A DNA stretch of 64,000 bases from Lacipirellulaceae bacterium. GTDB taxonomy: Bacteria > Planctomycetota > Planctomycetia > Pirellulales > Lacipirellulaceae. This document shows positions 1 to 64,000 of the stretch, piece by piece (position 1 is the first letter of the stretch; every line of letters starts with the position of its first letter). The DNA lies in the NCBI GenBank assembly GCA_040218535.1, contig JAVJRG010000005.1, positions 1,426,001-1,490,000 of the forward strand, in the 5' to 3' direction. A program made the position numbers and the translations under genes. Below the pieces are notes generated by a model. That model searched no databases, was not told the origin of the DNA, and saw only the letters and a program-made list of their open reading frames with translations.

Positions 1-2574
1 ATCAAGGCTGCGACGCTGCATGTCGTCCGCGGGGGGAGGGTCGGACGCGGCTTGGTTTTGAGACTGCTCAGCGTTAGGACTGCTTGACGACTGTGAACGA
101 TTTGATTGAGTACGATTCGCGTTCTGGCTGGAACTGCTTGGATTCTTTTCGGACAGTTGACCGGTGGAATCGTTCTCGACGTTGGCAGAATCACTCGGTT
201 GCGAGACTTCGTTTTGATCGCTTTCTTTTCCAGGGCTGGCCTTCTCGGGGGACTTTCTCATTGTTCCGTCAGGATTGATGGACGGATTTTCCGACGGGTT
301 TGCCTGTTGGCTGTCAGATGTTTCTGTCGGGTTCTGTGAACCTTCCATTTCGGCGTCCTCGTCGGTGGTTAGGACGTTTCGCCGATCGGTAGTTGCTGAT
401 CGCGGCTCCTTTGGGGTCTCGGCATCTTCGGTTCCCGACGGATTGGCTGCGTTGTCAAAGGAATCGGACGACTTGCCTTGTGCGGAGGTTGACTCCTTGG
501 TCATTTTCTCGGACGTAGGAGCAGAGTCGCTTGTTGCGTTGTCTGCCGACTTCTCGAACTTCGTTTCTTGAGCTTCGTTAGTTTCATCACTATTTGGTCT
601 TGCGTCCCGCATAGCCGTTTCCGCGGCTTCTGTCGGCTCGCTCTTCGCGTTGAGTGGTGCGGTCGCACTCTGTTCTTCGGATGGCTTTCCGTTTTTGTTT
701 GAACGGCTAGGATTGGTCGTGCTCTGTGATTGACCTTCAGGTGTTGCAGCGTTGGCCGTCGCTTGGTTGCTCGGAGACGGTTGCGCTTGGAAAGCTTCTC
801 CGATTGATGCTATCTCTTGATTCAGTTCCCCAGCGGCTTGTGGAGAGTCGGTAACGGGTTCGCTACTTTGAGTCTGTGACGCAAGGTCCGAATCCGACGG
901 CTGGGTTTCTGCTTGCGGGGAGTTTGAAGGAACTCCATTTGAAGTCGAAGGAAGAGCTTGTTCTGTATCGACACTGGCGAGTTGCTCCTCTGCGGTTGTT
1001 CTTTTGCGCTCTGCGTCATTCGAGTCAGCAGGAGTTTTTTCATTGGCGACGCTTTCGTTTTTCGCGCTAGTTGCCTGGGCGACAGACTTGGTTTGCTGAC
1101 CGCGCTGCTCGTCAACGCGGACGGCGTAGCTGAGAGATTCTCCGTCTTGCACAGGGAATTGAGAGAGATCAAGCTCGGTCGTCGCTCTCACGCGGCGACG
1201 CCCCGACTGCTCGCCAAGGTCGATCGGCAAAGTTGCCAGGATCTCCGCTTGGTCGCCCGCCTTCATTGGCTCTTTGAAGACGACAAGCTCCGCGGCACCA
1301 ACGCCGATGTCGTCTTCCGCGGTGAATTCAATCTCGATCGTATCGTCAGGTCGCACGGCGATCGTGTCGTCTGGGCTCAGCACGCGGACTACGGGGGGAC
1401 GGTCAGGGTAGACGCTGATTTGGCAGACAGGAGGTCGACGATTCTTGAGGCCGTGTGACTCAGTCATACGCAATTCGAATTCGAAACCTTCTTCGAGCTC
1501 GACAGACCAGCGGTGCCAGCCGTCGGAATCGAGAGGTAAGACTTCCGGCGATCCGTTCTTGCGGCTGAGTTCGAAACGGGTGACTTCGCGCTTGGTTTGC
1601 ACCCGCAGATCGAGCCGCGTTCCTTTCAACGCGGAAAGTCGCCGTGGAAGTTTCTTTAGTTCTTTGCTTTTGTGTCCCGTATAAGCTGGGGGAGTTAGCA
1701 GCAGCCGGACCTTTCCGATCTCAGGTCGATCGGCAACGGTCACCTGGAACCATTCTGTTCGGTCGTCGCCTGCTGCTAGCCGGTACTTCATGGACTGCTT
1801 GACGGAGCGAATGCGGTGTTTCAGTTCTGCGGGTGAGTCGCCTCGGGGGGTGAGCTTCAGCAGTTTCTCTTTTTCGTTCTGCTGGATGGCGAGTGAAGCC
1901 TCTTCGACCGGCTTTCCTTCAAGATACGCGTTGATGAACAGCGGCTCGCCTCGCCCAACCAAGATGTTTCCGGTTGGTTCTTCGATACGCGTGGCCGTGA
2001 TTGACGCACTAGGAGACCAAAAACGCTTCAACAAAACAGCCGTTTGTTGCCAATCGAAGATCGTCGCAAGCAGTAAAGTGAGGGTGACTGCATTGAGGAT
2101 GAGAAAGGCACGCGTAAGGCCTTCCAAGTGAACGACCCGTTTCGGATCGACGTGTGGTTCCCAACGAGTCGCTTCGCCAGCGACTTGTTGGAAGATCGCA
2201 GGGTGAGCAACTCCGTCCTCCTGGTCCGCTTCAGCAAGTGCTGCGACCGTCGACCAGCGTTCCTCAAGTTCGGGGACACCCAGATCGACAGCCGAAGCGA
2301 CGCGGCGGTCGGAACGAGAGCGACGCCAAATCCGCACCGCCCAACCAATCGCGGTCAGCCCCGCTGCAATCAGCGTCGCGATCGTGAGAAAGCGTCGCAA
2401 AGGGGAGTCGTAAAGTGTCGCCAGATAATCAATGAGCATTGCCAGGCCCATTCCCGCCAGCAGCACTGAGAGCCCCACGACGACCGCGGTCGCGACACCC
2501 ACGCTACGTTGGCGAGCGCGGACCTTGCGGATTTTTCCAGCGACGGGTTGGGGAACGGAGTAGGAGGTGGACAT
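1..2574 (-). CDS. DUF4175-like membrane protein with long low-complexity tail (partial, C-terminus off window)
   Basis: Open frame from an ATG at 2574 to the window edge (858 codons, no stop). The N-terminus has two hydrophobic segments (about residues 24-48 and 48-65, read from 2500-2380), then a region with the look of planctomycete DUF4175-type proteins: a third hydrophobic stretch near residues 150-170 and beta-rich extracytoplasmic segments with phrases such as PPVVRVLSPDDTIAVRPDD. From about residue 485 onward the chain turns into an extended S/Q/N/T/E/P-rich low-complexity tail that continues to the edge. It is the last visible gene of the MoxR-DUF58-BatA-type operon on this strand, 121 bp after the previous gene. 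The function is not known; a periplasmic or surface-exposed role is inferred from topology. The family name is a judgement from operon position and general look. Confidence 0.75.
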   Translation of the reverse strand, partial: MSTSYSVPQPVAGKIRKVRARQRSVGVATAVVVGLSVLLAGMGLAMLIDYLATLYDSPLRRFLTIATLIAAGLTAIGWAVRIWRRSRSDRRVASAVDLGVPELEERWSTVAALAEADQEDGVAHPAIFQQVAGEATRWEPHVDPKRVVHLEGLTRAFLILNAVTLTLLLATIFDWQQTAVLLKRFWSPSASITATRIEEPTGNILVGRGEPLFINAYLEGKPVEEASLAIQQNEKEKLLKLTPRGDSPAELKHRIRSVKQSMKYRLAAGDDRTEWFQVTVADRPEIGKVRLLLTPPAYTGHKSKELKKLPRRLSALKGTRLDLRVQTKREVTRFELSRKNGSPEVLPLDSDGWHRWSVELEEGFEFELRMTESHGLKNRRPPVCQISVYPDRPPVVRVLSPDDTIAVRPDDTIEIEFTAEDDIGVGAAELVVFKEPMKAGDQAEILATLPIDLGEQSGRRRVRATTELDLSQFPVQDGESLSYAVRVDEQRGQQTKSVAQATSAKNESVANEKTPADSNDAERKRTTAEEQLASVDTEQALPSTSNGVPSNSPQAETQPSDSDLASQTQSSEPVTDSPQAAGELNQEIASIGEAFQAQPSPSNQATANAATPEGQSQSTTNPSRSNKNGKPSEEQSATAPLNAKSEPTEAAETAMRDARPNSDETNEAQETKFEKSADNATSDSAPTSEKMTKESTSAQGKSSDSFDNAANPSGTEDAETPKEPRSATTDRRNVLTTDEDAEMEGSQNPTETSDSQQANPSENPSINPDGTMRKSPEKASPGKESDQNEVSQPSDSANVENDSTGQLSEKNPSSSSQNANRTQSNRSQSSSSPNAEQSQNQAASDPPPADDMQRRSLD

Positions 2575-2639
2575 GGTATGAATCCTCAGTTATCGCAAAT
2601 TAACTGCCGGCGATGTCTTGCGTCATTCGTTGTTCTCGT

Positions 2640-2673
2640 GTGGCTGGGGCGGCCTCAAGCCGTCCCCAGTCAC
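2640..2673. repeat. Intergenic hairpin repeat, copy 1
   Basis: A GTGGCTGGGG arm pairs with CCCCAGTCAC, with an inner CGGC/GCCG stem and a CTCAA loop. The core CGGCCTCAAGCCGTCCCCAG recurs at 5690-5709 in the next intergenic space of the same operon. It lies between the DUF4175-like gene and the VWA/amidotransferase gene, so it could be an intercistronic RNA hairpin as well as a dispersed repeat. Confidence 0.8.
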
Positions 2674-2695
2674 CCAGGCGTATTGGGAAAATCGA

Positions 2696-5590
2696 TCACA
2701 CTAATCCCTTCTGTTTCCTCAGCACCCACTCACCGCACGAGCAACCAAACAGCACGAGCAACAACGGCCACGTGTTCCATAAGGGACGTCTTGTGACTTT
2801 CTCGGTGACTTTCGGTTCGAGCGAGGCTAAGCGGAACATTTCGCTGACAGCCGTGGGGGGAATGACTTGCCCTCCCGTACGGGCGGCGAGCTGTTCTAGC
2901 AGGGGCAAGTTGCAACTTGTGTCGGCAAGTTCGATGTCGTTGGCAGGATGGATACTGATTCGTTTGGAAATTGAAGAAACAGCACCAGGGTTGTCGCCGT
3001 TTTGCATGGCGGGGGTCAACTGGTCGACGACCGTGCCAGTTGGTGTGACTTGGTAGGCACCGGTTGGGAGCTTACTGAAACGTCCCAAGTAACGTCCTGG
3101 GACAATGGGGTCAGCGGTCAAAGGGATCTCCGTGCGGGAGCCGTCTTGGGCTTCAGCGACTGCCAGAACTTCGGCGTCGGTGATTGGCTGACCGGCGGCG
3201 GATTTTAGTTGGAGCGTCACCTCGACATCCTGTCCGGTTTCATAGCGAACCCGATCGGTGTTGAGCCGGACGAGGTCACTGCCAGAACCGAGCTCGCCGG
3301 CGGTGATCCATCGTAGCAACTGCCCCCAAAACAGATGATGGAGCCGATCGCCCGTGCGAAAACGGAGCAACCATGTTTGGGGTGCCGCAATGTAGGCGAC
3401 TCGTCCGGGCCCAAGTTGGTGCCAACAGAGAAAGGCTTTTCCTTCGCCTGGCTCGGTTCGCTCATCAATTTCGAAAAAATTCCCCTGCGGAGCAACGCGG
3501 ATCACCGTCCGGGCCGTTTCACGCGGGCGACTGTATTCGCTCAGGCCATAGACGGGCATGCGGCGACAAAGTTTCTGCCATTTGCGATTGCTTTTCTCCA
3601 GCGTGTCTTCAATGAGGACTGCCGGATTGAAGCGTGCCTCTTCGGTGAGCACGAGCGTGTAGCCTTGCTTGGAATCGATCGTGCCGGAGTATTCAACCGG
3701 AAGAAGGTCGACAAGCGGCATCGGTTGACCGTTTGGCTGCTGGTATTGAGCAGGCATGTGCCCGCTACCCGCGATGACAATCAGTTTGCCGCCTTGTTTG
3801 CGAACGTAACGATCGAGGCTTGCTTGCACCGGTGGCGGAAGCCGCTCGACAGCGACATCCCCTAGAATGACCACATCGTAACGATTCCAAGCTTCGTCCT
3901 CAGCAGGCAACTGCGGTGAGTCTTCAAAGGGGCCCGTCCCTTTAGGTTCGGGAGCGAAAACCAGCTCATCGAAGTCAACCCGTTTGTCTCGTCGGAAGAG
4001 TTGCTGAAGATAGCGGAACTCCCAACGTGGTTGTCCATCGACAAGCAGAACACGCAGCTTATCGGGCACAACGTCAAACGCGACCGCAGCCAAGTTGTTA
4101 TTTTCGTTGTTCTCATCACGCAGTGATTCCACCTCAACGGAATACTCTTGCCAGCCGAGTTCACTAGCCTCGGGGATCTTGAAACGGACCCGATGGTCAA
4201 CGCGGTCGCGCTCAAAAGAGATGAGCCTCGCGTCGACCATCTCTCCGTCTTTCCGCAACACGACGCGCGTTTGTTCCCCCGCGCAACCGTAGCCCGTGAC
4301 GACGATGTCGATGGGGACCGCGCTCCGATGGATTACCGCGCTTGGAGCGTTAATGCGATGAACCACAAGGTCGCGCAGCGGCTTGCTGTTGCCAATCGGA
4401 ACGAAAATCAACGGAGTTCCAGAAAGTGTCTCTGCTGCTTCCTGCGGAGCAGGTCCTTCGAGGCGGTTGTGATGACCGTCTGAAAAAACGAAGGCGAGCG
4501 AAGTGGGAGTTTCTGCCTGCAAACGTCCGATGTAATTGAGTACCTGAGTGAGGTCCGTGCTGGGAGTGAGGTCTGCGGTGCTTTCGCCATCGAGAATCTC
4601 TGAGTTCTCATCGCTTGCAGATGAAGCTTCATTTGCAACGCTGACGGCACTGAGACGGTTGCTAAAGCGGAAACGCTGGATACGAGCTTCGCCTTCAATT
4701 TCATCGAAAAGATCTCGCTCTAGGTTAGACAGGAGATTGGTTGTTTGCTGTGACCGCGTTTCACCGCGAACCGACTCGATCGGACGTGCGGCGGTTGTAA
4801 CTTCTGCCAGATCCGCTGCTAGTCGGATTGAACGCCGCTCGGCATCTCTTAAAGCAGCACTAAGCGTTTCAAGCGCCGAAGCAATCTCTTCGTTTCGTGC
4901 TTCTGCACCCGCGTCAAGCTCAATGGCGAGTTGTTCAGTCACCTCGTCGCTTTCATTGTCGAGAAGGTCCTGCAAACGCTCGGCGCGCTCGACGAGTAGC
5001 GATTGGTCGTCCCCCAATTGTTCTTCCAATGTTTTCAAGAGCTTCTCGCTATTGCTCCGTGACCTGCGCAGTGTTTTTTGGAAGGGATCGAAGAGGTCCT
5101 TGAGGCTCTTGAGTGAGTGGTGTTTGATGGCCGCTGACTTGAGAGCTTCGAGGTGTGTCATCGCAGCCCGCACTGAGACGGCAGTTCCGTCGCTGAGCAC
5201 GAGCGGCTGATCTGCGATTTCGTCGACGGGGTTTTCGGAAGCTTCTGTCGTGCTGTAAAGCGACCAGCGCACGGCATCCTGCGGGTCGAGGGTCTCAGCG
5301 ACGTTCATGCTTTCGCTGTCGTCAATAAACAGGGCGATGGAAGTCGGCTCGGTCAGGCGATCAATCGTCAGGTGCGTTGGGCCAACAAGCATCCAGAGCA
5401 CGGCGATGAAGGCGCCCGTTCGCAACAACATCGTTAGCAGGCTGCCACCTGTCCCCAAGGCGGCACGCTCCCGCCAGACAAGCCAACACGCACCCAAGAT
5501 CAACAGCACACCGACAACCAGTGCCGTGTTGGGCGCGAACGGGCCGTCGAACGACCAGTCTTCGATGATTTCGCGTTGAGCTGAAGGCAT
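2696..5590 (-). CDS. Large membrane protein with VWA-like and glutamine-amidotransferase-like domains
   Basis: 964 residues from the ATG at 5590. The open frame extends upstream to 5713, but that part is the translation of the hairpin repeat at 5683-5713, so the internal ATG is preferred. Two membrane segments lie near the N-terminus (about residues 20-40 and 50-70). A VWA-like start follows (SIALFIDDSESM), then a coiled-coil-prone acidic region (about 150-310), a Rossmann-like segment with LRVLLVDGQPRWEFRYL and later VVILGDV, typical of the planctomycete amidotransferase-like class I fold, and a C-terminal membrane helix (WPLLLVLFG). It sits third after the MoxR ATPase. BatA/BatB-type operons are associated with cell-envelope stress; the actual activity here is unknown. 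No catalytic Cys-His-Glu triad is evident, so a scaffold role is likelier than an enzyme. Confidence 0.8.
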   Translation of the reverse strand: MPSAQREIIEDWSFDGPFAPNTALVVGVLLILGACWLVWRERAALGTGGSLLTMLLRTGAFIAVLWMLVGPTHLTIDRLTEPTSIALFIDDSESMNVAETLDPQDAVRWSLYSTTEASENPVDEIADQPLVLSDGTAVSVRAAMTHLEALKSAAIKHHSLKSLKDLFDPFQKTLRRSRSNSEKLLKTLEEQLGDDQSLLVERAERLQDLLDNESDEVTEQLAIELDAGAEARNEEIASALETLSAALRDAERRSIRLAADLAEVTTAARPIESVRGETRSQQTTNLLSNLERDLFDEIEGEARIQRFRFSNRLSAVSVANEASSASDENSEILDGESTADLTPSTDLTQVLNYIGRLQAETPTSLAFVFSDGHHNRLEGPAPQEAAETLSGTPLIFVPIGNSKPLRDLVVHRINAPSAVIHRSAVPIDIVVTGYGCAGEQTRVVLRKDGEMVDARLISFERDRVDHRVRFKIPEASELGWQEYSVEVESLRDENNENNNLAAVAFDVVPDKLRVLLVDGQPRWEFRYLQQLFRRDKRVDFDELVFAPEPKGTGPFEDSPQLPAEDEAWNRYDVVILGDVAVERLPPPVQASLDRYVRKQGGKLIVIAGSGHMPAQYQQPNGQPMPLVDLLPVEYSGTIDSKQGYTLVLTEEARFNPAVLIEDTLEKSNRKWQKLCRRMPVYGLSEYSRPRETARTVIRVAPQGNFFEIDERTEPGEGKAFLCWHQLGPGRVAYIAAPQTWLLRFRTGDRLHHLFWGQLLRWITAGELGSGSDLVRLNTDRVRYETGQDVEVTLQLKSAAGQPITDAEVLAVAEAQDGSRTEIPLTADPIVPGRYLGRFSKLPTGAYQVTPTGTVVDQLTPAMQNGDNPGAVSSISKRISIHPANDIELADTSCNLPLLEQLAARTGGQVIPPTAVSEMFRLASLEPKVTEKVTRRPLWNTWPLLLVLFGCSCGEWVLRKQKGLV

Positions 5591-5682
5591 GGACTTGCGA
5601 ATGAGTGTCGTATTGTTGGGGTGTCTAAATAAATAGTTGGGTGGCTGGGAACGAGTGGAGCGAGCCCCCAGAACGATACAAA

Positions 5683-5713
5683 CTGGGGGCGGCCTCAAGC
5701 CGTCCCCAGCCAC
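5683..5713. repeat. Intergenic hairpin repeat, copy 2
   Basis: Second copy of the CGGC-CTCAA-GCCG-TCCCCAG hairpin, here preceded by a diverged left arm (5641-5670). It sits between the BatA-like gene and the VWA/amidotransferase gene. Confidence 0.75.
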
Positions 5714-5770
5714 CCGAACGTTGTGAGCTATGTCATAATCTGCTCATGTTACTAGCCTGATGAAAGTGAG

Positions 5771-8050
5771 TTAGGTAGGAGTCAGTTCTGCAAACCGCTG
5801 TCGTGCCGTCAGGTGAGCGAGCAATAGCTCCACCAGCAACAAGACAAGTAGCACAATAAGCAGTGATGGCCAAAATGGTTGCGTGCCGCTGGAACCCGTG
5901 CTGCTTTCCGGCTCAGGTGGCGTTGAGTCGTGAAACGAAACGTGTGCGGTGTCGGTGAGCCAAGTTTGCTCTTCGGACGAGAGCTTGATCGTTCGAGATT
6001 CTTCACCAGGTGGGCGGACGTGGTAGGGGACGTCGGTCGATCCCTCTTCGGTTTCAAGAGAAAGCCAGTAAACGCCAGGCATTTGAGTTTGCGAGTAACT
6101 GATCGTTTGAATCTCTGATTCGGAGGAATGAGGGATTTCGATCTTCTTGCGATTTGGAGCGAAGACCGTGACCGACTCAGCGAGTTGTTCTTCGGGAATG
6201 AGAGATGCGATCGCGCTTCCTGGATTCAGATTGTGCCTTGCGGAACCGGGCGCTGAAAGATAGTCCAGCCAGTCGTGAACCATCACCACGTAGCTTTTCA
6301 ACAGCGGCAGGTTGGTCCAATCCAAGCCAAGCGGCAATGCTTGGACGATCACTCGCCCTTCACCGAAGTAGCCTTCAACCGCCAAAGGATGGCCGCTGCT
6401 TGTTTCAAGAAGCACAGAGAGTTGTTCTTCTCGACGCTTCGGTCGGTCGAATTCCCAAAACTCGCTGAGCCTTGCCTGTTGGATGTCGAGCTGGGTCGTA
6501 TCAGCCAATTGGCGTGTTGCCGGATGCGTTGCCTCAGGCGCATGCAAGATGCTGGCCGCTTCCCCGAGGTCTTCTGTGCTGGAAAGTTGCGTGAGGCGAA
6601 CAGGCGACAAACCGGCACCATCATCGTGCCAGTCGGCGTTGAAGACTTGTCGATCCAAGGTGCTGCCGCAGGCGAGCCAGAGGCCCCCGCCGGTTCGGAC
6701 GTAGCTGGCAATCTCTTCGATCTTTGACCGACTTATGTCGCTTAGGGATGGGAAGAGGACAACGCGATACTCAGCCAGTGAGACTTCGTCGAACTCGTCA
6801 AGCGAAACGATGCGAGGTCGGTAACGCGAGTGCCAATCGCTTGGCTTTCCTTTTGAGTAACCAAGCGCTGCCGAAAGTAGTGCACTAGCAGAAACGCGAG
6901 CCTCCGTTTCATCCGCGACGATTAGGATGGGGATCTCTTTGGCGGCTTGGATAACGACGTGGTTGGTATTATCCAAAAGGATTGGGTCCTCAATGGCTAA
7001 GCGACAAGTCGCTAGGTGGATGCCTGCTTTTTTGACCGTGACGGAGTGTGTGACTTGGGTGCGTTCTCCCGGTTCGAGCGGTTTGACCTGGGAGCGACCA
7101 ATCACTTGGCCGGTGTCTTCGAATTCGTCCGCTGAGTCCGCGTCTTCACCAGAGTTGGAATCAGGTTTGCCACCCCAGATCCATTCAACTTCCGCGGCTT
7201 CGCTGGCGGTGGCTCCGAAATTGGAAACTTCCGCGCGAAGTTCGATCTTCTCGCCGACCGCGACGACGGTGCGGTTCGCGGCGACTTCACTCGCGGCGAG
7301 GTTCGTAGACTGAGCGGCTCCCTGGGGCGAGTCGGCGAGAACGACTTGGACCGAGGTCGGGGGAGTTGCATCGGTGATGACGATACCAGTTTGCTGCCAG
7401 TTGGCTTTGCTCTCCAGAGACCAACTGTGAGCTTGCTCATCGGTGAAGATGATGATTCTTCTTTGGACAATGCCCTCAGTGCTTTCCAGGGCAACGCACT
7501 GATTGACGCAGTTGAGTAGGTCGGCTGCCGCTTGAGTCGGCTTGAGTTCTTCGAACTGCTCGGCAAGACGGGCGCGGTTGGCGCTGTCGCATGGCAACGC
7601 TTCGGGGGTGAGCCACCTTCCTCCCGCGGAGGCGAGAAGCACTTGGACGCGGTCGCTGGTTCCTAGCTGATTGAGTTGTTCGACCGCCTGGGCCTTGATT
7701 GCGTCGAACAGGATGCCCTCATCCTCGCTCGCGCCGATTTGCTGCGAAGTGCTGAGCGAATCGTCAACCACAAGAATCACCTCGCTCTGTTGGCCTCCGC
7801 CCAGCCAGCTCGAACTAATCTTGGGGCGAGCAAAGGCGAACACCAGTGCAGCGATGGCGAGTATTCTCAGAGCCATCAGGATGAGTTCCTCCAGTCGCTC
7901 GAATCGACGTCCTTCCGTCACGGCAGCGTTGAGGAAGTGCATCGCGCCCCAATCAATTTCCTCCGTCTGCCGTCCCCGATAAAGGTGCACCACGACCGGG
8001 GCCGCGATCAGCGGTAAGGCCCATAGGAAAATGGTGCTGAGGAAACTCAT
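5771..8050 (-). CDS. BatA-like VWA membrane protein
   Basis: 759 residues. The N-terminus (MSFLSTIFLWALPLIAAP, then HLYRGRQ and a second hydrophobic stretch ILMALRILAIAALVFAFARP) is the double-transmembrane BatA N-terminal domain. It is followed by a VWA domain whose MIDAS-like motif reads VVDDSLSTS (degenerate relative to DxSxS: the first Asp is followed by DSLS), a CARDB-like beta domain (about residues 270-370), an amidotransferase-like segment and a C-terminal membrane helix (WPSLLIVLLVLLLVELLLAH). It is anchored in the inner membrane with the VWA domain probably facing out. It follows the DUF58 gene by 23 bp, the usual order MoxR-DUF58-BatA of Bat-type operons. Confidence 0.85.
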   Translation of the reverse strand: MSFLSTIFLWALPLIAAPVVVHLYRGRQTEEIDWGAMHFLNAAVTEGRRFERLEELILMALRILAIAALVFAFARPKISSSWLGGGQQSEVILVVDDSLSTSQQIGASEDEGILFDAIKAQAVEQLNQLGTSDRVQVLLASAGGRWLTPEALPCDSANRARLAEQFEELKPTQAAADLLNCVNQCVALESTEGIVQRRIIIFTDEQAHSWSLESKANWQQTGIVITDATPPTSVQVVLADSPQGAAQSTNLAASEVAANRTVVAVGEKIELRAEVSNFGATASEAAEVEWIWGGKPDSNSGEDADSADEFEDTGQVIGRSQVKPLEPGERTQVTHSVTVKKAGIHLATCRLAIEDPILLDNTNHVVIQAAKEIPILIVADETEARVSASALLSAALGYSKGKPSDWHSRYRPRIVSLDEFDEVSLAEYRVVLFPSLSDISRSKIEEIASYVRTGGGLWLACGSTLDRQVFNADWHDDGAGLSPVRLTQLSSTEDLGEAASILHAPEATHPATRQLADTTQLDIQQARLSEFWEFDRPKRREEQLSVLLETSSGHPLAVEGYFGEGRVIVQALPLGLDWTNLPLLKSYVVMVHDWLDYLSAPGSARHNLNPGSAIASLIPEEQLAESVTVFAPNRKKIEIPHSSESEIQTISYSQTQMPGVYWLSLETEEGSTDVPYHVRPPGEESRTIKLSSEEQTWLTDTAHVSFHDSTPPEPESSTGSSGTQPFWPSLLIVLLVLLLVELLLAHLTARQRFAELTPT

Positions 8051-8073
8051 GTCGTACTACTTAATTCCTTGCT

Positions 8074-9096
8074 CTAAGCTCGTGCTCGTTGCGTGGGCTT
8101 CTTGGCCCCTCGGCGGCGGAGGTACTCGGCGAGCGTATCGCCGAGACTTTGGTTGGTTTGCAGTTGTTGGTAATCAATGGCGAGATCGCTGACGATCTGA
8201 CGCAATTGATCCTGGAACGAGTTGAATTGCTTCAAATACTGTCGACGCACCGCTGTCGGTTGAACTTGGAGGCGACGCGGGAGTTCGAGGTCGCGAAAGA
8301 ATGATGCTCGCCGGAAAGGAAAGGTGATTTCTTCGGGTGCCAGCACTTGGAACAGGAGCAAGTCGTGGCCGCGCAAGCGGATTTGCTCGAAAGCGTTTCG
8401 CAGAACTTCAGGGTCGCCGAAGCAATCGGAGAGAACAATGACCATGCCGCGACGGGTAAGTCGTTGCGGAATCTCAAGGAGAGTTTCCGCTAGCGATGTC
8501 TTCCCCTCCGCTTTGCTTTGGGCCATCACCTCAAGCATCTGAGCCAAGTGATTGGCTCGTGGGAGCGGCCGCAGGTAGTTGCGCAGCCCTTGCCCAGAAA
8601 TTGCAAGACCAGCGGAGTCACGCTGGCGAAGTAAAAGGCGTGCCAAGCAGGAGGCAGCCATGCGGGCGTAGTCCCACTTGCTGACAGTCGACCGCCCGAA
8701 GGCCATCGAGCCACTACCGTCCAGCACGAGTAGTGCTTGAAGATTGGTTTCGTCATCGTATTGCCGAACGTAGTAGCGGTCGCTCTTGGCGTAGAGCTTC
8801 CAGTCCAGCATTCTCAGGTCATCGCCTGCGGCGTAGGGACGGTACTCAGAGAATTCCGTGTAGCCCCCTTTGTGGGTCGAACGATGTTTGCCGGAAAGGA
8901 AACCATCGACCACGTTTTGGGAGATCAGCTCGAGGTTGCCCAGCTTGGCGAGGGTGTCGGGGTCGAAGAGATCTGAAGAGTTCCCGATTGTCGATTCAGA
9001 TTGTGTCTTGCGAGTTCCTTGCGTAGTGTTCTCGGGAACGTTGCGACGCGATTGCCGGAGGTTCGAGACGAATTTTTCGACGCGGGGGGAACTCAT
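8074..9096 (-). CDS. DUF58 domain protein
   Basis: 340 residues from the ATG at 9096; a TTG at 9111 in the same frame is the alternative. The central block YAAGDDLRMLDWKLYAKSDRYYVRQYDDE is the conserved DUF58 signature, followed by a VWA-like fold beginning LLVLDGSGSMAFG. No membrane segments. DUF58 proteins are encoded next to MoxR ATPases and are thought to work with them in assembling or activating membrane or VWA partners; the MoxR gene lies 57 bp upstream here and BatA-like 23 bp downstream. Confidence 0.92.
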   Translation of the reverse strand: MSSPRVEKFVSNLRQSRRNVPENTTQGTRKTQSESTIGNSSDLFDPDTLAKLGNLELISQNVVDGFLSGKHRSTHKGGYTEFSEYRPYAAGDDLRMLDWKLYAKSDRYYVRQYDDETNLQALLVLDGSGSMAFGRSTVSKWDYARMAASCLARLLLRQRDSAGLAISGQGLRNYLRPLPRANHLAQMLEVMAQSKAEGKTSLAETLLEIPQRLTRRGMVIVLSDCFGDPEVLRNAFEQIRLRGHDLLLFQVLAPEEITFPFRRASFFRDLELPRRLQVQPTAVRRQYLKQFNSFQDQLRQIVSDLAIDYQQLQTNQSLGDTLAEYLRRRGAKKPTQRARA

Positions 9097-9153
9097 GGAG
9101 AATGAGAGCAATTTGTTGTTGAGGCTTGGGGTGCGATCCGTGGCTAAAGCAAT

Positions 9154-10218
9154 TCAGCTCTGCGCGGCTTTCACATTCGCCGCTTGTTGTTTAACCAAAG
9201 CTGTGACGATGTCGTCAGTGTCTAGGCCCGCGGCTTCGGCGTTGAAGGTGGGGATGATTCGGTGTCGTAATACGGGAGCGGCGACGGCAAAGATGTCGGT
9301 CGTTGTGACGTGGCAACGCTTGTTCAAGAGTGCTCGGGCTTTGCCAGCCATGAGCAGCGCCATGCTCGCCCTCGGGCCCGCGCCGTATTGGACCTTGTCT
9401 CGCAGCTCTGCGGGCAGCATGCCTTCACTTGGGCGCGTTAGGCGTGCCAGGTCGATAGCTGCATCGTAAACGTGATCGGCAACCAACACCTTGGGAGTCA
9501 GCGCCTGCATTTGAAGGAGCTTGCTCGCATTGATGACTTGCTTTGCTTTGAACGCGTAGCTCGTCGTCTGGCGACGGCAGATCTCACGCTCTGCCTCGCG
9601 GTCTGGGTAGCCAACTTTGATCTTTAGCAAGAAGCGATCGAGCTGTGCCTCGGGGAGTGGATAGGTTCCCTCGACTTCAATCGGGTTTTGCGTGGCGAGA
9701 ACAAAGAAAGGCTCAGGAAGATCATAGGTTTTGCCAGCGACTGAGAGCTGCCGTTCCTCCATTGCTTCCAGCAGTGCACTTTGTGTTTTGGGCGGCGTGC
9801 GGTTGATTTCGTCGGCGAGAACCAAGTTTGCGAACAGCGGACCTTGGACGAATCGGAAAGCCCTGCCTCCGGTTGTGCGATCCTCTTCAAGAACTTCACC
9901 ACCGGTGATGTCCGCGGGCATTAGGTCGGGGGTGAATTGGACTCGGTTGAACGACAACTCCATGATCTGGGCCATCTGCGAGATCAGCAACGTCTTCGCC
10001 AGCCCAGGCATGCCCTGCAGGATACAGTGCCCACGGCAAAGGATGCCAATCATGAGTTGTTCGATCACATCCTCCATCCCCACGATCACGCCGGCCAACT
10101 CAGCTCGCATTTCCTGGTAGGTGGAGTGCAGTTCATCAACAAGCTGCGCGACATCCTCATTGGTGGCATCCTCGGCAAGCACAGGCTGGTGATTATCGCT
10201 GGCTGTGGCTGATCTCAT
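9154..10218 (-). CDS. MoxR-family AAA+ ATPase
   Basis: 354 residues. Cytoplasmic AAA+ ATPase of the MoxR family. The Walker A region is the altered form typical of this family (ILQGMPGLAKTLL), Walker B is LVLADEINRTPPKTQSALLEAMEE, sensor 1 is FVLATQNPIEVEGTYPLPEAQLDRFLLK, and a C-terminal lid domain carries LARLTRPSEGMLPAELRDKVQYGAGPRAS. First gene of the minus-strand operon with DUF58, BatA-like and two large membrane proteins. MoxR proteins act as chaperone-like ATPases with VWA partners; the specific client is unknown. Confidence 0.95.
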   Translation of the reverse strand: MRSATASDNHQPVLAEDATNEDVAQLVDELHSTYQEMRAELAGVIVGMEDVIEQLMIGILCRGHCILQGMPGLAKTLLISQMAQIMELSFNRVQFTPDLMPADITGGEVLEEDRTTGGRAFRFVQGPLFANLVLADEINRTPPKTQSALLEAMEERQLSVAGKTYDLPEPFFVLATQNPIEVEGTYPLPEAQLDRFLLKIKVGYPDREAEREICRRQTTSYAFKAKQVINASKLLQMQALTPKVLVADHVYDAAIDLARLTRPSEGMLPAELRDKVQYGAGPRASMALLMAGKARALLNKRCHVTTTDIFAVAAPVLRHRIIPTFNAEAAGLDTDDIVTALVKQQAANVKAAQS

Positions 10219-10250
10219 ATTCGATTCTTTCTTTCGTTGGTATCTGGTTT

Positions 10251-10284
10251 AGCCGCAGATGAACGCTGATCAACGCAGATTTTT
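10251..10284. repeat. GCCGCAGAT...CGCAGAT intergenic repeat, single arm
   Basis: AGCCGCAGATGAACGCTGAT followed by CAACGCAGATTTTT. The same pattern recurs as an inverted pair at 11978-12013 and 12069-12100. It lies upstream of the MoxR gene. Confidence 0.7.
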
Positions 10285-10356
10285 CCTGTTAGTGATTCGA
10301 GCGTTAGTTGTTCGTTTTTCTTTCTGTAGTATTGGATCACTGCTGCTACTGCGTGC

Positions 10357-11976
10357 TCATTTTTCTGCTGAAGCGTTCGCTTCTTGAATGCTGATTAGTT
10401 TATCACCATCGGTGTCGAGACGCTCAAACTGTTGGCGGCTTAGGCCTTTGAACTCGTCGAGTGAAAGGTCACCATCCTGATTGGTGTCCATTGCCGTAAA
10501 CCAGCTAGGGGCGGCTGGTGCTTTGTCAGGTCGCATGTGCTGGGCAGCCGGGACGGGGCGTGAAAGTAACGTGTGGGCATGCAGGCCGTAGGTGACGAGC
10601 AGCCGTAGGGGAACACCCGCCTCGGAGAACTCCAGCGTGCCGTCGCCATTGCGATCAAGCTGGTCGAGTAGTGCGGGAATCGCACGCCGTTCACGAGTCG
10701 TGAGGCGACGGTTTCCGTCTCGATCAGCGAGACGAAATAACGGGTACCCTTCGGCGACGATCCCGATGGTGAGGGAGGCAGGCTCTCCGGTCGAAGCTTG
10801 CGCTTCGGATTCGGCGGCAGCAAACTCGACATAGCTGTTGCCCGTCTCTACGGTGAGGGCTTTTTCGCCAGGGATGACGGGTTGATGGCTATTCTGAGTA
10901 CCCCGCAGTCGGACGGAATTAGATTTGTTCTTGCTCTGGCTCTGAAAATCGACTTCGAGAATCAAGTCAGCCGGACGGGTGATCCAGTTTGGTTTTGAAG
11001 CAACTTCGTTTTCATGAGGATAGAGAGAATCAACCGTCTTCCGGATTTGCTCATGGTCTGACGGTTCATCCAGCATCAAGAGCAAAGGGCGGTTTTGAAA
11101 ACTTTCGACGTCGGAATGACCCTGCAAGGAGGTAGAGAGCTCAGCCAGTTCAACAATGCCGTCCTCGTCGGTATCGGATCGTGAGAGCGATTCGTCAAAG
11201 TTCGTGCGTTCCTCGGCGGAGACTCGGCCGTCTCCGTCGACATCCAGGCGATGGAATAGTGGCGCGTCGCCGACTCGGCTCCAGTGAAAGCGAGGCTTCA
11301 AAACGAGTGGCGAAGGAAGATTCGACCAGTTGCCCAGCAGCCAACGTAGTTCATCGCGATCCACCTCGTCGGCAGTATCCAGATAGTTTCGCAAACGTCG
11401 ATCCAACGTGACATTGCCGCGTGAACGTGTGGAGACTCCGGGGACAGGTGCAGGAACATCCGATTTTGATTCAGAGTTTTTCACTTCGGAAGCAGGTGTT
11501 TGCGTTGGTTCTTGATTCGTGGTGTCGTCATTTGACGAAGCAGCTTCCTCGGAAGTTCCTTCAGTCGAATTCGGGGTTTTCAAAGAGACCTGTCTTGTAA
11601 CAGACGCTTTCGAGAGCGATTCACCCGAGGAGAGTTGGTCGATCCACGCTTCCTCAACTTCGCGGAACGACTTGCCACCTACATAGAGTCGGATTTCCAG
11701 CTTGAGAGGACGTTCCGGCGTGAGAAGTAGGGCAGTGACGCTTGCATCGTTGCGATCTATCTTCTCGCCCGAAAGCCAATCATTCCGTGGGCCGGGTGAG
11801 TAGTTGGCAATCGGTTCAACTTCAGCCGATGAGGTGCTCAGTGTCACCGCTGCGTTCATTGGTTGAGCGACACGCTGCGGCGAGACGGGTTGAATCGCAC
11901 AACTGGCTAGAATTTCCACCGCGAAGGCGGTGCTGCGTATCTGACAAAGTAGGCAAAAGAAAAGAATGGTTCTCAA
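10357..11976 (-). CDS. Secreted EF-hand protein
   Basis: About 540 residues from a TTG at 11976, which places a signal peptide (RTILFFCLLCQIRSTAFA) at the N-terminus. The frame stays open to an ATG at 12090, but those extra residues (NICVHPCLSAA) are translation of the palindromic repeat at 11978-12100, so the upstream start is unlikely. Six EF-hand-like calcium loops are visible: DVDGDGRVSAEE, DTDEDGIVELAE, DRDGNRRLTTRE, DRNGDGTLEFSE, DTNQDGDLSLDE and DTDGDKLISIQE. A Ser/Thr/Glu-rich linker sits near residues 140-190. It is probably periplasmic or surface-located and calcium-binding. It is encoded after the DUF1501 gene on the same strand; EF-hand proteins are often found beside DUF1501/DUF1553 genes in planctomycetes. 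Confidence 0.8.
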   Translation of the reverse strand: MRTILFFCLLCQIRSTAFAVEILASCAIQPVSPQRVAQPMNAAVTLSTSSAEVEPIANYSPGPRNDWLSGEKIDRNDASVTALLLTPERPLKLEIRLYVGGKSFREVEEAWIDQLSSGESLSKASVTRQVSLKTPNSTEGTSEEAASSNDDTTNQEPTQTPASEVKNSESKSDVPAPVPGVSTRSRGNVTLDRRLRNYLDTADEVDRDELRWLLGNWSNLPSPLVLKPRFHWSRVGDAPLFHRLDVDGDGRVSAEERTNFDESLSRSDTDEDGIVELAELSTSLQGHSDVESFQNRPLLLMLDEPSDHEQIRKTVDSLYPHENEVASKPNWITRPADLILEVDFQSQSKNKSNSVRLRGTQNSHQPVIPGEKALTVETGNSYVEFAAAESEAQASTGEPASLTIGIVAEGYPLFRLADRDGNRRLTTRERRAIPALLDQLDRNGDGTLEFSEAGVPLRLLVTYGLHAHTLLSRPVPAAQHMRPDKAPAAPSWFTAMDTNQDGDLSLDEFKGLSRQQFERLDTDGDKLISIQEANASAEK

Positions 11977-11977
11977 T

Positions 11978-12100
11978 CTGGCCGCAGATAAACACGGATG
12001 AACGCAGATATTCTTTTCTTCAACCATTGAGAAAGGACTCTTGCGAGCAACAGCTATGATATACGAGCATCTGCGTCTATCAGCATTCATCTGCGGCTAT
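11978..12100. repeat. Inverted-repeat element with GCCGCAGAT arms
   Basis: Left arm 11978-12013 (GGCCGCAGATAAACACGGAT then GAACGCAGAT) and right arm 12069-12100 (ATCTGCGTCTATCAGCATTC then ATCTGCGGC) are imperfect reverse complements. The element fills the gap between the DUF1501 and EF-hand genes and has probably caused an artificial N-terminal extension of the EF-hand frame. Confidence 0.75.
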
Positions 12101-12118
12101 TCTAGTTGGGCAATTCGG

Positions 12119-13474
12119 CTAGCTGAGCAACTCGCTGATTGGGGAACCATCGACGATCGGGATAGGGCGTCCCGTGTTTGCGAGGTTCTCCGTGTCGGGT
12201 TCGACCCCAACGGCAGAACAGATGGTTGCCAGTACGTCGCTGACGTCAACTTTGTTCTCTTCGACGTGCAGGCCATCGGCAGACGTTTTTCCATAGGCTT
12301 GACCACCAGCAATTCCTCCGCCGGCGAGGACGCAAGACCAAGCTTGCGGGAAGTGATCTCGGCCTCCCGAGCCGTTGATCTTTGGTGTGCGACCGAACTC
12401 TCCCATCCAAACGATGGTGGTGGTTTCTAGGAGGCCCCGATCCTTCAGGTCCGTCATTAGGCTCGACCAACCCGCGTCGAGTTCCGCTGAGAGGTTCTTG
12501 ACGGATTCAAAGATGTTCGAGTGGTTATCCCAGCCGACACCGCCAGAAGTTGCGGAGTTCAGCGAGACTTCAACAAAGGGCACCTGTCGTTCAACGAGCC
12601 GACGTGCGAGCAGACAGCCCTGGCCAAACACGCCTTTCCCGTAAGCGGTGCGCAGAGCTTCGGGTTCTTGTGATAAGTCGAAGGCACTGGAAGCATCGCT
12701 GCTGATCATTTTCAGCGTGTTGTCGTACACCGTCCGATGAGCATGCGACGCCGCGGCGGGGTGATTCTTTAGAAAGTTTCCTTCAAGTTCTCGCCAGACT
12801 TCCAGCCGCTCGCGCATCTGTTCTTTCGAGACTCCAGCAGGCGGTGCGATCGAATTGACTTGCAGTTTTGCGAAGCCGCTGTTGTTGTTTTCCAGGCCAA
12901 CAATTGAGGCCAGACTTGCTCCCGAAGTCCCAGCACTTCCGACCACCAACGGCGCGTACTTGGGTCCGAGAAAACCGGGGCCGAAGGCTTCGGAGCCGAA
13001 CATCGTGTTCTGGCCGATGCTAACGTACGGGGGAAGGGAATCGATCGTTTCTGCCAACTCTTTCCCGAGGGCCGAGCCGACGAACGGGTAATTGATTGCC
13101 CCCATCGGAGGCTTGCCCGTCCGCATTAGGTGCGTCCCCCGACCGTGATCTCCCTCTTTTGTGCTGAGGCTGCGAATTACGGCGAGCTGATCGGCGTGTT
13201 TCGCCAGGCCTGGAAGATGCTCGCTAAACCTGAGGCCAGGAACCGAAGTCGCGTTTTCCTTGAACTCGCCCCCGTTCTCATGTTGGGGCTTCATGTCAAA
13301 CGTGTCTGTCTGCGAAGGACCGCCACCCATCCAGAGTAATATACAGCTTCTTCTGCGTTTCGGATCGGTTGCTGCCGCGCTGGCCAATTGGGGGAACCAG
13401 CTACAGGAGCTTGCCCCCGCGGCCGTCACGCCGAGGGTTTCGATGAAGCGGCGGCGATTGAGAGAAAATGCCAT
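12119..13474 (-). CDS. DUF1501 family protein
   Basis: 451 residues. The N-terminus (LNRRRFIETLGVTAAGASSC) carries a twin-arginine-type export signal. The rest is DUF1501: CILLWMGGGPSQTDTFDMKP, the HLPGLAKHADQLAVIRSLST segment, DHGRGTHLMRTGKPP and TTIVWMGEFGRTPKINGSGGRDHFP, all typical of this alkaline-phosphatase/sulfatase-fold family. It is exported by the Tat route and acts outside the cytoplasm; the substrate is unknown. It starts 10 bp after the DUF1549/DUF1553 gene, the standard pairing in planctomycetes, and here belongs to an ECF-sigma operon. Confidence 0.93.
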   Translation of the reverse strand: MAFSLNRRRFIETLGVTAAGASSCSWFPQLASAAATDPKRRRSCILLWMGGGPSQTDTFDMKPQHENGGEFKENATSVPGLRFSEHLPGLAKHADQLAVIRSLSTKEGDHGRGTHLMRTGKPPMGAINYPFVGSALGKELAETIDSLPPYVSIGQNTMFGSEAFGPGFLGPKYAPLVVGSAGTSGASLASIVGLENNNSGFAKLQVNSIAPPAGVSKEQMRERLEVWRELEGNFLKNHPAAASHAHRTVYDNTLKMISSDASSAFDLSQEPEALRTAYGKGVFGQGCLLARRLVERQVPFVEVSLNSATSGGVGWDNHSNIFESVKNLSAELDAGWSSLMTDLKDRGLLETTTIVWMGEFGRTPKINGSGGRDHFPQAWSCVLAGGGIAGGQAYGKTSADGLHVEENKVDVSDVLATICSAVGVEPDTENLANTGRPIPIVDGSPISELLS

Positions 13475-13484
13475 GCTTGCGCGA

Positions 13485-16286
13485 TCAATGGTTAAAGGTA
13501 AATTCGGCGCTGTTCAGCAGTGCCCAGAGAATATCACCGAGCTTGCGCTGGCGGTCCGCCGTGGCTTCGACTCCCTCAAGAAGCTTTGTCATCGTTTCCT
13601 GTTCCTGGGGGGTTGGCTTTCTCGAGAGCGTCGCCAGGAATAGCGCCTCGATTCGCTGTTGATCATCAAAGAACGGGGCGCTCAATGAACGGAGCAGGCC
13701 GCTGGTTTCCGGAGCCGTGGCTTGATTCGTAAGTCCGCCGTGCATCAGCGTAAGGGCTTGTGGAATTCCCGCTTGGTAATCGGTGGTCTTTCCCGCTGGG
13801 GCGCTGAACTGAGCTAGAAACTGATCGCGGCTTGTGTTGCCAATACGCAGCAATGAACCATCCTGAGTCTGTGTGTTGGCCGTTGACTCGTAGCCCGTAG
13901 CGATGGCGATGCAATCGTACAATTGCTCTGCTGTGAAGCTTTTTAGATTCATCTGCGCGAACGTCAAAGCACGTGCCGGATCGTCGGCTACGGTTTCGTC
14001 TCCAGCTGCATTGGCTGCAACTGCGGGGCTACGGCTGGAAAGCTGATAAGCACGACTGGCGACAATCACACGAAGTAACCGGCGAAGGTCGTATCCGCTG
14101 CGACGGAAGTCCTCGGAAAGAAGCCGGAGAACTTCTTCACTAACGGCCGGGTTGTCGGCTCGCAGGTCGTCAACAGGATCCACAAGTCCCCGCCCGAACA
14201 AGTGAGCCCAAAGCCGATTGACGGTCGCACGTGCGAAGCGCGGATTCTGTTGGTCCGTGAGCCAGGCAACGAGATGCTCGCGCCTTGAGGGGGCATCTTT
14301 GCCCTTGCGAACCACGAGCGTGCCGTCTGGCAGGTACGGTGGCACCACGGTTTCCGTATCGGGAAGGGTGACTTCGCCGCGATTTGAATCCTTCACTTGC
14401 ATCACGGGAGAAACCATTTCGATCTTGCCCTTCGGACGAGAAATCTGCGCGAAGAGTGCGGCGAAACCCCAGAACTGTGCTTGGCTGATCTCGTCGAACG
14501 GATGATCGTGGCACTGAGCGCACTCCATACGGGTTCCTAAGAACACACGTGAGGTTTTTGCCGCGAGTTCTTCGGGGTTGAGCTTGTGTGCTGCGTAGAA
14601 GAGCAGTGGCCCGGAATCATCAATTCGCCCTTCGGCAAGTAGCAGCTTGCGTGCTAACTCGTCGTAGGCAAGATTCTGGGCGAAATGGTCGGACAGCCAA
14701 CCTTCTAGCTCCGCAGGTCCGCCGTAGCGAGAAAGGTCGACCCCGTCCGGTAGGAGCAGTTTTCGCCAGACCGCGGCTAAGTGGGTCGCGTGATCTCGAC
14801 GTGCAAGAAGTGATTCGACGAGCTGTTCGCGATAGCCGCTGTTATCTCCAGATTTTTGCCACTCTTCAAACTCTCGCACTTCGGCGATCGTGGGAATCCT
14901 GCCCGTGAGGTCGAGATACACTCGGCGAAGAAACTCCTCGTCGGACGTTGGCTCAGCCGGGGTGATGCCCTGGTCGAGCCAGAGTTGTTCGAGTGCGGCA
15001 TCCAATTGCTCGGTGACTTCGATCTCTGCAAGAGGTTCTCCGAGGGCAAGCGTGTCGAAAGCGAACTGTGGATTCTTAGGTACCACAAACCGTAGTGCTG
15101 ATGGTTCTATTGGTGATGCTTTTGGGCGACGTGCAAGCGTGGTTTCCTGCTCAACGATAAGGGTGTCTTCTTGTTCTTTCCGTGGAGCGGGCTTATCGAG
15201 ACGGGCAATTCTCGGCTCAGACTTCCCGGAGACCCCCGCAGCGTTCTTGCTTTGATCGGAAAGATCCTCAGCAAGTATCTGGGCATCCTCTGGGACGCCC
15301 AAGGCGTAGATAGTTTGTGGCCCCGAGTTGGGATAGGAAAAGTTAACCTGATGCCGTTGCGGTCGGCGAAATTCCGCCAAGTCGCGTGAGTCTGAGCTTT
15401 CCGCTTTCGATCGCGTCACCACTTCGCAACTCATAGGAAGGTGTGTTTCGGGATCGCAACGGAAATTCAGGCGGAGCGTTTCGTGAGGAGGTTCTCGCTG
15501 TTGTAGCTTCACGTTCAAAGCGATTTGTTGCTTGCCACCTTCGTTATCGACGGGTTTCCAGTCTTCGGAAATCACCTGGAAATTGTTTGCTCGACTCGTG
15601 TTCGCACTGTCGGTTTGACTAGCCTGTTGCTGCCCAGGGAGGACGGCCAAGAGTAGCTGTGACTGGACATCCCAATCCGCTGAGCGTGACAGTGAGTTGA
15701 CCGTGACCACGCGGCGTTCTGCGGAGTAATTGCTGGCCGAGCGTTCAACGAAATCGTGAAACATCGTGCCGCGAATACTTTTCTGAGCGGCAACACGCCG
15801 ACGACTTGAGAACCAGAAACGGCTCTCACCATCGCCGATTGAGGTCGGCTCTTCGGAATTAGCTTCGACCCATTGTTGCTCCCGGATTGCTTCTAGCATG
15901 GCCGCCCAAGAGTAGGAGTCTCGGGTGGCCAGCGTGATGAAGGCTAGCAATAAGGAGGCTGCTAGTCCGGTTGCCAGATAGAGTTGTCGACGCAGTTTCC
16001 GTTGTTGAGGGGTTGGTGCGCTCGACTTCGGGGTGCTGGCAAGTATCTCTGACGATTCGGCTAACTCGACTTGATTAACGGGATAAGACTCTCTGTAGGC
16101 TTTGTCGAGGCGATGGCTGAGTGCGTCGGTGAATTCTTCCCGCAGTGGCGGAACTGCATAAGCGTCTTGCAGCTCGCGCTTGAGCGCCATCTCCTGGAAT
16201 CCGTCGAGCGGATTGCCTTTGCCAGGATTGTCAATTCCAGAGGGCTCGTTCATGGAATCGTCGTTAGGTAATTTGGATTGCGACAT
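13485..16286 (-). CDS. Anti-sigma-like/DUF1549/DUF1553 fusion protein
   Basis: 933 residues. Residues 1-100 are cytoplasmic and hydrophilic, a transmembrane helix lies at about 103-120 (YLATGLAASLLLAFITLA), then a periplasmic beta-rich region like those of planctomycete membrane-bound anti-sigma proteins (about 125-340). After a linker, DUF1549 spans roughly 425-630 (FLRRVYLDLTGRIPT; CAQCHDHPFDE near residue 585) and DUF1553 about 690-930 (RREHLVAWLTDQQNPRFARA, VNRLWAHLFGRGLVDPVDD). The gene starts 16 bp after the ECF sigma gene, so the N-terminal part is plausibly the cognate anti-sigma factor. The CAQCH motif is the usual DUF1549 motif and resembles a c-type heme site. The anti-sigma role is inferred from topology and position. 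Confidence 0.85.
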   Translation of the reverse strand: MSQSKLPNDDSMNEPSGIDNPGKGNPLDGFQEMALKRELQDAYAVPPLREEFTDALSHRLDKAYRESYPVNQVELAESSEILASTPKSSAPTPQQRKLRRQLYLATGLAASLLLAFITLATRDSYSWAAMLEAIREQQWVEANSEEPTSIGDGESRFWFSSRRRVAAQKSIRGTMFHDFVERSASNYSAERRVVTVNSLSRSADWDVQSQLLLAVLPGQQQASQTDSANTSRANNFQVISEDWKPVDNEGGKQQIALNVKLQQREPPHETLRLNFRCDPETHLPMSCEVVTRSKAESSDSRDLAEFRRPQRHQVNFSYPNSGPQTIYALGVPEDAQILAEDLSDQSKNAAGVSGKSEPRIARLDKPAPRKEQEDTLIVEQETTLARRPKASPIEPSALRFVVPKNPQFAFDTLALGEPLAEIEVTEQLDAALEQLWLDQGITPAEPTSDEEFLRRVYLDLTGRIPTIAEVREFEEWQKSGDNSGYREQLVESLLARRDHATHLAAVWRKLLLPDGVDLSRYGGPAELEGWLSDHFAQNLAYDELARKLLLAEGRIDDSGPLLFYAAHKLNPEELAAKTSRVFLGTRMECAQCHDHPFDEISQAQFWGFAALFAQISRPKGKIEMVSPVMQVKDSNRGEVTLPDTETVVPPYLPDGTLVVRKGKDAPSRREHLVAWLTDQQNPRFARATVNRLWAHLFGRGLVDPVDDLRADNPAVSEEVLRLLSEDFRRSGYDLRRLLRVIVASRAYQLSSRSPAVAANAAGDETVADDPARALTFAQMNLKSFTAEQLYDCIAIATGYESTANTQTQDGSLLRIGNTSRDQFLAQFSAPAGKTTDYQAGIPQALTLMHGGLTNQATAPETSGLLRSLSAPFFDDQQRIEALFLATLSRKPTPQEQETMTKLLEGVEATADRQRKLGDILWALLNSAEFTFNH

Positions 16287-16302
16287 GCTTTCTTGAACTT
16301 CT

Positions 16303-17139
16303 TCAACCGGCGGGGCGGTCGTGCAGTTTAGCGCTCGGGGTGAGGTTGCTATTAGTCGAGTTCGACAGGCTCTCGGTGATCATCTCAGGGAAAGCAACTC
16401 CATTGGTCTCGGGCTGGCTGCTTCCATTTCGAGTGCTTCGCTCGTCGACTGCTAATCGTGCGCTTCTCTGCTCAGCTTGCTTCTCTTGAAACTCATAGTG
16501 TCTGCGGAACTCGCGACGTGCACGGTACAGCGTCGCCTCAACTGCTTTCTCTGTTTCTTCCAATCGCACGGCAATCTCTTTCACACTCAGATTTTCTACG
16601 TACTTTAGTTCGAGTGCTGTTCGTTGGCGATCTGACAGAGTCTCGAGAATCTCGACGACACCTAATTGCCGCTCTGCTGTTTCCAGTTGCCCGCTGGGGC
16701 GTTCTTCTTTCTGTTGTTGGCTGGTGCGGATAGCCGACTGCTCGTAGGCGTGTTTGGTGCGTTTCTTTTTTCTAAAATGGTCTGCTGATTTGTTGCGAAC
16801 GACAGCACGGAGCCAGGCCGCGATTGAGGTCTGTTCGAGATTCACCGCGTTGCCGCTGTTCTCATCAAGCGCCCGCAGCAGGGCGAACATGGTCTCGGCG
16901 ACGACATCTTCAGCGACATGCCGATCATGCAGCAGCGCGTACGCATACCGCCATGCCGTGGGGACATGCCTTTCGTACAGAGCCTGCCACGCCTCCGCAC
17001 AGGAACCCCGTGCGCGGCGCACCAGTTCGGCGTCGCTAAGCTGGTCGTTCAAAATATCCCTTCGCCCGGGCGTGGGAATCACGGCTAGTTGTTGTGAAAA
17101 GCCGTAAGGATCGATTGGGGGAGTCGGATTCAACCACAC
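16303..17139 (-). CDS. ECF-type RNA polymerase sigma factor
   Basis: 278 residues from a GTG at 17139. The sigma-2 region reads AWRYAYALLHDRHVAEDVVAETMFALLRAL, and sigma-4 reads LSDRQRTALELKYVENLSVKEIAVRLEETEKAVEATLYRARREF with a helix-turn-helix. A 60-residue Ser/Asn-rich tail follows sigma-4. It directs transcription of a specific regulon in response to an envelope or metabolic signal, probably controlled by the membrane protein encoded immediately downstream. The operon order is sigma, anti-sigma-DUF1549/1553, DUF1501, EF-hand. Confidence 0.93.
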   Translation of the reverse strand: MWLNPTPPIDPYGFSQQLAVIPTPGRRDILNDQLSDAELVRRARGSCAEAWQALYERHVPTAWRYAYALLHDRHVAEDVVAETMFALLRALDENSGNAVNLEQTSIAAWLRAVVRNKSADHFRKKKRTKHAYEQSAIRTSQQQKEERPSGQLETAERQLGVVEILETLSDRQRTALELKYVENLSVKEIAVRLEETEKAVEATLYRARREFRRHYEFQEKQAEQRSARLAVDERSTRNGSSQPETNGVAFPEMITESLSNSTNSNLTPSAKLHDRPAG

Positions 17140-17220
17140 TGATCCGCAATGCAGAAGTGACCGACTGAAAATACCTCGCTAGAAAAGCTGCGTTTCGTAC
17201 CCAATAGGAAAGCGAACATC

Positions 17221-17247
17221 ACGTGTGCGGTTGTTTTCCGCACACGT
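17221..17247. promoter_or_regulatory. Perfect 10-bp inverted repeat
   Basis: ACGTGTGCGG and CCGCACACGT are exact reverse complements around a 7-base loop (TTGTTTT). It lies 82 bp before the sigma-factor start and 122 bp after the aldA stop, all on the minus strand. No T-run follows on the minus strand, so a simple intrinsic terminator is not certain; an operator for the sigma gene or an mRNA-end hairpin are both possible. Confidence 0.55.
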
Positions 17248-17368
17248 TCCATGCTACCCGTTAGGTCGCCGCCACTGCACGCCCCACGCAAGAAAATGGG
17301 GTAGAAAGTAGGATAAACTAAATTGAGAGAAGGTTCTGAGAGCCTAAAAAGGTCACCAGTAGAGCCGA

Positions 17369-18838
17369 TTAGGAATGATTTACGTAGAACGTCTTCTTTT
17401 CGAGGTAATTCTCCAGCCCGTACTTGCCGTCTTCGCCGCCGGTCCCACTTAGCTTGTAGCCGTTATGGAATCCCTGACGTTGCTCGCCCATGGCGCGGTT
17501 CACGTAGATTTCGCCGAAGTCGAGTTCGAGGATTGCCCGCTGGATTCGTCCAACGTCTCGTGTGAAGAGGTAAGCACTCAGGCCGTAATCGCTATCGTTG
17601 GCTAGCTGCAGGGCTTGATCATAGCTGTCGACTTTCATGATGGGGCTGACGACGCCGAAGACCTCTTCCTGCATGATTTCCATATCGTTGGTGACGTTGG
17701 TCAGGATGGTTGGCTCGTACCAATGCCCCTTCTCGAAGTCACTCCCCTCGGGGCGTTTGCCTCCAAGGGCAACTTCGGCTCCTTGATCGACCGCACGCTG
17801 GACCACCTGCTCCATCTGTTCCAGTTCGTGGCGGTTCACCTTCGGTCCGATGTCGGTGCCTTCCACCATCGGATCGCCAAGTTTCAAGTCGGCACTTTTC
17901 GCGATGTACTTTTCCAAGAACTCATCGTAGACCCCCGCTTGGATGTAGAAGCGTTCGCTGCAAGTGCAGACTTGGCCGCAGTTCAAGTACCGCGAGATCA
18001 TCGCTGCATCGACTGCTTTGTCCACAACGCCATCGTCGAGCAAAATGAAAGGCGCTTTGCCACCAAGTTCAAGGCGCACCGCTTTGAGATGATCGGCACA
18101 GTTGCGGAAGATCTCTTGTCCGGTTTTCGTGCTGCCGGTCATGGTGACGAGCTTGGTGATCTTGTTGCTCACCAGTTCGGCACCCATCGTCGAGCCACCG
18201 CCTGTGACGAGATTCAGCACACCCTTGGGAATTCCCGCCTCTTCGGCAAGTCGGCTCAAGGCTAAGGTGGCTACCGGAGTGACTGCGGGCGGCTTGACGA
18301 CCATCACGTTGCCAGCAGTTAGTGCTGGGCCGATTTTGCGACAGGCTAGCGCCAAAGGAAAATTCCAAGCAGCGATGCCGACACAGACGCCGTAGGGAAC
18401 CTTGTGAATGTAAATGTGCTCGTCAGGGTTGTCCGAAGGATAGATGTCTCCCTCAATACGGCGTGCTTGCTGGGCTGGGTAGTTCAGGAAGTCCGCGGAG
18501 ACATCGACTTCTCCAAGAGCAAGTGAGTAAATCTTTCCTTGCTCCAAGGTTAGAATGCGAGCGAGTTCCTCGCGATTTTCACGAATAAGTTCGGCTAGAC
18601 GGATCAAATAGTTTCCGCGCTCAACGGCTGGCGTTGCTACCCAAGCCGCTTGGGCTGAGGCCGCGGATTCGAGCGCCAGTTGGGCGTCGCTTGCGTCACC
18701 TTTAGGAACGCGAAAGAGAACTTCCTCAGTGGTGGGGCTTTCAACATCAATCCACTCGCCCGTTGAGGCTTCACGCGAGGCTCCGTCGATCCACATGGAG
18801 TAGTGGTCGATTCCGTCGATGGTTTGTTTGTGAGGCAT
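17369..18838 (-). CDS. aldA: NAD-dependent aldehyde dehydrogenase, AldA (lactaldehyde/glycolaldehyde) type
   Basis: 489 residues. The full aldehyde dehydrogenase fold is present: the Rossmann segment VGIAAWNFPLALACRKIGPAL, VVKPPAVTP, the NAD-contact segment MTGSTKTGQEI, the general base in LELGGKAP, and the catalytic Cys in NCGQVCTCSERF. The Cys context and the C-terminus (QGFHNGYKLSGTGGEDGKYGLENYL) closely resemble E. coli AldA, which oxidises L-lactaldehyde to L-lactate and glycolaldehyde to glycolate. Last gene of the minus-strand sugar operon. Lactaldehyde is the end product of L-fucose and L-rhamnose routes, which fits the RhaT-type transporter in the same operon. Exact substrate is inferred. 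Confidence 0.9.
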   Translation of the reverse strand: MPHKQTIDGIDHYSMWIDGASREASTGEWIDVESPTTEEVLFRVPKGDASDAQLALESAASAQAAWVATPAVERGNYLIRLAELIRENREELARILTLEQGKIYSLALGEVDVSADFLNYPAQQARRIEGDIYPSDNPDEHIYIHKVPYGVCVGIAAWNFPLALACRKIGPALTAGNVMVVKPPAVTPVATLALSRLAEEAGIPKGVLNLVTGGGSTMGAELVSNKITKLVTMTGSTKTGQEIFRNCADHLKAVRLELGGKAPFILLDDGVVDKAVDAAMISRYLNCGQVCTCSERFYIQAGVYDEFLEKYIAKSADLKLGDPMVEGTDIGPKVNRHELEQMEQVVQRAVDQGAEVALGGKRPEGSDFEKGHWYEPTILTNVTNDMEIMQEEVFGVVSPIMKVDSYDQALQLANDSDYGLSAYLFTRDVGRIQRAILELDFGEIYVNRAMGEQRQGFHNGYKLSGTGGEDGKYGLENYLEKKTFYVNHS

Positions 18839-18903
18839 ACGTGTTTCTGGGGTTGTAGTTGGTTGGGGTGGGTGCGGCTAAGCCGCGAGCGGCCAATTCT
18901 TTC

Positions 18904-19668
18904 TTAGCGGCCCATCCAGCCGCCGTCGACGAGGAGAGTCGTGCCGTGGACGTAGTTGGCGGCTTCCGATGCGAGGAATATGACGGGGCCTTTGAAATCA
19001 TCGGGATCACCCCAACGTCCTGCCGGGATACGGGCGAGGATCTGTTCACTGCGGACCGGGTCGTCACGCAACGCTTGCGTGTTGTCTGTGGCAATGTAAC
19101 CGGGTGCGATGGCATTCACGTTCACGCCTTTGCTTGCCCATTCGTTGGCGAAAGCCATCGTTAGTTGGCCGATACCGCCCTTGCTGGCTGCGTAGCCGGG
19201 AACTGTGATGCCGCCTTGAAAGGTGAGCAGTGAAGCAGTGAAGATGATTTTTCCGGCCTTGCGTTGAACCATTAGTTTTCCAAATTCGCGAGTCAGGATG
19301 AATTGGGCATTCAGGTTCACTTCAATCACCTTGTCCCAGTATTCATCAGGATGTTCAACGGCTGGTTTGCGCAGAATGGTTCCGGCGTTGTTCACCAATA
19401 TGTCTACGTTACCAATGTCGGCCCTGACATTACCCATGAAGCCGTAGAGTTGTTCGCGATCGCTGAAATCGCATTGGTAGGCTCGAAAGCTTCGGCCCGT
19501 TGCTTCGACCTCTTGCTCAACCTCGCTGCCTGAGGACTCTAGCGAAGCCGAAACACCGACGACGTCAGCGCCAGCTTCAGCAAGGCCGATTGCCATCGCT
19601 TTGCCGATGCCACGCTTGCAGCCGGTGATGAGAGCGGTTTTTCCTGAGAGATCGAAATCGTTGTTCAT
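18904..19668 (-). CDS. kduD: KduD-like short-chain dehydrogenase
   Basis: About 254 residues from the ATG at 19668; a TTG at 19680 adds four residues. Classical SDR: nucleotide site TGCKRGIGKAMAIGLAEAGA, NNAG motif (DILVNNAGTILRK), catalytic Ser in FTASLLTFQGG and YxxxK in GYAASKGG. The segments NVNAIAPGYIATDNTQALR and ARIPAGRWGDPDDFKGPVIFLAS match the KduD (2-dehydro-3-deoxy-D-gluconate 5-dehydrogenase) family. In this operon it could instead act on 2-keto-3-deoxy-L-fuconate or -rhamnonate, which are handled by related SDRs. It ends 65 bp before aldA. Confidence 0.85.
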   Translation of the reverse strand: MNNDFDLSGKTALITGCKRGIGKAMAIGLAEAGADVVGVSASLESSGSEVEQEVEATGRSFRAYQCDFSDREQLYGFMGNVRADIGNVDILVNNAGTILRKPAVEHPDEYWDKVIEVNLNAQFILTREFGKLMVQRKAGKIIFTASLLTFQGGITVPGYAASKGGIGQLTMAFANEWASKGVNVNAIAPGYIATDNTQALRDDPVRSEQILARIPAGRWGDPDDFKGPVIFLASEAANYVHGTTLLVDGGWMGR

Positions 19669-19697
19669 GGTTTGATTCAAGGTTGGTCAGGAAGTGG

Positions 19698-19796
19698 TGT
19701 CATTCCGACGGGAGGCTCGCCGACCGAGGAATCGGGTTAGTACTCTCGTTCGCCTTCTAACCGGATTCCTCAGTCGCTGGCTCCTTCGGAATGACA
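19698..19796. repeat. Palindromic intergenic element (TGTCATTCCGA arms)
   Basis: Left arm 19698-19740 and right arm 19757-19796 are imperfect reverse complements: both end TGTCATTCCGA when read inward, and share GAGGAATC and CTAACC at the inner ends. Total length is about 99 bp, REP/MITE-like. It occupies the gap between the alcohol dehydrogenase and kduD genes. The left arm alone recurs at 20884-20919. Confidence 0.85.
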
Positions 19797-19807
19797 AGGA
19801 AGGCTAG

Positions 19808-20824
19808 TTAAGATCGGCAGTCGATGAGCGTTTTAATCCCATCAGGGTTGGCGTCAATGGATTCGAATGTCTGTTGGACGTCATCGATTGGATTAATCGA
19901 AGTAACTAGTTTGTCGAGATGGAGTTTGCCTTTTGCAGCCAACTGGATTGCTTCGTCGAAATCTTCTTCTTCATAGAGCCGGGCTCCAATCAATTCGATT
20001 TCGGACCAGAAGAACTTAAACAGATTCACGGGCTTTGGTTGAGGGTGGATCGCGACCATGACGATGCGACCCCTGACGTTGGGCAGCTCGGTCATCAATT
20101 CAACCCCAGGGGCTGAACCGGAGACCTCAAACACGCAGTCCGCCATCGCGCCGTCGGTGAGCTTGCTGACACTTTCGGGCACATTACTCTTGATCGGGTT
20201 CACAATCTTGAGGCCAAGCGACTCTGCCAACTCGAGGCGAGACTCGTTCACCTCGGAGAGTATTACTTGCGCCCCTTTTTCTTTTGCGACTAAAGCGATA
20301 AGCAACCCAATCGGGCCGCCACCGATCACCACCACATTTTCGCCTGCCTTGACACGACCTAACCGAACATCGTGACAGGCAACCGCGGCAGGTTCAATCA
20401 TTGCGCCATGTTCCAGGCTCAAATCGTCAGGTATTTTGTGCAGTGTATAGCCTGGAACCGTCCATGAGGACTGCATGCCGCCGGGCAAATCGATGCCGAT
20501 GAACTTCAGGTTCTTGCCAACATGGGCGTAGCCCTTGTCGAATGCCGCGGGCTCGCCAAACTTCAGGGGGCGAACAGCAATGCGATCTCCTGGGCTGACT
20601 GACGTAACTCCTTCACCGACTTCTGCCACGGTCGCAGAAGCTTCGTGCCCGATGATCTGCGGCATGGCGACTCGCTGGTCCATTGCGCCGTGGAAAATGT
20701 GCATGTCCGTGCCACAGATTCCGCAGAACGCAACCTCCAGGCGGACTTCGCCTTCAGCAGGAGCCAACGCTTCGCTCCTGCCGACTTGTATCGTTTTATC
20801 GCCTTGGTATTGAGCGCTTTTCAT
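19808..20824 (-). CDS. Zinc-dependent alcohol dehydrogenase (polyol/sugar type)
   Basis: 338 residues of the medium-chain dehydrogenase family. Catalytic zinc ligands are visible in FCGICGTDMHIF (Cys) and IIGHEASATV (His-Glu), and the third in MIEPAAVACHD. The NAD(P) site is VVVIGGGPIGLLIALVA. The four-cysteine structural zinc lobe common in the family is absent: the segment after GDRIAVRPL has no cysteine cluster. It probably oxidises or reduces a sugar, sugar acid or polyol in the same pathway as its neighbours; idonate, threonine and sorbitol dehydrogenases are the closest known types. It lies between galM (257 bp upstream) and kduD, both gaps holding palindromic repeats. Confidence 0.88.
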   Translation of the reverse strand: MKSAQYQGDKTIQVGRSEALAPAEGEVRLEVAFCGICGTDMHIFHGAMDQRVAMPQIIGHEASATVAEVGEGVTSVSPGDRIAVRPLKFGEPAAFDKGYAHVGKNLKFIGIDLPGGMQSSWTVPGYTLHKIPDDLSLEHGAMIEPAAVACHDVRLGRVKAGENVVVIGGGPIGLLIALVAKEKGAQVILSEVNESRLELAESLGLKIVNPIKSNVPESVSKLTDGAMADCVFEVSGSAPGVELMTELPNVRGRIVMVAIHPQPKPVNLFKFFWSEIELIGARLYEEEDFDEAIQLAAKGKLHLDKLVTSINPIDDVQQTFESIDANPDGIKTLIDCRS

Positions 20825-20841
20825 AATTGGTGAGTTCTTAT

Positions 20842-21053
20842 TTGGCCACGGATCGCACGGATTTCACGGATTGGTTTCGATCGTGTCATTCCGACGGGAG
20901 GCTCGCCGACCGAGGAATCCAGTCTCAATGAATGTTCGTCGACAATTCTAGATAATCCGTGCTGCCGACTATTAGAGTTTTTTCTTGTGCAAAAAAATGT
21001 CTTTCACCCTGCATCACTTTTTCATCCGTGAAATCCGTGTCATCCGTGGCTAA
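20842..21053. repeat. Nested inverted repeat: CACGGAT arms enclosing a TGTCATTCCGA half-element
   Basis: The left arm 20842-20872 (GGCCACGGATCGCACGGATT...) and right arm 21022-21053 (CATCCGTGAAATCCGTGTCATCCGTGGC, split here by description only) are imperfect reverse complements of CACGGAT units. Inside, 20884-20919 is a copy of the left arm of the 19698-19796 element. It fills most of the 256-bp gap between galM and the alcohol dehydrogenase gene. Confidence 0.75.
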
Positions 21054-21080
21054 AACTTGAGGATTCATCTCGTGAGAGTT

Positions 21081-22151
21081 TTACGCTGTGGTGCCACCAC
21101 CGCTCCAACTTAGTTTATAGACGGTGGTTTCTTGGTAGGTCTCGCCTGGCTTCAAGATGCTACGCGGAGCCCCTTCGATGTTCGGGCCATTGGGGTACTT
21201 CGAGGTCTCGATGCAGAATGCGCGGAACTGACCGAACTGATCGCCTGACTCACGTTGCAAATCGTCTGAAGTATAACGTCCCGTGTAAAAGAGTGTTCCC
21301 GGCTCGGTGGTGAAGACTTGCAATGTGCGTCCAGAGGTTGCCTCGGTCACTTCTGCGATCTTTTGCAACTCGCCTGAGGGGTTGTCGAATGCGTAGAAAT
21401 GTTCGAAGCCCATCGGTAGTTCCTCGAAAGCGTCGCCGATGCGCTTTGCAGTGTTGAAATCGCAGACCGTGCCGGCAACCTTGGCTTCTTCGCCGACGGG
21501 GACGTTCGTTTCGTCAGGGACCAAATAACGATCGCTATTGAGTTTCAGGTGGTGGTCGAGAATCTTGTCTTGGAAACTGTTGAGATTGAAGTAAGTGTGA
21601 TTGGTCAGTGAAACGGGCGTCGCCTTGTCCGTTTTCGCAGAGTAAAAAATGCGAAGTTCATTGTCGTTGTTGAGTCGATACTCGACCGTGACTTCGAGAT
21701 TGCCCGGAAACGACTCCTCGCCATCGGGGCTTGTCCGAGAAAGAACAAGCACGGCGGCGTTGTCCTCCGTTCGGGCGTCATCTGCGTTCCAAACGACTTT
21801 GTCGAAACCGACGATGCCGCCGTGCAAATGGTTAGGGCCATCGTTCGTAGCGACTTGGTGCTCCTGACCGTCGACGGTGAACTTGCCATCCTTGATCCGT
21901 GCCGCGTAGCGACCGACTAGACAACCAAAGTAGGGAGAGTTTGCCTTGTAATCGTCGCTGAAGTAGCCTGCGAGCGTATCGAATCCACAAGCGATGTCGC
22001 CACGGTTGCCATTCTTGTCAGGGGCGACCAGCGAAGTGACGGTTCCGCCGTAGGTGGTGATCTTGACCGTGATGCCGTTGTCGTTCTCTAGAGTATAGAG
22101 TTCGACCGGTGTGCCGTTATGGTCGCCAAACGGCGCTTTACTGATGTTCAT
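21081..22151 (-). CDS. galM: Aldose 1-epimerase (mutarotase), GalM type
   Basis: 356 residues. GalM-family signatures: ITTYGGTVTSLVAPDKNG, YFGCLVGRYAARIKDGKF, NDGPNHLHGG (first catalytic His), LTNHTYFNL (second His) and a C-terminal CIETSKYPNGPN segment with the Glu region following FRAFCIE. It interconverts anomers of an aldose. Its start codon overlaps the stop of the transporter gene by 4 bp (ATGA), so the two are translated together; the natural substrate is presumably the imported sugar. No signal peptide, so cytoplasmic. Confidence 0.93.
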   Translation of the reverse strand: MNISKAPFGDHNGTPVELYTLENDNGITVKITTYGGTVTSLVAPDKNGNRGDIACGFDTLAGYFSDDYKANSPYFGCLVGRYAARIKDGKFTVDGQEHQVATNDGPNHLHGGIVGFDKVVWNADDARTEDNAAVLVLSRTSPDGEESFPGNLEVTVEYRLNNDNELRIFYSAKTDKATPVSLTNHTYFNLNSFQDKILDHHLKLNSDRYLVPDETNVPVGEEAKVAGTVCDFNTAKRIGDAFEELPMGFEHFYAFDNPSGELQKIAEVTEATSGRTLQVFTTEPGTLFYTGRYTSDDLQRESGDQFGQFRAFCIETSKYPNGPNIEGAPRSILKPGETYQETTVYKLSWSGGGTTA

Positions 22152-23248
22152 TCTGCCGCTTCCTCCTTTGCGGTACTCTCAATGGTGTCGGTCTGCTTTG
22201 TGTCCTCAGCTTCGCCCGCAAATTTGTTACCGAGAGCGATAATCACGATGCCGACGACCATTCCAACCAAGCCAAGATATAGCAGTTTCTTCGCCTTGTC
22301 GGACGCTCTTGCCCACTCGCCTGCGACAATGCCGCTGACAATAGCCGTAACCACGCATGTAGCATTGAAGATCGCGTAGCCAACGGTGTTGCCAACGTCC
22401 CCAAGCTTAAATGCCGCGAAAGCAAATACGGCTGAAGCAGCGTAGTGAAAGAACGCCATGATAAGAATGAGAACGAAGTTCTTGCCAAAGCTGGGCGTCT
22501 TGAACGAGCCCCAGGAATTCTTTGACGTTAGTTGCCAACCGAAGTAGCCGGCCATGATCACGCCGCCGCTCAAGAAAATCGGCAGCATGACAGCTAGAGC
22601 GGTGATCCATTCTGCGTTGCCCTGAGCCTGGCTTGCTTCGTGCAGAGGAGGACGACCAACGGCGTTGGCGAAACTGAACCCCGTAGCCAACAGTCCCCCC
22701 ACGACGGCGATCGTAATGCCCGTCGATACTGACTGCTTGCCGTGATCATCACCTTCTGACTGTTCCTCAGCCTTATTCTCAGCCTCGTCTTTCTCACGCT
22801 GAATACCTGCCTTGCCGTTGGCAACAATGCCAAGGAGAACACACGCCAGTCCGGCAAGAATCGCAATCAGGGCTTTTTGAGGCGGCAACCCATCTTGATA
22901 GAAGGGTAGTAGCGAGCCCACAAGAATCACCGTCCCGATAAAAATCGAAAACCCTAGTGAGACGCCGATGTGATGGATGGCTTTTCCCCACATCATCACG
23001 CCGATGCCCCACAAGACACTGCTCACTACCATCTGGGGAAGAATCTCTTTCACGGCTTCGGTGCCGTAGATTTCTCCCACCCCTTTCATCATCGCAAACG
23101 TCGCGATCAGTGGGACCGCGAACATCGTGAGCATGAAGAACAGGCCCCAGGTGTTTTCTTCCTTGAAGCCTTTGGTGAATTTTTCTGGGAGGGCATAGAG
23201 GCCGAGCATGACCCCTGCGACGAGTGCCCAAGCGATTCCTTCGACCAT
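22148..23248 (-). CDS. RhaT-type sugar:proton symporter
   Basis: 366 residues with about ten predicted membrane helices (for example IAWALVAGVMLGLYALP, LGFSIFIGTVILVGSLLPF, ALIAILAGLACVLLGIVANG and LLYLGLVGMVVGIVIIALG) and a charged cytoplasmic loop (about residues 170-195). The N-terminal half, with WGIGVMMWGKAIHHIGVSLGF, parallels the RhaT L-rhamnose-proton symporter family. It presumably imports a deoxyhexose or related sugar. First gene of the operon; its stop overlaps the galM start. Assignment to L-rhamnose or L-fucose is inferred together with the aldA-like gene. Confidence 0.82.
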   Translation of the reverse strand: MVEGIAWALVAGVMLGLYALPEKFTKGFKEENTWGLFFMLTMFAVPLIATFAMMKGVGEIYGTEAVKEILPQMVVSSVLWGIGVMMWGKAIHHIGVSLGFSIFIGTVILVGSLLPFYQDGLPPQKALIAILAGLACVLLGIVANGKAGIQREKDEAENKAEEQSEGDDHGKQSVSTGITIAVVGGLLATGFSFANAVGRPPLHEASQAQGNAEWITALAVMLPIFLSGGVIMAGYFGWQLTSKNSWGSFKTPSFGKNFVLILIMAFFHYAASAVFAFAAFKLGDVGNTVGYAIFNATCVVTAIVSGIVAGEWARASDKAKKLLYLGLVGMVVGIVIIALGNKFAGEAEDTKQTDTIESTAKEEAAE

Positions 23249-23523
23249 AGTTTGAGTCCGATGTGGGTGGGGCTGGATGAGATTGAGAAAAAGGTTGTGC
23301 TACCGCTCCAGCGAAGTAGATTCGCGAAGCCACCTTCATTGCATATTGTCTACGATGCGCGATTGTAGCTAGCAATCTCGGCTTGGTCTACCGCTCTGCT
23401 AGCGTTTGATCGCGAAAGGTCGGCAGACGATAACGCTCTTGCTGCTCTTGGGACATGTCGATAAAGACACAAGAGCGTGAAGTGAAATCCTGACGATTCC
23501 TCTGAGATATTGCGAGTCTACCG

Positions 23524-24174
23524 ATGGCTGTCGATTCCAAGAAAGTATTGCTGACCTTCCTAGTGCTGAGCCTTTTCGTATCGCCAACAGCAGCCCAGCA
23601 ATACTACTACCAGCCGAATCAGGGCTACTATCGCAACGATACTCGCGAGGGAACTATCGTGGGGGGCGGTTTGGGCGCGCTGACCGGCGCTCTCATTGGC
23701 GGAAGCAAAAACTGGGAAGGTGGGGCGCTCATCGGAGCCGGTGTGGGAGCACTCACGGGTCGTGCGATTGGCAGCGCTCAAGATCGGGCCGACACGCAGC
23801 AAGTGATCGTGGGAAACTCGATCGCTAATCAAGCCAACGCCCAAGCTGCAGCAACCGCTGTGACCAACTTCGACCTCACTCAAATGACCGCTGCCGGACT
23901 GAGCGACGATCTGATCATCAGCACGATTCAAAGCCGCGGAGGTCGATTTGATTTGAGTCCAAATGGTCTTATCTCACTCAAGCAATCCGGCGTTAGCGAC
24001 CGCGTTGTTCTGGAAGCACAGCGCGCAGCGGGACGTGCCGTGCCAACGCCGATCAATCCCCGCCCAGTGGTCCAAGTCGTTCGGCCAGCTCCGGTCTACG
24101 TTCGTCCGGCTCCTGTGATTCATTACTACCACGGTCCCAGAGTTTATCGGCATCACTATCATCGCGGATGGTAG
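23524..24174 (+). CDS. Secreted glycine-zipper protein
   Basis: 216 residues. A signal peptide (KKVLLTFLVLSLFVSPTAAQ) is followed by a Tyr/Gln-rich stretch, then a glycine-zipper region at about residues 40-85 (VGGGLGALTGALIGG and GALIGAGVGALTGRAIG), an alpha-helical middle domain and a Pro/Val/His/Tyr-rich tail (about 175-216). Glycine-zipper proteins of this kind are envelope proteins; a structural role is inferred. The stop lies 4 bp from the convergently oriented sulfatase stop. Confidence 0.75.
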   Translation: MAVDSKKVLLTFLVLSLFVSPTAAQQYYYQPNQGYYRNDTREGTIVGGGLGALTGALIGGSKNWEGGALIGAGVGALTGRAIGSAQDRADTQQVIVGNSIANQANAQAAATAVTNFDLTQMTAAGLSDDLIISTIQSRGGRFDLSPNGLISLKQSGVSDRVVLEAQRAAGRAVPTPINPRPVVQVVRPAPVYVRPAPVIHYYHGPRVYRHHYHRGW

Positions 24175-24178
24175 CGTT

Positions 24179-25948
24179 CTACAGGCGTTCTACATCGACG
24201 TAGTAAGCCCCAACTTCGGTCCCATCATCAAGGATGAAAACGCCTGTGAGGTCGATTGGGCCAGCTTCCAAAGATGCTTCAAAGCGGACTTCATCTGCAC
24301 CTGCACCTAAGTTTTGCTGTTGGAAGTGATCTCCAAGCTGCAGTTTTGCGTGCCCAATTTCCAAAGCTTTTCCCTTGGTTTCACGATACGCAGCCAGGCC
24401 GGGTGAGGGCTCACCTGCTGGCAGTGAAGAGGCAATCGGGTGAGCGATGCTCGCTGGCCAGCGTCGAAGCGAAATCTGATACTTGCCAGCCTCTTCGACA
24501 TGAAGCGCCCAATGACCGACGTTCTGTTTTCCAGCTCGAATGAACGATTGATTCCAAGGGACATCGCCTTCGTCGATAAGCCAGTCGTGAGCGGTTAGGC
24601 GAGTTGGATTCTCTGCCGGGTTTCCCACGACGATCCGCGCATCCTTTTTGAAGGTCGGCTGCAGGCTTTCCCACCACTTTTCGTAGTCGCCACGTAGTTT
24701 ACGGACAACTTCGGGGTACTGCTGGGCGACATCGTTCTTTTGGTTTGGGTCGAGTTCGATCTCATACAACTCCTTGCCATCAATGAGCCGCCATCGCTGC
24801 GACATGGTGCTACTCTGTCGCCACTTGATCGGATGCAGCACACGTTGCGAGTCTGTAATGATCACACGATCGGGCCATTCAGTCGTATGGTCGCGGAGCA
24901 ATGGCACAAGCGATTGGCCCTCATAAAAATAGCCTTCCTTCCCCGGCAAGTTACAAAGTTCCTGTAGCGTCGGCAGCAGATCAACATGGGCAGTCAGTTG
25001 CTCAACATCGACCGCCTGACTGACGCCGCCCGCTGGCCAGTGGATGAAGCAGGGCACTCGGTGGCCGCCTTCGTACTGGCTGCCCTTCTTCCCCCGCATT
25101 CCGGCACCGTAGATTCTTTCCCCAGTCGCAGTGCCGTTGTCCGTCATGAAGATGAAGATTGTATTCTCACTCAGGCCCGCTTCGGCCAGCCACGTCCGCA
25201 AGGCACCGACGTTTTCGTCAATGTTGGCGATCATTCCGAAGAAGATCGCCTCGGCTGGACGTTTGACCTTGTCTTTGTAGGCTGCCGTGTATTTCTCGGG
25301 GCAGTGAAACGGTCCGTGCGGGGCGTTTGTTGAGATGTACGCGAAGAACGGCTTGCCCGCTTTATGCTGTTCTTGAATGAATCGCTTCGCCTCCGTGAAG
25401 AAAACGTCTGTGCAATAACCATCGTACTTCTCTTGTTTACCGTTATGAAAGTACGTGTCATCGAAGTAGGCGTTGTTCCAACTGTCGGGCGTTTGTCCGA
25501 TGCCACCACCGCCGTGGCGGACTACTTCTTGGAAACCACGATCCTCAGGCCGGAAGGGATAATTGTCTCCCAAGTGCCATTTGCCAAACATTCCCGTTGC
25601 ATAGCCACCCGCATAAAACGCTTCTCCGAGTGTCGTCTCACCGGGAAGGATCATTGACCTGCCCATGATGGTGTGCCAAGTGCCCGCCCGATTGGAGCAG
25701 TGGCCGCTCATCAGTGCACCGCGGGTTGGTGTGCAAGTTGGGCTAACGTGGAAGTTCGTCAAGCGAACGCTTTCCGCGTGAAGTGCATCGAGGTTCGGTG
25801 TTTCGAGGATCGGATTGCCATGGCAGGAGAGATCGCCATAGCCCTGATCGTCGGTGATCACCAAGATGACATTCGGCGGCGCGGTGGAGCTGCCTCTGGC
25901 GATGATGGGTAAAACGAGAAGGAAAAGCGTTGAGAGAAGTCGAAGCAT
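24179..25948 (-). CDS. Secreted type I sulfatase
   Basis: 589 residues. A signal peptide precedes NVILVITDDQGYGDL (metal-binding Asp33-Asp34). The formylglycine motif is CTPTR with Cys72. Further sulfatase motifs are GKWHLGD and FMTDNGTATGERIYGAGMRGKKGS. After about residue 440 a beta-rich C-terminal extension follows (HWALHVEEAGKYQISLRRWP), which may bind carbohydrate. It hydrolyses sulfate esters, most probably of algal polysaccharides, in periplasm or outside. The Cys needs conversion by a formylglycine-generating enzyme, which is not in this window. Confidence 0.94.
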   Translation of the reverse strand: MLRLLSTLFLLVLPIIARGSSTAPPNVILVITDDQGYGDLSCHGNPILETPNLDALHAESVRLTNFHVSPTCTPTRGALMSGHCSNRAGTWHTIMGRSMILPGETTLGEAFYAGGYATGMFGKWHLGDNYPFRPEDRGFQEVVRHGGGGIGQTPDSWNNAYFDDTYFHNGKQEKYDGYCTDVFFTEAKRFIQEQHKAGKPFFAYISTNAPHGPFHCPEKYTAAYKDKVKRPAEAIFFGMIANIDENVGALRTWLAEAGLSENTIFIFMTDNGTATGERIYGAGMRGKKGSQYEGGHRVPCFIHWPAGGVSQAVDVEQLTAHVDLLPTLQELCNLPGKEGYFYEGQSLVPLLRDHTTEWPDRVIITDSQRVLHPIKWRQSSTMSQRWRLIDGKELYEIELDPNQKNDVAQQYPEVVRKLRGDYEKWWESLQPTFKKDARIVVGNPAENPTRLTAHDWLIDEGDVPWNQSFIRAGKQNVGHWALHVEEAGKYQISLRRWPASIAHPIASSLPAGEPSPGLAAYRETKGKALEIGHAKLQLGDHFQQQNLGAGADEVRFEASLEAGPIDLTGVFILDDGTEVGAYYVDVERL

Positions 25949-25974
25949 TCGAGAGTAGAATCCTTAGTTTGGAA

Positions 25975-26105
25975 ACACGGATCACACGGATCGCACAGGT
26001 TTATTTTGAACAGGAGAGAACGGAGCGAACAGAGAAACAAAGATTCATACCCTCTGTTTTCTTCGTTTTCTTGTGTTAGATAATCCGTGCAATCCGTGGC
26101 CTAAA
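25975..26105. repeat. Inverted CACGGAT/ATCCGTG element
   Basis: Left arm 25975-26000 (ACACGGATCACACGGATCGC) and right arm 26081-26105 (TAATCCGTGCAATCCGTGGC) are imperfect reverse complements, the same family as 20842-21053. It lies between the helicase stop and the sulfatase start. Confidence 0.7.
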
Positions 26106-26131
26106 TAATGAGTTAGTAGCGGTTATTGATC

Positions 26132-28018
26132 TTAGGTAACAAATTCCCAAACGCTTCGGTAAGAGCCTTCTTTTTGCAGGTAGTCTAACAGATCCGAATA
26201 GAATTGGTGCCCGCCCAGCGTGGCGCTGTCGCCGATGATACGCAGTGCCCGACGGGAGCGGGTCAGTGCGACGTTCGTACGGCGTGTATCTTTAAGGAAG
26301 CCGATTTCTCCTTGCGAGTTGCTGCGAACCATCGTGATAATCACAGCTTCTTTCTCGCGGCCTTGAAAACCGTCGACGGTGTCGATTTCCAGACCTTTCA
26401 CCTGGAGATGATTCTTGAGCAGTCGTACTTGTGCTGCGTAAGGGGCAATGACCGCGATATCCTCCGGCACAACCCCCGCATCGAGAAACTGCTTCACTTG
26501 CGAAGCGACCCAGTTGGCTTCTTTCGGGTTGCGTTTGCTTTCGCCATCGGGTTCTAGTTCCTCATCCCAACCTGCTCCCGCTGTGTCCCAGAACTCCAGG
26601 ATGGGGTCATCCTCAAGTGACTCGTCAACGCCGGGCACTTCAAACAAGCGGTGGTGCTTTACAGACGCGTCAGCGACTAGTTCTCCGTCGTAGAAATGGT
26701 CGCTCGAGAACCGCATGATCTTTTCGTGCATCCGATACTGTACAGTCAGGCGTTTGAAGACTTTCTCGCCGAAACTTTCGACAAGCCTTTCCATCGGGCT
26801 GATCCGAAACCCTTCTTGCGCCGCTTCTTCGGAGAGGATCGTCGGCGGTAGCTGGCAGTGATCGCCTGCAAGGACCAGACGCTTCGCGCGTAACATCGCT
26901 TGCCAAAGTGCGGGCTCTGTACTTTGGCAGGCTTCATCGATGACGACCAAGTCGAATTGACGGTCTCCGAGAAGTTCTTCATCGATTGTTAAAGTCGTGC
27001 AGATCACATCCGCAGAATTCAGGACTTGCTGAATGATATGTTTCTCAAGAAGTCGCGCCTGTTGGCGGAGGCTCTTCGCCTCCGCGTAGAGATTGCCACG
27101 GTGCTTGTAAGCGTTTCGCGATCGCGATGGTCGCGAAGCAGCTCGCATCAGGTTTTCAGCGTCGCGATACATTTCTTGCACGATCAATCGCGAGTCGTCC
27201 GCTTCGACCAGTTCATCCAGGGTATGTCCGCGTAGTGACTCGAACACCCGCGCCGGATGTCCAACACGAATGACCGCTGGCATCAGGGCGATTAGCCGTC
27301 CCAGGAGATTGTCCACTGCGGTATTGCTTGGGGCACAGGCGAGCACTTTCTCGCCGCGGCTGACTGCTTGATAAATCACCTCCGCCAGGGTCGTCGTCTT
27401 GCCAGTCCCAGGAGGTCCGTGGACGACGGCCACATCACGCGCGGAGAGGGCAAATCGAACCGCTTCCTCTTGTGGCGGGTTCAGTTGCGTGGCGAATTCA
27501 ACTGGCGGGTGTTTATCGAAACGCAGTTCTTGTTGGGCGAGCAAGCAATCTCGCAAGCGGGCTTGCGAGCCGGAGAGCATCCTCGCTCTGGCAATGGCGG
27601 AAGCTTGCTTCAGTCGCGTCCGCTCGTCAGGGGACAGATCGAGCCGGAAGTTGCGCGCTTCAGGCCATTGGTCGAGAGCTATCTGAATAGTTTCCGAGGT
27701 TCTGCGACTGACGACTCCAGGCAGACTCTCACCCTGCGGGTTGGCATTATCAGAGACAATCACCGGCGAGCCAACTTTGAGCCGATTCATGGGGAGGCGT
27801 TCGGAGGCTGGCTTGGCGAAGTCGATGAGATTTCGTCCTGCCAGGCCAACACGATGATCGACCATGCGAAGGTTGACGATCGTCTCGCCCGTTCGCTCAG
27901 GGTTGCCAGCCTGTTTGCGAAGCCGCCGATCAGCAAGCCGCTGACGTTCCGCGGCACCTTCCATTTCGAGCCAGCGTTCGATCTGGTCGAAGTATCCTTC
28001 GGTTGTCGCCCACGCCAC
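26132..28018 (-). CDS. Superfamily 1 DNA/RNA helicase (IGHMBP2/DNA2-like)
   Basis: 628 residues from a GTG at 28018. An N-terminal beta-barrel-like domain (about 1-150) precedes the helicase core: Q-like motif LNPPQEEAVRFAL, Walker A VHGPPGTGKTTTLAE, motif Ia LACAPSNTAVDNLL, Walker B LVVIDEACQSTEPALW, motif III LVLAGDHCQLPPTI, motif IV LTVQYRMHEKIM, motif V DTVDGFQGREKEAVIITMVRS and motif VI FLKDTRRTNVALTRSRRALRIIG. This is the UPF1/IGHMBP2 branch, acting 5' to 3' on nucleic acid in the cytoplasm. Stand-alone, no partner gene visible. Confidence 0.92.
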   Translation of the reverse strand: MAWATTEGYFDQIERWLEMEGAAERQRLADRRLRKQAGNPERTGETIVNLRMVDHRVGLAGRNLIDFAKPASERLPMNRLKVGSPVIVSDNANPQGESLPGVVSRRTSETIQIALDQWPEARNFRLDLSPDERTRLKQASAIARARMLSGSQARLRDCLLAQQELRFDKHPPVEFATQLNPPQEEAVRFALSARDVAVVHGPPGTGKTTTLAEVIYQAVSRGEKVLACAPSNTAVDNLLGRLIALMPAVIRVGHPARVFESLRGHTLDELVEADDSRLIVQEMYRDAENLMRAASRPSRSRNAYKHRGNLYAEAKSLRQQARLLEKHIIQQVLNSADVICTTLTIDEELLGDRQFDLVVIDEACQSTEPALWQAMLRAKRLVLAGDHCQLPPTILSEEAAQEGFRISPMERLVESFGEKVFKRLTVQYRMHEKIMRFSSDHFYDGELVADASVKHHRLFEVPGVDESLEDDPILEFWDTAGAGWDEELEPDGESKRNPKEANWVASQVKQFLDAGVVPEDIAVIAPYAAQVRLLKNHLQVKGLEIDTVDGFQGREKEAVIITMVRSNSQGEIGFLKDTRRTNVALTRSRRALRIIGDSATLGGHQFYSDLLDYLQKEGSYRSVWEFVT

Positions 28019-28248
28019 TTGCCGCTCGTTTCCTGTCGCTGAATACTTTGGTTGGTTGGCGTTTTGGGTCCGAGAGCTGACGTCTCACCGCTCGGAAGTT
28101 TTTCGATACTGCATTCTGGCAGGTTCGCTGGAGCTAGCTAGCGGGTTTGTCGATAGAACCAATTCGGCAGCCGCCGTGTCTGCCAATCAGCCGTCCCTTG
28201 CGGCTAAGCGGACGTTTTGGCAAAATACCCTGCTTGCACAGCCCAAAA

Positions 28249-28322
28249 GCACCCCTAGCTCAACTGGATAGAGCATCGGTCTACGAAACCGAAGGTTGCT
28301 GGTTCGAATCCAGCGGGGTGTA
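28249..28322 (+). tRNA. tRNA-Arg (anticodon ACG)
   Basis: 74 nt cloverleaf: acceptor GCACCCC/GGGGTGT (first pair G-T), D arm GCTC/GAGC, anticodon stem TCGGT/ACCGA with loop CTACGAA, T arm GCTGG/CCAGC with loop TTCGAAT, discriminator A. The anticodon is 28283-28285. CCA is not encoded. It stands alone, plus strand, at the border between the helicase gene and the RND/PKS region. Confidence 0.96.
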
Positions 28323-28882
28323 CTTTCTCTAAGTGCTCTCTAGCACAGAGTTTTAGTTACCTGCCGGCATTCGGCAGTGCGGTTCTCTATTCCTGCCTAG
28401 GTCGAGCTTTTCTTGATCGGGCTGATCGCCAAGAACGGTTCTTACCGTCTTTGATGATCCAAGTGAAATCTGCATCAAAGCAAGCATGCAAGTCCGCTCA
28501 GCTTTTCATATTGGGGAACTGGCTACAGATGAGCTCTTCGATTGGTACGAACTTTTGACTAGCGGAAAGTCTTTGTCTGATTCACTTCTCTGGTCGAACT
28601 GACGACGCATTTAGTGCTCTACGATGTACGCTGAATACCAATTCAACTCAATCGACAATGCTTGCCAAGACCGCACAGATTCCACCTTCTTACGATCCCT
28701 GCCGAGCAAGTGCTTTGCATCCCTGAGGAAATTGCTACTTCTTTAACACTGATTGGCTTACTCGTGTACCTAGGAATGAAGGTCGGCAGAGCCTAAGTTA
28801 TAGAACTGAGCAAGTGATCCAAGTCAGTATCCGCAACTCAGCCACGAACTCTGTCTTCTAAGGACACATATAGAGCACACTC
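28323..28882. other. Gene-free spacer after tRNA-Arg
   Basis: 560 bp with no supported gene. It is AT-richer in places than its surroundings. No insertion sequence, direct repeat of the tRNA 3' end or clear terminator could be seen; it presumably carries the promoter for the efflux genes that start at 28883. Confidence 0.5.
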
Positions 28883-30052
28883 TTGGCCAAGCCTGATCGA
28901 AATACTTTGCACTTTCTTTTGCTGAGATTACCGTTTTTATTGCTGTCCAGCATTGTCTGTATCTGCACAGTTACTTCGGGTTGCGATGTTTCACAGCCTA
29001 GCTCTGCTGATCGAGGAGAGGCAGAGACTCCCGAGCCGACACGACTGAAGGTCAACGTCGCACCTGTCACTTTCAGTGAAGAGGTCTTCGAGCGATCCAT
29101 CGCTTTTGGCACGATCAAACCCATCCGGTCAAGTTCTCTCGGATTCGCTCGTGGTGGGCGGGTAGCAAAGGTTCGCTACAAGGTTGGCGAATTTGTCGCC
29201 GAAGGCGAAGTCATTGCGGAGCTTGAACAGGAAGAATTGGCGGACCAGCAAGAGAGACTCGGCAAGTCTCTTGCGGACGCTCAGTCTCAGCTTGCTGCCT
29301 ATCAATCGCAAAACAATCGACAACTCATTACGCGAGCTCAACAAGACATTCAGCGGCTAAAGGCGCAGCAGACGGAGCTTGGGCGGGAATTATCCAAAGG
29401 CTTGATCGTTGCCCCTTACCGCTGTCAGCTTGCAGAGATTAACGTGACCGCTGGTGATATGGTGCCGAGTGGAAGACCCTACTTTCAGATTCTCGAAGAC
29501 GCGCCGCCGGTCATTGAAGTGAACCTACCAATCGCCCAGGCGAGCCAGACGAAGGTCGGTGACACGGTCTGGATCAAACGGGATGAACAACTGCGACCTG
29601 CGACCGTAGCGAGCAAGTCACCCGAGCTCGACGCGTCGTCACGTACACGACTAGCGACACTCAACTTGCCCGGTCTAGGAGATGATGCCAATGGAGAAAA
29701 TGACACCGAAGAGAGTGTTGATTGGACGATTGGCGAAGTCGTCGAGGTGCATTCTTGGAACGGCAGCAAGAACACGGGCTTTTGGCTCCCTTTTTCTGCT
29801 TTGCAACGCGAGGCCAACGGCTTGTGGTCGGCATTCGTCATTGAGGGCGAAGGGGAAGGACAAACGGTGGAACGGCGCATCGTCGAAGTGCTGCAACTTG
29901 AAGCTGAACACGCCTTAGTACGCGGTTCACTTACGGTAGGCGACTTGTACGTCGTTGAGGGATTAAATCGAATCGTGCCGGGGCAAAGTGTCGCTGGACA
30001 GCTCGTCGAGCGAGAATTCACACAGCCGGGGCCGCCGGAGGTGGGTGAATGA
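28883..30052 (+). CDS. RND efflux membrane-fusion (adaptor) lipoprotein
   Basis: 389 residues from a TTG start. The N-terminus (FLLLSSIVCICTVTSGC) is a lipoprotein-type signal with a probable lipidated Cys. The HlyD-type fold follows: barrel-sandwich half GGRVAKVRYKVGEFVAEGEVIAELEQ, a coiled-coil hairpin (about 110-165), second half LIVAPYRCQLAEINVTAGDMV and a beta-barrel domain. It links an inner-membrane RND pump to an outer-membrane channel in the periplasm. Its stop overlaps the start of the pump gene by 4 bp. No outer-membrane factor gene is present in the window. Confidence 0.9.
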   Translation: MAKPDRNTLHFLLLRLPFLLLSSIVCICTVTSGCDVSQPSSADRGEAETPEPTRLKVNVAPVTFSEEVFERSIAFGTIKPIRSSSLGFARGGRVAKVRYKVGEFVAEGEVIAELEQEELADQQERLGKSLADAQSQLAAYQSQNNRQLITRAQQDIQRLKAQQTELGRELSKGLIVAPYRCQLAEINVTAGDMVPSGRPYFQILEDAPPVIEVNLPIAQASQTKVGDTVWIKRDEQLRPATVASKSPELDASSRTRLATLNLPGLGDDANGENDTEESVDWTIGEVVEVHSWNGSKNTGFWLPFSALQREANGLWSAFVIEGEGEGQTVERRIVEVLQLEAEHALVRGSLTVGDLYVVEGLNRIVPGQSVAGQLVEREFTQPGPPEVGE

Positions 30053-33000
30053 TCGCCCATTTCCTGTTTAAGAATCCGCGGATTTTGTTGCTCCTTGTCG
30101 GCGTGATTGTCGTGGCGGGGCTGTCGTCATTCGTGTTGATGCCCCGGCTTGAAGATCCTGTGCTAGGGAAACGCGTAGCGGTCATTAGTACCGTCTTTCC
30201 CGGTGCGGATGCCGAGCGTGTCGAGTCGCTCGTGACCATTCGCATCGAGAACCAACTGCAAGGCATCGCGGAAATCAAGGAGATCCGCTCCAACAGCCGG
30301 ACAGGCATCGCCAACCTTGTCATCAAGCTGAGCGACGAGGTCGACGATGTTGAGGAAGTCTGGTCACAAGTCCGCAACAAGCTGGCAGATGTCGAGGCCG
30401 ATTTACCCACAGGTTGTTTCTCACCCGACTTCGAGATCTTTCCCCTCAAAGCGTTCGCTGCGATCGTCGCGGTGAAGTGGCGGGATGCGAGCGATCCTCA
30501 GCTTTCCATCCTACGCAAGCTGAGCAGCCAGCTTTGGCAACAAATCAGCAACTTGCCGGGCACCGAGTCGGTCGAAGAGTTCGGCAACCCCGGCGAAGAG
30601 TACCTGATCGAAGTTGAGCCGACCGTTTTGGTGGCGACGCAGCTGTCGACTGCGGCGATCGCTGGTCAAGTCTCGGCGAACATTGCAAGCCAGCCGGCGG
30701 GTTACGCGCGGGGCGACGATTCGCAGTTGTTGTTGGACCTCAAGCCAAGCGACTCGAACATCGACAAGCTGCGAGACTCGACCATCCGGTTTGGCCCGCG
30801 TGGCCAGTCAGTCCGGCTGAGGGAGATCGCCACCATCGAGAAGCGCACAATCACGCCAAAGACCGACGTCGCCCTGGTCGATGGCGAGCCGGGAATTGTG
30901 CTGGGCGCATTTTTCGACGACCGGCTACGTGTCGACCATTGGGCTAACTCCTTGCGAGAGCTCGTGGCGAAATTCCAAGACGACTATCAGGCCGAGCTCG
31001 ACGTTGAGATCATCTTTTCCCAACAGGAATTCATCGACGTCCGGCTAAACACCTTGCTGCAGAATCTATTCCTCGGCGCGGCGGGCGTCACGTGCGTCGT
31101 GCTGCTGTTGATGGGCTGGCGAAGCATGATTGTGGTGGGAGTGACTTTGCCGCTGTCTTCGCTCATGGTGCTGGCCGGGATGCGGACGATGGGAATCCCG
31201 ATGCATCAAATGTCGATCACCGGGCTCATCATCGCGTTAGGTCTGTTGATCGACAACGCGATTGTGATTGTCGAAGATGTCCGGGCAAGAATCTTCGGCG
31301 GCGAAACCACTCAGGATGCGATTCGCGAAAGCATTCGCCATCTAGCGATGCCGTTGTTCGGCTCGACGTTAACAACGACGCTCGCCTTCATGCCGATCGC
31401 CATCCTCCCCGGCCCCCCTGGCGAGTTTGTCGGGACGATTGCCATTAGCGTGATCCTAGCGATTAGCTCTTCGTTTCTCCTAGCGATGACCGTCGTGCCG
31501 GCGCTATTAGGCCTGATGCGAATCAGGACCGACCAACGCGGCACGTTCACCTATGGGATCACGAATCGACTGATTCAGTCGGTTTACGTTTGGTCCCTAA
31601 AGTTCGTTTTTCGCGTGCCGATCCTCGGTGTCGTGCTCGCATGCGCGTTGCCCTGCCTCGGCTACTGGGTGGCGGGGCAGTTGCCCAATCAGTTCTTTCC
31701 CCCCTCAGATCGAAAGCAAATCCAAATTGAAGTCGAATTGCCCGCTCGTGAGCCGATCGCCAAGACCCTCGCGACGGTCGAGACTTTACGGACGAGCCTG
31801 GTAAAGAATCCGGCGCTCGAACGTTTGCACTGGTTCATCGGGCGAAGTGCGCCGACATTCTATTACAACGTGGTCCCTAGCCGGCGAGGCACACCCTTCT
31901 ACGCGCAGGCGATTGCGGAACTTGCCGCGGGACAGAAGGCGACTGCCGCGGTACGCGCACTGCAATCCGAACTCGACGCCAACCACCCCGAATGTCGCGC
32001 AATTGTCCGCCAATTAGAGCAAGGTCCGCCAATCGACGCCCCCATTGAGCTGCGCCTGGTTGGACCGGACTTGCAGAAGCTTCAGGAATTGGGCAATCAG
32101 TTACGATTGCTCCTCAGCCAGACGCCGCACGTGATTCACACGCGTTCCGATTCGGAAGAGACAATCCCCAAGCTGATCGTCGATGTCGATGCCGAACAGT
32201 CGGCTCGGACGGGAAATAACGAAACTCAAATCGCTTCCCACCTTTACACGACGCTTGAGGGCGCACCGGCGGGCAAACTGCTCGACGGTGATGAGGAATT
32301 GCCGGTTCGCGTGCGAATGGCTAGCGAATCCACCACCGGGCTTGATCGCCTGGCCGCACTGCAACTCGGCAGTGGTCGTCCGACTCGACCAAGCGGTCCT
32401 CCCGGAACACCACCAGCCGCAAGTGTTGCTGCGCCCCTGGCAGCGATTGCGGATTTTGAGCTCGGTTCCGACGTGGCCGCTTTGGTGAGAATCGACGGTG
32501 AGCGAACCAACGAGATCAAGGCTTACTTAACCGCCGGAGTCTTGCCGGCGGTCGTGCTTGAGGACTTTCAACAACGACTGGCAGAGAGCGGCTTCCGTTT
32601 ACCACCGGGATATCGGCTTGACATTGGTGGCGAAGATGCGGAGCGTGCCAGCGCGGTCCAACGACTGGTAGCCAATGCGGGAGTGTTGTTCACGTTGATG
32701 ATTCTGACACTCGTCGTCTCGTTCCGCTCGTTTCGTTGTGCGTTGATCATTATTGTCGTTGGGGGCCTCACGATCGGTCTGGGGCCGTTGTCACTTTGGT
32801 TGTTTGGATTCCCCTTCGGTTTCATGGCGATTGTTGGCACGATGGGATTAGTTGGTCTGGCAATCAACGACTCGATTGTCGTGCTCGCGGCAATCCGCAA
32901 CAACGAGGCTGCCCGGCGTGGAGAAGTCTTGGCGTTAACGAATGTTGTCGTTAGCTGCACGCGACATATTATTGCGACAACGATCACCACGATCGTGGGG

Positions 33001-33135
33001 TTCCTACCGCTAATTCTCAGCGGTGGAGGGTTTTGGCCGCCTCTGGCGATCACGATCGCCTGCGGCGTAGGCGGGGCAACGCTAATGGCCCTGTACCTGG
33101 TCCCCTCTCTGACACGTCTATTACGTGTGAAGTAA
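30049..33135 (+). CDS. RND-family efflux permease (HAE1/AcrB type)
   Basis: 1028 residues. An N-terminal membrane helix (LLLLVGVIVVAGLSSFVLMP) is followed by the first periplasmic loop (PGADAERVESLVTIRIENQL), helices 2-6 with the proton-relay segment GLLIDNAIVIVEDVRARI, then a second periplasmic loop and helices 8-12 ending LTRLLRVK. The relay has DN where many pumps have DD. It uses the proton gradient to expel small amphiphilic molecules. Its position 236 bp before the aromatic-PKS cluster and same orientation make it a candidate exporter of that product; substrate otherwise unknown. Confidence 0.93.
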   Translation: MIAHFLFKNPRILLLLVGVIVVAGLSSFVLMPRLEDPVLGKRVAVISTVFPGADAERVESLVTIRIENQLQGIAEIKEIRSNSRTGIANLVIKLSDEVDDVEEVWSQVRNKLADVEADLPTGCFSPDFEIFPLKAFAAIVAVKWRDASDPQLSILRKLSSQLWQQISNLPGTESVEEFGNPGEEYLIEVEPTVLVATQLSTAAIAGQVSANIASQPAGYARGDDSQLLLDLKPSDSNIDKLRDSTIRFGPRGQSVRLREIATIEKRTITPKTDVALVDGEPGIVLGAFFDDRLRVDHWANSLRELVAKFQDDYQAELDVEIIFSQQEFIDVRLNTLLQNLFLGAAGVTCVVLLLMGWRSMIVVGVTLPLSSLMVLAGMRTMGIPMHQMSITGLIIALGLLIDNAIVIVEDVRARIFGGETTQDAIRESIRHLAMPLFGSTLTTTLAFMPIAILPGPPGEFVGTIAISVILAISSSFLLAMTVVPALLGLMRIRTDQRGTFTYGITNRLIQSVYVWSLKFVFRVPILGVVLACALPCLGYWVAGQLPNQFFPPSDRKQIQIEVELPAREPIAKTLATVETLRTSLVKNPALERLHWFIGRSAPTFYYNVVPSRRGTPFYAQAIAELAAGQKATAAVRALQSELDANHPECRAIVRQLEQGPPIDAPIELRLVGPDLQKLQELGNQLRLLLSQTPHVIHTRSDSEETIPKLIVDVDAEQSARTGNNETQIASHLYTTLEGAPAGKLLDGDEELPVRVRMASESTTGLDRLAALQLGSGRPTRPSGPPGTPPAASVAAPLAAIADFELGSDVAALVRIDGERTNEIKAYLTAGVLPAVVLEDFQQRLAESGFRLPPGYRLDIGGEDAERASAVQRLVANAGVLFTLMILTLVVSFRSFRCALIIIVVGGLTIGLGPLSLWLFGFPFGFMAIVGTMGLVGLAINDSIVVLAAIRNNEAARRGEVLALTNVVVSCTRHIIATTITTIVGFLPLILSGGGFWPPLAITIACGVGGATLMALYLVPSLTRLLRVK

Positions 33136-33371
33136 CACGCCCCAGCTCGCCGCTCCTCGCCAGCTTTTGCCATGATGCGCGTGGACAAAAGATCGCGTAA
33201 GCCTGTCCCTCTCAAGTTAAGCAGTCAGTGGTATTGGCGATTATCAAGTATCTAGTGTATCAGTGAGACAAGGTCATCGAATTTGCTTCTTGGCCTCGAT
33301 ACCTGTCATAATCCAAACAAATTCACTAAAATACCAGACTTACGACAAGACGCTCAGAGTACCCACTCCCC

Positions 33372-35057
33372 ATGCCGCCAGCCGCTACACAAAGGGTAGG
33401 CACCAGCAGCAACGCCTTGATCGATGGAAGTCCACTCAGCATCAACCAGGTTGCTGCCATCGGACAAGGACATCGCCAGTTGCAACTCAGCGAGGACGCT
33501 GCGCTGCGCGAGCGGATCACCGCGGCGGCGGAACTCGTCGACCATGCCGTTGAAAAAGGGTGGCCCGTCTACGGAGTGACGACCGGCTTCGGTGGCATGT
33601 CAAACCTAGCCGTGCCTTGCGATCAAGCGGCTGCTTCCCAGCAGAACCTCTTGTCGTTTCTGGCAACAGGAGCTGGCTCACCAATCGACCCTCGTCATGT
33701 GCGGGCAGCGATGGCCTTGCGTGCCAACGTGCTCATGCAAGGTTATTCCGGCGTGCGTTTGGAAATCATCCAGCGACTTATTACCTACTTGAACCGAGGC
33801 GCAACGCCGGTCGTTCGCGAGTTGGGTTCGATCGGAGCAAGCGGGGACCTTGTGCCGCTTTCGGTAATTGCTCGAGCGATCACCGGTCATAGTAACTTCG
33901 TCAAAGTGCAAATCGATGGCCGCACTCTCGACGGACCGGCTGCACTTCGCGAACTCGATCTGGAGCCTATCGAGTTACGCCCCAAAGAAGGCCTTGCGCT
34001 AGTCAACGGGACGTCATTTAGTTCCGCAATCGCTGCGAATTGTGTCGCTGAAGCACGGCGACTCATGGCATTGGCCTTCGGCGCGCAGGCAATCATGCTT
34101 CGTGCCTTGAACGTGCAGGACGAGCCGTTTGCCGCCTTTGTTCACCAGCGTAAGCCACACCAAGGACAGGTCTGGTCTGCGAAAATCATGCAGCGGCTGC
34201 TCAACGAAGGGCGGGAATCGCTCAATGGCAGCGCCCATAAGGAGCTACCGTCCGAGCATATTCAAGATCGCTATTCGCTGCGCTGCTTGCCGCAGTATTT
34301 CGGGCCAATCGTCGAAGGCTTGGCTCGGGTGATCAACGTTGTTGAGACTGAAATGAATGCCGTCTCTGACAACCCGCTCGTTGATGCGGAGAATGGTCGT
34401 TTCTATCAGAGTGGGAATTTTCTTGGTCAGTACGTTGGTGTCGCGATGGACGACCTCCGCCGTCACCTCGGGCTGATGGCCAAACATCTCGACGTGCAGA
34501 TCGCCTCGCTGGTCACCCCGGCATTCAGCAACGGCCTGCCTTCTTCGCTGCGCGGCAACGACGCGCTACCCTACAACATGGGCCTCAAGGGGCTACAGAT
34601 CACCGGCAATTCGATCATGCCAATGCTCACATACCTTGGCAATCCATTGGTCGAACACTATCCGACACACGCAGAGCAATTCAACCAAAACATCAACGGG
34701 CTGAGTTGGGGCGCTGCCAATTTCGCCTGGAGGTCGGTCGAGCTGTTCCAGCATTATCTGGCAGTGGCCTTGTTGTTTTCTGTGCAGGCTATTGATTTGC
34801 GTGCCAAAGCAACACTCGATCACTTCGACGGTCGAGCATTACTGGGCAGCTTGCTCGCACCACTCTACACGAAAGTCTGTGAAGCCGTTGGCAGCGAATC
34901 TGGTCAGGAACGCCCGTTCCTGTTCGACGACGCGGACCAATGGCTTGAACAACATCTGGCAACGCTTCACGAGAACATTGCTGCACATGGGAGTGTCGTA
35001 AGTGCCGTTCAGCCGGTACTCGACTCGTTCGACGAATCTCCGCTCTGTCGAGGGTGA
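33372..35057 (+). CDS. MIO-type aromatic amino-acid ammonia-lyase, phenylalanine-lyase-like
   Basis: 561 residues. The MIO cofactor triad Ala-Ser-Gly lies at 156-158 in GSIGASGDLVPLS; the catalytic lid Tyr is Tyr67 in YGVTTGFGG. Long segments resemble cyanobacterial phenylalanine ammonia-lyase (HIQDRYSLRCLPQYFGPIVEG, THAEQFNQNINGLSWG, NMGLKGLQITGNSIMP). The selectivity pair after QQNLL is Phe96-Leu97, as in phenylalanine lyases, not the Ser-His of histidine lyases or the His of tyrosine lyases. It would deaminate L-phenylalanine to trans-cinnamate; an aminomutase is possible. It is the first gene of the PKS cluster and its stop overlaps the alternative GTG start of the ligase, so cinnamate as starter is the natural inference. 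Confidence 0.88.
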   Translation: MPPAATQRVGTSSNALIDGSPLSINQVAAIGQGHRQLQLSEDAALRERITAAAELVDHAVEKGWPVYGVTTGFGGMSNLAVPCDQAAASQQNLLSFLATGAGSPIDPRHVRAAMALRANVLMQGYSGVRLEIIQRLITYLNRGATPVVRELGSIGASGDLVPLSVIARAITGHSNFVKVQIDGRTLDGPAALRELDLEPIELRPKEGLALVNGTSFSSAIAANCVAEARRLMALAFGAQAIMLRALNVQDEPFAAFVHQRKPHQGQVWSAKIMQRLLNEGRESLNGSAHKELPSEHIQDRYSLRCLPQYFGPIVEGLARVINVVETEMNAVSDNPLVDAENGRFYQSGNFLGQYVGVAMDDLRRHLGLMAKHLDVQIASLVTPAFSNGLPSSLRGNDALPYNMGLKGLQITGNSIMPMLTYLGNPLVEHYPTHAEQFNQNINGLSWGAANFAWRSVELFQHYLAVALLFSVQAIDLRAKATLDHFDGRALLGSLLAPLYTKVCEAVGSESGQERPFLFDDADQWLEQHLATLHENIAAHGSVVSAVQPVLDSFDESPLCRG

Positions 35058-35095
35058 GCAAGGCGACCTTACGATCACCGGGTCGACGAGAGTTT

Positions 35096-37114
35096 ATGAA
35101 TATTTGCGAACACTTGACCGCCGCGGCAAAACGCTTGCCCGACAAAGAGGCGATTGTCTTTGAAGGCCAGTCGTTCTCTTTCGCGCAGCTCGAACAACTT
35201 TCGGCTCAAGCAGCAATGCGACTCAGCGAGGCAGGTGTGGGGCGTGGCGATCGGGTGGCAATCATGTTGCCCAATGTGCCCGCGTTTGTCGTGTGGTACT
35301 ACGCCTCGCTCCGACTGGGGGCGATTACCGTGTCGATCAGCACTCGCCTCACCGAGAAAGAAGTCGCCTTCGTGGTTTCCGATTGTGAAGCAACAGCATT
35401 CGTCGCTGACACGGAAACTATTCAAAAGCAAACGGAGTACCTCCCCGACTGCGTCGCCAAGACATTCGGCGTTTCTGACTGGGCCGACCAATGTAACGGA
35501 GAAAAGCTGAAGGATTCACCCGACGGAGAAATCTCAGATTGGATCGATGCAGATCCCGACGAAGCCGCACTGATTCTATACACATCAGGCACAACGGGTT
35601 TCGCCAAAGGCGCGACGCTATCGCACAACAATGTGCGTTCCAACGTGCTGGAATTTAACCGTCTCTGCGACATGCAGCCCGACGATCGTATTTTGATCGC
35701 GGTGCCGCTGTTTCATTGCTTTGGTCAGAATGCGTTGTTGAACTCAGCGTTTAACGTTGGTGCAACGCTCGTGTTGCAGCGTGGCTTCGATATCAACGAG
35801 TCGAAACGCTTAATCAAGCAGCAGAAGGTGACGCAACTCTACGGCGTCCCGACGATGTTCCAGCTCTTCAACGAGAGTTGCACGCCCGCAGACCTTGCGT
35901 CGGTGCGTTACTGCTTCTCGGCGGCTGCCAAGCTTCCAATCCAGGTCAGTCGTCACTGGCTAGAGAAGTTCGACCAGCCAATCTATGAAGGCTACGGCCT
36001 CACAGAAACCTCGCCGTTTGCCAGTTACAACCACCAAGAGGACTACGTGATGGGCTCGATTGGCACGCCTATCGATCAAGTCGAGATGAAGATCGTCGAT
36101 TCCGAGACCGGCGAGACCTGCCAGCCAGGAGAGTTGGGTGAGATCGCCATCCGCGGACCGAACGTGATGCTTGGTTACTGGAATCGGCCTGATGAAACCG
36201 CTAGCGCGATTCGCGATGGTTGGTTTCACTCGGGTGACATCGGTCGCCAGGACGAGCAGGGTTTTTTCTATATCGTTGATCGCGTCAAAGACATGATCGC
36301 GGTCGGTGGGTTGAAGGTCTACCCGGCTGAGGTAGAGCGAATCCTGCTCGACCACGCGACGGTCTCGCAAGCCGCTGTGGTAGGGTTACCGGATGACGTT
36401 TTCGGCGAGCGCGTGGTGGCGTTCGTGGTATTGACGCCTCAAACAGCAACCAACGGTGCTGACCTGCATGAGCAACTGCAACAGCATTGCCGCGACAACT
36501 TGGCGAGTTACAAAGTGCCAAGGCAGTTTGTGCCGACCGAGGAATTACCCCGCAACCCCTCGGGTAAAGTTCTCAAAACAAAGCTGCGTGAGGTCGACCT
36601 GAGCAGCGAAATCTCGACCGCTGCAACTTCCACCGACGAGTTGGCAGCGCACCTAGCCGCTTCCTCTCCCGCGACGCGCGAGCCAACGCTCTGGCCTGAG
36701 TTGAAAAAGAGTTATGCGACCAATCGCCCGCAAGTCGCCACCGAGTTTATACAAAACATGCTTCAGGTGCTCAGTGGTGAGGACGACCGCTTGGAACCAG
36801 ACGCGCGGTTCTTAGAGGCAGGGCTCGACTCGCTGATGATCGTCGAAATGAGTAGCCAGATCCAAGCAGAAGTCGGCCCGACTTGCGAAATCCCGGCGAC
36901 ACTACTGTTCGACTACCCACGCGTTTGCGACTTAGCGGAGTTCCTGGTCCAGACTTTTACAGCGGACGAGCAGCCGTCATCACTCCCCACTAATGACTTG
37001 CCAGAGACCGCGTCAGCGGCCAGTCGCGAACTCGCCACCTTGCGACAAGAGGTGGCTGCAATGTCCGAGGACGAAGCACTCCAAGAGCTCATGAGAGAGC
37101 TTGAAAGTAGCTGA
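35096..37114 (+). CDS. Aryl/acyl-AMP ligase fused to an acyl carrier protein
   Basis: 672 residues from the ATG at 35096 (a GAGAG lies 5-9 bp upstream); a GTG at 35054 overlaps the preceding stop and would add 14 residues. The adenylation domain carries LYTSGTTGFAKGATLSHNN (P-loop), YEGYGLTETSPF, the GWFHSGDIG and FFYIVDRVKDMIAVGGLKVYP hinge motifs and the NPSGKVLKTKLRE catalytic Lys. After a linker, an ACP follows with the phosphopantetheine Ser579 in EAGLDSLM. It most likely activates cinnamate as the adenylate and loads it onto its own carrier for hand-over to the PKS. It is 58 bp before the PKS. Substrate is inferred from the neighbouring ammonia-lyase. Confidence 0.9.
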   Translation: MNICEHLTAAAKRLPDKEAIVFEGQSFSFAQLEQLSAQAAMRLSEAGVGRGDRVAIMLPNVPAFVVWYYASLRLGAITVSISTRLTEKEVAFVVSDCEATAFVADTETIQKQTEYLPDCVAKTFGVSDWADQCNGEKLKDSPDGEISDWIDADPDEAALILYTSGTTGFAKGATLSHNNVRSNVLEFNRLCDMQPDDRILIAVPLFHCFGQNALLNSAFNVGATLVLQRGFDINESKRLIKQQKVTQLYGVPTMFQLFNESCTPADLASVRYCFSAAAKLPIQVSRHWLEKFDQPIYEGYGLTETSPFASYNHQEDYVMGSIGTPIDQVEMKIVDSETGETCQPGELGEIAIRGPNVMLGYWNRPDETASAIRDGWFHSGDIGRQDEQGFFYIVDRVKDMIAVGGLKVYPAEVERILLDHATVSQAAVVGLPDDVFGERVVAFVVLTPQTATNGADLHEQLQQHCRDNLASYKVPRQFVPTEELPRNPSGKVLKTKLREVDLSSEISTAATSTDELAAHLAASSPATREPTLWPELKKSYATNRPQVATEFIQNMLQVLSGEDDRLEPDARFLEAGLDSLMIVEMSSQIQAEVGPTCEIPATLLFDYPRVCDLAEFLVQTFTADEQPSSLPTNDLPETASAASRELATLRQEVAAMSEDEALQELMRELESS

Positions 37115-37172
37115 GTGCGTACTATTTGCACTGATCAAGAATTTAGTCTGCTAAGACACCTTTCATCACGAC

Positions 37173-40100
37173 ATGACCGAGCAACCGAACAATCAACTTT
37201 CGCCGAATAAGCAAGCACTGCTGAAGATCCGTGAACTCAAGCAGCTACTTGCGGAAGCTCAGCAAGGTGCTGCTGAGCCGATCGCGATTGTCTCCATGGC
37301 TTGCCGCTTTCCGCGTCGCTCGCGCACGCCCGAGGAATTTTGGAAATGTCTGCTGGAGCGGACCGACGAGGTCAGCGAGATTCCCGAAGATCGCTGGGAC
37401 TTAGACGCCTTCTACGATGAAGATCCGGAAGTCCCAGGCAAGATGTACGCTCGCCAAGGAGTGTTTCTCGACAACCTCGATCTGATGGATCCCGAGTTCT
37501 TTGGCATCTCGCCGCGCGAGGCGACGTGGGTCGATCCACAACAGCGACTGCTGATGGAAGTTGGCTGGGAAGCACTCGAAAGGGCCGGTTGGCCAGCCGA
37601 AAAGATCGGCGAACAGACAGGTGTGTTCGTTGGTTGGATGCACAACGACTACCAGAACGAAGCCAGCGATTCATTCCTGAATCTGAACCCGTACATTGCC
37701 ACGGGTGCCGCCGGTAGTTTCCTGTGTGGACGGCTTGCTTACTATCTTGGCTTACAAGGCCCCAGCCTTGCGGTCGACACGGCATGCTCCTCATCGCTCG
37801 TAGCACTGCACTTGGCATGTCAAAGTCTGCAGCGCGGCGACTGCGAGCGTGCGTTGGTCGGCGGCGTAAACGCCATCGTCTCACCGACGACAAATATTCT
37901 AACGTGCAAGCTTAAAGCCCTTTCACCAAATGGGCACTCGCGCGCGTTCGACGCGGCTGCCGATGGTTACCTTCGTGGTGAAGGTTGTGGTGTTGTGACC
38001 TTGCGGAAACTGTCTGATGCCCAGCGCGCTGGCGATCCCATCTTGGGGATAATTCGCGCGACGGCTGTTGGTCACAATGGCACCAGCAGCGGACTCACGG
38101 CACCTAATCCCAAGGCGCAAGAGAAAGTCATTCGCCAGGCGCTCGAACGAGCAGGAATCACCGCGTCGGACGTCGCGTATCTCGAAGCACATGGCACGGG
38201 GACCGAACTGGGCGATCCGATCGAAATCCAGGCCGCGGCCGCCGCACTCGCGCAGGCACGCGACGCGGATAATCCACTGCTGGTGGGCTCGGTAAAAACG
38301 AACATCGGGCACCTTGAGGCAGCGGCGGGAATGGCTGGGCTGATCAAAGTGTTGCTGGCCATGGAGCATCAGCAGATCCCGGCTCAGTTGAATTTTGACG
38401 AACCGAATCCGCACATCCCCTGGGACAAACTGGCCGTCAAGGTGGTCACCGAAGCAACCGACTGGCCGAGCAATGGTGAGAAGCGCATTGCCAACGTCAG
38501 CGCCTTCGGCATGAGCGGCACGAATGCGCACGCCGTCATTGAAGCACCTTCTAAGAATGAAATTCAGGTGCCCGTGACGGCGGAAATAAAGCAATCCAGC
38601 GAACCCAAGTTGGTTGTTTTGAGTGCGAAGAGTGAGGAGGCACTTCAGGAATTCGCCGAAGGATTCGAGCAACATCTTTCCAGCAGCGAACAAGATCTGG
38701 CAGACATTGCCTATACGACCTGCGTGGGTCGCAGCCATATGGACCAGCGTGCGGCGCTTGTCGTACGTGACCGAGAGCAGGCGATCAATGAATTGAAGAC
38801 CCTTGCCCGGCTCGGCAAATCCAATTCGCTTTTCGTTGGCAATGGTCGACGTGCCCCTAAAGTCGCTTGGCAGTTCACCGGTCAAGGTTCGCAATACGTC
38901 GGGATGGCTCGCGGACTTTATTCGTCGCAAGAGGTCTTTCGAGAAGCCATCGACCACTGCGATCAATTGCTGCAGCAGTGGCGTCAGGCGTCGCTCACCG
39001 AGGTGATGTTCGAGCACCCTGAACTGATCAACCATACAAGCTGGACCCAACCGGCAATTTTCGCCGTCCAAATGGGGCTTGCCCGACTGCTAGAAAGCTG
39101 TGGTTTGAGGCCCGCTGCTGTCCTCGGCCACAGTGTCGGTCAGTACGCAGCAGCCTGCGTCGCGGGCATCATGACCTGGGACGAAGGGTTACATCTCATC
39201 AGCGAGCGCGGTCGGCTGATCGGCGAATTGCCCGCGGGTGGTCGCATGCTGGCCGTGTTCGCGCCGCCTGCTGAAGTCGAAAAGGGCATTGAGAGCGTTG
39301 CTGAAGTCTCATTGGCCGCACTCAATGGCACCCATACCGTTATCAGCGGAACCGAAGCGGCGGTCGCCGAGGTCGAAAAGGAGTTCGCCGCACGCAACAT
39401 CAAAACGAAGGCGCTGACGACCTCACATGCGTTCCACTCCGCACTGATGGACCCCGCCCTCGCACCCTTCCAGGCGGTCGCTGATCAGGTGGAGTTTCAG
39501 CCGGGCAGCCTGCCGCTGGTCTGCAATGTCACAGGTCAAGCGCTGGCGGCGGATGCGGTGCTTGACGGTGCTTATTGGGCGAAACACATTCGCGAAGCGG
39601 TTCGCTACGCCGACGGGATCGAAGCCGTCCAACAACTTGGTTGCGACGTGGTGTTAGAGCTCGGCCCGCAGGCGGTGCTGACGCGCATGGCCGCCGCGAA
39701 TTGGAAACAGCCCGCCACTGGACTGATTAGTTGCTTGCAAAGGGGCGGCGAAGATGCGAATTCGTTGCTGCAAGCAATCGGACAGTTGTATGTTCACGGC
39801 GCGACACCCGATTTCGATGCGGTTTACGCGCGCAAGGATGTAAGACGTGTCGTCCTGCCAACCTACCCCTTCCAAAGACGTCGTTTCTGGGGGCCGGACA
39901 AGCCACGTGCGTTCCATGCCGAGTTCCACACGGCCCACCCGCTCTTGGGCAGCAAGGTATCGTTGGCCGGTATCAAAGATGAAACACGCTACGAGAGTTT
40001 CATCGAACCCGATAGCCCGCCTTGGTTGCCCGATCATGAAGTGATGGGCCACACGGTTGTGCCAGGTGCCGCGTATGTCGAAATGGCATTGGCGGCGGCG

Positions 40101-43100
40101 GGGCATTCTTCGGTGAGTGAACTGGCTTTCGAGCAGCCGCTCAGGCCTGCCTCTCGTACGGCATTGCAAACCATTGTGCGACAGAATGATGACGGTCAGA
40201 AGACGCTCGAGGTTTTTTCCACGCCCGCCGGTGAAAACAATTGGACGCGGAACTGCTCCTGCAAGTTCGACGAGACGCCAGGCGAACGCCCCGAAGCGAT
40301 TGATCGCAGCAAGCTCGAAGCCGCCTGCCCTGAAACGGCCTCGCCCGAGGATTTCTATCGCAAAATGCAAGAGTTGGGGCTCAACTATGGGGCGAAGTTC
40401 CAGACGATCGCGTCGATTCACTATTCAAAGGAAGCCGTCCTCACGCATTTGAAGACCGTGGGCGACATCCGCGGATTCACGATCCCCCCGACGCTTCTCG
40501 ACGGAGCACTACATTCCCTGGCGGTGGGCCTACTTCGCGACGACGACGAGAACCTCTACCTGCCGGTCGGCATTGGCAAGTGCACCGTGTTCCAAGCGAT
40601 CGAAAGCGAAGCTTGGTGTTACGCGAAATGGAAACAGTCAGAGGGAAAACTCCGTACCGCCGACATCACGCTGCTAACCGAAGCGGGCCAAGTTGTCGCC
40701 GAAATCGAATCACTCCAGGTGCAACAGATCAACCGTGCAGCACTGCGTCAGCTCAGCGGTGCTGGTCCCGAGCGGCTGCTCTACAACTTCGCTTGGCAGA
40801 GTTTCCGCCTACCGCCAGCCACAACGAAACAAACCAAGTGGTTGGTCGTCTCGACGGACCAGTCTGATGATTCGCTGGCCAGCCAAGTGGCGTCGAGGCT
40901 CAAGTCTCAAGACCACTCAGTGGTTCAACTTTCCCTGACGAGCAACACCGATTTCGAGCAGTTGTCTGATTCGCACTTTGCGATGTGCCGAGAGGAACTC
41001 GCCAACTGGGAACAGCTATTCGACGTGTCAGCCGCACCCGACGGTATCGCCTGGATCTTCGACTGCCATCAGCAGGCCAGTAATCAAACGGACGGTGGCG
41101 GCGGCGGCGAACTTCCCGAGACGACGAAGCTTCAATGCACGGGCCTGTTGAACCTGATCGCAACGCTGCAGAAGCGTAACTTACGAAAGCTCGAATGCGG
41201 ACTTCAGCTTGTCACCAGCGATGCGATCGCCGCCAAGGAAGCCGCGACAGTCGATGCTCATCAGTCACAATACTGGGGCTTGGGTCGCGTGCTGGGCGCT
41301 GAACATCCCGAAATGCGTTGCCGTGTCATTGATCTTGCCTCCGAAGAGTCAGCGACGACGGAGACGGTCGGTGCCGTCGTTGATATTCTGCTGACCGAAA
41401 CCCACGACAGCCAGTTAGCCATTCGCGCTGGGCAGTTCACGGTACCGCGACTGAATCAGGCGGCCGTTTCCCGCAGGTCGGGACCACCCCTGCAAGTTCA
41501 TCCAGACGCCAGCTATCTGATCACCGGCGGCTTGGGAATGCTGGGCCGGCAGGCTGCCAAGTGGTTGGCGGAGAAGGGAGCCAAGCAGGTCGTGCTCGTT
41601 TCCCGACGCGAGCCCGACGCGCCAACCCAGGAATTCCTCAACACGATCGAGACGCTCGGCTGCCAAGTCGTTGTCCACACTGCAAGCCTCAGCTCAGCGG
41701 ACGACGTCAAGACGCTCTTCGACCGCTTCGGCAACGACCTCAACCCACTAGTCGGCGTCATCCATGCCGCGGGTGTGCTCGACGACGGGCTGATTGGCGA
41801 TCAAACCTGGGAACGGTTCGAAAAGGTGCTCGCACCAAAGATCATTGGTGCAACCCTTTTGCACGAATTCACGAAGTCATTACCGCTCGACTTCTTTATC
41901 CTGTATTCTTCCGCGGCTTCAGTACTGGGCTCGCCGGGGCAAAGCAACTACGCGACCGCCAATGCCTATCTCGATGGCTTGGCTTGGCAGCGGCGCGCAC
42001 TTGGTTTGCCGGCCCTCAGCATTAATTGGGGACCGTGGACCGAAGGAATGGCCGACGACGAGCGAATTCTCAAACGCTTGTCGTTGCAGGGCATCACCCC
42101 GCTGGCCGTCAGCGAAGCGCATGATGCGATGGAAAAGATGTTGGCTGCCGATCTTGTGCAGACGACCGTGATGGATGTCGATTGGCAGCGAATGCGGATG
42201 GGCATGGGTGGCGAGTCTCCCGCTTTGCTCGCGGAGTTGGTCTCCACCAAACAGAAATCGCAGGCAGGCGAATCGGAGTTAGTCGTCAAGCTGAAACGAC
42301 TCCGCGGTGATGCCCAAAGAAAACTGTTGGTCACGACGATCCAAAACACCTTGCAAGGGATTCTCTCTACCCCGGACCTTCCGGAAACGGATCGTCCCCT
42401 GATCGAGATGGGTCTCGATTCCTTAATGGCGGTCGAGTTCGGCACGGAACTGCAATTGCTTCTCGGCGACCAAATGGGCATCGGACCCACGATGCTGTTC
42501 GACCATCCGACGATTGACGCGATCTCTGATCATGTCTTGGAATTGATCGTCAGCGATGCGGAGGAGACTTCTAACGAATCAAGCGAGCCGGCCAAGCCGC
42601 TCGCTGAGACGGCGCGGGCCGAACGCGAAGATGTCGCGATCGTTGGTATGAGCTGCCGTTTCCCTGGGGCACGCGACCTCGACGAATTCTGGCAGAACTT
42701 ACTCAATCAGGTCGATTCGGTTCGTGAAATTCCGGATGACCGTTGGGACATCGATCGCTTCTACAGTGCCGACCGCGAGCCTGGCAAGATGTATACGCGC
42801 GAGGGCGGTTTCCTCGAAGACATCGCGGACTTCGACGCGGAGTTTTTCAATATCTCGGATCAAGAGGCTTGCTGGATCGATCCGCAACATCGCATGCTGC
42901 TCGAAAATAGTTACCGGGCTCTCGAAGATGCCGGCATTTCGCCGCACCCGTTGACCGACGCAAACGTCGGTGTGTTCATGGGCATCATGGGCCAAGACTA
43001 CGCTTTTCTGCCAAGCCTTGACGACGAAGAAGTGATCCGCGAGTTCCGCGGTGCCGGCCTCTCACACAGTGCCGGCGTGGGACGCATCAGCTACCTCTTT

Positions 43101-45191
43101 GGCTTCGAAGGTCCAAGTGTCGCCGTCGATACGGCAAGCAGCAGTTCCCTGGTCGCACTCTTCCAGGCAGTACGAAGTCTGCAGGACGGCAACTGCAATA
43201 TGGCACTCGCCGGGGGCGTCAACGCGATTCTGGCACCGGTCAATTCGCTGCTCATGTCGAAGGCCGGATTGTTGTCTCCCGATGGTCGTTGTCGTTCGTT
43301 TTCGGCCAGTGCTAACGGCTTCGGTCGGGGCGAGGGCTGCGGGGTTGTCGTGCTCAAACGATTGAGCGACGCCCAACGCGACGGCGATCGCGTCATGGCA
43401 GTCGTGCGGGGTGGCGCGGTCGTCCACAACGGATTCACCGGAGGCATCACGTCACCCAGCAGCAAATCACAAGCACGCGTCATCGCCGAAGCACTCAAGG
43501 ACGCCCGCCTCGCACCCTCGCAAGTCCAGTACTTGGAGGCGCACGGCACAGGCACCGAGTTGGGCGACCCGATGGAGTTGGCTGCCGCGTCGTCGGTCTA
43601 CGGCAAGGGGCGCAAGCCCGACGAACCATTGCTGGTAGGCTCGGTCAAAGCGAACATCAGCCATCTCGAAGCAGCCGGCGGGGTGTCGGGCTTGATCAAA
43701 ACCGTACTTGCTTTGCATCACGGTATTCTCCCACCGCAAATGCACTTCGACGAGCCAAGCTCGCATATCCCCTGGAGCCGTCTGCCTGTGAAGATGGTCA
43801 GCGAACAGACGACGTGGCCGGAAACGGAGCAACGCGTCGCCGGGGTGACCGCTCTGGGACTGGTTGGGACGAACGCTCATGTGATTCTCAGTTCGTCCGC
43901 GAATATTGCCAACGAGGGTGAAGCTGATGAAACGATGCTCGCCTCACCAAGACCGACCCAACTCCTCGTATTGAGCGCCCGCAGCGAGATCGCACTACAG
44001 GAGCTTGTGGTAAAGCACTTCGATTACCTAAGCGATCATCCCGAAGTCGATCTGGCAGACTACTGTCATACCCTGGCGACCGGACGACGCCACCACGAAT
44101 ACCGCACTGCACTGACCGCGTCGTCGCGGGAAGAGATGTTAGAGCGACTCGCCGAGGGAATCGACCAAGAACCATCCGGGCCGTCGTTTCATCGCAACGG
44201 TAGTGCCTCCCAAAACGGCGCACACATGAACGGGGCGACCGGCGGCTCCGAACCACGACAATCGAACGCTGCGATGAGCCATTCGACATCAGCTCCAAAA
44301 ATCTCCTGGCTGTTCGGCGACTTCAGCACCACGACCTTCGAGAGAGGACGCGAACTGTATCGCGCCGAACCCGTCTTCCGCGAGTTGATCGCCAGCTTCG
44401 ACCAGCGTTTGGCAGAACACTCAGCGGCGACCAACCAATCGCACGCTCCTCTTGAGGAATGGTTCACGAGCGAAACCAATGCGAACCAGTACAGCGAAGT
44501 TCACACTTTCGCCGTGCAAGCAGGCCTGGCGAAAGTCTGGGAATCGTGGGCCATCGAGCCTGAGGCTGTGGCTGGCTTCGGAGTGGGTCAGTATATAGCC
44601 GCGTGCGTAGCGGGCGGATTGTGCTTCCTCGATGCGCTGACGCTAGTGGTCCAGCGGCAGGAGATACTCACTCAGAAACAGTCGCTCTCCCAAGCCGACC
44701 AAAGCGATGAGCTGAGAGCCGCACTCGACGAATTTGAGACTTTCGCCGATACCATCAACTACTATCCGCCCAACCTGCCGCTGATTTGCAGCTCCAGTGC
44801 CTCCATCGTCCCCGTGCATCGTTCACTTGGCGGCAGCTACTGGCGGCAACACTGCTTGGACGTTCCTCAAATAGAGGAAAGCATCGAAACACTTATCCAG
44901 CAGGGAGCCGATTACATTCTCGAGCTCGGAACGGTAGATGCTGCGAAACCAAACGACAACACAGCGACATGGTTGCCCTCTCTGGACGACAACACCGATG
45001 CGACGACCTCTATGCTAGCTGCCCTCGGGCAGTTGTACTTAGCCGGAGCACTGCCCGACTTCAAACAGTTCAACGGCCACTGGCAATTTGAAAAACTGAG
45101 CTTGCCGACTTATCCCTTCCAGAAGAAACGCTACTGGATCACGGAGATCTCGGATCACGTCGAGCGACCGGCAGAACCTATTCAGAGTTAG
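37173..45191 (+). CDS. Type I polyketide synthase, KS-AT-DH-KR-ACP plus inactive KS-AT tail
   Basis: 2672 residues. Domains: KS about 34-458 with Cys205 (DTACSSS), and His motifs EAHGTGT and NIGHLEAA; AT about 566-860 with Ser654 (GHSVG) and HAFHS, the malonyl-type motif; DH about 922-1200 with His955 (HEVMGHTVVP) and Asp1110; KR with GGLGMLG near 1450, Ser1580, Tyr1593 and an LDD motif (B-type); ACP with Ser1750 (GLDSLM). No enoylreductase is seen. A second KS (about 1820-2240) has Ser1989 in place of Cys (DTASSSS) though both histidines remain (2124, 2164). A following AT-like region has Gly2470 for the active Ser (GFGVG), lacks HAFHS and is shortened. No ACP or thioesterase follows. It would give unsaturated chains on an acyl-ACP starter, probably iteratively. 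There is one active module. Confidence 0.9.
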   Translation: MTEQPNNQLSPNKQALLKIRELKQLLAEAQQGAAEPIAIVSMACRFPRRSRTPEEFWKCLLERTDEVSEIPEDRWDLDAFYDEDPEVPGKMYARQGVFLDNLDLMDPEFFGISPREATWVDPQQRLLMEVGWEALERAGWPAEKIGEQTGVFVGWMHNDYQNEASDSFLNLNPYIATGAAGSFLCGRLAYYLGLQGPSLAVDTACSSSLVALHLACQSLQRGDCERALVGGVNAIVSPTTNILTCKLKALSPNGHSRAFDAAADGYLRGEGCGVVTLRKLSDAQRAGDPILGIIRATAVGHNGTSSGLTAPNPKAQEKVIRQALERAGITASDVAYLEAHGTGTELGDPIEIQAAAAALAQARDADNPLLVGSVKTNIGHLEAAAGMAGLIKVLLAMEHQQIPAQLNFDEPNPHIPWDKLAVKVVTEATDWPSNGEKRIANVSAFGMSGTNAHAVIEAPSKNEIQVPVTAEIKQSSEPKLVVLSAKSEEALQEFAEGFEQHLSSSEQDLADIAYTTCVGRSHMDQRAALVVRDREQAINELKTLARLGKSNSLFVGNGRRAPKVAWQFTGQGSQYVGMARGLYSSQEVFREAIDHCDQLLQQWRQASLTEVMFEHPELINHTSWTQPAIFAVQMGLARLLESCGLRPAAVLGHSVGQYAAACVAGIMTWDEGLHLISERGRLIGELPAGGRMLAVFAPPAEVEKGIESVAEVSLAALNGTHTVISGTEAAVAEVEKEFAARNIKTKALTTSHAFHSALMDPALAPFQAVADQVEFQPGSLPLVCNVTGQALAADAVLDGAYWAKHIREAVRYADGIEAVQQLGCDVVLELGPQAVLTRMAAANWKQPATGLISCLQRGGEDANSLLQAIGQLYVHGATPDFDAVYARKDVRRVVLPTYPFQRRRFWGPDKPRAFHAEFHTAHPLLGSKVSLAGIKDETRYESFIEPDSPPWLPDHEVMGHTVVPGAAYVEMALAAAGHSSVSELAFEQPLRPASRTALQTIVRQNDDGQKTLEVFSTPAGENNWTRNCSCKFDETPGERPEAIDRSKLEAACPETASPEDFYRKMQELGLNYGAKFQTIASIHYSKEAVLTHLKTVGDIRGFTIPPTLLDGALHSLAVGLLRDDDENLYLPVGIGKCTVFQAIESEAWCYAKWKQSEGKLRTADITLLTEAGQVVAEIESLQVQQINRAALRQLSGAGPERLLYNFAWQSFRLPPATTKQTKWLVVSTDQSDDSLASQVASRLKSQDHSVVQLSLTSNTDFEQLSDSHFAMCREELANWEQLFDVSAAPDGIAWIFDCHQQASNQTDGGGGGELPETTKLQCTGLLNLIATLQKRNLRKLECGLQLVTSDAIAAKEAATVDAHQSQYWGLGRVLGAEHPEMRCRVIDLASEESATTETVGAVVDILLTETHDSQLAIRAGQFTVPRLNQAAVSRRSGPPLQVHPDASYLITGGLGMLGRQAAKWLAEKGAKQVVLVSRREPDAPTQEFLNTIETLGCQVVVHTASLSSADDVKTLFDRFGNDLNPLVGVIHAAGVLDDGLIGDQTWERFEKVLAPKIIGATLLHEFTKSLPLDFFILYSSAASVLGSPGQSNYATANAYLDGLAWQRRALGLPALSINWGPWTEGMADDERILKRLSLQGITPLAVSEAHDAMEKMLAADLVQTTVMDVDWQRMRMGMGGESPALLAELVSTKQKSQAGESELVVKLKRLRGDAQRKLLVTTIQNTLQGILSTPDLPETDRPLIEMGLDSLMAVEFGTELQLLLGDQMGIGPTMLFDHPTIDAISDHVLELIVSDAEETSNESSEPAKPLAETARAEREDVAIVGMSCRFPGARDLDEFWQNLLNQVDSVREIPDDRWDIDRFYSADREPGKMYTREGGFLEDIADFDAEFFNISDQEACWIDPQHRMLLENSYRALEDAGISPHPLTDANVGVFMGIMGQDYAFLPSLDDEEVIREFRGAGLSHSAGVGRISYLFGFEGPSVAVDTASSSSLVALFQAVRSLQDGNCNMALAGGVNAILAPVNSLLMSKAGLLSPDGRCRSFSASANGFGRGEGCGVVVLKRLSDAQRDGDRVMAVVRGGAVVHNGFTGGITSPSSKSQARVIAEALKDARLAPSQVQYLEAHGTGTELGDPMELAAASSVYGKGRKPDEPLLVGSVKANISHLEAAGGVSGLIKTVLALHHGILPPQMHFDEPSSHIPWSRLPVKMVSEQTTWPETEQRVAGVTALGLVGTNAHVILSSSANIANEGEADETMLASPRPTQLLVLSARSEIALQELVVKHFDYLSDHPEVDLADYCHTLATGRRHHEYRTALTASSREEMLERLAEGIDQEPSGPSFHRNGSASQNGAHMNGATGGSEPRQSNAAMSHSTSAPKISWLFGDFSTTTFERGRELYRAEPVFRELIASFDQRLAEHSAATNQSHAPLEEWFTSETNANQYSEVHTFAVQAGLAKVWESWAIEPEAVAGFGVGQYIAACVAGGLCFLDALTLVVQRQEILTQKQSLSQADQSDELRAALDEFETFADTINYYPPNLPLICSSSASIVPVHRSLGGSYWRQHCLDVPQIEESIETLIQQGADYILELGTVDAAKPNDNTATWLPSLDDNTDATTSMLAALGQLYLAGALPDFKQFNGHWQFEKLSLPTYPFQKKRYWITEISDHVERPAEPIQS

Positions 45192-45220
45192 TGTCATTCA
45201 AAATTGACGACGGAAGCAAG

Positions 45221-46843
45221 ATGAAAGAGCATAAACCATACGATGTGGTAATCCTCGGCGGCGGGCTGGCGGGTCTGACGTTGACCAAACAGTTGCTGAT
45301 GAAGCGCCCCGAAACGCGGATCGCCGTGATCGAAAAGCGGACCTTTCCCGTGTCAGAGGCAACGCACAAAGTGGGCGAGTCGTCGGTCGAAATCGGCGCC
45401 CATTATTTTGCCGAGGAGCTGCAGCTCAAAAAACATCTGACCGATCACCAGTTGCCAAAGTTCGGCCTTCGCTTTTTCTTCAAAGAAGCCTATCAGTCGC
45501 TTGCCGAAGGAACCGAAGTTGGGGGAAGCCACTTTTTCTCGGCACCCAGCTATCAGATTGATCGCGGACGCTTCGAAAACTACTTGGCGGAGACCGTCAC
45601 GGAAATGGGGGCCACGATCCTCAGCGGTTCAATGCTGCGAGAAGTCCACCTGGAATCAGCCGACGGAAAATCCTCACCGACAGACCATCGCGTTGTCGTT
45701 ACGCGCGACGGCGACGAGCAAACCTTGCACGCCCGTTGGGTGGTCGACGCGAGCGGTCGAGCGAGTTTCTTGAAACGCAAACTGAATCTTTCCGAGGATC
45801 TCAACCACGACATTAACGCCGTTTGGTTCCGAATCGACGAGACCATCCAGATCGACCAGTGGTGTGACGACCAAAATTGGCAGGTGCTCACCGGTAAAGT
45901 AGCCCGCCGATGGCTGAGTACGAATCACTTGATGGGCGAGGGCTACTGGGTCTGGCTGATTCCGCTAGCCAGTGGCTCGACGAGCATCGGCATCGTGGCT
46001 GATCCGCGTATCCACGCCTTACGCGACATCAACAGTTTTGAAAAAGCCCTAGCTTGGCTCGACAAACACGAGCCCGAGTGCGCCGAGAGCATTCGCCCAC
46101 ACCGCGAGAAAATGCAAGACTTCCTGGCCATCAAAAAAATGTCGCGTGGTGCACGCCAGGTGTTTTCCGCCGATCGGTGGGGCCTTGTGGGCGAAGCGGC
46201 TGCGTTTCTCGATCCGTTCTACTCGCCTGGCAGCGACTTCATTGCCATTGGCAACGCGATGGTCGGTAAACTGATCGATGAAGACCTCGCGGGACGCCCC
46301 ATCGAGCACCTAGCCCCCACACTGCAAAGTGTTTTCCTCACGCTCTTCCAAAACAACCTGCTCACCTACCGCGATCAGTATCCGCTGTTCGGCAACCCGC
46401 GCATCATGGCGCTGAAGTTCGTCTGGGACTATGCCGTCTACTGGGGCTTTCCGGCCCTGTTGTACTTCAACGGCAAGCTGACCGACGTTGGGTTCATTCA
46501 GTCGCTCGCCAAGGGGATCGAAGAAATCCGCGAGATGAACTTGAAGATGCAGCAGTTTTTCCGCGGCTGGTACGAGGCCGACCCGACGGTACGGGCCGAG
46601 TCCGCGTTTGTCGATCAGAGCCAAATTGAATTGATGACCCGCCTCAACGCCGAGCTGCGCGAGAAGCTCGACGATGCCGCATTGAAAGCACGCTTCGCTG
46701 ACAACGTCAATTTGATCCGCGACCTAATGTACGAGATCACCGACCGCATCCAACGCGTGCAACCAGCCGTCCAAACGGATATCCCCGAACGCACGGCAAC
46801 GGAGAATCGCCTAGAAAACGTGTTCGAAGTTTTGAACATTTAA
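45221..46843 (+). CDS. Flavin-dependent halogenase-like protein 1
   Basis: 540 residues from the ATG at 45221 (GGAAG 4 bp upstream); a GTG at 45191 overlaps the PKS stop and adds 10 residues. FAD-binding GGGLAG lies at 13-18, and KVGESSVE is the GES-type motif of halogenases. The FDH signature WxWxIP is at 243-248 (WVWLIP) and FxxPxxSxG at 329-337 (FLDPFYSPG). Lys80 in LPKFG sits about where the catalytic Lys of halogenases is expected. These motifs separate FDHs from ordinary FAD monooxygenases, so halogenation of an aromatic or polyene substrate is possible; an oxidase or dehydrogenase role is not excluded. A paralogue lies next door. No flavin reductase gene is seen. Confidence 0.85.
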   Translation: MKEHKPYDVVILGGGLAGLTLTKQLLMKRPETRIAVIEKRTFPVSEATHKVGESSVEIGAHYFAEELQLKKHLTDHQLPKFGLRFFFKEAYQSLAEGTEVGGSHFFSAPSYQIDRGRFENYLAETVTEMGATILSGSMLREVHLESADGKSSPTDHRVVVTRDGDEQTLHARWVVDASGRASFLKRKLNLSEDLNHDINAVWFRIDETIQIDQWCDDQNWQVLTGKVARRWLSTNHLMGEGYWVWLIPLASGSTSIGIVADPRIHALRDINSFEKALAWLDKHEPECAESIRPHREKMQDFLAIKKMSRGARQVFSADRWGLVGEAAAFLDPFYSPGSDFIAIGNAMVGKLIDEDLAGRPIEHLAPTLQSVFLTLFQNNLLTYRDQYPLFGNPRIMALKFVWDYAVYWGFPALLYFNGKLTDVGFIQSLAKGIEEIREMNLKMQQFFRGWYEADPTVRAESAFVDQSQIELMTRLNAELREKLDDAALKARFADNVNLIRDLMYEITDRIQRVQPAVQTDIPERTATENRLENVFEVLNI

Positions 46844-46865
46844 GAGCAGTTTAGAAAACAGTTTC

Positions 46866-46931
46866 GTAACCCGAAGCGTGAGCGAGGGGCCGTGCTGTCA
46901 GGGTTTTTCCCTCGCTTACGCTTCGGGTTAC
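46866..46931. repeat. Long intergenic hairpin with GTAACCCGAAGCG arms
   Basis: Arms 46866-46888 and 46909-46931 pair over 23 bp with one mismatch (G-T on RNA) around a 20-base loop ending GGGTTTTT. It sits between the two halogenase-like genes and could terminate or stabilise the upstream transcript. The GTAACCCGAAGCG pattern looks like a dispersed repeat, but only this copy occurs in the window. Confidence 0.85.
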
Positions 46932-47003
46932 GATTAATGAAACCACTACCGGACGCGGCCTTCAGATTTCAAACAGCAACCAAGTGAACCTACGAGACCG
47001 ACA

Positions 47004-48629
47004 ATGGAACAACAAACCGACCTCACAATTCTCGGTGGTGGCTTGGCAGGGCTCTCGCTAGCGCTGCAAGTGCGGCAAGAAGCTCCGCAGGCCAACATCA
47101 CGGTACTCGAGAAACGCAAACACCCCGTTCCCGAAGCGGCCCACAAGGTGGGTGAATCCACGGTCGAAGTCGCCGCCCACTATTTCGGACGCGTACTCGG
47201 CCTGCGCGATCATATTCTCGACCAGCAATTACCCAAGCTCGGCTTACGGTTCTTCTTTCCCTCGGGCGACAATTCACGAATCGAGAACCGCTTGGAACTC
47301 GGCGGTAAGCGTTACGCGCCGTGTCCGAGCTACCAACTCGATCGCGGACGCTTCGAAAACTTCCTCGCCGATCGCTGTTTGTCACAAGGGATTCGCTTCC
47401 TTGACCGTGCTGATATTCAATCGATCGAGATCAATCGCCGCGGCACGCACCAAGTGACCTTCGAGACCGAGGGCAACACTGAGTCCGTTGATGCACGTTG
47501 GGTCGTCGATGCCAGCGGTCGCCGCGCTTTCCTCAAACGGCAACTCAAACTCGAAAAGTCGTCGCCGCATCGGGCAAGCTCCGCCTGGTTTCGTTTCGCA
47601 AAGCACATCAAGATCGACGATTGGTCTCAGGACCCCGTCTGGAGCGAAGGGCACGAGGGTAAGACGGGGCGTTGGTACAGCACGAATCATCTGATGGGCC
47701 AAGGTTACTGGGTCTGGATGATTCCGCTGGCGTCGGGCTCAACGAGCATGGGCATCGTTGCCGCCGAGGAATTCCACTCGCTCTCGAACTTCAACTCGAT
47801 GGATAAAGCGCTCGCCTGGCTCGAACAGCACGAGCCGCAATGCGCTGCCGCGGTCAGAGAAAACCTGGACGAACTGCAAGACTTCCGTGCGATCAAGCAT
47901 TACGCCACCGAATGCAAACAAGTGTTTTCTGGTCGTCGTTGGGGCATCACCGGCGAGGCCGGCTTTTTCCACGATCCGTTCTACTCGCCCGGCAGCGATT
48001 TCATCGCGTTCTCCAACACGTTCCTAACCGATCTGATTCGCCGGGACCTCGCTGGCAAGGAGTTTCGCATTCGCGCGTTCTCGTACGACCGTATCTTCAA
48101 ACGGTTCTACTACGGCACGAAAACCGCCTACCAAGACCAGTACTGCCTGTTCGGCAACCCAACGGTCATGCCCGTGAAAATCCTGTGGGACTATCTGATC
48201 TACTGGTCAATCACCGGCTTCATTTTCATGCAAGGCCGGATCTGCCATCAGACGATGTACCTGCGCAACATGTCGAAGCTGTCGAGACTCGGCAAGCTGA
48301 ACCACTTTATGCAAGACTTCTTCCGCCAATGGCATCAGGCAACCGCCGACGACCAGTCGACCGGCGCGATCAACATCTCCGAGATGCCGATCATCCGCCA
48401 AATGAACACTCGCCTGCTCGAAGAAATGAGCAACCCTCAATTCTTCAGCCGCTTCAACACCAACCTGGAGCAACTAGAAACACTCGCCTGCGAAATCGTC
48501 GCCCAATCCGGCCAAAACATCAGTTGCCCCTTCCGCCGCCACTCCAAAGCCGCGGTCCTCGACGATACTTTCCAGCCGGTGTTCAACCCAAAGCCGAACG
48601 TCTCGTCACCGGCGGCGGTTGGGGTTTAG
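47004..48629 (+). CDS. Flavin-dependent halogenase-like protein 2
   Basis: 541 residues, a paralogue of the preceding gene along its full length. FAD motif GGGLAG at 11-16, GES-type motif KVGESTVE near 48-55, Lys78 in LPKLG, WVWMIP at 236-241 and FHDPFYSPG at 322-330. The conserved segment order and shared C-terminal features ([14 protein letters not shown]) support a tandem duplication followed by divergence. Function as for protein 1: probable halogenase-family flavoenzyme acting on the cluster product. It is separated from protein 1 by 160 bp containing the hairpin repeat. The last clear member of the biosynthetic cluster. Confidence 0.85.
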
Positions 48630-49360
48630 GTTGGAGTTGCTCCTGACTATTCGACGAAGAAGACAAGGCCGAAGAGCTGTGCCTGATTCTGAGTCTGGGT
48701 TCTATCGCGAGTTTCTAAGGCCCAGAAGCAACGATTTATTTCTCGCCGGCAAAGCCTCCATTCGCAAAGTTTGAAATTACTTCCTCGGGACCGGATTCGA
48801 CGGCCAGCAACTGTTCGATCTCTACGCGGCCCCCGGCAAAAGAACCATCTGGCGAACGATCCTACTCACGCTACCAGTTCAGCCGCGATCTGACTTGTGC
48901 ACGCCGCGGACTTGGAAATTGTCCTCTGGCGGCTCGTTGTCAGGCGCCCTTTGTTTCCTCGTCGTTGCAACAATAACCGTAGAAAAACAGCCCACTTCCC
49001 AGGACGACCCGCCGGAAGTTTCTTTAAGCAAAGCGGACAAGCAATCATGCGTCAGCTTGAGTCCCATTAGAAAGCGTGAATCTGCAAACTATCGAGGTGT
49101 GTGGCCCACAGACGACGTATAGTTGATTCCCTAGCCTGAGCAAGCCAGCGATGGTACCAAGCGCCCGACCTTCGGCTTTGCTAGGGCTCGCTGCTAGAGC
49201 CAGTGCCACCCGCCGAACCGTGAATGAATTACAGCAAACTATCGTGTACGCAGTTCGCAGAAAACTTGCGATTACTCTCTAATCTGCCTACAATCTCACA
49301 ATTACTGGTCAAGCACCTGCAATGGCGACTCGCGCAGTATTCGCACGGAGAAATGAATGT
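48630..49360. other. Gene-poor spacer after the PKS cluster
   Basis: About 730 bp with short open frames on both strands (for example 48895-49122 plus and 48879-49067 minus) but no recognisable family. No insertion-sequence ends or tRNA were seen. It probably marks the 3' boundary of the biosynthetic cluster. Confidence 0.45.
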
Positions 49361-50176
49361 ATGAAGCGCCGTAAATCGAGTGAAGTGAAACTAACGAAAC
49401 GTCGGCGTCGCCAAAGACTTCGCAAAATAAGAACTGCCGCTTTGTCTCTTGGACTTGCCACTGCCTGGGGGACCGAGGCGGAAGCAGATGTCACGTTCAA
49501 ACTCGAACTCGCACCACAACAGACACTTTTTAATGCTGTCGTGCTTTATGGCAACAACGTTTCGACCGCAGCGCGTAGGTACTTGGGAGCAATCCCCGGC
49601 GGTGAAAAAACGACAGTCTTCCAAACCTTGGTCGGCGACGTTGTGCCAAACGGGGATTGGACCGTTGATCCTGCTTCCTACGTGACGACTACGTCTGGGT
49701 TTAGCGATGCCTTTTATGCGATTGTTGGGCTCTACGACAACAACGGAGCAATTGGGGTCATGGCGACGTTTCCTCGCGACACACCGGCTGTAGGCGCCGA
49801 ATGGTCCGCAATCTTTGAGGATCCTGCTCTGAACTCATTCCGCCATCACACCGAGGCTGCAATAGTCGCATCATTAGAAAGTGTAGCGGATCTTCCCGGG
49901 TTCCCAGACACTTACATAGACATTGACGCCACAAAGTTGATGGAGACCTACGGTGGGCGTGATGATGTTTATCGCAATGCTTCGTCATTTTTTGACATGC
50001 CTCCGATGAATACGCCCTACGGCGACGAAGCCGCCTTACTGTCATTTAGTAGTGCCACATTTACCGGCACAGTTACCGTGTCAGTTGTTCCGGAGCCCGG
50101 GGCTTCATTTCTCTGTATGGCCGGCGTGGGGCTTGGAATGGCAGTCCGTTGGAGAAAGAGCGGTAGTCAGCCGTGA
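49361..50176 (+). CDS. PEP-CTERM-sorted exported protein
   Basis: 271 residues from the ATG at 49361 (GGAG 10 bp upstream); an earlier in-frame ATG at 49322 has no ribosome site. The basic N-terminus (KRRRRQRLRKIRTAALSLGL) leads into a signal segment ending TEAEA. The body is an unassigned beta-rich domain. The C-terminus is a PEP-CTERM signal: VPEPG, a hydrophobic stretch (ASFLCMAGVGLGMAV) and basic RWRKS. It is expected to be processed by an exosortase and exposed or secreted. A glycosyltransferase gene starts 2 bp after its stop, suggesting glycosylation of this or related surface proteins. Confidence 0.85.
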   Translation: MKRRKSSEVKLTKRRRRQRLRKIRTAALSLGLATAWGTEAEADVTFKLELAPQQTLFNAVVLYGNNVSTAARRYLGAIPGGEKTTVFQTLVGDVVPNGDWTVDPASYVTTTSGFSDAFYAIVGLYDNNGAIGVMATFPRDTPAVGAEWSAIFEDPALNSFRHHTEAAIVASLESVADLPGFPDTYIDIDATKLMETYGGRDDVYRNASSFFDMPPMNTPYGDEAALLSFSSATFTGTVTVSVVPEPGASFLCMAGVGLGMAVRWRKSGSQP

Positions 50177-50177
50177 A

Positions 50178-51314
50178 ATGAGGCTCAGCGCTTGCATCAT
50201 TGCGAAGGACGAGGAACGTCACGTACGCCGCTGTCTCAATTCGGTAATTGGCGTTGTCGATGAAATAGTTCTCTTAGATACAGGTTCAACAGATCGAACT
50301 GTCGAATACGCAAAGGATCTCGGCGCGAAGACTTACTCATTCTCTTGGGAAGACGACTTTTCTGCCGCGTACAACGCTTGCATCGAGCACGCTTCTGGAG
50401 ACTGGATACTCCTTTTGGACGCCGATGAGGAATTACTTCGGGAGTCTCTTGGCGATTTACACGATTGTGTCCAAAGCAGCGACACGATTGCCTACGGATT
50501 ACTCCGCCGGGACCTGCGCGATGCTAGCAACCTTAGTGTCTTCACTAAAATGTTGCAGTTCCGCCTCTTTCGAAATCGCCCCGACCTGCGTTTCATTGGC
50601 CGCATTCACCATCAATTTCAGAATTCGCTGGAGGAGATCGCACAACGTGAGGGCATGCAAGTGCTCACCAGCAGCATCGAGTTCAATCACTACGGCTACA
50701 TTGATTCGAACAAGCGACCAAAGCTCCTGAGGGCTGAGAAGCTGATGGCTCTAGAATTGGAGGATCGTCCCGATCAATTTTACTACTTAGTCGAGTTAGG
50801 AAGGACACGGATCGCGCTAGGTGACGACTCAGGAGTCGATCTCTTGAAACGCGCTGCAGAACAGGCTGCCGCGGAGGATCCGCAGGCGTCGGCCAGTCCA
50901 GGGCAACTCGCGCAGCTTCTTGAGCATGTGCTTGCGGCTGATGTACTACCCAAAGGTTTCCCGATCACGCGTGAAGAGGCAGATCGTATCGCCATTCAAC
51001 GCTTTCCTCGAGCGATCCCGCTGCTCTGGCAGAGAGCGCTGGCAAAGTACAAGTGCGGTAAGTTTGGCGAGAGTGCTAGGCTACTGGAAAAGATTCTGCA
51101 TCTTGCTCATACCGATGACTATGACCGGCTAGCAAGTTTCGCCCCGGACATTATGGACAGTGACGCCAAGCTCAACCTTGGTGCGTGCTATGCGCGACTA
51201 GGCAAATTAGGCGACGCGCTGCGCTGTTTTGATGAGCTGGCGGAAGACCGGAAACACGGGAGGGCAGCAAGCGTAAACGCCACATTGATCCGTGAGATCA
51301 TTGACGACTCGTAG
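50178..51314 (+). CDS. Family 2 glycosyltransferase with TPR-like C-terminus
   Basis: 378 residues from the ATG at 50178; the frame is open further upstream but overlaps the PEP-CTERM gene. GT2 fold begins LSACIIAKDEERHVRRCLNS, with LDTGSTDRT and the metal-binding DADEE. The conserved WEDDFSAAYNACIEHASGDW and the GRIHHQF segment are typical of the SunS/TPR-containing GT2 group. The second half (about residues 210-378) is helical and repetitive, like tetratricopeptide repeats (LNLGACYARLGKLGDALRCFDEL). It transfers a sugar to protein or other acceptor; acceptor unknown. Translation is probably coupled to the PEP-CTERM gene. Confidence 0.87.
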   Translation: MRLSACIIAKDEERHVRRCLNSVIGVVDEIVLLDTGSTDRTVEYAKDLGAKTYSFSWEDDFSAAYNACIEHASGDWILLLDADEELLRESLGDLHDCVQSSDTIAYGLLRRDLRDASNLSVFTKMLQFRLFRNRPDLRFIGRIHHQFQNSLEEIAQREGMQVLTSSIEFNHYGYIDSNKRPKLLRAEKLMALELEDRPDQFYYLVELGRTRIALGDDSGVDLLKRAAEQAAAEDPQASASPGQLAQLLEHVLAADVLPKGFPITREEADRIAIQRFPRAIPLLWQRALAKYKCGKFGESARLLEKILHLAHTDDYDRLASFAPDIMDSDAKLNLGACYARLGKLGDALRCFDELAEDRKHGRAASVNATLIREIIDDS

Positions 51315-52332
51315 AATAGGAGCAGGAGAAGGATACCGATTCGGTGTAGCTTCTCCTATTGCTAAACTGCCGCTGTCTGCGCTTAGCAACGCAGCTTGGA
51401 TATCGAAGGGGCAATAGTATGGCTTCGCATTTTAGGGACCGGAGATACACACGGCTAAAACATCCAGCCGAGTTAATAGCCCTGGATGGCACGGCAGTCC
51501 CGACAGTCCATAGCACTGGTGCAGTTCACCCCGCTCACTTGCGTACCCGCATTCTGTCGATTGCGTCATAATCGCTGACCTCGGTCTCCGGCCAACTCGC
51601 TCAGGAGGTTTCATCTCCGGTCTACCCCAAGCGGAGCCTGATTGGTCGAGATTGTACGAGTTGTGTCGGGCTGGTGCTGTTTCGCTGTGCTGGCAGCCAG
51701 CTTACCCGCCAATTCTGCGCACGCACTCACCAAGTGCCCAAAACCCGTTGCTGAGCCAACCCGCCGAATTCATTAAAATGGATAGGCCCGAAGTTCTACT
51801 CCCTGCTGACTAGCCCCAAAGTGACTCCATTCTGTCCACGGCACCAGCAATTCTGCCGACAGAATCGAGACCAAATCGCAGCCACGTAGCTTCCTAAGTC
51901 GTGCTAGGCAGCAGAGTTATCCTCGGGAGGAGATCTGTCTACCGGGCCTATATTGTCCATTGGATTTTTCTTTTTCGAACTGAACGAAATCCGAAGCGAT
52001 CGCCAGGCAGAAGTGCTTCTGGCAGCGTGCTGAGATTCAATCCATCGGTTGAACAACTGAACATGATTCAACGAGAGGAGCGAATGCTTGGAATTTCATG
52101 CCTATCAATCCGCAGCGAGGCTTCACGAAGGCTAATAGAGAATGTAAGCCGATCTGCTCGGAGCCTTGGCCGGCTGGAGGTCAGCTCGGAAAGAAGTGGA
52201 TGGGCAGCTCTTGAAGTCGGACGGCTGCCGGTTGCGCGAAAGATTCAAAGACGATCCCCAAGAGATTTCATCCGAGACCCTGGGTTGGTCGAAAGCGAGG
52301 CACGGCGACGAGTCCGCATTTATCGTGGCGAC
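51315..52332. other. 1-kb region with possible decayed coding sequence
   Basis: No confident gene. A short frame at 51419-51571 encodes RDRRYTRLKHPAEL, slightly like a PilZ start, with no remaining domain. Between 52098 and 52363 several overlapping short frames read like protein (52098-52214, RGFTKANRECKPICSEPWP; then another frame to 52363), which may be frameshifted remnants of one gene. Evidence is weak. The 3' end abuts the GH16 stop. Confidence 0.35.
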
Positions 52333-53178
52333 CTATTTTGGATCAGCTTTCTTTGGCTCGTAGGCCGCCTCACTCGATTTTGAAGCCCGCTCATAAACAC
52401 GCACGTAGTCGACGAGCATTCTCTGCGGCCACTTGCTGCTTTCGTCGGGTTGGGCTTTCTTGACGAAGTCGCCGCCGATCGCGAGGTTCAGGATGACTTG
52501 CATCGGTGCGGTTTGCTGGCTGAGGAATCCGTCGACTTCGTCGTCGGTGAGTGTCCAGAACTTTTCTCCGTCGACAAAGAAGCGAATTTCTTGCTTCTCC
52601 CATTCGGCGGCGTAAACGTGGAAGCCCTCGTGATAGTTGACTGGTTTGTCTTCAACTTGCTTGCTGTAAAGCTTGAACTTGAAGTCGTGCTTGTAGGGCT
52701 TTCGGCTACCGAAATGAAAAGCGCCGTTCACCTGGAAAGGTTGGTCGCCGCGGTTCTCCATGATGTCAATTTCACCTTCGCTCGGCCAAGGATGCTTTCG
52801 CCAATCGGGAAGAATCCATATGGCCGGCCAAGTGCCGCGGGTTGAGGGTAGTTTCGCGCGTACTTCCCAGCGGCCATGCTGCTTGTACCACCGGCTGACG
52901 ACCTTGCCTGAGGAATACGGTTGGCCCTCATGGGGCGTGTCGTCGGCGATCAAGACGAGGTTGCCGTCCGCGACGCTCACGCGGGACGCGACGTAGGCTT
53001 GCTTCTCATTGTTGTGCGGCTTGCTGCCGATGAAGATCTCCCACTTTTTTTCGTCCAGCGATTTGCCATTGAACTCGTCGCCCCAGATTTGAGTCCAGGT
53101 CGGCTGCTTGGCAAAGGTCGCCTGGGAGGTGAAAGGTAATACGAGGGTGGCCACCCAAAACCAACGGAGTAGGTGCAT
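52333..53178 (-). CDS. Secreted GH16 family glycoside hydrolase
   Basis: 281 residues from the ATG at 53178; another in-frame ATG at 53211 adds 11. A signal peptide (LLRWFWVATLVLPFTSQATFA) precedes the jelly-roll catalytic domain: IWGDEFNGKSLDEKKWEI, GRWEVRAKLPSTRGTWPAIW and the catalytic ExDxxE (Glu136, Asp138, Glu141 in EGEIDIMENRG), then HVYAAEWEKQEIRFFVDG. Retaining endo-hydrolase of the laminarinase/agarase/carrageenase family; the beta-bulge form suggests laminarin or another beta-glucan or galactan. Acts outside the cytoplasm. It complements the sulfatase at 24.2 kb for polysaccharide use, although the two are not linked. Confidence 0.92.
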   Translation of the reverse strand: MHLLRWFWVATLVLPFTSQATFAKQPTWTQIWGDEFNGKSLDEKKWEIFIGSKPHNNEKQAYVASRVSVADGNLVLIADDTPHEGQPYSSGKVVSRWYKQHGRWEVRAKLPSTRGTWPAIWILPDWRKHPWPSEGEIDIMENRGDQPFQVNGAFHFGSRKPYKHDFKFKLYSKQVEDKPVNYHEGFHVYAAEWEKQEIRFFVDGEKFWTLTDDEVDGFLSQQTAPMQVILNLAIGGDFVKKAQPDESSKWPQRMLVDYVRVYERASKSSEAAYEPKKADPK

Positions 53179-53308
53179 GGGAGCATAACTTGTCAGGAAT
53201 TGTTGTGGCATGCGTGGATTTCGAATCGTTTTATTGGTACACCAGTTTTGGGGCGTAAGTGTTACGCTCTATGATTCATCTGAGTCGAAAATGCACCCAA
53301 GTTCAAGC

Positions 53309-53992
53309 ATGATCCTACTGATCGACAACTACGATAGCTTCGTGCATAACCTAGCCCGCTACTTCCAGTTGCTAGGGCAGGAAACGCGCGTGGTAAGGAA
53401 TGATGAGCTTGGCGTCGATGAGATAAGGGCGATGAAGCCAGCGGCGATCGTGCTTTCTCCCGGTCCATGCACCCCAAACGAAGCGGGTTGCTCGCTGGAG
53501 GTGGTGGAGGCTTTGCATCGCCAAGTACCCATGCTGGGAATCTGCCTCGGCCACCAGACCATTGCCGCGGCGTTCGGTGGTCAGGTGGTTCGTGCGGATG
53601 AGCCTCGGCATGGCCGGACTTCTGAGATTGAGCACGACGGGCACGCAGTATTTGCGGGGGTGCCCGCGTCGTTGTCCGTATGTCGTTACCATTCGCTGAT
53701 CGTCGAAGAGGAGTCGCTGCCGGCGGAGCTTGTGGTCACAGCGCGAAGTACGGACGATCAGGCGATCATGGCTCTCGCTCACCGCGAGCTTCCGGTAGTT
53801 GGTTTGCAATTCCATCCTGAGGCCGTCCTTACGTCCCACGGGTTCCGATTGCTCGCAAACTTCTTGCAGCTTGCCGGCACCGAGGTCGATGTTAGCGTCA
53901 GTGAATTAGCAACCGCTGAAAATCGAACGCCGCCGCCGTTAGAAGAACCAGAAGGCTTGGGTGTAGCGCCGGGTGGACCGATTACTTTTTGA
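53309..53992 (+). CDS. pabA: Class I glutamine amidotransferase, PabA/TrpG type
   Basis: 227 residues from the ATG at 53309 (MILLIDNYDSF is the family's usual start; earlier ATG 53291 possible). The catalytic Cys79 lies in LGICLGHQ and the His-Glu pair in FHPEAVLT. The PGPCTPNEAG and HGRTSEIEHDG segments fit PabA/TrpG. It supplies ammonia from glutamine to chorismate. The gene is followed by DUF447 and beta-RFAP synthase, which uses 4-aminobenzoate, so a PabA role in tetrahydromethanopterin and folate synthesis is favoured over anthranilate. A 40-residue Glu/Pro-rich tail is unusual. Confidence 0.85.
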   Translation: MILLIDNYDSFVHNLARYFQLLGQETRVVRNDELGVDEIRAMKPAAIVLSPGPCTPNEAGCSLEVVEALHRQVPMLGICLGHQTIAAAFGGQVVRADEPRHGRTSEIEHDGHAVFAGVPASLSVCRYHSLIVEEESLPAELVVTARSTDDQAIMALAHRELPVVGLQFHPEAVLTSHGFRLLANFLQLAGTEVDVSVSELATAENRTPPPLEEPEGLGVAPGGPITF

Positions 53993-54044
53993 CTGGCCAT
54001 TTGTATGGTTCGATGAGTTAGTTGCGGGTGGTAGAATTCACTGC

Positions 54045-54686
54045 ATGACTGATTATCCGCGTGAACCACCTGACGGACTGCCTGCTCTTGGTGCGAATGG
54101 ACGCATCCTGGAAGGGCTTGTGACAACGCTCAATCCGGACGGCACGACAAATCTTTCCCCCATGGGGCCGATTGTCGATCGTCAGCTCGGCACTGGGGGA
54201 ACTGAGTGGTTGCACTTTCGTCCCTACGCTCCCTCGACGACGCTGGAGAACATGAAGCGAACGGGGCGAGGGATTCTGCACGTGACCGATGATGCTTCGT
54301 TAGTAGCTATGGCCGCAGTTGGGAAGCTTCAGAAACTGCCGAACATGCGAAAGGCTTCCGGCTTTGAGGGGATGATTCTTACGCAGGCGTGCCGTTGGTT
54401 TAGCTTTGAGGTCGTTGGACTCGATGATCGCAGTGAGATGCATCACGTCTATGCGAAAGTTGCTGAGAAGGGAACCCTGAGGGAGCACTTCGGCTTTAAC
54501 CGGGCGTCTTCCGCGATTCTGGAACTGGCGATCATGGCGACCCGAATCAAGTTTTTGCCCGCAGAGGAGATTCGCTCAGCCGTCGAAAGACTCTCTCCCG
54601 TTGTGGTGAAGACAGGCGACAAGAAAGATCTGCGAGCACTGGAGACGCTTGGGCAGCATTTCGATTCTCAGTTGGTGGCGTCGTGA
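54045..54686 (+). CDS. DUF447 family protein
   Basis: 213 residues from the ATG at 54045. A flavin-reductase-like split-barrel fold is suggested (ILEGLVTTLNPDGTTNLSPMGP, HFRPYAPSTTLENMKRTGRGILHVTDD); the AVGKLQKLP segment resembles DUF447, a family found with methanopterin genes in planctomycetes and archaea. Probable role in tetrahydromethanopterin synthesis, not experimentally known to me. Its stop overlaps the GTG start of the beta-RFAP synthase gene (GTGA), and it follows pabA by 52 bp: one operon. Confidence 0.83.
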   Translation: MTDYPREPPDGLPALGANGRILEGLVTTLNPDGTTNLSPMGPIVDRQLGTGGTEWLHFRPYAPSTTLENMKRTGRGILHVTDDASLVAMAAVGKLQKLPNMRKASGFEGMILTQACRWFSFEVVGLDDRSEMHHVYAKVAEKGTLREHFGFNRASSAILELAIMATRIKFLPAEEIRSAVERLSPVVVKTGDKKDLRALETLGQHFDSQLVAS

Positions 54687-55675
54687 ATGCTGGCGATGAT
54701 CTGCTGGAAGGAAAGCCGACCAAGCCGGTCCGCGTGAGTTCGCCTAGTCGGCTGCACTTCGGACTACTTCGGTTTCGTGCCGACCAACCCGGCGAGCGTA
54801 GTTTCGGTGGCCTGGGGATGATGATCTCCGACCCGCAAGTTTCAGTGGAAGTCGAACTGTCCAAAAAATGGTTAGCCAAAGGGCCGCATGCTGAACGGGC
54901 ACTTGAGTATGCGCAGTTGACGGCAACCCATTTGGGCTTCGAGGATTGCTTCGTCATCCGCGTGCTTGATGCGCCGGCTCAGCATGTGGGGCTTGGATTG
55001 GGAACGCAATTGGCGCTCTGTACTTCGGCTGTCGTGTATCGAGCGGGTGGGGTTGCCGATCCCGCTGCAGATGCTTTGGCGAAGATCACTGGGCGAGGAA
55101 ATCGCAGCGCTGTCGGGGCGTATGGTTTTGAGCGTGGCGGGCTGATTTTCGAGAATGGGTTTGTCGATCAGAATGAACTTGGTGAATTCGTAGAGCGAGC
55201 TGAGGTTCCCGAGGACTGGCGCGTCGTCCTCATTACCTTACCAACAAAGAAGGCCATTCATGGCTTAGCCGAGCAACAGGCCTTCGAAAAAGTGCCCCGG
55301 GTCGCTGAAGCGACCACGGCCAGGCTTTGGGAGTTGGCGGCAGAGCAGATCTTGCCCGCTGCGAAAGCGAGTGATTTCGACATGTTTAGCGAGGGAGTCT
55401 ACGCGTATGGTCGCAGGGCAGGGGAGTGTTTTTCCGACGTGCAAGGCGGCGCTTATGCGACGCGGGAGTTAGCCTTGGCTGTTGAGAAGCTCCGTAGCTT
55501 GGGAGTGAAGGGTGTCGGGCAGTCTTCGTGGGGGCCGACGCTGTTTGCTTTTGCTGAGAGCGCGAAGGCGGCGGGCGAAGTCGTTGAGAGGATTGAAGCT
55601 CTGCCCGAATTTACGGATGCAGCTCTACGTGTTACAGAAGCAGACAACCGTGGGCGGAAGCTCGGTTGTGGCTAG
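54683..55675 (+). CDS. Beta-ribofuranosylaminobenzene 5'-phosphate synthase
   Basis: 330 residues from a GTG start. GHMP-kinase-like fold: PSRLHFGLLRF, QHVGLGLGTQLALCTSAV (the glycine-rich GLG-GTQLAL loop) and GVGQSSWGPTLFAF near the end, all typical of beta-RFAP synthase. It condenses 4-aminobenzoate with phosphoribosyl pyrophosphate, releasing CO2 and diphosphate: the first committed step in making tetrahydromethanopterin. In planctomycetes this cofactor carries one-carbon units for formaldehyde handling. Cytoplasmic. It ends by overlapping the convergent M41-like gene by 4 bp. Confidence 0.9.
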   Translation: MNAGDDLLEGKPTKPVRVSSPSRLHFGLLRFRADQPGERSFGGLGMMISDPQVSVEVELSKKWLAKGPHAERALEYAQLTATHLGFEDCFVIRVLDAPAQHVGLGLGTQLALCTSAVVYRAGGVADPAADALAKITGRGNRSAVGAYGFERGGLIFENGFVDQNELGEFVERAEVPEDWRVVLITLPTKKAIHGLAEQQAFEKVPRVAEATTARLWELAAEQILPAAKASDFDMFSEGVYAYGRRAGECFSDVQGGAYATRELALAVEKLRSLGVKGVGQSSWGPTLFAFAESAKAAGEVVERIEALPEFTDAALRVTEADNRGRKLGCG

Positions 55676-56157
55676 GGGCACCATTGATCGACGATTGCGG
55701 TGACTTCTTCGCTTTCCAGCCGTTCGTGAGCCAGTAAGGCATCGACGATCGCGGCGATGGCGGACCAGCAGTGGTCGTCGCTGAACGTCGTGAACAGGCT
55801 GCTGGCAGCTTGTTCGAGATACCTGACGCGGCGACGCCCGTCAGGCATAAGCTCTGCGGCCGCTTTCCAGGCTTGCCGCCAGTCCTCAGCCCATTCGGCA
55901 ACGAAGCCGGGGTGAAGTGGTTCCCCACGGTAGATCATTTCTGCTGCGGGACCAGCCAGTGCGACGAGGACTTGCCGCTCGGCAAACTCCCGCGAGGTGA
56001 ACTCGCTAGTCCGCCAGAGGATCTCCGCGTCCCCGTACCGCTCTGGGCCGTCATCCCAATCGGGCCGGATGGTGATGCTTGTGACTCTTGCACCGAGTCG
56101 TGTCGCCATGAAAGCGTGCCCCGCTTCATGGTACGCGATCAGTTCTTCGTTGTTCAA
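55672..56157 (-). CDS. Small stand-alone M41-like peptidase-domain protein
   Basis: 161 residues. The zinc motif HEAGH is in LIAYHEAGHAFMATRLGARV; a second segment ALAGPAAEMIYRGE matches the FtsH peptidase region. There is no AAA+ ATPase and no membrane helix, so this is the peptidase part alone. Either a small cytoplasmic metalloprotease or a non-catalytic relative; the third zinc ligand could be the Glu/Asp in EWAEDW. It is convergent with the beta-RFAP gene and precedes dapA's downstream side on the same strand. Confidence 0.75.
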   Translation of the reverse strand: MNNEELIAYHEAGHAFMATRLGARVTSITIRPDWDDGPERYGDAEILWRTSEFTSREFAERQVLVALAGPAAEMIYRGEPLHPGFVAEWAEDWRQAWKAAAELMPDGRRRVRYLEQAASSLFTTFSDDHCWSAIAAIVDALLAHERLESEEVTAIVDQWCP

Positions 56158-56176
56158 AACAGACCGTGTGGTGGGT

Positions 56177-57064
56177 TCAAAGCAGACCGTAATTGATGAG
56201 CGTTTGTTTGAGAGAAGCTCTTTGTTCTTCGCTGAGTGGCGTCATCGGCAGAAGAAGTTCGCCGCTGTCACGGCCCAGCATTTCCATCGCCGCTTTCACA
56301 GGAATGGGATTCGTTGAAAGGCCGAGCATGTCACGGCAGAGTGGAAATAACTTTGTGTGCGAAGCTCTAGCCTTCGTGTAGTCACCTTCGCTGGCGGCTT
56401 TGACGAGTGCGATCATGTCTTGTGGGACGATATTCCCGACAACAGAGATCACGCCCTCAGCGCCCACGGACATCAATGGCAGAGTAAGACTGTCGTCGCC
56501 ACTAAGAACGGTAAGGTTCGTCGAGGCGAGAATCGAGGAGGCTTGATCTAGCGAGCCGGTCGCTTCCTTAACGATCGCAATGTTCTCTAGCTCCGCGAGG
56601 CGAATGATCGTTTCGGGTTCGATATTCTTGCCCGTGCGGCCAGGGATGTTGTAGACGCACTGTGGTAGGCCCGTTTCTTCGGCCAAAACCTTGAAGTGCT
56701 GGTAAAAGCCTTCCTGCGTCGGCTTATTGTAATAAGGGGCCACTTGCAGGGCGGCATCCGCCCCGGCTTTCTCCGCGAACTTGGTCAGGCGCAATGCCTC
56801 AGCGGTACTGTTGGAACCGGTGCCCGGCATGACTTTGATGCGACCGTTGGCATGCTCGCAGACGAAGGCAATAACCTTCTCATGCTCCTCGTGAGTAAGG
56901 GTCGGCGACTCACCGGTGGTGCCGACGGGGCACAGGCAGTTGGTGCCGGCCTCGATTTGGAAGTCGATCTGCTGCTTGAAGAGTTCGTAATCGACCTCGC
57001 CATCTTTCAGAGGGGTAACGAGGGCGACGGAGAGTCCTGCGAAGTCGGTGCCTTTGGTGGCCAT
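56177..57064 (-). CDS. dapA: 4-hydroxy-tetrahydrodipicolinate synthase
   Basis: 295 residues. Schiff-base Lys166 in IAIVKEATG, Tyr138 in [10 protein letters not shown], and [16 protein letters not shown] near residues 47-62. Condenses pyruvate with aspartate semialdehyde, the entry to lysine and diaminopimelate biosynthesis. Usual length; no close pathway partner here. Cytoplasmic. Confidence 0.97.
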
Positions 57065-57213
57065 CAGTTATTCCTGTTGGTTGCTTTAGGTTCGCTGCGT
57101 TTCGTAGCGAGTATGATAGACGCTTTAGAGAGTTGTTCAATTGGGGAGTTCATGGCGTCGCGCCGTGCGAGGCGTAGCTCGCGGGCTAGAGAGGACCGTA
57201 GAGTCGAGCGCGT

Positions 57214-57927
57214 TTAGCTTATGAGCTGTTTCATGTCGCGGACGGCTTGTTCCAAGCCGACCATGATTGCACGGGCGATGATGCTGTGGCCAATGTTTAG
57301 CTCGCACATGTTTTCAAGAGCAGCGATCGGTTTCACGTTGCGGTAATTAAGGCCATGGCCCGCGTGCAGGATGAGGCCGCTCTCGATGATTTGCCGGCCC
57401 GCTTCGGCGAGTTGCGCGAGTTCCTTCTCGCCAGCGTGATTGGCTGTCGCTTCCGCGTAGGCTCCCGTGTGAAGCTCGACGGCCTCGACTCCAAGATCTT
57501 TGCCGGCTTCGATTTGCTTCGGGTCGGGGTCTAGAAAAAGGCTGACGACAATCCCTGCATTTTGCAATCGTTTGACTACCTCGCCGACTCGTTCCTTCTG
57601 TCCCGCCACATCGAGCCCCCCCTCGGTGGTGACTTCCTCCCGGCGTTCTGGAACCAAGGTTGCCTGGTAGGGGCGCGTCTGACACGCGATTTCGACGACG
57701 TCGTCCTCGCAGGCCAGCTCGAGATTCAGTTTTACCGCGACCGTCTGCCTCAATAGGTGAAGGTCGCGATCCTGAATATGGCGACGGTCTTCGCGGAGAT
57801 GTAGCGTGATGCCATCGGCACCGCCGAGTTCCGCGAGAGAAGCCGCCCAGACGGGGTCGGGCTCATTGGTCTGGCGGGCCTGACGGACCGTGGCCACGTG
57901 ATCGATGTTAACGCCGAGTTGAGGCAT
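57214..57927 (-). CDS. pdxJ: Pyridoxine 5'-phosphate synthase
   Basis: 237 residues: [14 protein letters not shown] start, [16 protein letters not shown], and [18 protein letters not shown] near the end are all characteristic of PdxJ. It joins deoxyxylulose phosphate and aminoacetone phosphate into pyridoxine phosphate, last step of the DXP-dependent vitamin B6 pathway. It lies 149 bp upstream of dapA on the same strand. Cytoplasmic TIM barrel. Confidence 0.97.
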
Positions 57928-58315
57928 TTGAGCGGTAAGGGGCTGGAGATTCTGGAGTTGGGGGCGAGGGGTTCGTCTCTTAAGTAGACCCCCAGACTAG
58001 TAGGAAAGTTCGCTCACAGAAAGTGGTTTCGATCGACTCCTCAGCTCCGTGGTCAGCGTGGGGGACTCTGTCAGTGGCTAATCGCTACGATTGGAAATAT
58101 CGCTTCTACTATCAATTTGTCGCAAGTTCTCAACGTGGCAGCATGCGCAGAACTGTGAGCTACACTTCCATAGCATGACGTGATTCCCTCGACCTTCCAG
58201 CCACGTCAGGCAGCTTCTCCCCAAGCCGTAACGCGACCAGCCCAGACGCATCCCACTGCGTTACGACCTTTTCATCTGATCTATTCTGAAGAATTTAGAG
58301 AGGGAAGAAACCACC
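57928..58315. other. Spacer between divergent pdxJ and a small gene
   Basis: 388 bp between divergent genes; it must hold both promoters. A GAGAGGGAAG ribosome-site-like sequence precedes the ATG at 58316. Nothing else recognisable. Confidence 0.5.
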
Positions 58316-58651
58316 ATGGACTGCCAAACATTAGCGAGTCGAATTCAAACCCTGCAACCCGAGGCCTCGCCTCAGGAAGTCGCCCGGCTATGCCTATTGC
58401 TAAGCAATAGTCGCGATGATCTCGATGCACTGGAAACCCCTGAAACGCTGGCTGAGGCTTGGAACGAAACCGGCTTGAAGCTGCAGGCCTCGACCGATCA
58501 GCATGCTGCTATGACGCAAGAACTTGAGGATCTTGCGAACTCGGACCCTGAAGCATTCTCTCAGGACCAGATCTGGGTGCTCATCCGGGCCATTAAGGTG
58601 CAGAGCCAAGTGCTGCAGATGTATATTGGGCAGCAGGCGTTGGATGTTTGA
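58316..58651 (+). CDS. Small conserved-looking hypothetical protein
   Basis: 111 residues, acidic and helical (LASRIQTLQPEASPQEVARL, AMTQELEDLANSDPEAFS, IWVLIRAIKVQSQVLQMYIG). A strong GAGAGGGAAG site lies about 8 bp before the ATG, which supports that it is translated. No family recognised; cytoplasmic by composition. Confidence 0.75.
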   Translation: MDCQTLASRIQTLQPEASPQEVARLCLLLSNSRDDLDALETPETLAEAWNETGLKLQASTDQHAAMTQELEDLANSDPEAFSQDQIWVLIRAIKVQSQVLQMYIGQQALDV

Positions 58652-58704
58652 TCGCTTGCGGCTAAGCCCCGTAGCGCGGTGCGAGCACCGCGGCGAAATG
58701 GGGG

Positions 58705-60075
58705 TTATCCTCCGCCGAGTTCTTCGAGCATAAGCATTGCAAGGCTCATGTAGATGACGATCCCGGCGATGTCGATGATTCCGGTGAGGAAGGGGCTGCT
58801 CATCAGCGCTTCGTCTAAACCGAGACGTCGGAACATCAACGGGAGCAGCGAACCAACGATGGTCCCGCAAATCACGACGGACAAAAGCGTGATCGGAACC
58901 ACCAGCGCTTGCTGAGATGTCAGGTCGGGTTGCAATACGCGAACGACGACAAACCCGAGCAGAGCTAAAAAGCCGCCGAGGCAGAGCCCGGTCACGATTT
59001 CTCTGCGTACTACCTTCAGCCAATCGCTCGGGGTGATGTCTTTATTCGTCAGTGCGCGGATGACGAGCGTTGTCGATTGGGTACCGCTGTTACCTCCGCT
59101 GGAAATGATCAGCGGTATGAAGAGCACCAGCCAGGTCACCTTCTCCAACTCGACTTCATACTCCTTCAGCGCCGCGGCTGTGAGCATGGCTGCGATAAAC
59201 AGCACAGTGAGCCACACTCCCCGTTTCCAGGCGAGTGTGTACCAGGGCGTTTCGAGATAAGTCTCGTCCAGCGGATCGACCGCACCGGCGAGATAGGCAT
59301 CCTCTTCCGCTTCTTCGCGAAGAACGTCGATCACATCATCGTGCGTGATGATGCCGACTAGGTGTTGTTCATTGTCGACCACGGGAATCGCAAGAAAGTC
59401 GTAGTCAGCGACTTTCGCGGCGACCGTTTCTTGATCGTCGGTGTCGGTCACGGTGAGCAGGTCACGCTCCATGAGATCACTGATCTTTGTGTCAGGGCGA
59501 CCCAGATGGGTAACCAACTGTCTCGCGGAGACCAAGCCCCGAAGGTGGTTCTCATCGTCGACAATATAAATGTAGTAAATCGTCTCGTGATCAGCCGCTT
59601 GGCGTGCAACTTCGTCGAGAGCCTCGCGTACGGTGAGCGATTCTGGCAGGCGAGCCATGTCGCTCGTCATCACCGCACCCGCAGTTCCCTCGGGATGCTG
59701 AATCAGCCGCTGGATATCGCGGCGCTCTTCGGTTGGCAGCAGCGGAAGAATGGCTTCGACCGAGTCGTCCTCAACCTCCTTAAGAACGTCCACCCGGTCG
59801 TCGTGAGCCATGCTGGCGATCAGGTCGCTAGCTTGCTGGGGATCGACCGTCTCGAGGATTTCGACTTGGAGCTGCTCGGGGAGGTAGGAGAAAAGGTCGA
59901 CACGCGTGGCTACATCAGCCGCTTGGAGAACCTGCCACGACTCTTGGGGCTCAAGCCCCTCCATGAACTCTGCTGTCCGAGCCGGATGCAGGGCCGTGCA
60001 GAACTCGCGCAGGCCCTCAGAGTCTTGCTCTGCAAGCATTTCGCGAAGTTCGGGGAGGTAGAGGGTGTTGATCAT
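58705..60075 (-). CDS. mgtE: MgtE-type magnesium transporter
   Basis: 456 residues from the ATG at 60075 (the frame stays open to 60153 with a non-family N-terminus). An N-terminal MgtE domain of helical repeats (HPARTAEFMEGLEPQESWQV, ASDLIASMAHDDRVDVLKEV), two CBS domains (about 135-260) and five C-terminal membrane helices including SGGNSGTQSTT, the ion-path signature. A Mg2+-gated channel of the inner membrane. Standard length. Confidence 0.96.
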   Translation of the reverse strand: MINTLYLPELREMLAEQDSEGLREFCTALHPARTAEFMEGLEPQESWQVLQAADVATRVDLFSYLPEQLQVEILETVDPQQASDLIASMAHDDRVDVLKEVEDDSVEAILPLLPTEERRDIQRLIQHPEGTAGAVMTSDMARLPESLTVREALDEVARQAADHETIYYIYIVDDENHLRGLVSARQLVTHLGRPDTKISDLMERDLLTVTDTDDQETVAAKVADYDFLAIPVVDNEQHLVGIITHDDVIDVLREEAEEDAYLAGAVDPLDETYLETPWYTLAWKRGVWLTVLFIAAMLTAAALKEYEVELEKVTWLVLFIPLIISSGGNSGTQSTTLVIRALTNKDITPSDWLKVVRREIVTGLCLGGFLALLGFVVVRVLQPDLTSQQALVVPITLLSVVICGTIVGSLLPLMFRRLGLDEALMSSPFLTGIIDIAGIVIYMSLAMLMLEELGGG

Positions 60076-60315
60076 TTCGGGGTATCGGTGGCAAGCTGTC
60101 TCTGTACTTATGTTGACATATTCGTGACCGCAAATTAGCTTAAAGCAACGCACCTAGGGAAGGGAGCCTCGCTTATCTTGAGGTCAGACTCTCTTCTCGC
60201 TTGACTTCACTCGAATTACTTTTTGCGAAGGCTCTGCTGCGGCAGCAACGTCGGCACACGCTCATCGTTGTGTCTTTGTTCTCTGCCCCAGCATGGCTTC
60301 CGTACCGAGCCAACT

Positions 60316-61149
60316 ATGAGTACTCGCTCCTCGACTGAGCCCGCTACGTCTGGACCCGTCTCCGCTTCTGAGCTCGCCTCCGCTGAGTCCGCGACGACTG
60401 ACGCTGCCAGTTTGGCCTCAGACTTTTTGGATTCGACCGAAACGCGAACCGACTTCGCTGGTTGCCAGGAAGCCATCGGCTACACGTTCCACGACATCAG
60501 CCTACTCAGCGCTGCGCTCACGCATGCTTCCGGAGTCTCGCATCGTCTTGCGTCGAACGAGCGAATGGAGTTCCTTGGGGACGCCATTCTAGGGGCCGTT
60601 GTTTGCGAGCGTTTGTTCCACCTCTTTCCAGAATACTCAGAGGGGGAACTGACGAAAGTAAAATCGGTGGTCGTCAGTCGAGAAACTTGCGCGTTGCTTA
60701 GCGAAGAGATGGGGCTCGATCAGTTCCTCATCTTGGGCAAAGGCATGGCCTCTGACCCACAAGTCCCCAAGTCGGTTTTGGCTGCGGTATTTGAGTCGCT
60801 CGTCGCGGCGATTTATTTGGATGGAGGGCCGGAACCGGCTCGTGAGTTCATCTTGCGGCGTATTGAGAACAAGATTGAAGCGACGGTCTCTACGGAGTTT
60901 GGCGGCAATTTCAAGTCGCTGCTCCAACAACATGCCCAACGCGAACATGGCGTGACACCCGTTTATGAACTGCTTGACGAGAAGGGGCCTGATCACGCCA
61001 AGTGTTTCCAAATCGCCGCCCACGTGAGCAAACAGCAGTTCACACCAGCTTGGGGGCAGAGCAAGAAAGAAGCAGAGCAGAAGGCGGCGCAGAACGCGAT
61101 CTGTGAAATCCGTGGCGATGAAACGCCGCATACTCCTGAAGAAGAATAA
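60316..61149 (+). CDS. rnc: Ribonuclease III
   Basis: 277 residues from the ATG at 60316. The signature NERMEFLGDA (Glu85, Asp89) and a second acidic site in VFESLVAAIYLDGG are intact, and a dsRNA-binding domain follows (FKSLLQQHAQREHGVTPVYEL, KKEAEQKAAQNAI). A 45-residue Ser/Ala/Thr/Glu-rich N-terminal extension is added to the family core. Processes rRNA precursors and other double-stranded RNA. Confidence 0.96.
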   Translation: MSTRSSTEPATSGPVSASELASAESATTDAASLASDFLDSTETRTDFAGCQEAIGYTFHDISLLSAALTHASGVSHRLASNERMEFLGDAILGAVVCERLFHLFPEYSEGELTKVKSVVVSRETCALLSEEMGLDQFLILGKGMASDPQVPKSVLAAVFESLVAAIYLDGGPEPAREFILRRIENKIEATVSTEFGGNFKSLLQQHAQREHGVTPVYELLDEKGPDHAKCFQIAAHVSKQQFTPAWGQSKKEAEQKAAQNAICEIRGDETPHTPEEE

Positions 61150-61295
61150 AACTCTCGGTAATTCTTGAGTTTGACGGCTGCGCATCTCCCGCACGAGTGG
61201 CTATGATTGGGAGCACGTGGTTTGTAGCCCCACGGACTCGTCTCTCTTCTGCGTGCCTCTTCGAACGGCTTCTCGGTCCCTAAAGAGTAAAGTAA

Positions 61296-61571
61296 ATGAA
61301 TTCAAGAAATGCCCGATTAGGGATGGTGCTTTTCCTCGTTTACCTTGCACTCTACGGCACCTTCGTTCTTGTGAATGCTTTTTCACCGGAGACGATGGAG
61401 AGGACTCCATTTGCTGGCGTAAATTTGGCTATCCTTTCGGGTTTCGGGCTCATCATCTCGGCCTTCTTGCTCGCCTTAATCTATGGAGCGCTTTGCGGAG
61501 ACGAGGACGTCTTCTCCGAGGGTACCTCGGAAGCGGAAGAGAACCAGCAAGGAGGCGAGGCTCGAGAATGA
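61296..61571 (+). CDS. DUF485 small membrane protein
   Basis: 91 residues with two membrane helices (MVLFLVYLALYGTFVLVNAF and LAILSGFGLIISAFLLALIYG) and an acidic tail. DUF485 proteins accompany acetate/solute:sodium symporters as small subunits. Its stop overlaps the symporter start (ATGA at 61568-61571). Confidence 0.88.
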   Translation: MNSRNARLGMVLFLVYLALYGTFVLVNAFSPETMERTPFAGVNLAILSGFGLIISAFLLALIYGALCGDEDVFSEGTSEAEENQQGGEARE

Positions 61572-63304
61572 TTTACGAACCCTCTTCCATCGCGCTGGCA
61601 ATCTTTTTGCTCTTCGTTGGCGTCACGCTCGGGCTCAGTTTCTATCTGGGGCGGAAAGCGAAGTCGTCGGAAGGCTATTTTGCTGCCCATGGGCAGATTC
61701 CTTGGTTCGTCAACGGCGTTGCTTTCGCGGGCGATTATCTTTCAGCCGCTTCCTTTCTAGGGATCTGCGGCATGATTGCTTTCTACGGCTACGATGGGTT
61801 CCTCTATTCGATTGGCTATCTGGCCGGCTGGATTGTTGCCTTGTTCGTTGTTGCCGAGCCCATGAAACGCCTTGGCAAGTTCACCTTCGCCGACGCGCTG
61901 AATGCGAAATTCAACTCGAAAGGAATCCAGTTTGTTGGCGGCGTGAGTACGCTGGCGGTCAGTGTGTTTTATCTGATTCCTCAAATGGTAGGCGCTGGGG
62001 TCCTGGTACAGCCGCTACTTGGGTGGCCGCACTGGGCGGGGGTGCTGGTCGTCGGACTGGTGGTGATCTTCATTGTCGTCACGGCAGGGATGGTTTCGAC
62101 CACCTGGGTGCAGTTTCTCAAGGGCTCGCTCCTGGTTGTGTTTAGTGCCGTGCTGACCGTGATGATTCTCCAGCGAGGTTTCGAGGTCGATCCAGAGATC
62201 CCTCAGCCTCAGACCGTGACGAAGAATCCCGACGGAAGCGAACTGATGAACGGTTTACCCTTCGGTAAGGAGTCGGGACAAGGTTCGCTGGCGCCGGTCG
62301 GTTCGATCTCCAAACTGCCAGAAGGTAAAGAAAGAACAGGGCCGCTCGGTCCTTTGGAGTTCTTTAGCACCCTGCAAGAAAGTGAAGTGATTCTGTGGAG
62401 CAAGGAAACGACCAAGGCGGAGGACGGAACGGAGACGACCGTCTACACGCCCAAGCCAACCGCGGGCAGCAAAGTCTTGCGACCCGGTGAACATCCCAAG
62501 TTTGCAGGGATTCGCGGTGAGGAATTCAGCGACAAGCTGAATTTTCTTTCGTTGATGCTCGCTCTCTTTTGCGGAACGGCGTCGTTGCCGCACATTTTGA
62601 TCCGATACTACACGGTCAAAGACGGAGCAGCGGCTCGCAAGAGTACGATCGTCGGTATTGGCTGCATCGGTTTCTTCTATGTGTTGACGCTCTATCTTGG
62701 CTTGGGGGCGATGACCAGTGGCGCGATGGATGTCACCGATAGCAATATGGCTGCGCCACTGTTGGCGAAAAGTATGAGTGAAATGTTGTTCGCGATTATT
62801 TCGGCCATTGCTTTTACGACCGTGCTGGGCACTGTGAGTGGCTTGATCCTGGCGTCTGCCGGAGCCGTTGCTCATGATCTTGTCGGCTGCCTCTCTAGCA
62901 GAACGCTGAGTGGAACCGAGCAAGTTCGGATCGCGAAGTTCGCTTCGATCCTTGTTGGTGTGATTGCAATCGTCCTGGGCATGCTTTTTCAAAAACTGAA
63001 TGTCAGCTATCTCGTTGGCTGGGCGTTCAGCGTCGCGGCTTCCGCGAACTTGCCGTCGCTGGTGATGCTGCTTTTTTGGAAAGGGACTACCAAGGAGGGT
63101 GTCATCGCCGCGGTTGTGGTCGGCATGACAAGTTCCCTCGCTTGGATTCTCCTCAGCGCAGACACGTACTCAGCCGTTTACGGCTTAGCCCCCGAAGACG
63201 CCCTAGCCCCATTCAGCCAACCGGGGATTGTGACGATACCGCTTGGTTTCCTTACGCTTTTCGTGGTTTCGCTGCTCACACAGCCGAAGAGAGCGGGTAA
63301 TTAG
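61568..63304 (+). CDS. Sodium:solute symporter, acetate-permease (ActP) type
   Basis: 578 residues from the ATG at 61568; the long upstream open frame is not coding. The SSS fold is clear: FYLGRKAKSSEGYFAAHGQIP, GDYLSAASFLGICGMIAFYGYDG, and the late-helix TASLPHILIRYYTV segment of acetate permeases. A hydrophilic insertion of roughly 100 residues (about 210-320, rich in Gly/Pro/Lys/Glu) interrupts the fold compared with E. coli ActP. Imports acetate or another short organic acid with sodium. Translationally coupled to the DUF485 gene. Confidence 0.9.
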   Translation: MIYEPSSIALAIFLLFVGVTLGLSFYLGRKAKSSEGYFAAHGQIPWFVNGVAFAGDYLSAASFLGICGMIAFYGYDGFLYSIGYLAGWIVALFVVAEPMKRLGKFTFADALNAKFNSKGIQFVGGVSTLAVSVFYLIPQMVGAGVLVQPLLGWPHWAGVLVVGLVVIFIVVTAGMVSTTWVQFLKGSLLVVFSAVLTVMILQRGFEVDPEIPQPQTVTKNPDGSELMNGLPFGKESGQGSLAPVGSISKLPEGKERTGPLGPLEFFSTLQESEVILWSKETTKAEDGTETTVYTPKPTAGSKVLRPGEHPKFAGIRGEEFSDKLNFLSLMLALFCGTASLPHILIRYYTVKDGAAARKSTIVGIGCIGFFYVLTLYLGLGAMTSGAMDVTDSNMAAPLLAKSMSEMLFAIISAIAFTTVLGTVSGLILASAGAVAHDLVGCLSSRTLSGTEQVRIAKFASILVGVIAIVLGMLFQKLNVSYLVGWAFSVAASANLPSLVMLLFWKGTTKEGVIAAVVVGMTSSLAWILLSADTYSAVYGLAPEDALAPFSQPGIVTIPLGFLTLFVVSLLTQPKRAGN

Positions 63305-63552
63305 TGTTCTCGAAAATAGGACACGGCGGGAATCCGCGGGTAACACGCCGGTAACACCGCATTTCTAAGATACTTACATGTCGCCCAGGACGCAGGCCGA
63401 CACTTGCGACTTGTTTGGCGACCGCTCGGTGAGTGCACCCCGAGCAGTTGCTAGCTTCCTGGTGGCGATCAAATCAAACTGACAATAGGAGACCAATTAT
63501 GTTACCGCACACCATAATGAAAAGTTTTGCTTCAGAAAGGCGCCCCCTAGGG

Positions 63553-64000
63553 ATGATCCTGCTGACCTTTTTCTCGATCGTTCTGATCTCGCTGCCGACC
63601 AACGGGGCGGTTGCGACAGAGTTACTTGAAAAGGCGATCTATACTGAAGAAACGGTTGGCGACTTGGAAAAAGCGATCGCCATCTATCAGAAAGTTCTTG
63701 CCGAAGGAAAGAAGTCCGCCGAAGCCGCAGCCGAAGCCCAGTATCGAATTGGCGTCTGTTATGAAAAGCAAGGCAAGAGCGAAGAAGCGGCCAAGGCCTT
63801 TCAGGCTGTCATTGATGACTTTCCAAGTGCCAAGGCGTGGGTCGCTAAGGCGAAGAGTCATCAGCCTGGCCAAATTGAATTGGTTCCCGTCCCGTGGGGC
63901 AATGGGGATGAGATGATCTACGAGATGAAGCTCCCCACGGGAATGGGCGTCGGGCACCAAGTATTCCGTGTTGCTGAGACCGAGCGAGAGGGAAAGACGT
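63553..64000 (+). CDS. Secreted TPR-like protein (partial, 3' end off window)
   Basis: 149 codons to the window edge. Starting at ATG 63553 gives a signal peptide (ILLTFFSIVLISLPTNGAVA) and then TPR-like helices (DLEKAIAIYQKVLAEGKKSA, AQYRIGVCYEKQGKSEEA). An ATG at 63500 with a good AGGAGA site is in another frame and stops at 63550; a one-base change near 63540 would join the two and give a more typical basic signal peptide. Exported; function unknown. Confidence 0.7.
   Translation, partial: MILLTFFSIVLISLPTNGAVATELLEKAIYTEETVGDLEKAIAIYQKVLAEGKKSAEAAAEAQYRIGVCYEKQGKSEEAAKAFQAVIDDFPSAKAWVAKAKSHQPGQIELVPVPWGNGDEMIYEMKLPTGMGVGHQVFRVAETEREGKT

What the first reader, a model, noticed from the sequence alone, without database searches (positions are those of the whole stretch)
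33372..48629. Cinnamate-primed type I PKS cluster with aryl-polyene-like logic
Seen in sequence: a MIO ammonia-lyase with the Phe-Leu selectivity pair of phenylalanine lyases, an AMP-ligase fused to an ACP, a PKS with KS-AT-DH-KR-ACP and no ER, and two flavin-dependent-halogenase-like proteins, all on one strand with short gaps. Known: aryl polyene, xanthomonadin and flexirubin clusters pair an ammonia-lyase, aryl-AMP ligase, KS/chain-length factor, KR and DH with halogenase-family enzymes and exporters, using separate (type II) proteins. Inference: this cluster performs a similar chemistry with a type I megasynthase, giving a cinnamoyl-started, possibly halogenated polyene. I cannot tell whether it has been described.
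Basis: partly seen in the sequence, partly recalled or inferred. Interest (0 to 1): 0.9.

Follow-up and report, generated by a model that had tools for sequence, protein, structure and literature searches.

The report
Aryl-polyene synthase with a pseudo-ketosynthase
A group of planctomycete bacteria carries a seven-gene set that probably turns phenylalanine into a coloured phenyl-polyene using one large enzyme, and that enzyme holds a strictly conserved second chain-building domain that has lost its catalytic cysteine and may instead set the chain length.

Summary
In detail: lyase, ligase-ACP, PKS and two halogenase-like flavoproteins lie on one strand at 33372-48629. After KS-AT-DH-KR-ACP it continues with a second KS-AT. 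KS2 has serine for the catalytic cysteine (15 of 15 sequences), and its AT has lost its active site. Yet KS2 is nearly as conserved as the working KS1 (77% v. 80% mean identity; dN/dS about 0.03) and most likely arose from it by duplication inside the gene.

An RND pump and its adaptor travel with the block, which recurs, as far as contigs show, in about 15 planctomycete genomes of two orders, patchily (8 of 397 sampled genomes of the class, own included). The lyase is 59% identical to PbPAL, a proven phenylalanine-only lyase. Relatives of the flavoproteins lie near type II aryl-polyene-like genes in some Myxococcota.

Best reading: an iterative type I synthase makes a cinnamoyl-primed polyene, and KS2 acts like a chain-length factor. 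Anatomy and comparison support the aryl-polyene logic. Halogenation, product, release and the KS2 role are inferred. Type I aryl polyenes have a precedent (celluxanthenes, 2025), so this is a new variant of a known kind.

The parts
28883..30052 (+). RND periplasmic adaptor (MFP/HlyD)
   Evidence: HlyD_3 40.2 bits, RND_mfp 95.1 bits, just over its 94.9 cut-off; beside the block in relatives
30049..33135 (+). RND efflux permease, 1028 aa
   Evidence: ACR_tran 454 bits; homologue 43-71% identical adjoins the block in relatives, upstream, divergent or downstream
33372..35057 (+). MIO phenylalanine ammonia-lyase, 561 aa
   Evidence: PF00221 456 bits; 59% to PbPAL 9eq5; FL selectivity pair
35054..37114 (+). 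AMP-forming acyl ligase fused to an ACP, 686 aa (ACP about 36749-36946, GLDSL serine)
   Evidence: AMP-binding 321 bits, PP-binding 39.6 bits
37173..45191 (+). type I PKS, 2672 aa: KS1-AT1-DH-KR-ACP-KS2-AT2
37278..38540 (+). KS1, active-site motifs present (DTACSSS, HGTGT, KTNIGH)
38868..39803 (+). AT1, motifs present (GHSVG, SHAFH; malonyl type by recalled motif)
39936..40757 (+). DH, active-site H and D present
41508..42044 (+). KR (GGLGMLG, YATAN, LDD)
42336..42536 (+). ACP (GLDSL)
42627..43892 (+). KS2 pseudo-ketosynthase: C1989S, D2044S, G2163S, F2228L and others fixed
   Evidence: trees
44274..45140 (+). AT2 remnant: GHSVG reads GFGVG, SHAFHS reads SQADQS, 61-residue gap against AT1
45191..46843 (+). 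FDH1, flavin-dependent halogenase-like protein, 550 aa
   Evidence: Trp_halogenase 50.5 bits; best PDB match PltA; motifs
47004..48629 (+). FDH2, paralogue of FDH1, 541 aa
   Evidence: Trp_halogenase 57.6 bits

Best explanation
A biosynthesis and export block for a cinnamoyl-primed aryl polyene. The lyase makes trans-cinnamate from phenylalanine; the ligase adenylates it and loads it on its own fused ACP; KS1 takes the cinnamoyl group and the single KS1-AT1-DH-KR-ACP module works iteratively with malonyl units, each round adding one conjugated double bond because there is no ER. KS2-AT2 is not a second extension module: KS2 cannot form an acyl-cysteine and AT2 lacks the residues to load malonate. 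Most likely KS2 pairs with or sits beside KS1 as a chain-length-factor-like part that arose by duplication inside the gene, with AT2 kept as scaffold. FDH1 and FDH2 then oxidise or halogenate the product, and the RND pump exports it. Shown: gene content, domain order, active-site states, conservation; duplication is the well-supported reading of the trees. Shown for a 59% relative only: Phe specificity. Inferred: iteration, polyene, KS2 role, FDH reaction, export, release.
For: Domains and motifs. PbPAL 59% identical, exclusively PAL in vitro (PMC5651878); FL in 16 of 16 block lyases v. 27 of 64 other lyases. A homologous ligase lies within 3 kb of the lyase in 47 of 59 loci with at least 2.5 kb held on both sides (80 loci kept of 130 found). 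Same order lyase-ligase/ACP-PKS-FDH1-FDH2 in relatives; other shared neighbours are only kinases and an RlmA-type methyltransferase. KS2: Ser in 15 of 15; mean identity 0.770 v. KS1 0.796 and AT2 0.352 over 12 full PKSs; dN/dS 0.027-0.035 v. KS1 0.037-0.051 in three pairs; KS1 and KS2 are sister clades (98/97) among 44 KSs. FDH relatives with a KS-fold gene in the same stretch in 6 of 12 myxococcal loci, with MMPL, LpxL and PlsC homologues in three of them.
Against: No product is known. No release gene is shared by the neighbourhoods, so release is unexplained. Pairing of KS1 with KS2 was not tested; in bimodular PKSs each KS is a homodimer (recalled). KS2 keeps both active-site histidines, so a Ser-dependent transfer or a decarboxylation is possible. 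The ligase scores best against a fatty-acid CoA-ligase model, below cut-off. Exceptions: in L042 no PKS follows in the 8 kb held; in G398 the block is split over two contigs (L043, L151); G397 gave no strong FDH1 match; L140 has frameshifts; in L146 AT1 reads SQAFH. FDH relatives also occur away from aryl-polyene genes (L152, L060, and 6 of the 12 myxococcal loci show no KS-fold gene). The structure model of KS2-AT2 was poor in KS2 (mean pLDDT 61.9).
Confidence: 0.5

Rival explanations
1. KS2-AT2 is the off-loading domain. It stands where a thioesterase usually stands, after the ACP, and the serine with the two histidines could accept the finished polyene and pass it to water or an alcohol.
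For: No thioesterase is among the genes shared by the neighbourhoods; Ser is fixed in 15 of 15 and both His are kept in all rows with data.
Against: No known KS-fold esterase with a Ser nucleophile comes to mind (recall). The fixed loss of the gating Phe and of the NIGH glycine is not obviously explained.
Confidence: 0.2
2. KS2-AT2 is a relic of a lost second extension module, kept only as a structural part for dimerisation of the megasynthase.
For: AT2 is degenerate (35% mean identity, 61-residue gap against AT1) and no ACP follows.
Against: KS2 is as constrained as KS1 (dN/dS about 0.03) and carries the same fixed substitutions in 14 of 14 sequences, active-site and gate positions among them.
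Confidence: 0.15
3. KS2 is a decarboxylase like KSQ, making acetyl-ACP for an acetate-primed chain, or proof-reading malonyl-ACP.
For: Cys loss with both His kept is the KSQ pattern (recalled); KSQ-AT didomains appear among the structure matches, as do many ordinary KS-ATs.
Against: The residue is Ser, not Gln; AT2 is dead; the block encodes its own aryl primer pathway; KS2 stands at the C-terminus.
Confidence: 0.1
4. An ordinary two-module type I PKS: phenylpropanoid-primed, one or two extensions, not a polyene.
For: Two KS and two AT stretches in Pfam.
Against: KS2 lacks the Cys in 15 of 15 rows and AT2 the Ser in 14 of 14; only one ACP in the PKS. A single non-iterative extension would give only a short dienoate.
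Confidence: 0.1

Closest known systems
Type II aryl polyene / xanthomonadin / flexirubin clusters (APE; ApeO-ApeC KS-CLF)
   Same: Aryl primer, malonyl extension, KR + DH without ER, a KS with a non-condensing KS-like partner, an exporter; flavoproteins of the halogenase family in some (recalled)
   Different: Here one type I megasynthase with cis AT; KS2 descends with the same PKS's KS1 and is full-length, while ApeC is about half of a KS with one thiolase fold (PMC8358021); RND pump instead of MMPL; no acyltransferase of the LpxL/PlsC kind among the seven genes
Celluxanthene (cex) iterative type I PKS of Clostridium thermocellum (PMC12144888)
   Same: Phenyl-capped polyene attributed to an iterative type I PKS, with a ligase and a separate ACP
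   Different: Phenylacetate primer, two KASIII, alpha/beta hydrolase and PPTase in the cluster; 'ammonia' and 'halogenase' do not occur in its main text; CexF was not compared by sequence here
PbPAL of Planctomyces (Rubinisphaera) brasiliensis, PDB 9eq5
   Same: 59% identity, FL pair, MIO enzyme
   Different: Its own gene context was not reached (best match 55% in 170 genomes of family f5; whether its species is among them is not told)
PUFA synthases (KS-CLF in PfaC) and enediyne PKSs
   Same: Iterative type I enzymes making polyenes; PUFA synthases also carry a CLF (recalled; search listing only)
   Different: PfaA model far below cut-off (693 v. 1010 bits); different domain order (recalled)

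Membership tests
Phenylalanine ammonia-lyase (PAL) | MIO motif ASG and aromatic lyase family | tested here: met
   PF00221 456 bits; ASGDLVP
Phenylalanine ammonia-lyase (PAL) | Phe-Leu selectivity pair | tested here: met
   FL in window, PbPAL and 16 of 16 block lyases; only this pair, not all 19 residues of the published motif, was checked
Phenylalanine ammonia-lyase (PAL) | NCBIfam equivalog cut-off | tested here: not met
   TIGR01226 369.5 bits, cut-off 519; the 680-position model fits plant-length PALs (recalled), so I give this little weight
Phenylalanine ammonia-lyase (PAL) | Activity on L-Phe | not testable with these tools
   shown for the 59% relative PbPAL (PMC5651878)
Type II aryl polyene cluster | Discrete KS, CLF, KR, DH, ACP proteins | tested here: not met
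   one 2672-aa type I protein
Type II aryl polyene cluster | Aryl primer enzymes, reducing domains without ER, exporter | tested here: met
Type II aryl polyene cluster | Aryl polyene product | not testable with these tools
   needs metabolite analysis
Iterative type I PKS | One active KS-AT-DH-KR-ACP module, more than one round | tested here: inconclusive
   one active module; iteration cannot be read from sequence
Chain-length factor | KS homologue without the catalytic Cys, co-encoded with an active KS | tested here: met
Chain-length factor | Heterodimer with the KS and control of length | not testable with these tools
   monomer prediction only
Flavin-dependent halogenase | Nucleotide site GGGLAGL and WxWxIP motif | tested here: met
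   GYWVW[LIM]IPL in each FDH1/FDH2 row of the block that covers the site
Flavin-dependent halogenase | Catalytic lysine | tested here: inconclusive
   LPKxGLRFFF conserved in rows that cover it; its K aligns with K in 3nix and 3e1t and 8zop, but not cleanly in PltA; equivalence to the known lysine is recalled
Flavin-dependent halogenase | Halide-dependent activity | not testable with these tools
   no assay

The most novel reading that the evidence does not exclude
KS2 is the first type I chain-length factor to be recognised that arose by duplication of the synthase's own KS and stays in the same chain, an origin of the KS/CLF pair independent of the type II systems; length would be set by a pseudo-KS covalently tied to the active KS.
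Probability: 0.4. Interest if true: 0.8.

Novelty: new variant of a known kind. Interest (0 to 1): 0.62.

Why it matters
How iterative type I PKSs count their rounds is poorly understood (recalled). Here one active module carries, in the same chain, a pseudo-KS with the lowest dN/dS of the domains compared (KS1, AT1, DH, KR, KS2, AT2), so counting could be tested by point mutation of KS2. It would be a second route to a KS/CLF-like pair. It also suggests a native role for planctomycete PALs of the kind used in biocatalysis, and gives a small, seven-gene target for heterologous expression from a phylum with few known products.

Tried and rejected
Considered and rejected: histidine ammonia-lyase (it is the only PF00221 match in the genome, but has the FL pair and is closest to PbPAL); phenylalanine aminomutase (aminomutase models score below the PAL and HAL models; none of these reaches its cut-off); window genes 49322-51314 as part of the cluster (no match to them in the relatives' loci); enediyne cluster (no such marker among the window ORFs scanned; one myxococcal FDH-like gene does lie beside an enediyne-type PKS, L152). 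The cyanobacterial KS near the lyase in L076 turned out to be KASIII-like, so a general lyase/type II-KS link in cyanobacteria is not claimed. In the myxococcal loci I had labelled one KS-fold seed 'CLF'; on checking, it has a Cys motif, so I claim KS-fold genes there, not KS/CLF pairs. The AlphaFold model was good only in AT2; its Foldseek matches are KS-AT proteins with TM about 0.36-0.40, a sanity check only. No chance rate was computed for KS genes near FDH-like genes. The first conserved-neighbour script was dominated by antisense shadow ORFs and was redone.

Papers: PMC5651878, parts 1 and 2 of 3 of section 4 and passages; PMC12144888, parts 1 and 2 of 4 of the text and passages; PMC12535398, PMC8358021 and PMC10896814, passages only; others, search listings only. 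That the block or a type I CLF of this kind is undescribed rests only in an open-licence library.
Full report
WHAT IS THERE. Five ORFs at 33372-48629 on the + strand match the finding exactly. Pfam gives an aromatic amino acid lyase, an AMP-binding ligase with a C-terminal PP-binding domain, a type I PKS and two Trp_halogenase-type flavoproteins. Just upstream, on the same strand, are an RND adaptor and an RND permease (28883-33135). The window is contig 5, 1426001-1490000 of a 5.36 Mb assembly with a single PF00221 match.

Pfam finds two KS and two AT stretches in the 2672-aa PKS. The order is KS1-AT1-DH-KR-ACP-KS2-AT2. KS1, AT1, DH, KR and ACP have their active-site motifs. In KS2 the active-site Cys is Ser (DTASSSS) while both His are kept. 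In AT2 GHSVG reads GFGVG, SHAFHS reads SQADQS, and a pairwise alignment with AT1 has one 61-residue gap between the two sites (a similar jump against CurL), where the small subdomain of ATs lies (recalled). The PKS ends there: no second ACP in it and no thioesterase domain reported.

KS2 IS NOT A DECAYING MODULE. In 12 full-length PKSs, the window's included, the mean pairwise identity is 0.796 for KS1, 0.770 for KS2, 0.585 for AT1, 0.497 for DH and 0.352 for AT2. Ser replaces Cys in 15 of 15 sequences (12 full, 3 partial), and Gly stands at the AT2 serine in the 14 with data. dN/dS of KS2 is 0.031, 0.035 and 0.027 in three ortholog pairs, against 0.051, 0.039 and 0.037 for KS1 and 0.275, 0.209 and 0.086 for AT2 (the third pair has saturated dS, and DH could not be computed in it). 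Against 35 other KS domains, KS2 shows fixed changes at otherwise near-universal positions: C1989S (C in 35 of 35 others), G2163S (35 of 35), D2044S (33 of 35), F2228L (33 of 35), A2169G and A2172S (34 of 35 each), each in 14 of 14 KS2 (two rows, L080 and L086, were left out of the others). F2228 matches the gating Phe of KSs (recalled).

ORIGIN OF KS2. In a tree of 44 KS domains (8 of the 14 available KS1 and KS2 each, 28 from outside the block), KS1 and KS2 form two fully supported clades (100/100) that are sisters (98/97); the KS2 stem is longer (0.75 v. 0.55 changes per site). A first tree of 42 with all 14 of each gave the same grouping with lower support (93/90) and stems of 0.98 and 0.55. 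L086 was dropped before both trees; L080 and near-copies were used only in the first. So KS2 most likely arose by duplication of the PKS's own KS(-AT), changed quickly, then froze.

CONSERVATION OF THE BLOCK. The scan of genome contigs with the lyase found 130 relatives and kept 80 loci. Sixteen are planctomycete loci of this type; all 16 have the ligase next to the lyase (cut short by the contig end in L041), and 13 of 16 show the PKS in the DNA held. Exceptions: L041 ends inside the ligase; L042 holds 8 kb after the ligase without a PKS; in L043 the PKS and FDHs are on another contig of the same genome (L151). Two further planctomycete loci with lyase and ligase, L072 and L091, show no such PKS in the DNA held. 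FDH1 was sought in 21 handles: 16 rows match at E below 1e-200, of which G227 and G395 have identical coordinates, so 15 genomes; only weak matches (E 1e-14 to 1e-17) or none in G397, G406, G407 and G408, and 2e-63 in G409. In the 15 loci fetched for these genomes FDH1 is followed by FDH2 (cut by the contig end in L143, split over frames in L140), and the PKS or its end precedes FDH1 in 14 of 14 where it can be seen. RND and/or MFP genes adjoin in 14 of 14 of the 16 loci whose flanks are held (L036 and L040 are cut too short), in three arrangements: same strand upstream, divergent, or downstream of FDH2. In L043 the RND is broken and in L038 only the adaptor is held. Not every genome shows all seven genes, because contigs end. 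Beyond these genes the neighbourhoods share only Ser/Thr kinases (five loci, 31-39% identical; four of the five scanned) and an RlmA-type methyltransferase (two loci), with two weak pairs of 24-29% identity not examined. In a sample of the class, 8 of 397 genomes, the window's own included, hold FDH1 at E below 1e-100, in families f1, f5 and f103; the 17 other genomes of the window's own family that the table shows have none. f103 is in the window's order, f5 in another of the same class. Such patchiness suggests horizontal transfer or frequent loss.

PRIMING. The closest solved structure is 9eq5, PbPAL of Planctomyces brasiliensis (PMC12535398), 59% identical. PbPAL was reported to deaminate Phe with no significant activity on Tyr or His, and to match 19 of 19 residues of a PAL active-site motif (PMC5651878). 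The FL pair occurs in 16 of 16 block lyases and in 27 of 64 other lyases of the scan; 25 of the 64 are YH. A homologous ligase lies within 3 kb of the lyase in 47 of 59 loci with at least 2.5 kb on both sides (12 of 12 block loci, 35 of 47 others), which favours cinnamate/coumarate over fatty acids as its substrate, although its best NCBIfam match is a long-chain fatty acid ligase model just below cut-off (456.5 v. 476). The ACP-fused form (GLDSL/GMDSL) is seen in 15 of 15 block ligases long enough to show it.

LINK TO ARYL POLYENES. FDH1 has relatives (37-47% identical in the eight best rows) in 24 of 140 myxococcal genomes. Of 12 loci fetched, 6 hold a KS-fold gene (L211, L212, L213, L216, L217, L219); of the six without, two are on contigs of 5-7 kb. 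L216, L217 and L219 also hold MMPL, LpxL-like and PlsC-like genes, and L216 and L217 an ammonia-lyase and a 4-coumarate ligase-like gene. This resembles the gene set of type II aryl polyene clusters (recalled). The seeds for one search came from L212, L217 and L219, so these match themselves; the Pfam scan of L219 (KS-fold proteins, acyltransferase, MMPL, lipid A acyltransferase) does not depend on that. Whether any of these KS-fold proteins is a CLF was not settled. Against: one FDH-like gene lies beside an enediyne-type PKS (L152), and one in Symploca (L060) lies beside lyase and ligase without a KS in the DNA held.

THE FLAVOPROTEINS. Window FDH1 and FDH2 are 44% identical. GGGLAGL, KVGES, LPKxGLRFFF, GYWVW[LIM]IPL and DPFYSPG are conserved in block rows that cover them, with few exceptions (L148 FDH1 reads LRFFL). 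Closest solved proteins are flavin halogenases such as PltA and CmlS, entry 3e1t 'Halogenase' and the flavoprotein 3nix, at 43-66 bits. They belong to the flavin halogenase superfamily, but neither halogenation nor a substrate follows. A plain phenyl ring is a poor substrate for such enzymes (recalled), so a hydroxylation by one and halogenation by the other, or action on the polyene, are all open.

HOW IT MOST LIKELY WORKS. Phe to cinnamate (lyase; likely), to cinnamoyl-ACP (ligase-ACP; likely), iterative extension by KS1-AT1-KR-DH with malonyl units to a phenyl polyene (inferred; AT1 has the malonyl-type HAFH motif and the KR the LDD motif, both recalled as diagnostic; L146 alone reads QAFH), chain length or stability set with KS2 (inferred), tailoring by FDH1/FDH2 (inferred), export by the RND pump (inferred). 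Release is unexplained; KS2 itself is the main candidate in the first rival.

KNOWN OR NEW. Type I iterative PKSs making phenyl polyenes have a precedent in celluxanthenes (PMC12144888), so the idea of type I aryl polyenes is not new. In type II APE systems the CLF ApeC is a reduced, single-thiolase-fold partner (PMC8358021); KS2 here is full-length and of separate descent. I found no description of this planctomycete block or of a cis-encoded pseudo-KS of this kind; the planctomycete PKS survey of which I saw passages concerns type III enzymes (PMC10896814). The library holds open-licence papers only.

Noticed in passing
L152 (G409:C236), 486-10338: Myxococcal enediyne-type PKS (KS-AT-KR-DH-4HBT; label recalled) with a DUF1702 gene, beside an FDH1-like gene split over two frames
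   Followed up: partly
L060, 9923-17114 (Symploca sp. SIO2E9): Tyr-type (YH) lyase, ligase and an FDH1-like protein (41%) without any PKS in the 21.6 kb held: perhaps a non-polyketide use of the same enzymes
   Followed up: partly
L048-L050 (Nostoc, Atlanticothrix): FL-type lyase + ligase about 690-706 aa long + type I PKS genes: cyanobacterial relatives of the lyase in a PKS cluster; the two KS read in each have the Cys
   Followed up: partly
window 53210-55675: GATase, DUF447 and a GHMP-kinase-like gene in a row, which recalls methanopterin-linked C1 genes of Planctomycetes
   Followed up: no
window 49322-51314: Hypothetical protein overlapping a GT2-TPR protein right after FDH2; no match to them in the relatives' loci
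   Followed up: partly
L043 and L151 (G398): The block is split over two contigs and the RND gene is broken
   Followed up: no

Follow-up and report, generated by a model that had tools for sequence, protein, structure and literature searches.

Described systems closest to the C-terminal KS-AT tail

Ketosynthase (KS) domains in which serine replaces the active-site cysteine while the catalytic histidines are kept (KSS domains) are found in the loading modules for nystatin, pimaricin/natamycin, rimocidin, oocydin and alpiniamide, and are regarded as non-elongating; those for nystatin, rimocidin, pimaricin and oocydin, with Cys→Ser and His-His, are described as decarboxylases (PMC12843615, PMC6113372). 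These domains are N-terminal and feed an acyl carrier protein (ACP), and the cis-AT ones stand next to a working acyltransferase (AT). Chain-length factors (CLFs, or KS-beta; type II polyketide synthases, ApeC and synthases of the PUFA/heterocyst-glycolipid type) are likewise KS paralogues without the cysteine, placed beside an active KS. Typically they carry glutamine and have lost the histidines, and they are half-length in aryl polyene systems, which use a KS-CLF heterodimer (PMC8358021); in the xanthomonadin-type CLF, the glutamine at the cysteine position (Q166) is essential (PMC3691225).

Other KSs release chains. CalA3, from the calcimycin pathway, is a separate protein with a terminal KS-AT, an inactive AT followed by DH and KR domains, and no ACP of its own; its KS, with cysteine and His/Lys/His, performs amidation (an amide with 3-hydroxyanthranilate) or hydrolysis, and the C197A substitution abolished amidation and increased hydrolysis 4.46-fold (PMC10006239). 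In TAS1, a fungal NRPS-PKS making tenuazonic acid, a lone C-terminal KS with a Cys-His-Asn triad, directly after a carrier domain and with neither an AT remnant nor an ACP behind it, carries out the releasing cyclisation (PMC4640141).

The window analysed here is a stretch of 64,000 nucleotides from a Lacipirellulaceae bacterium (Planctomycetota; GCA_040218535.1, contig JAVJRG010000005.1, positions 1,426,001 to 1,490,000 of the forward strand), and it encodes a type I PKS that ends in a KS-AT tail. To our knowledge, no KSS-type domain has been described before at a C terminus behind an ACP. In ten planctomycete lineages, the Cys→Ser KS of this tail is held as tightly as an active KS, yet it lies at the far end of the protein. 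It bears on two open questions, namely how chains leave thioesterase-less single-module PKSs and how rounds are counted in type I systems, and it appears to mark an uncharacterised phenylalanine-derived, possibly halogenated aryl-polyketide pathway in Planctomycetota.

Domain organisation of the PKS and active-site state of its tail

The PKS (37173..45191, + strand, as for all the features below; 2672 aa) occupies a single open frame and has the order KS1-AT1-DH-(psiKR)-KR-ACP-KS2-AT2, as read with Pfam and nine orthologues. Motifs and Pfam identified a catalytic KS1 (37275..38546; C205, H340, K375 and H380) and an intact, malonyl-type AT1 (38868..39803) with GHSVGQ and HAFHS (aa 752). The DH (39936..40748) and KR (41508..42044) domains were assigned with Pfam, which recognised KS twice, DH and KR once each, and a single PP-binding domain (aa 1722-1788). 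The last of these is the ACP (42336..42536; MGLDSLMAVE at aa 1746), the sole carrier domain of the PKS, and it is directly followed by KS2 (42627..43898). AT2 (44301..45092) comes next, with the post-AT linker YPFQKKRYWI C-terminal to it.

The original prediction, made from the sequence alone, was that KS2 has serine for the active cysteine while keeping both histidines. Direct reading of the codon (AGC at 43137-43139) confirmed S1989, and motif searches recovered H2124 and H2164, together with K2159. It was also predicted that AT2 has lost its active serine, the preceding histidine and the HAFHS motif, and that it is shortened. All these points were borne out by codons, motifs and alignment with AT1: G2470 (GGA at 44580-44582) lies inside GFGVGQ where AT1 reads GHSVGQ, phenylalanine stands for the histidine, HAFHS is confined to AT1 by motif search, and approximately 60-75 residues, HAFHS included, are missing between the nucleophile helix and "FETFAD". 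We take the missing stretch to be the small AT subdomain. The C terminus lacks an ACP, as proposed: Pfam found no domain of any kind beyond AT2 in the window PKS, and the protein ends after AT2 in 10/10 orthologues.

The description of the tail as catalytically dead holds in part. The cysteine for ordinary elongation is gone, but KS2 keeps His, Lys and His. Because it has Ser-His-His (with the lysine kept, 10/10) instead of the Cys-His-His elongation triad, it was not classed as an elongating KS.

Conservation and selection

Searches of Planctomycetota genomes and of named genomes yielded a set of ten orthologues, all from Planctomycetia and including named Pirellulaceae MAGs (the window PKS and loci L039, L040, L041, L062, L063, L064, L065, L066 and L068). 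The named genomes were scanned by alignment with AT2, which offers a single C-terminal motif and brought up many ordinary ATs; L066, L067 and L068 were the only true orthologues, and L067 (Planctomycetaceae MAG), apparently the same sequence as L064 (G687 locus), was left out of the ten. Within the family to which the window belongs, the genomes sampled lacked the tail, and its distribution is therefore patchy.

KS1 is C-H-K-H and KS2 is S-H-K-H in all ten proteins, and the AT2 serine is glycine in all ten, with phenylalanine, valine, threonine or tryptophan for the preceding histidine. The cysteine is present in 112 of the 113 other KS domains collected during the searches, so the substitutions in the tail, fixed in every orthologue, are not due to chance. 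Homologues with an intact Cys and Ser, which would have pointed to local decay, were not found among the ten. Mean pairwise identity across the ten PKSs was 0.79 for KS1, 0.76 for KS2, 0.56 for AT1 and 0.34 for AT2, and dN/dS, from two close pairs, was 0.04-0.06, 0.03-0.035, 0.09-0.15 and 0.22-0.26, respectively. By these estimates, purifying selection on KS2 is as strong as that on KS1, and AT2 is relaxed, so the KS is the part of the tail kept by selection and AT2 is a decayed shell. The claim that the tail is selected for a role other than ordinary elongation is thus upheld, and the tail, judged by its substitutions, is a preserved working part, probably in release or measurement of the chain, and not a decayed leftover.

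It could be argued that the tail is a drifting, functionless relic of a second module, since every orthologue has a degraded AT2 and AT shortening to AT0 forms is widespread among unrelated PKSs. We consider this very improbable, given the dN/dS of KS2 and the retention of the same Ser and Gly across lineages in which the tails are only 51-61% identical to that of the window. Local decay or a pseudogene was ruled out by the 10/10 conservation and dN/dS, and a sequencing error by the occurrence of the same state in independent genomes.

Further changes are fixed around the KS2 active site in the ten sequences. Relative to KS1 and most other KSs, the glycine before the second histidine is serine (NIGH→NISH). 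The SxFG loop reads GVTALG, with Ser→Thr and Phe→Leu fixed; after the first histidine, Ile→Met and Leu→Tyr/Phe are fixed; and FDA has Asp→Ser, and Leu→Phe occurs twice immediately ahead of the active-site strand. This pattern suggests specialisation of KS2.

Gene neighbourhood and likely pathway

Upstream of the PKS lie genes for an RND periplasmic adaptor (28883..30052; beside the cluster in four fetched orthologous loci), an RND transporter permease (30049..33135; in six fetched orthologous loci besides the window), a MIO-type aromatic amino acid lyase (33372..35057) and an acyl-CoA ligase with a fused C-terminal ACP (35054..37114; Pfam and homology). The lyase is closest to phenylalanine ammonia-lyases (PAL) and has Phe at the selectivity position (NLLSFLATG); it is the probable source of a cinnamoyl starter, which the ligase-ACP probably activates and loads. 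Lyase and ligase were found in 9/10 loci; in L068 they were not beside the PKS within the stretch examined.

Downstream of the PKS, two paralogous FAD enzymes of the halogenase superfamily (45191..46843, with WVWLIP and HKVGES; and 47004..48629, with WVWMIP) adjoin it. The flavin-dependent halogenase motifs WVW[LM]IP and HKVGES are present in both window proteins and in most orthologues, and both are putative halogenases. A relative of these flavoenzymes occurs in another planctomycete, in a type II aryl-polyene-like cluster containing KS genes, a ketoreductase, LolA and MMPL (L151, 1924-19277). At best, the product can be guessed to be a phenylalanine-derived, aryl-polyene-like and possibly halogenated compound; a literature search for a planctomycete lyase/PKS/halogenase cluster returned no match. 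Around the clusters, the stretches that we examined showed no thioesterase.

The two flavoenzyme genes flank the PKS gene in 10/10 loci, always next to a tail-bearing PKS, and AT2 has degenerated with its fold kept. Both points are consistent with a purely structural platform, a KS-AT0 dimer that either lends stability to the megasynthase or provides a docking site for the two halogenase-like enzymes. A scaffold would, however, need neither an invariant Ser, His, Lys and His nor a dN/dS as low as that of an active KS, and we regard such a role as rather unlikely.

Origin of KS2 and a possible pairing with KS1

The KS1 and KS2 clades are each monophyletic (support 1.0; 60/60 bootstraps, with bootstrap trees built by FastTree), and they grouped together with moderate support (0.91 and 0.89; 30/60 bootstraps). 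KS2 is thus probably a duplicate of KS1, and the tree is most simply read as duplication of KS-AT within the PKS. Two outgroups lie nearest to this pair of clades: the first KS of L145, a PKS from another member of Planctomycetia, and the KS of a Gemmatimonadetes PKS (L121), which has a C-terminal Cys-KS followed by a dead AT.

The original prediction considered a fused, CLF-like partner of KS1 to be a plausible reading of the tail. On this reading KS2 would pair with KS1, within or between chains, shape its tunnel and thereby fix chain length, in the manner of KS-beta in type II systems. KS2 is indeed a KS paralogue without cysteine beside an active KS, and its probable sister relationship with KS1 recalls a KS-alpha/KS-beta-like duplication. 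The equal conservation of the two domains and the occurrence of flavoenzyme relatives in a type II aryl-polyene-like cluster also speak for this reading. A further point in its favour is the dimer-interface loop, a substrate gatekeeper in cis-AT KSs (PMC11321453), which differs consistently between the two domains in all orthologues, with GWMHNDY in every KS1 and GIM[GS][QS]DY in every KS2. On the other side, KS2 has serine (10/10) and not the glutamine that is essential in the xanthomonadin-type CLF, it keeps His-Lys-His, and it is full-length with an AT remnant; by comparison, another protein of this genome carries a genuine fused CLF-like domain, from which the cysteine and both histidines have been lost. 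Moreover, each KS of a type I PKS normally homodimerises, which counts against KS1-KS2 pairing, and we know of no precedent for two KS domains of one chain, 1784 residues apart, forming a hetero-pair. What stands of the proposal is a Cys-less paralogue that groups, with moderate support, with KS1; the glutamine and the loss of the histidines that mark CLFs are missing. We regard a CLF-like role as doubtful. The fuller scenario, in which a type I PKS reinvented KS-alpha/KS-beta in one polypeptide by duplication of KS-AT and Cys→Ser change in KS2, with KS1 pairing setting the length of an aryl-polyene-like chain, appears to us unlikely to a slightly greater degree.

The methionine at position 2 of the loop is kept in both KS1 and KS2. 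It corresponds to the residue of the VMYH motif that is linked to alpha,beta-unsaturated chains, and would be compatible with enoyl or polyenyl chains in either domain.

The synthase with the CLF-like domain lies outside the window (G000:C12, ~974265-976568; L004, L006). It is a protein of 2643 aa of the PUFA/heterocyst-glycolipid kind, with a tandem KS and CLF-like pair and then an AT; the second domain of the tandem reads VDAGECSSD at the cysteine, has no AHGTGT equivalent and has IGN for IGH.

Predicted fold and similarity to KSS loading domains

Modelled with 86 related KS-AT sequences, the tail (mean pLDDT 91.6, pTM 0.93) shows a complete KS-AT didomain fold; this model replaced an earlier one from eight close homologues, which had a mean pLDDT of 52.6 and was poor in the KS. 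The model aligned with the CurL KS-AT didomain (4mz0) over 784 residues (Z 61.4, rmsd 2.9 Å). The KS-AT fold and linkers of CurL-like cis-AT KSs were recovered both in this model and by Pfam (KS, KS_C, CurL-like and linker domains). KSQ-AT didomains were tied with CurL among the closest folds. The highest-ranking rows of the fold comparison contained no CLF structures, which carries no weight, and a shared predicted fold does not tell us about function.

With serine for the active cysteine and both histidines kept, KS2 has the residues of KSS domains. It might accordingly decarboxylate malonyl-ACP, so as to produce an acetyl starter or to free the ACP of malonyl groups that have stalled on it, as the described activity of the KSS loading domains and the closeness of the KSQ-AT folds would allow. 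The setting is different, however: KSS domains belong to N-terminal loading modules and have a working AT and their own ACP to feed, whereas the tail is C-terminal, behind an ACP, with glycine in its dead AT and no ACP after it. In addition, the cluster already has a starter route in its PAL-like lyase and ligase-ACP. Decarboxylation by KS2 is thus improbable in our view.

A terminal KS as a possible release station

A KS downstream of an ACP normally receives the chain of that ACP. Given the position of KS2, its retained nucleophile and His/Lys/His, and a cluster with no visible release enzyme, we favour the reading that it is a terminal, non-elongating KSS that offloads the ACP-bound chain, with a probability of roughly 0.35. 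The established part of this reading comprises the sequence state of the tail, its conservation, selection, cluster content and predicted fold; the release role itself we infer, partly on the precedent of CalA3 and TAS1. Malonate units would be added by KS1-AT1-DH-KR-ACP to the starter, probably cinnamoyl, giving an enoyl or a polyenyl product. Once a single round or several had been completed, the chain would pass from the ACP to the following KS2, which would be unable to elongate it, having a dead AT, no ACP of its own and a serine nucleophile. The serine and the retained His/Lys/His may then offload the chain, either hydrolytically or onto an acceptor. The tail would thus be the release station of a thioesterase-less enzyme, with AT2 retained to support the structure of the KS-AT didomain. 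In favour of this reading, S-H-K-H is found in 10/10 orthologues, dN/dS of KS2 is as low as that of the active KS1 with AT2 relaxed, and the further fixed changes around the KS2 active site suggest specialisation.

Like CalA3, with which it was compared by description, the tail is a terminal KS-AT with no ACP of its own, an inactive AT and His/Lys/His in the KS; it differs in lacking the cysteine and the DH and KR after the AT, and in being part of a larger protein. KS2 shares with the terminal KS of TAS1 its C-terminal position, a carrier domain immediately before it and the absence of an ACP downstream, and differs in its triad and in the AT remnant that follows. With these precedents, release is, by analogy, at least as strongly indicated as a CLF-like role. 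The TAS1 loop GVTSLG shares Phe→Leu with GVTALG of KS2, a likeness of one residue that is also found in the ordinary PKS ClbI (8xjy).

Several points weigh against the release reading. We know of no natural KSS with demonstrated release activity, and PKS chains have other exits, through trans thioesterases, uncatalysed hydrolysis or enzymes encoded elsewhere. The CalA3 (C197) and TAS1 KSs keep the catalytic cysteine where KS2 has serine, and the characterised or proposed KSS domains are loading-module decarboxylases (PMC12843615, PMC6113372).

Other PKSs with shortened or inactive ATs

A further counterpart in layout is the L145 PKS (4458-12914), organised as ligase-ACP-KS-(AT remnant)-DH-ACP-KS-AT. 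Its terminal KS also has serine for cysteine (NTASSSA) and is followed by a shortened dead AT (GHDAGVF); it differs from KS2 in having glutamine for the first histidine and histidine for the lysine, groups elsewhere in the tree and has other neighbours. Parabeggiatoa, Desulfobacteraceae, Nostoc and Leptolyngbya also have shortened dead ATs; these lie within ordinary Cys-KS modules, so AT shortening alone is not special. In the Candidatus Parabeggiatoa PKS (L069, 8252-12688), a KS precedes a shortened dead AT (GNGVGEY), behind which lies another AT-like domain (GYSLGEY, HAFHS).

Terminal KS-AT0 units with an intact KS cysteine were found in Komarekiella (L071), Gemmatimonadetes (L121), Amycolatopsis (L113) and Smithella (L137), which hints that ACP-less terminal KS units form a wider class. 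The Smithella MAG protein (3466-7875; 1470 aa) is a stand-alone ligase-ACP-KS-AT0 whose shortened, dead AT closes the chain; the stretch examined contains no further PKS gene close by. The cyanobacterial protein of Komarekiella (8498-11074; 859 aa) is a stand-alone KS-AT0 with tyrosine for the second catalytic histidine.
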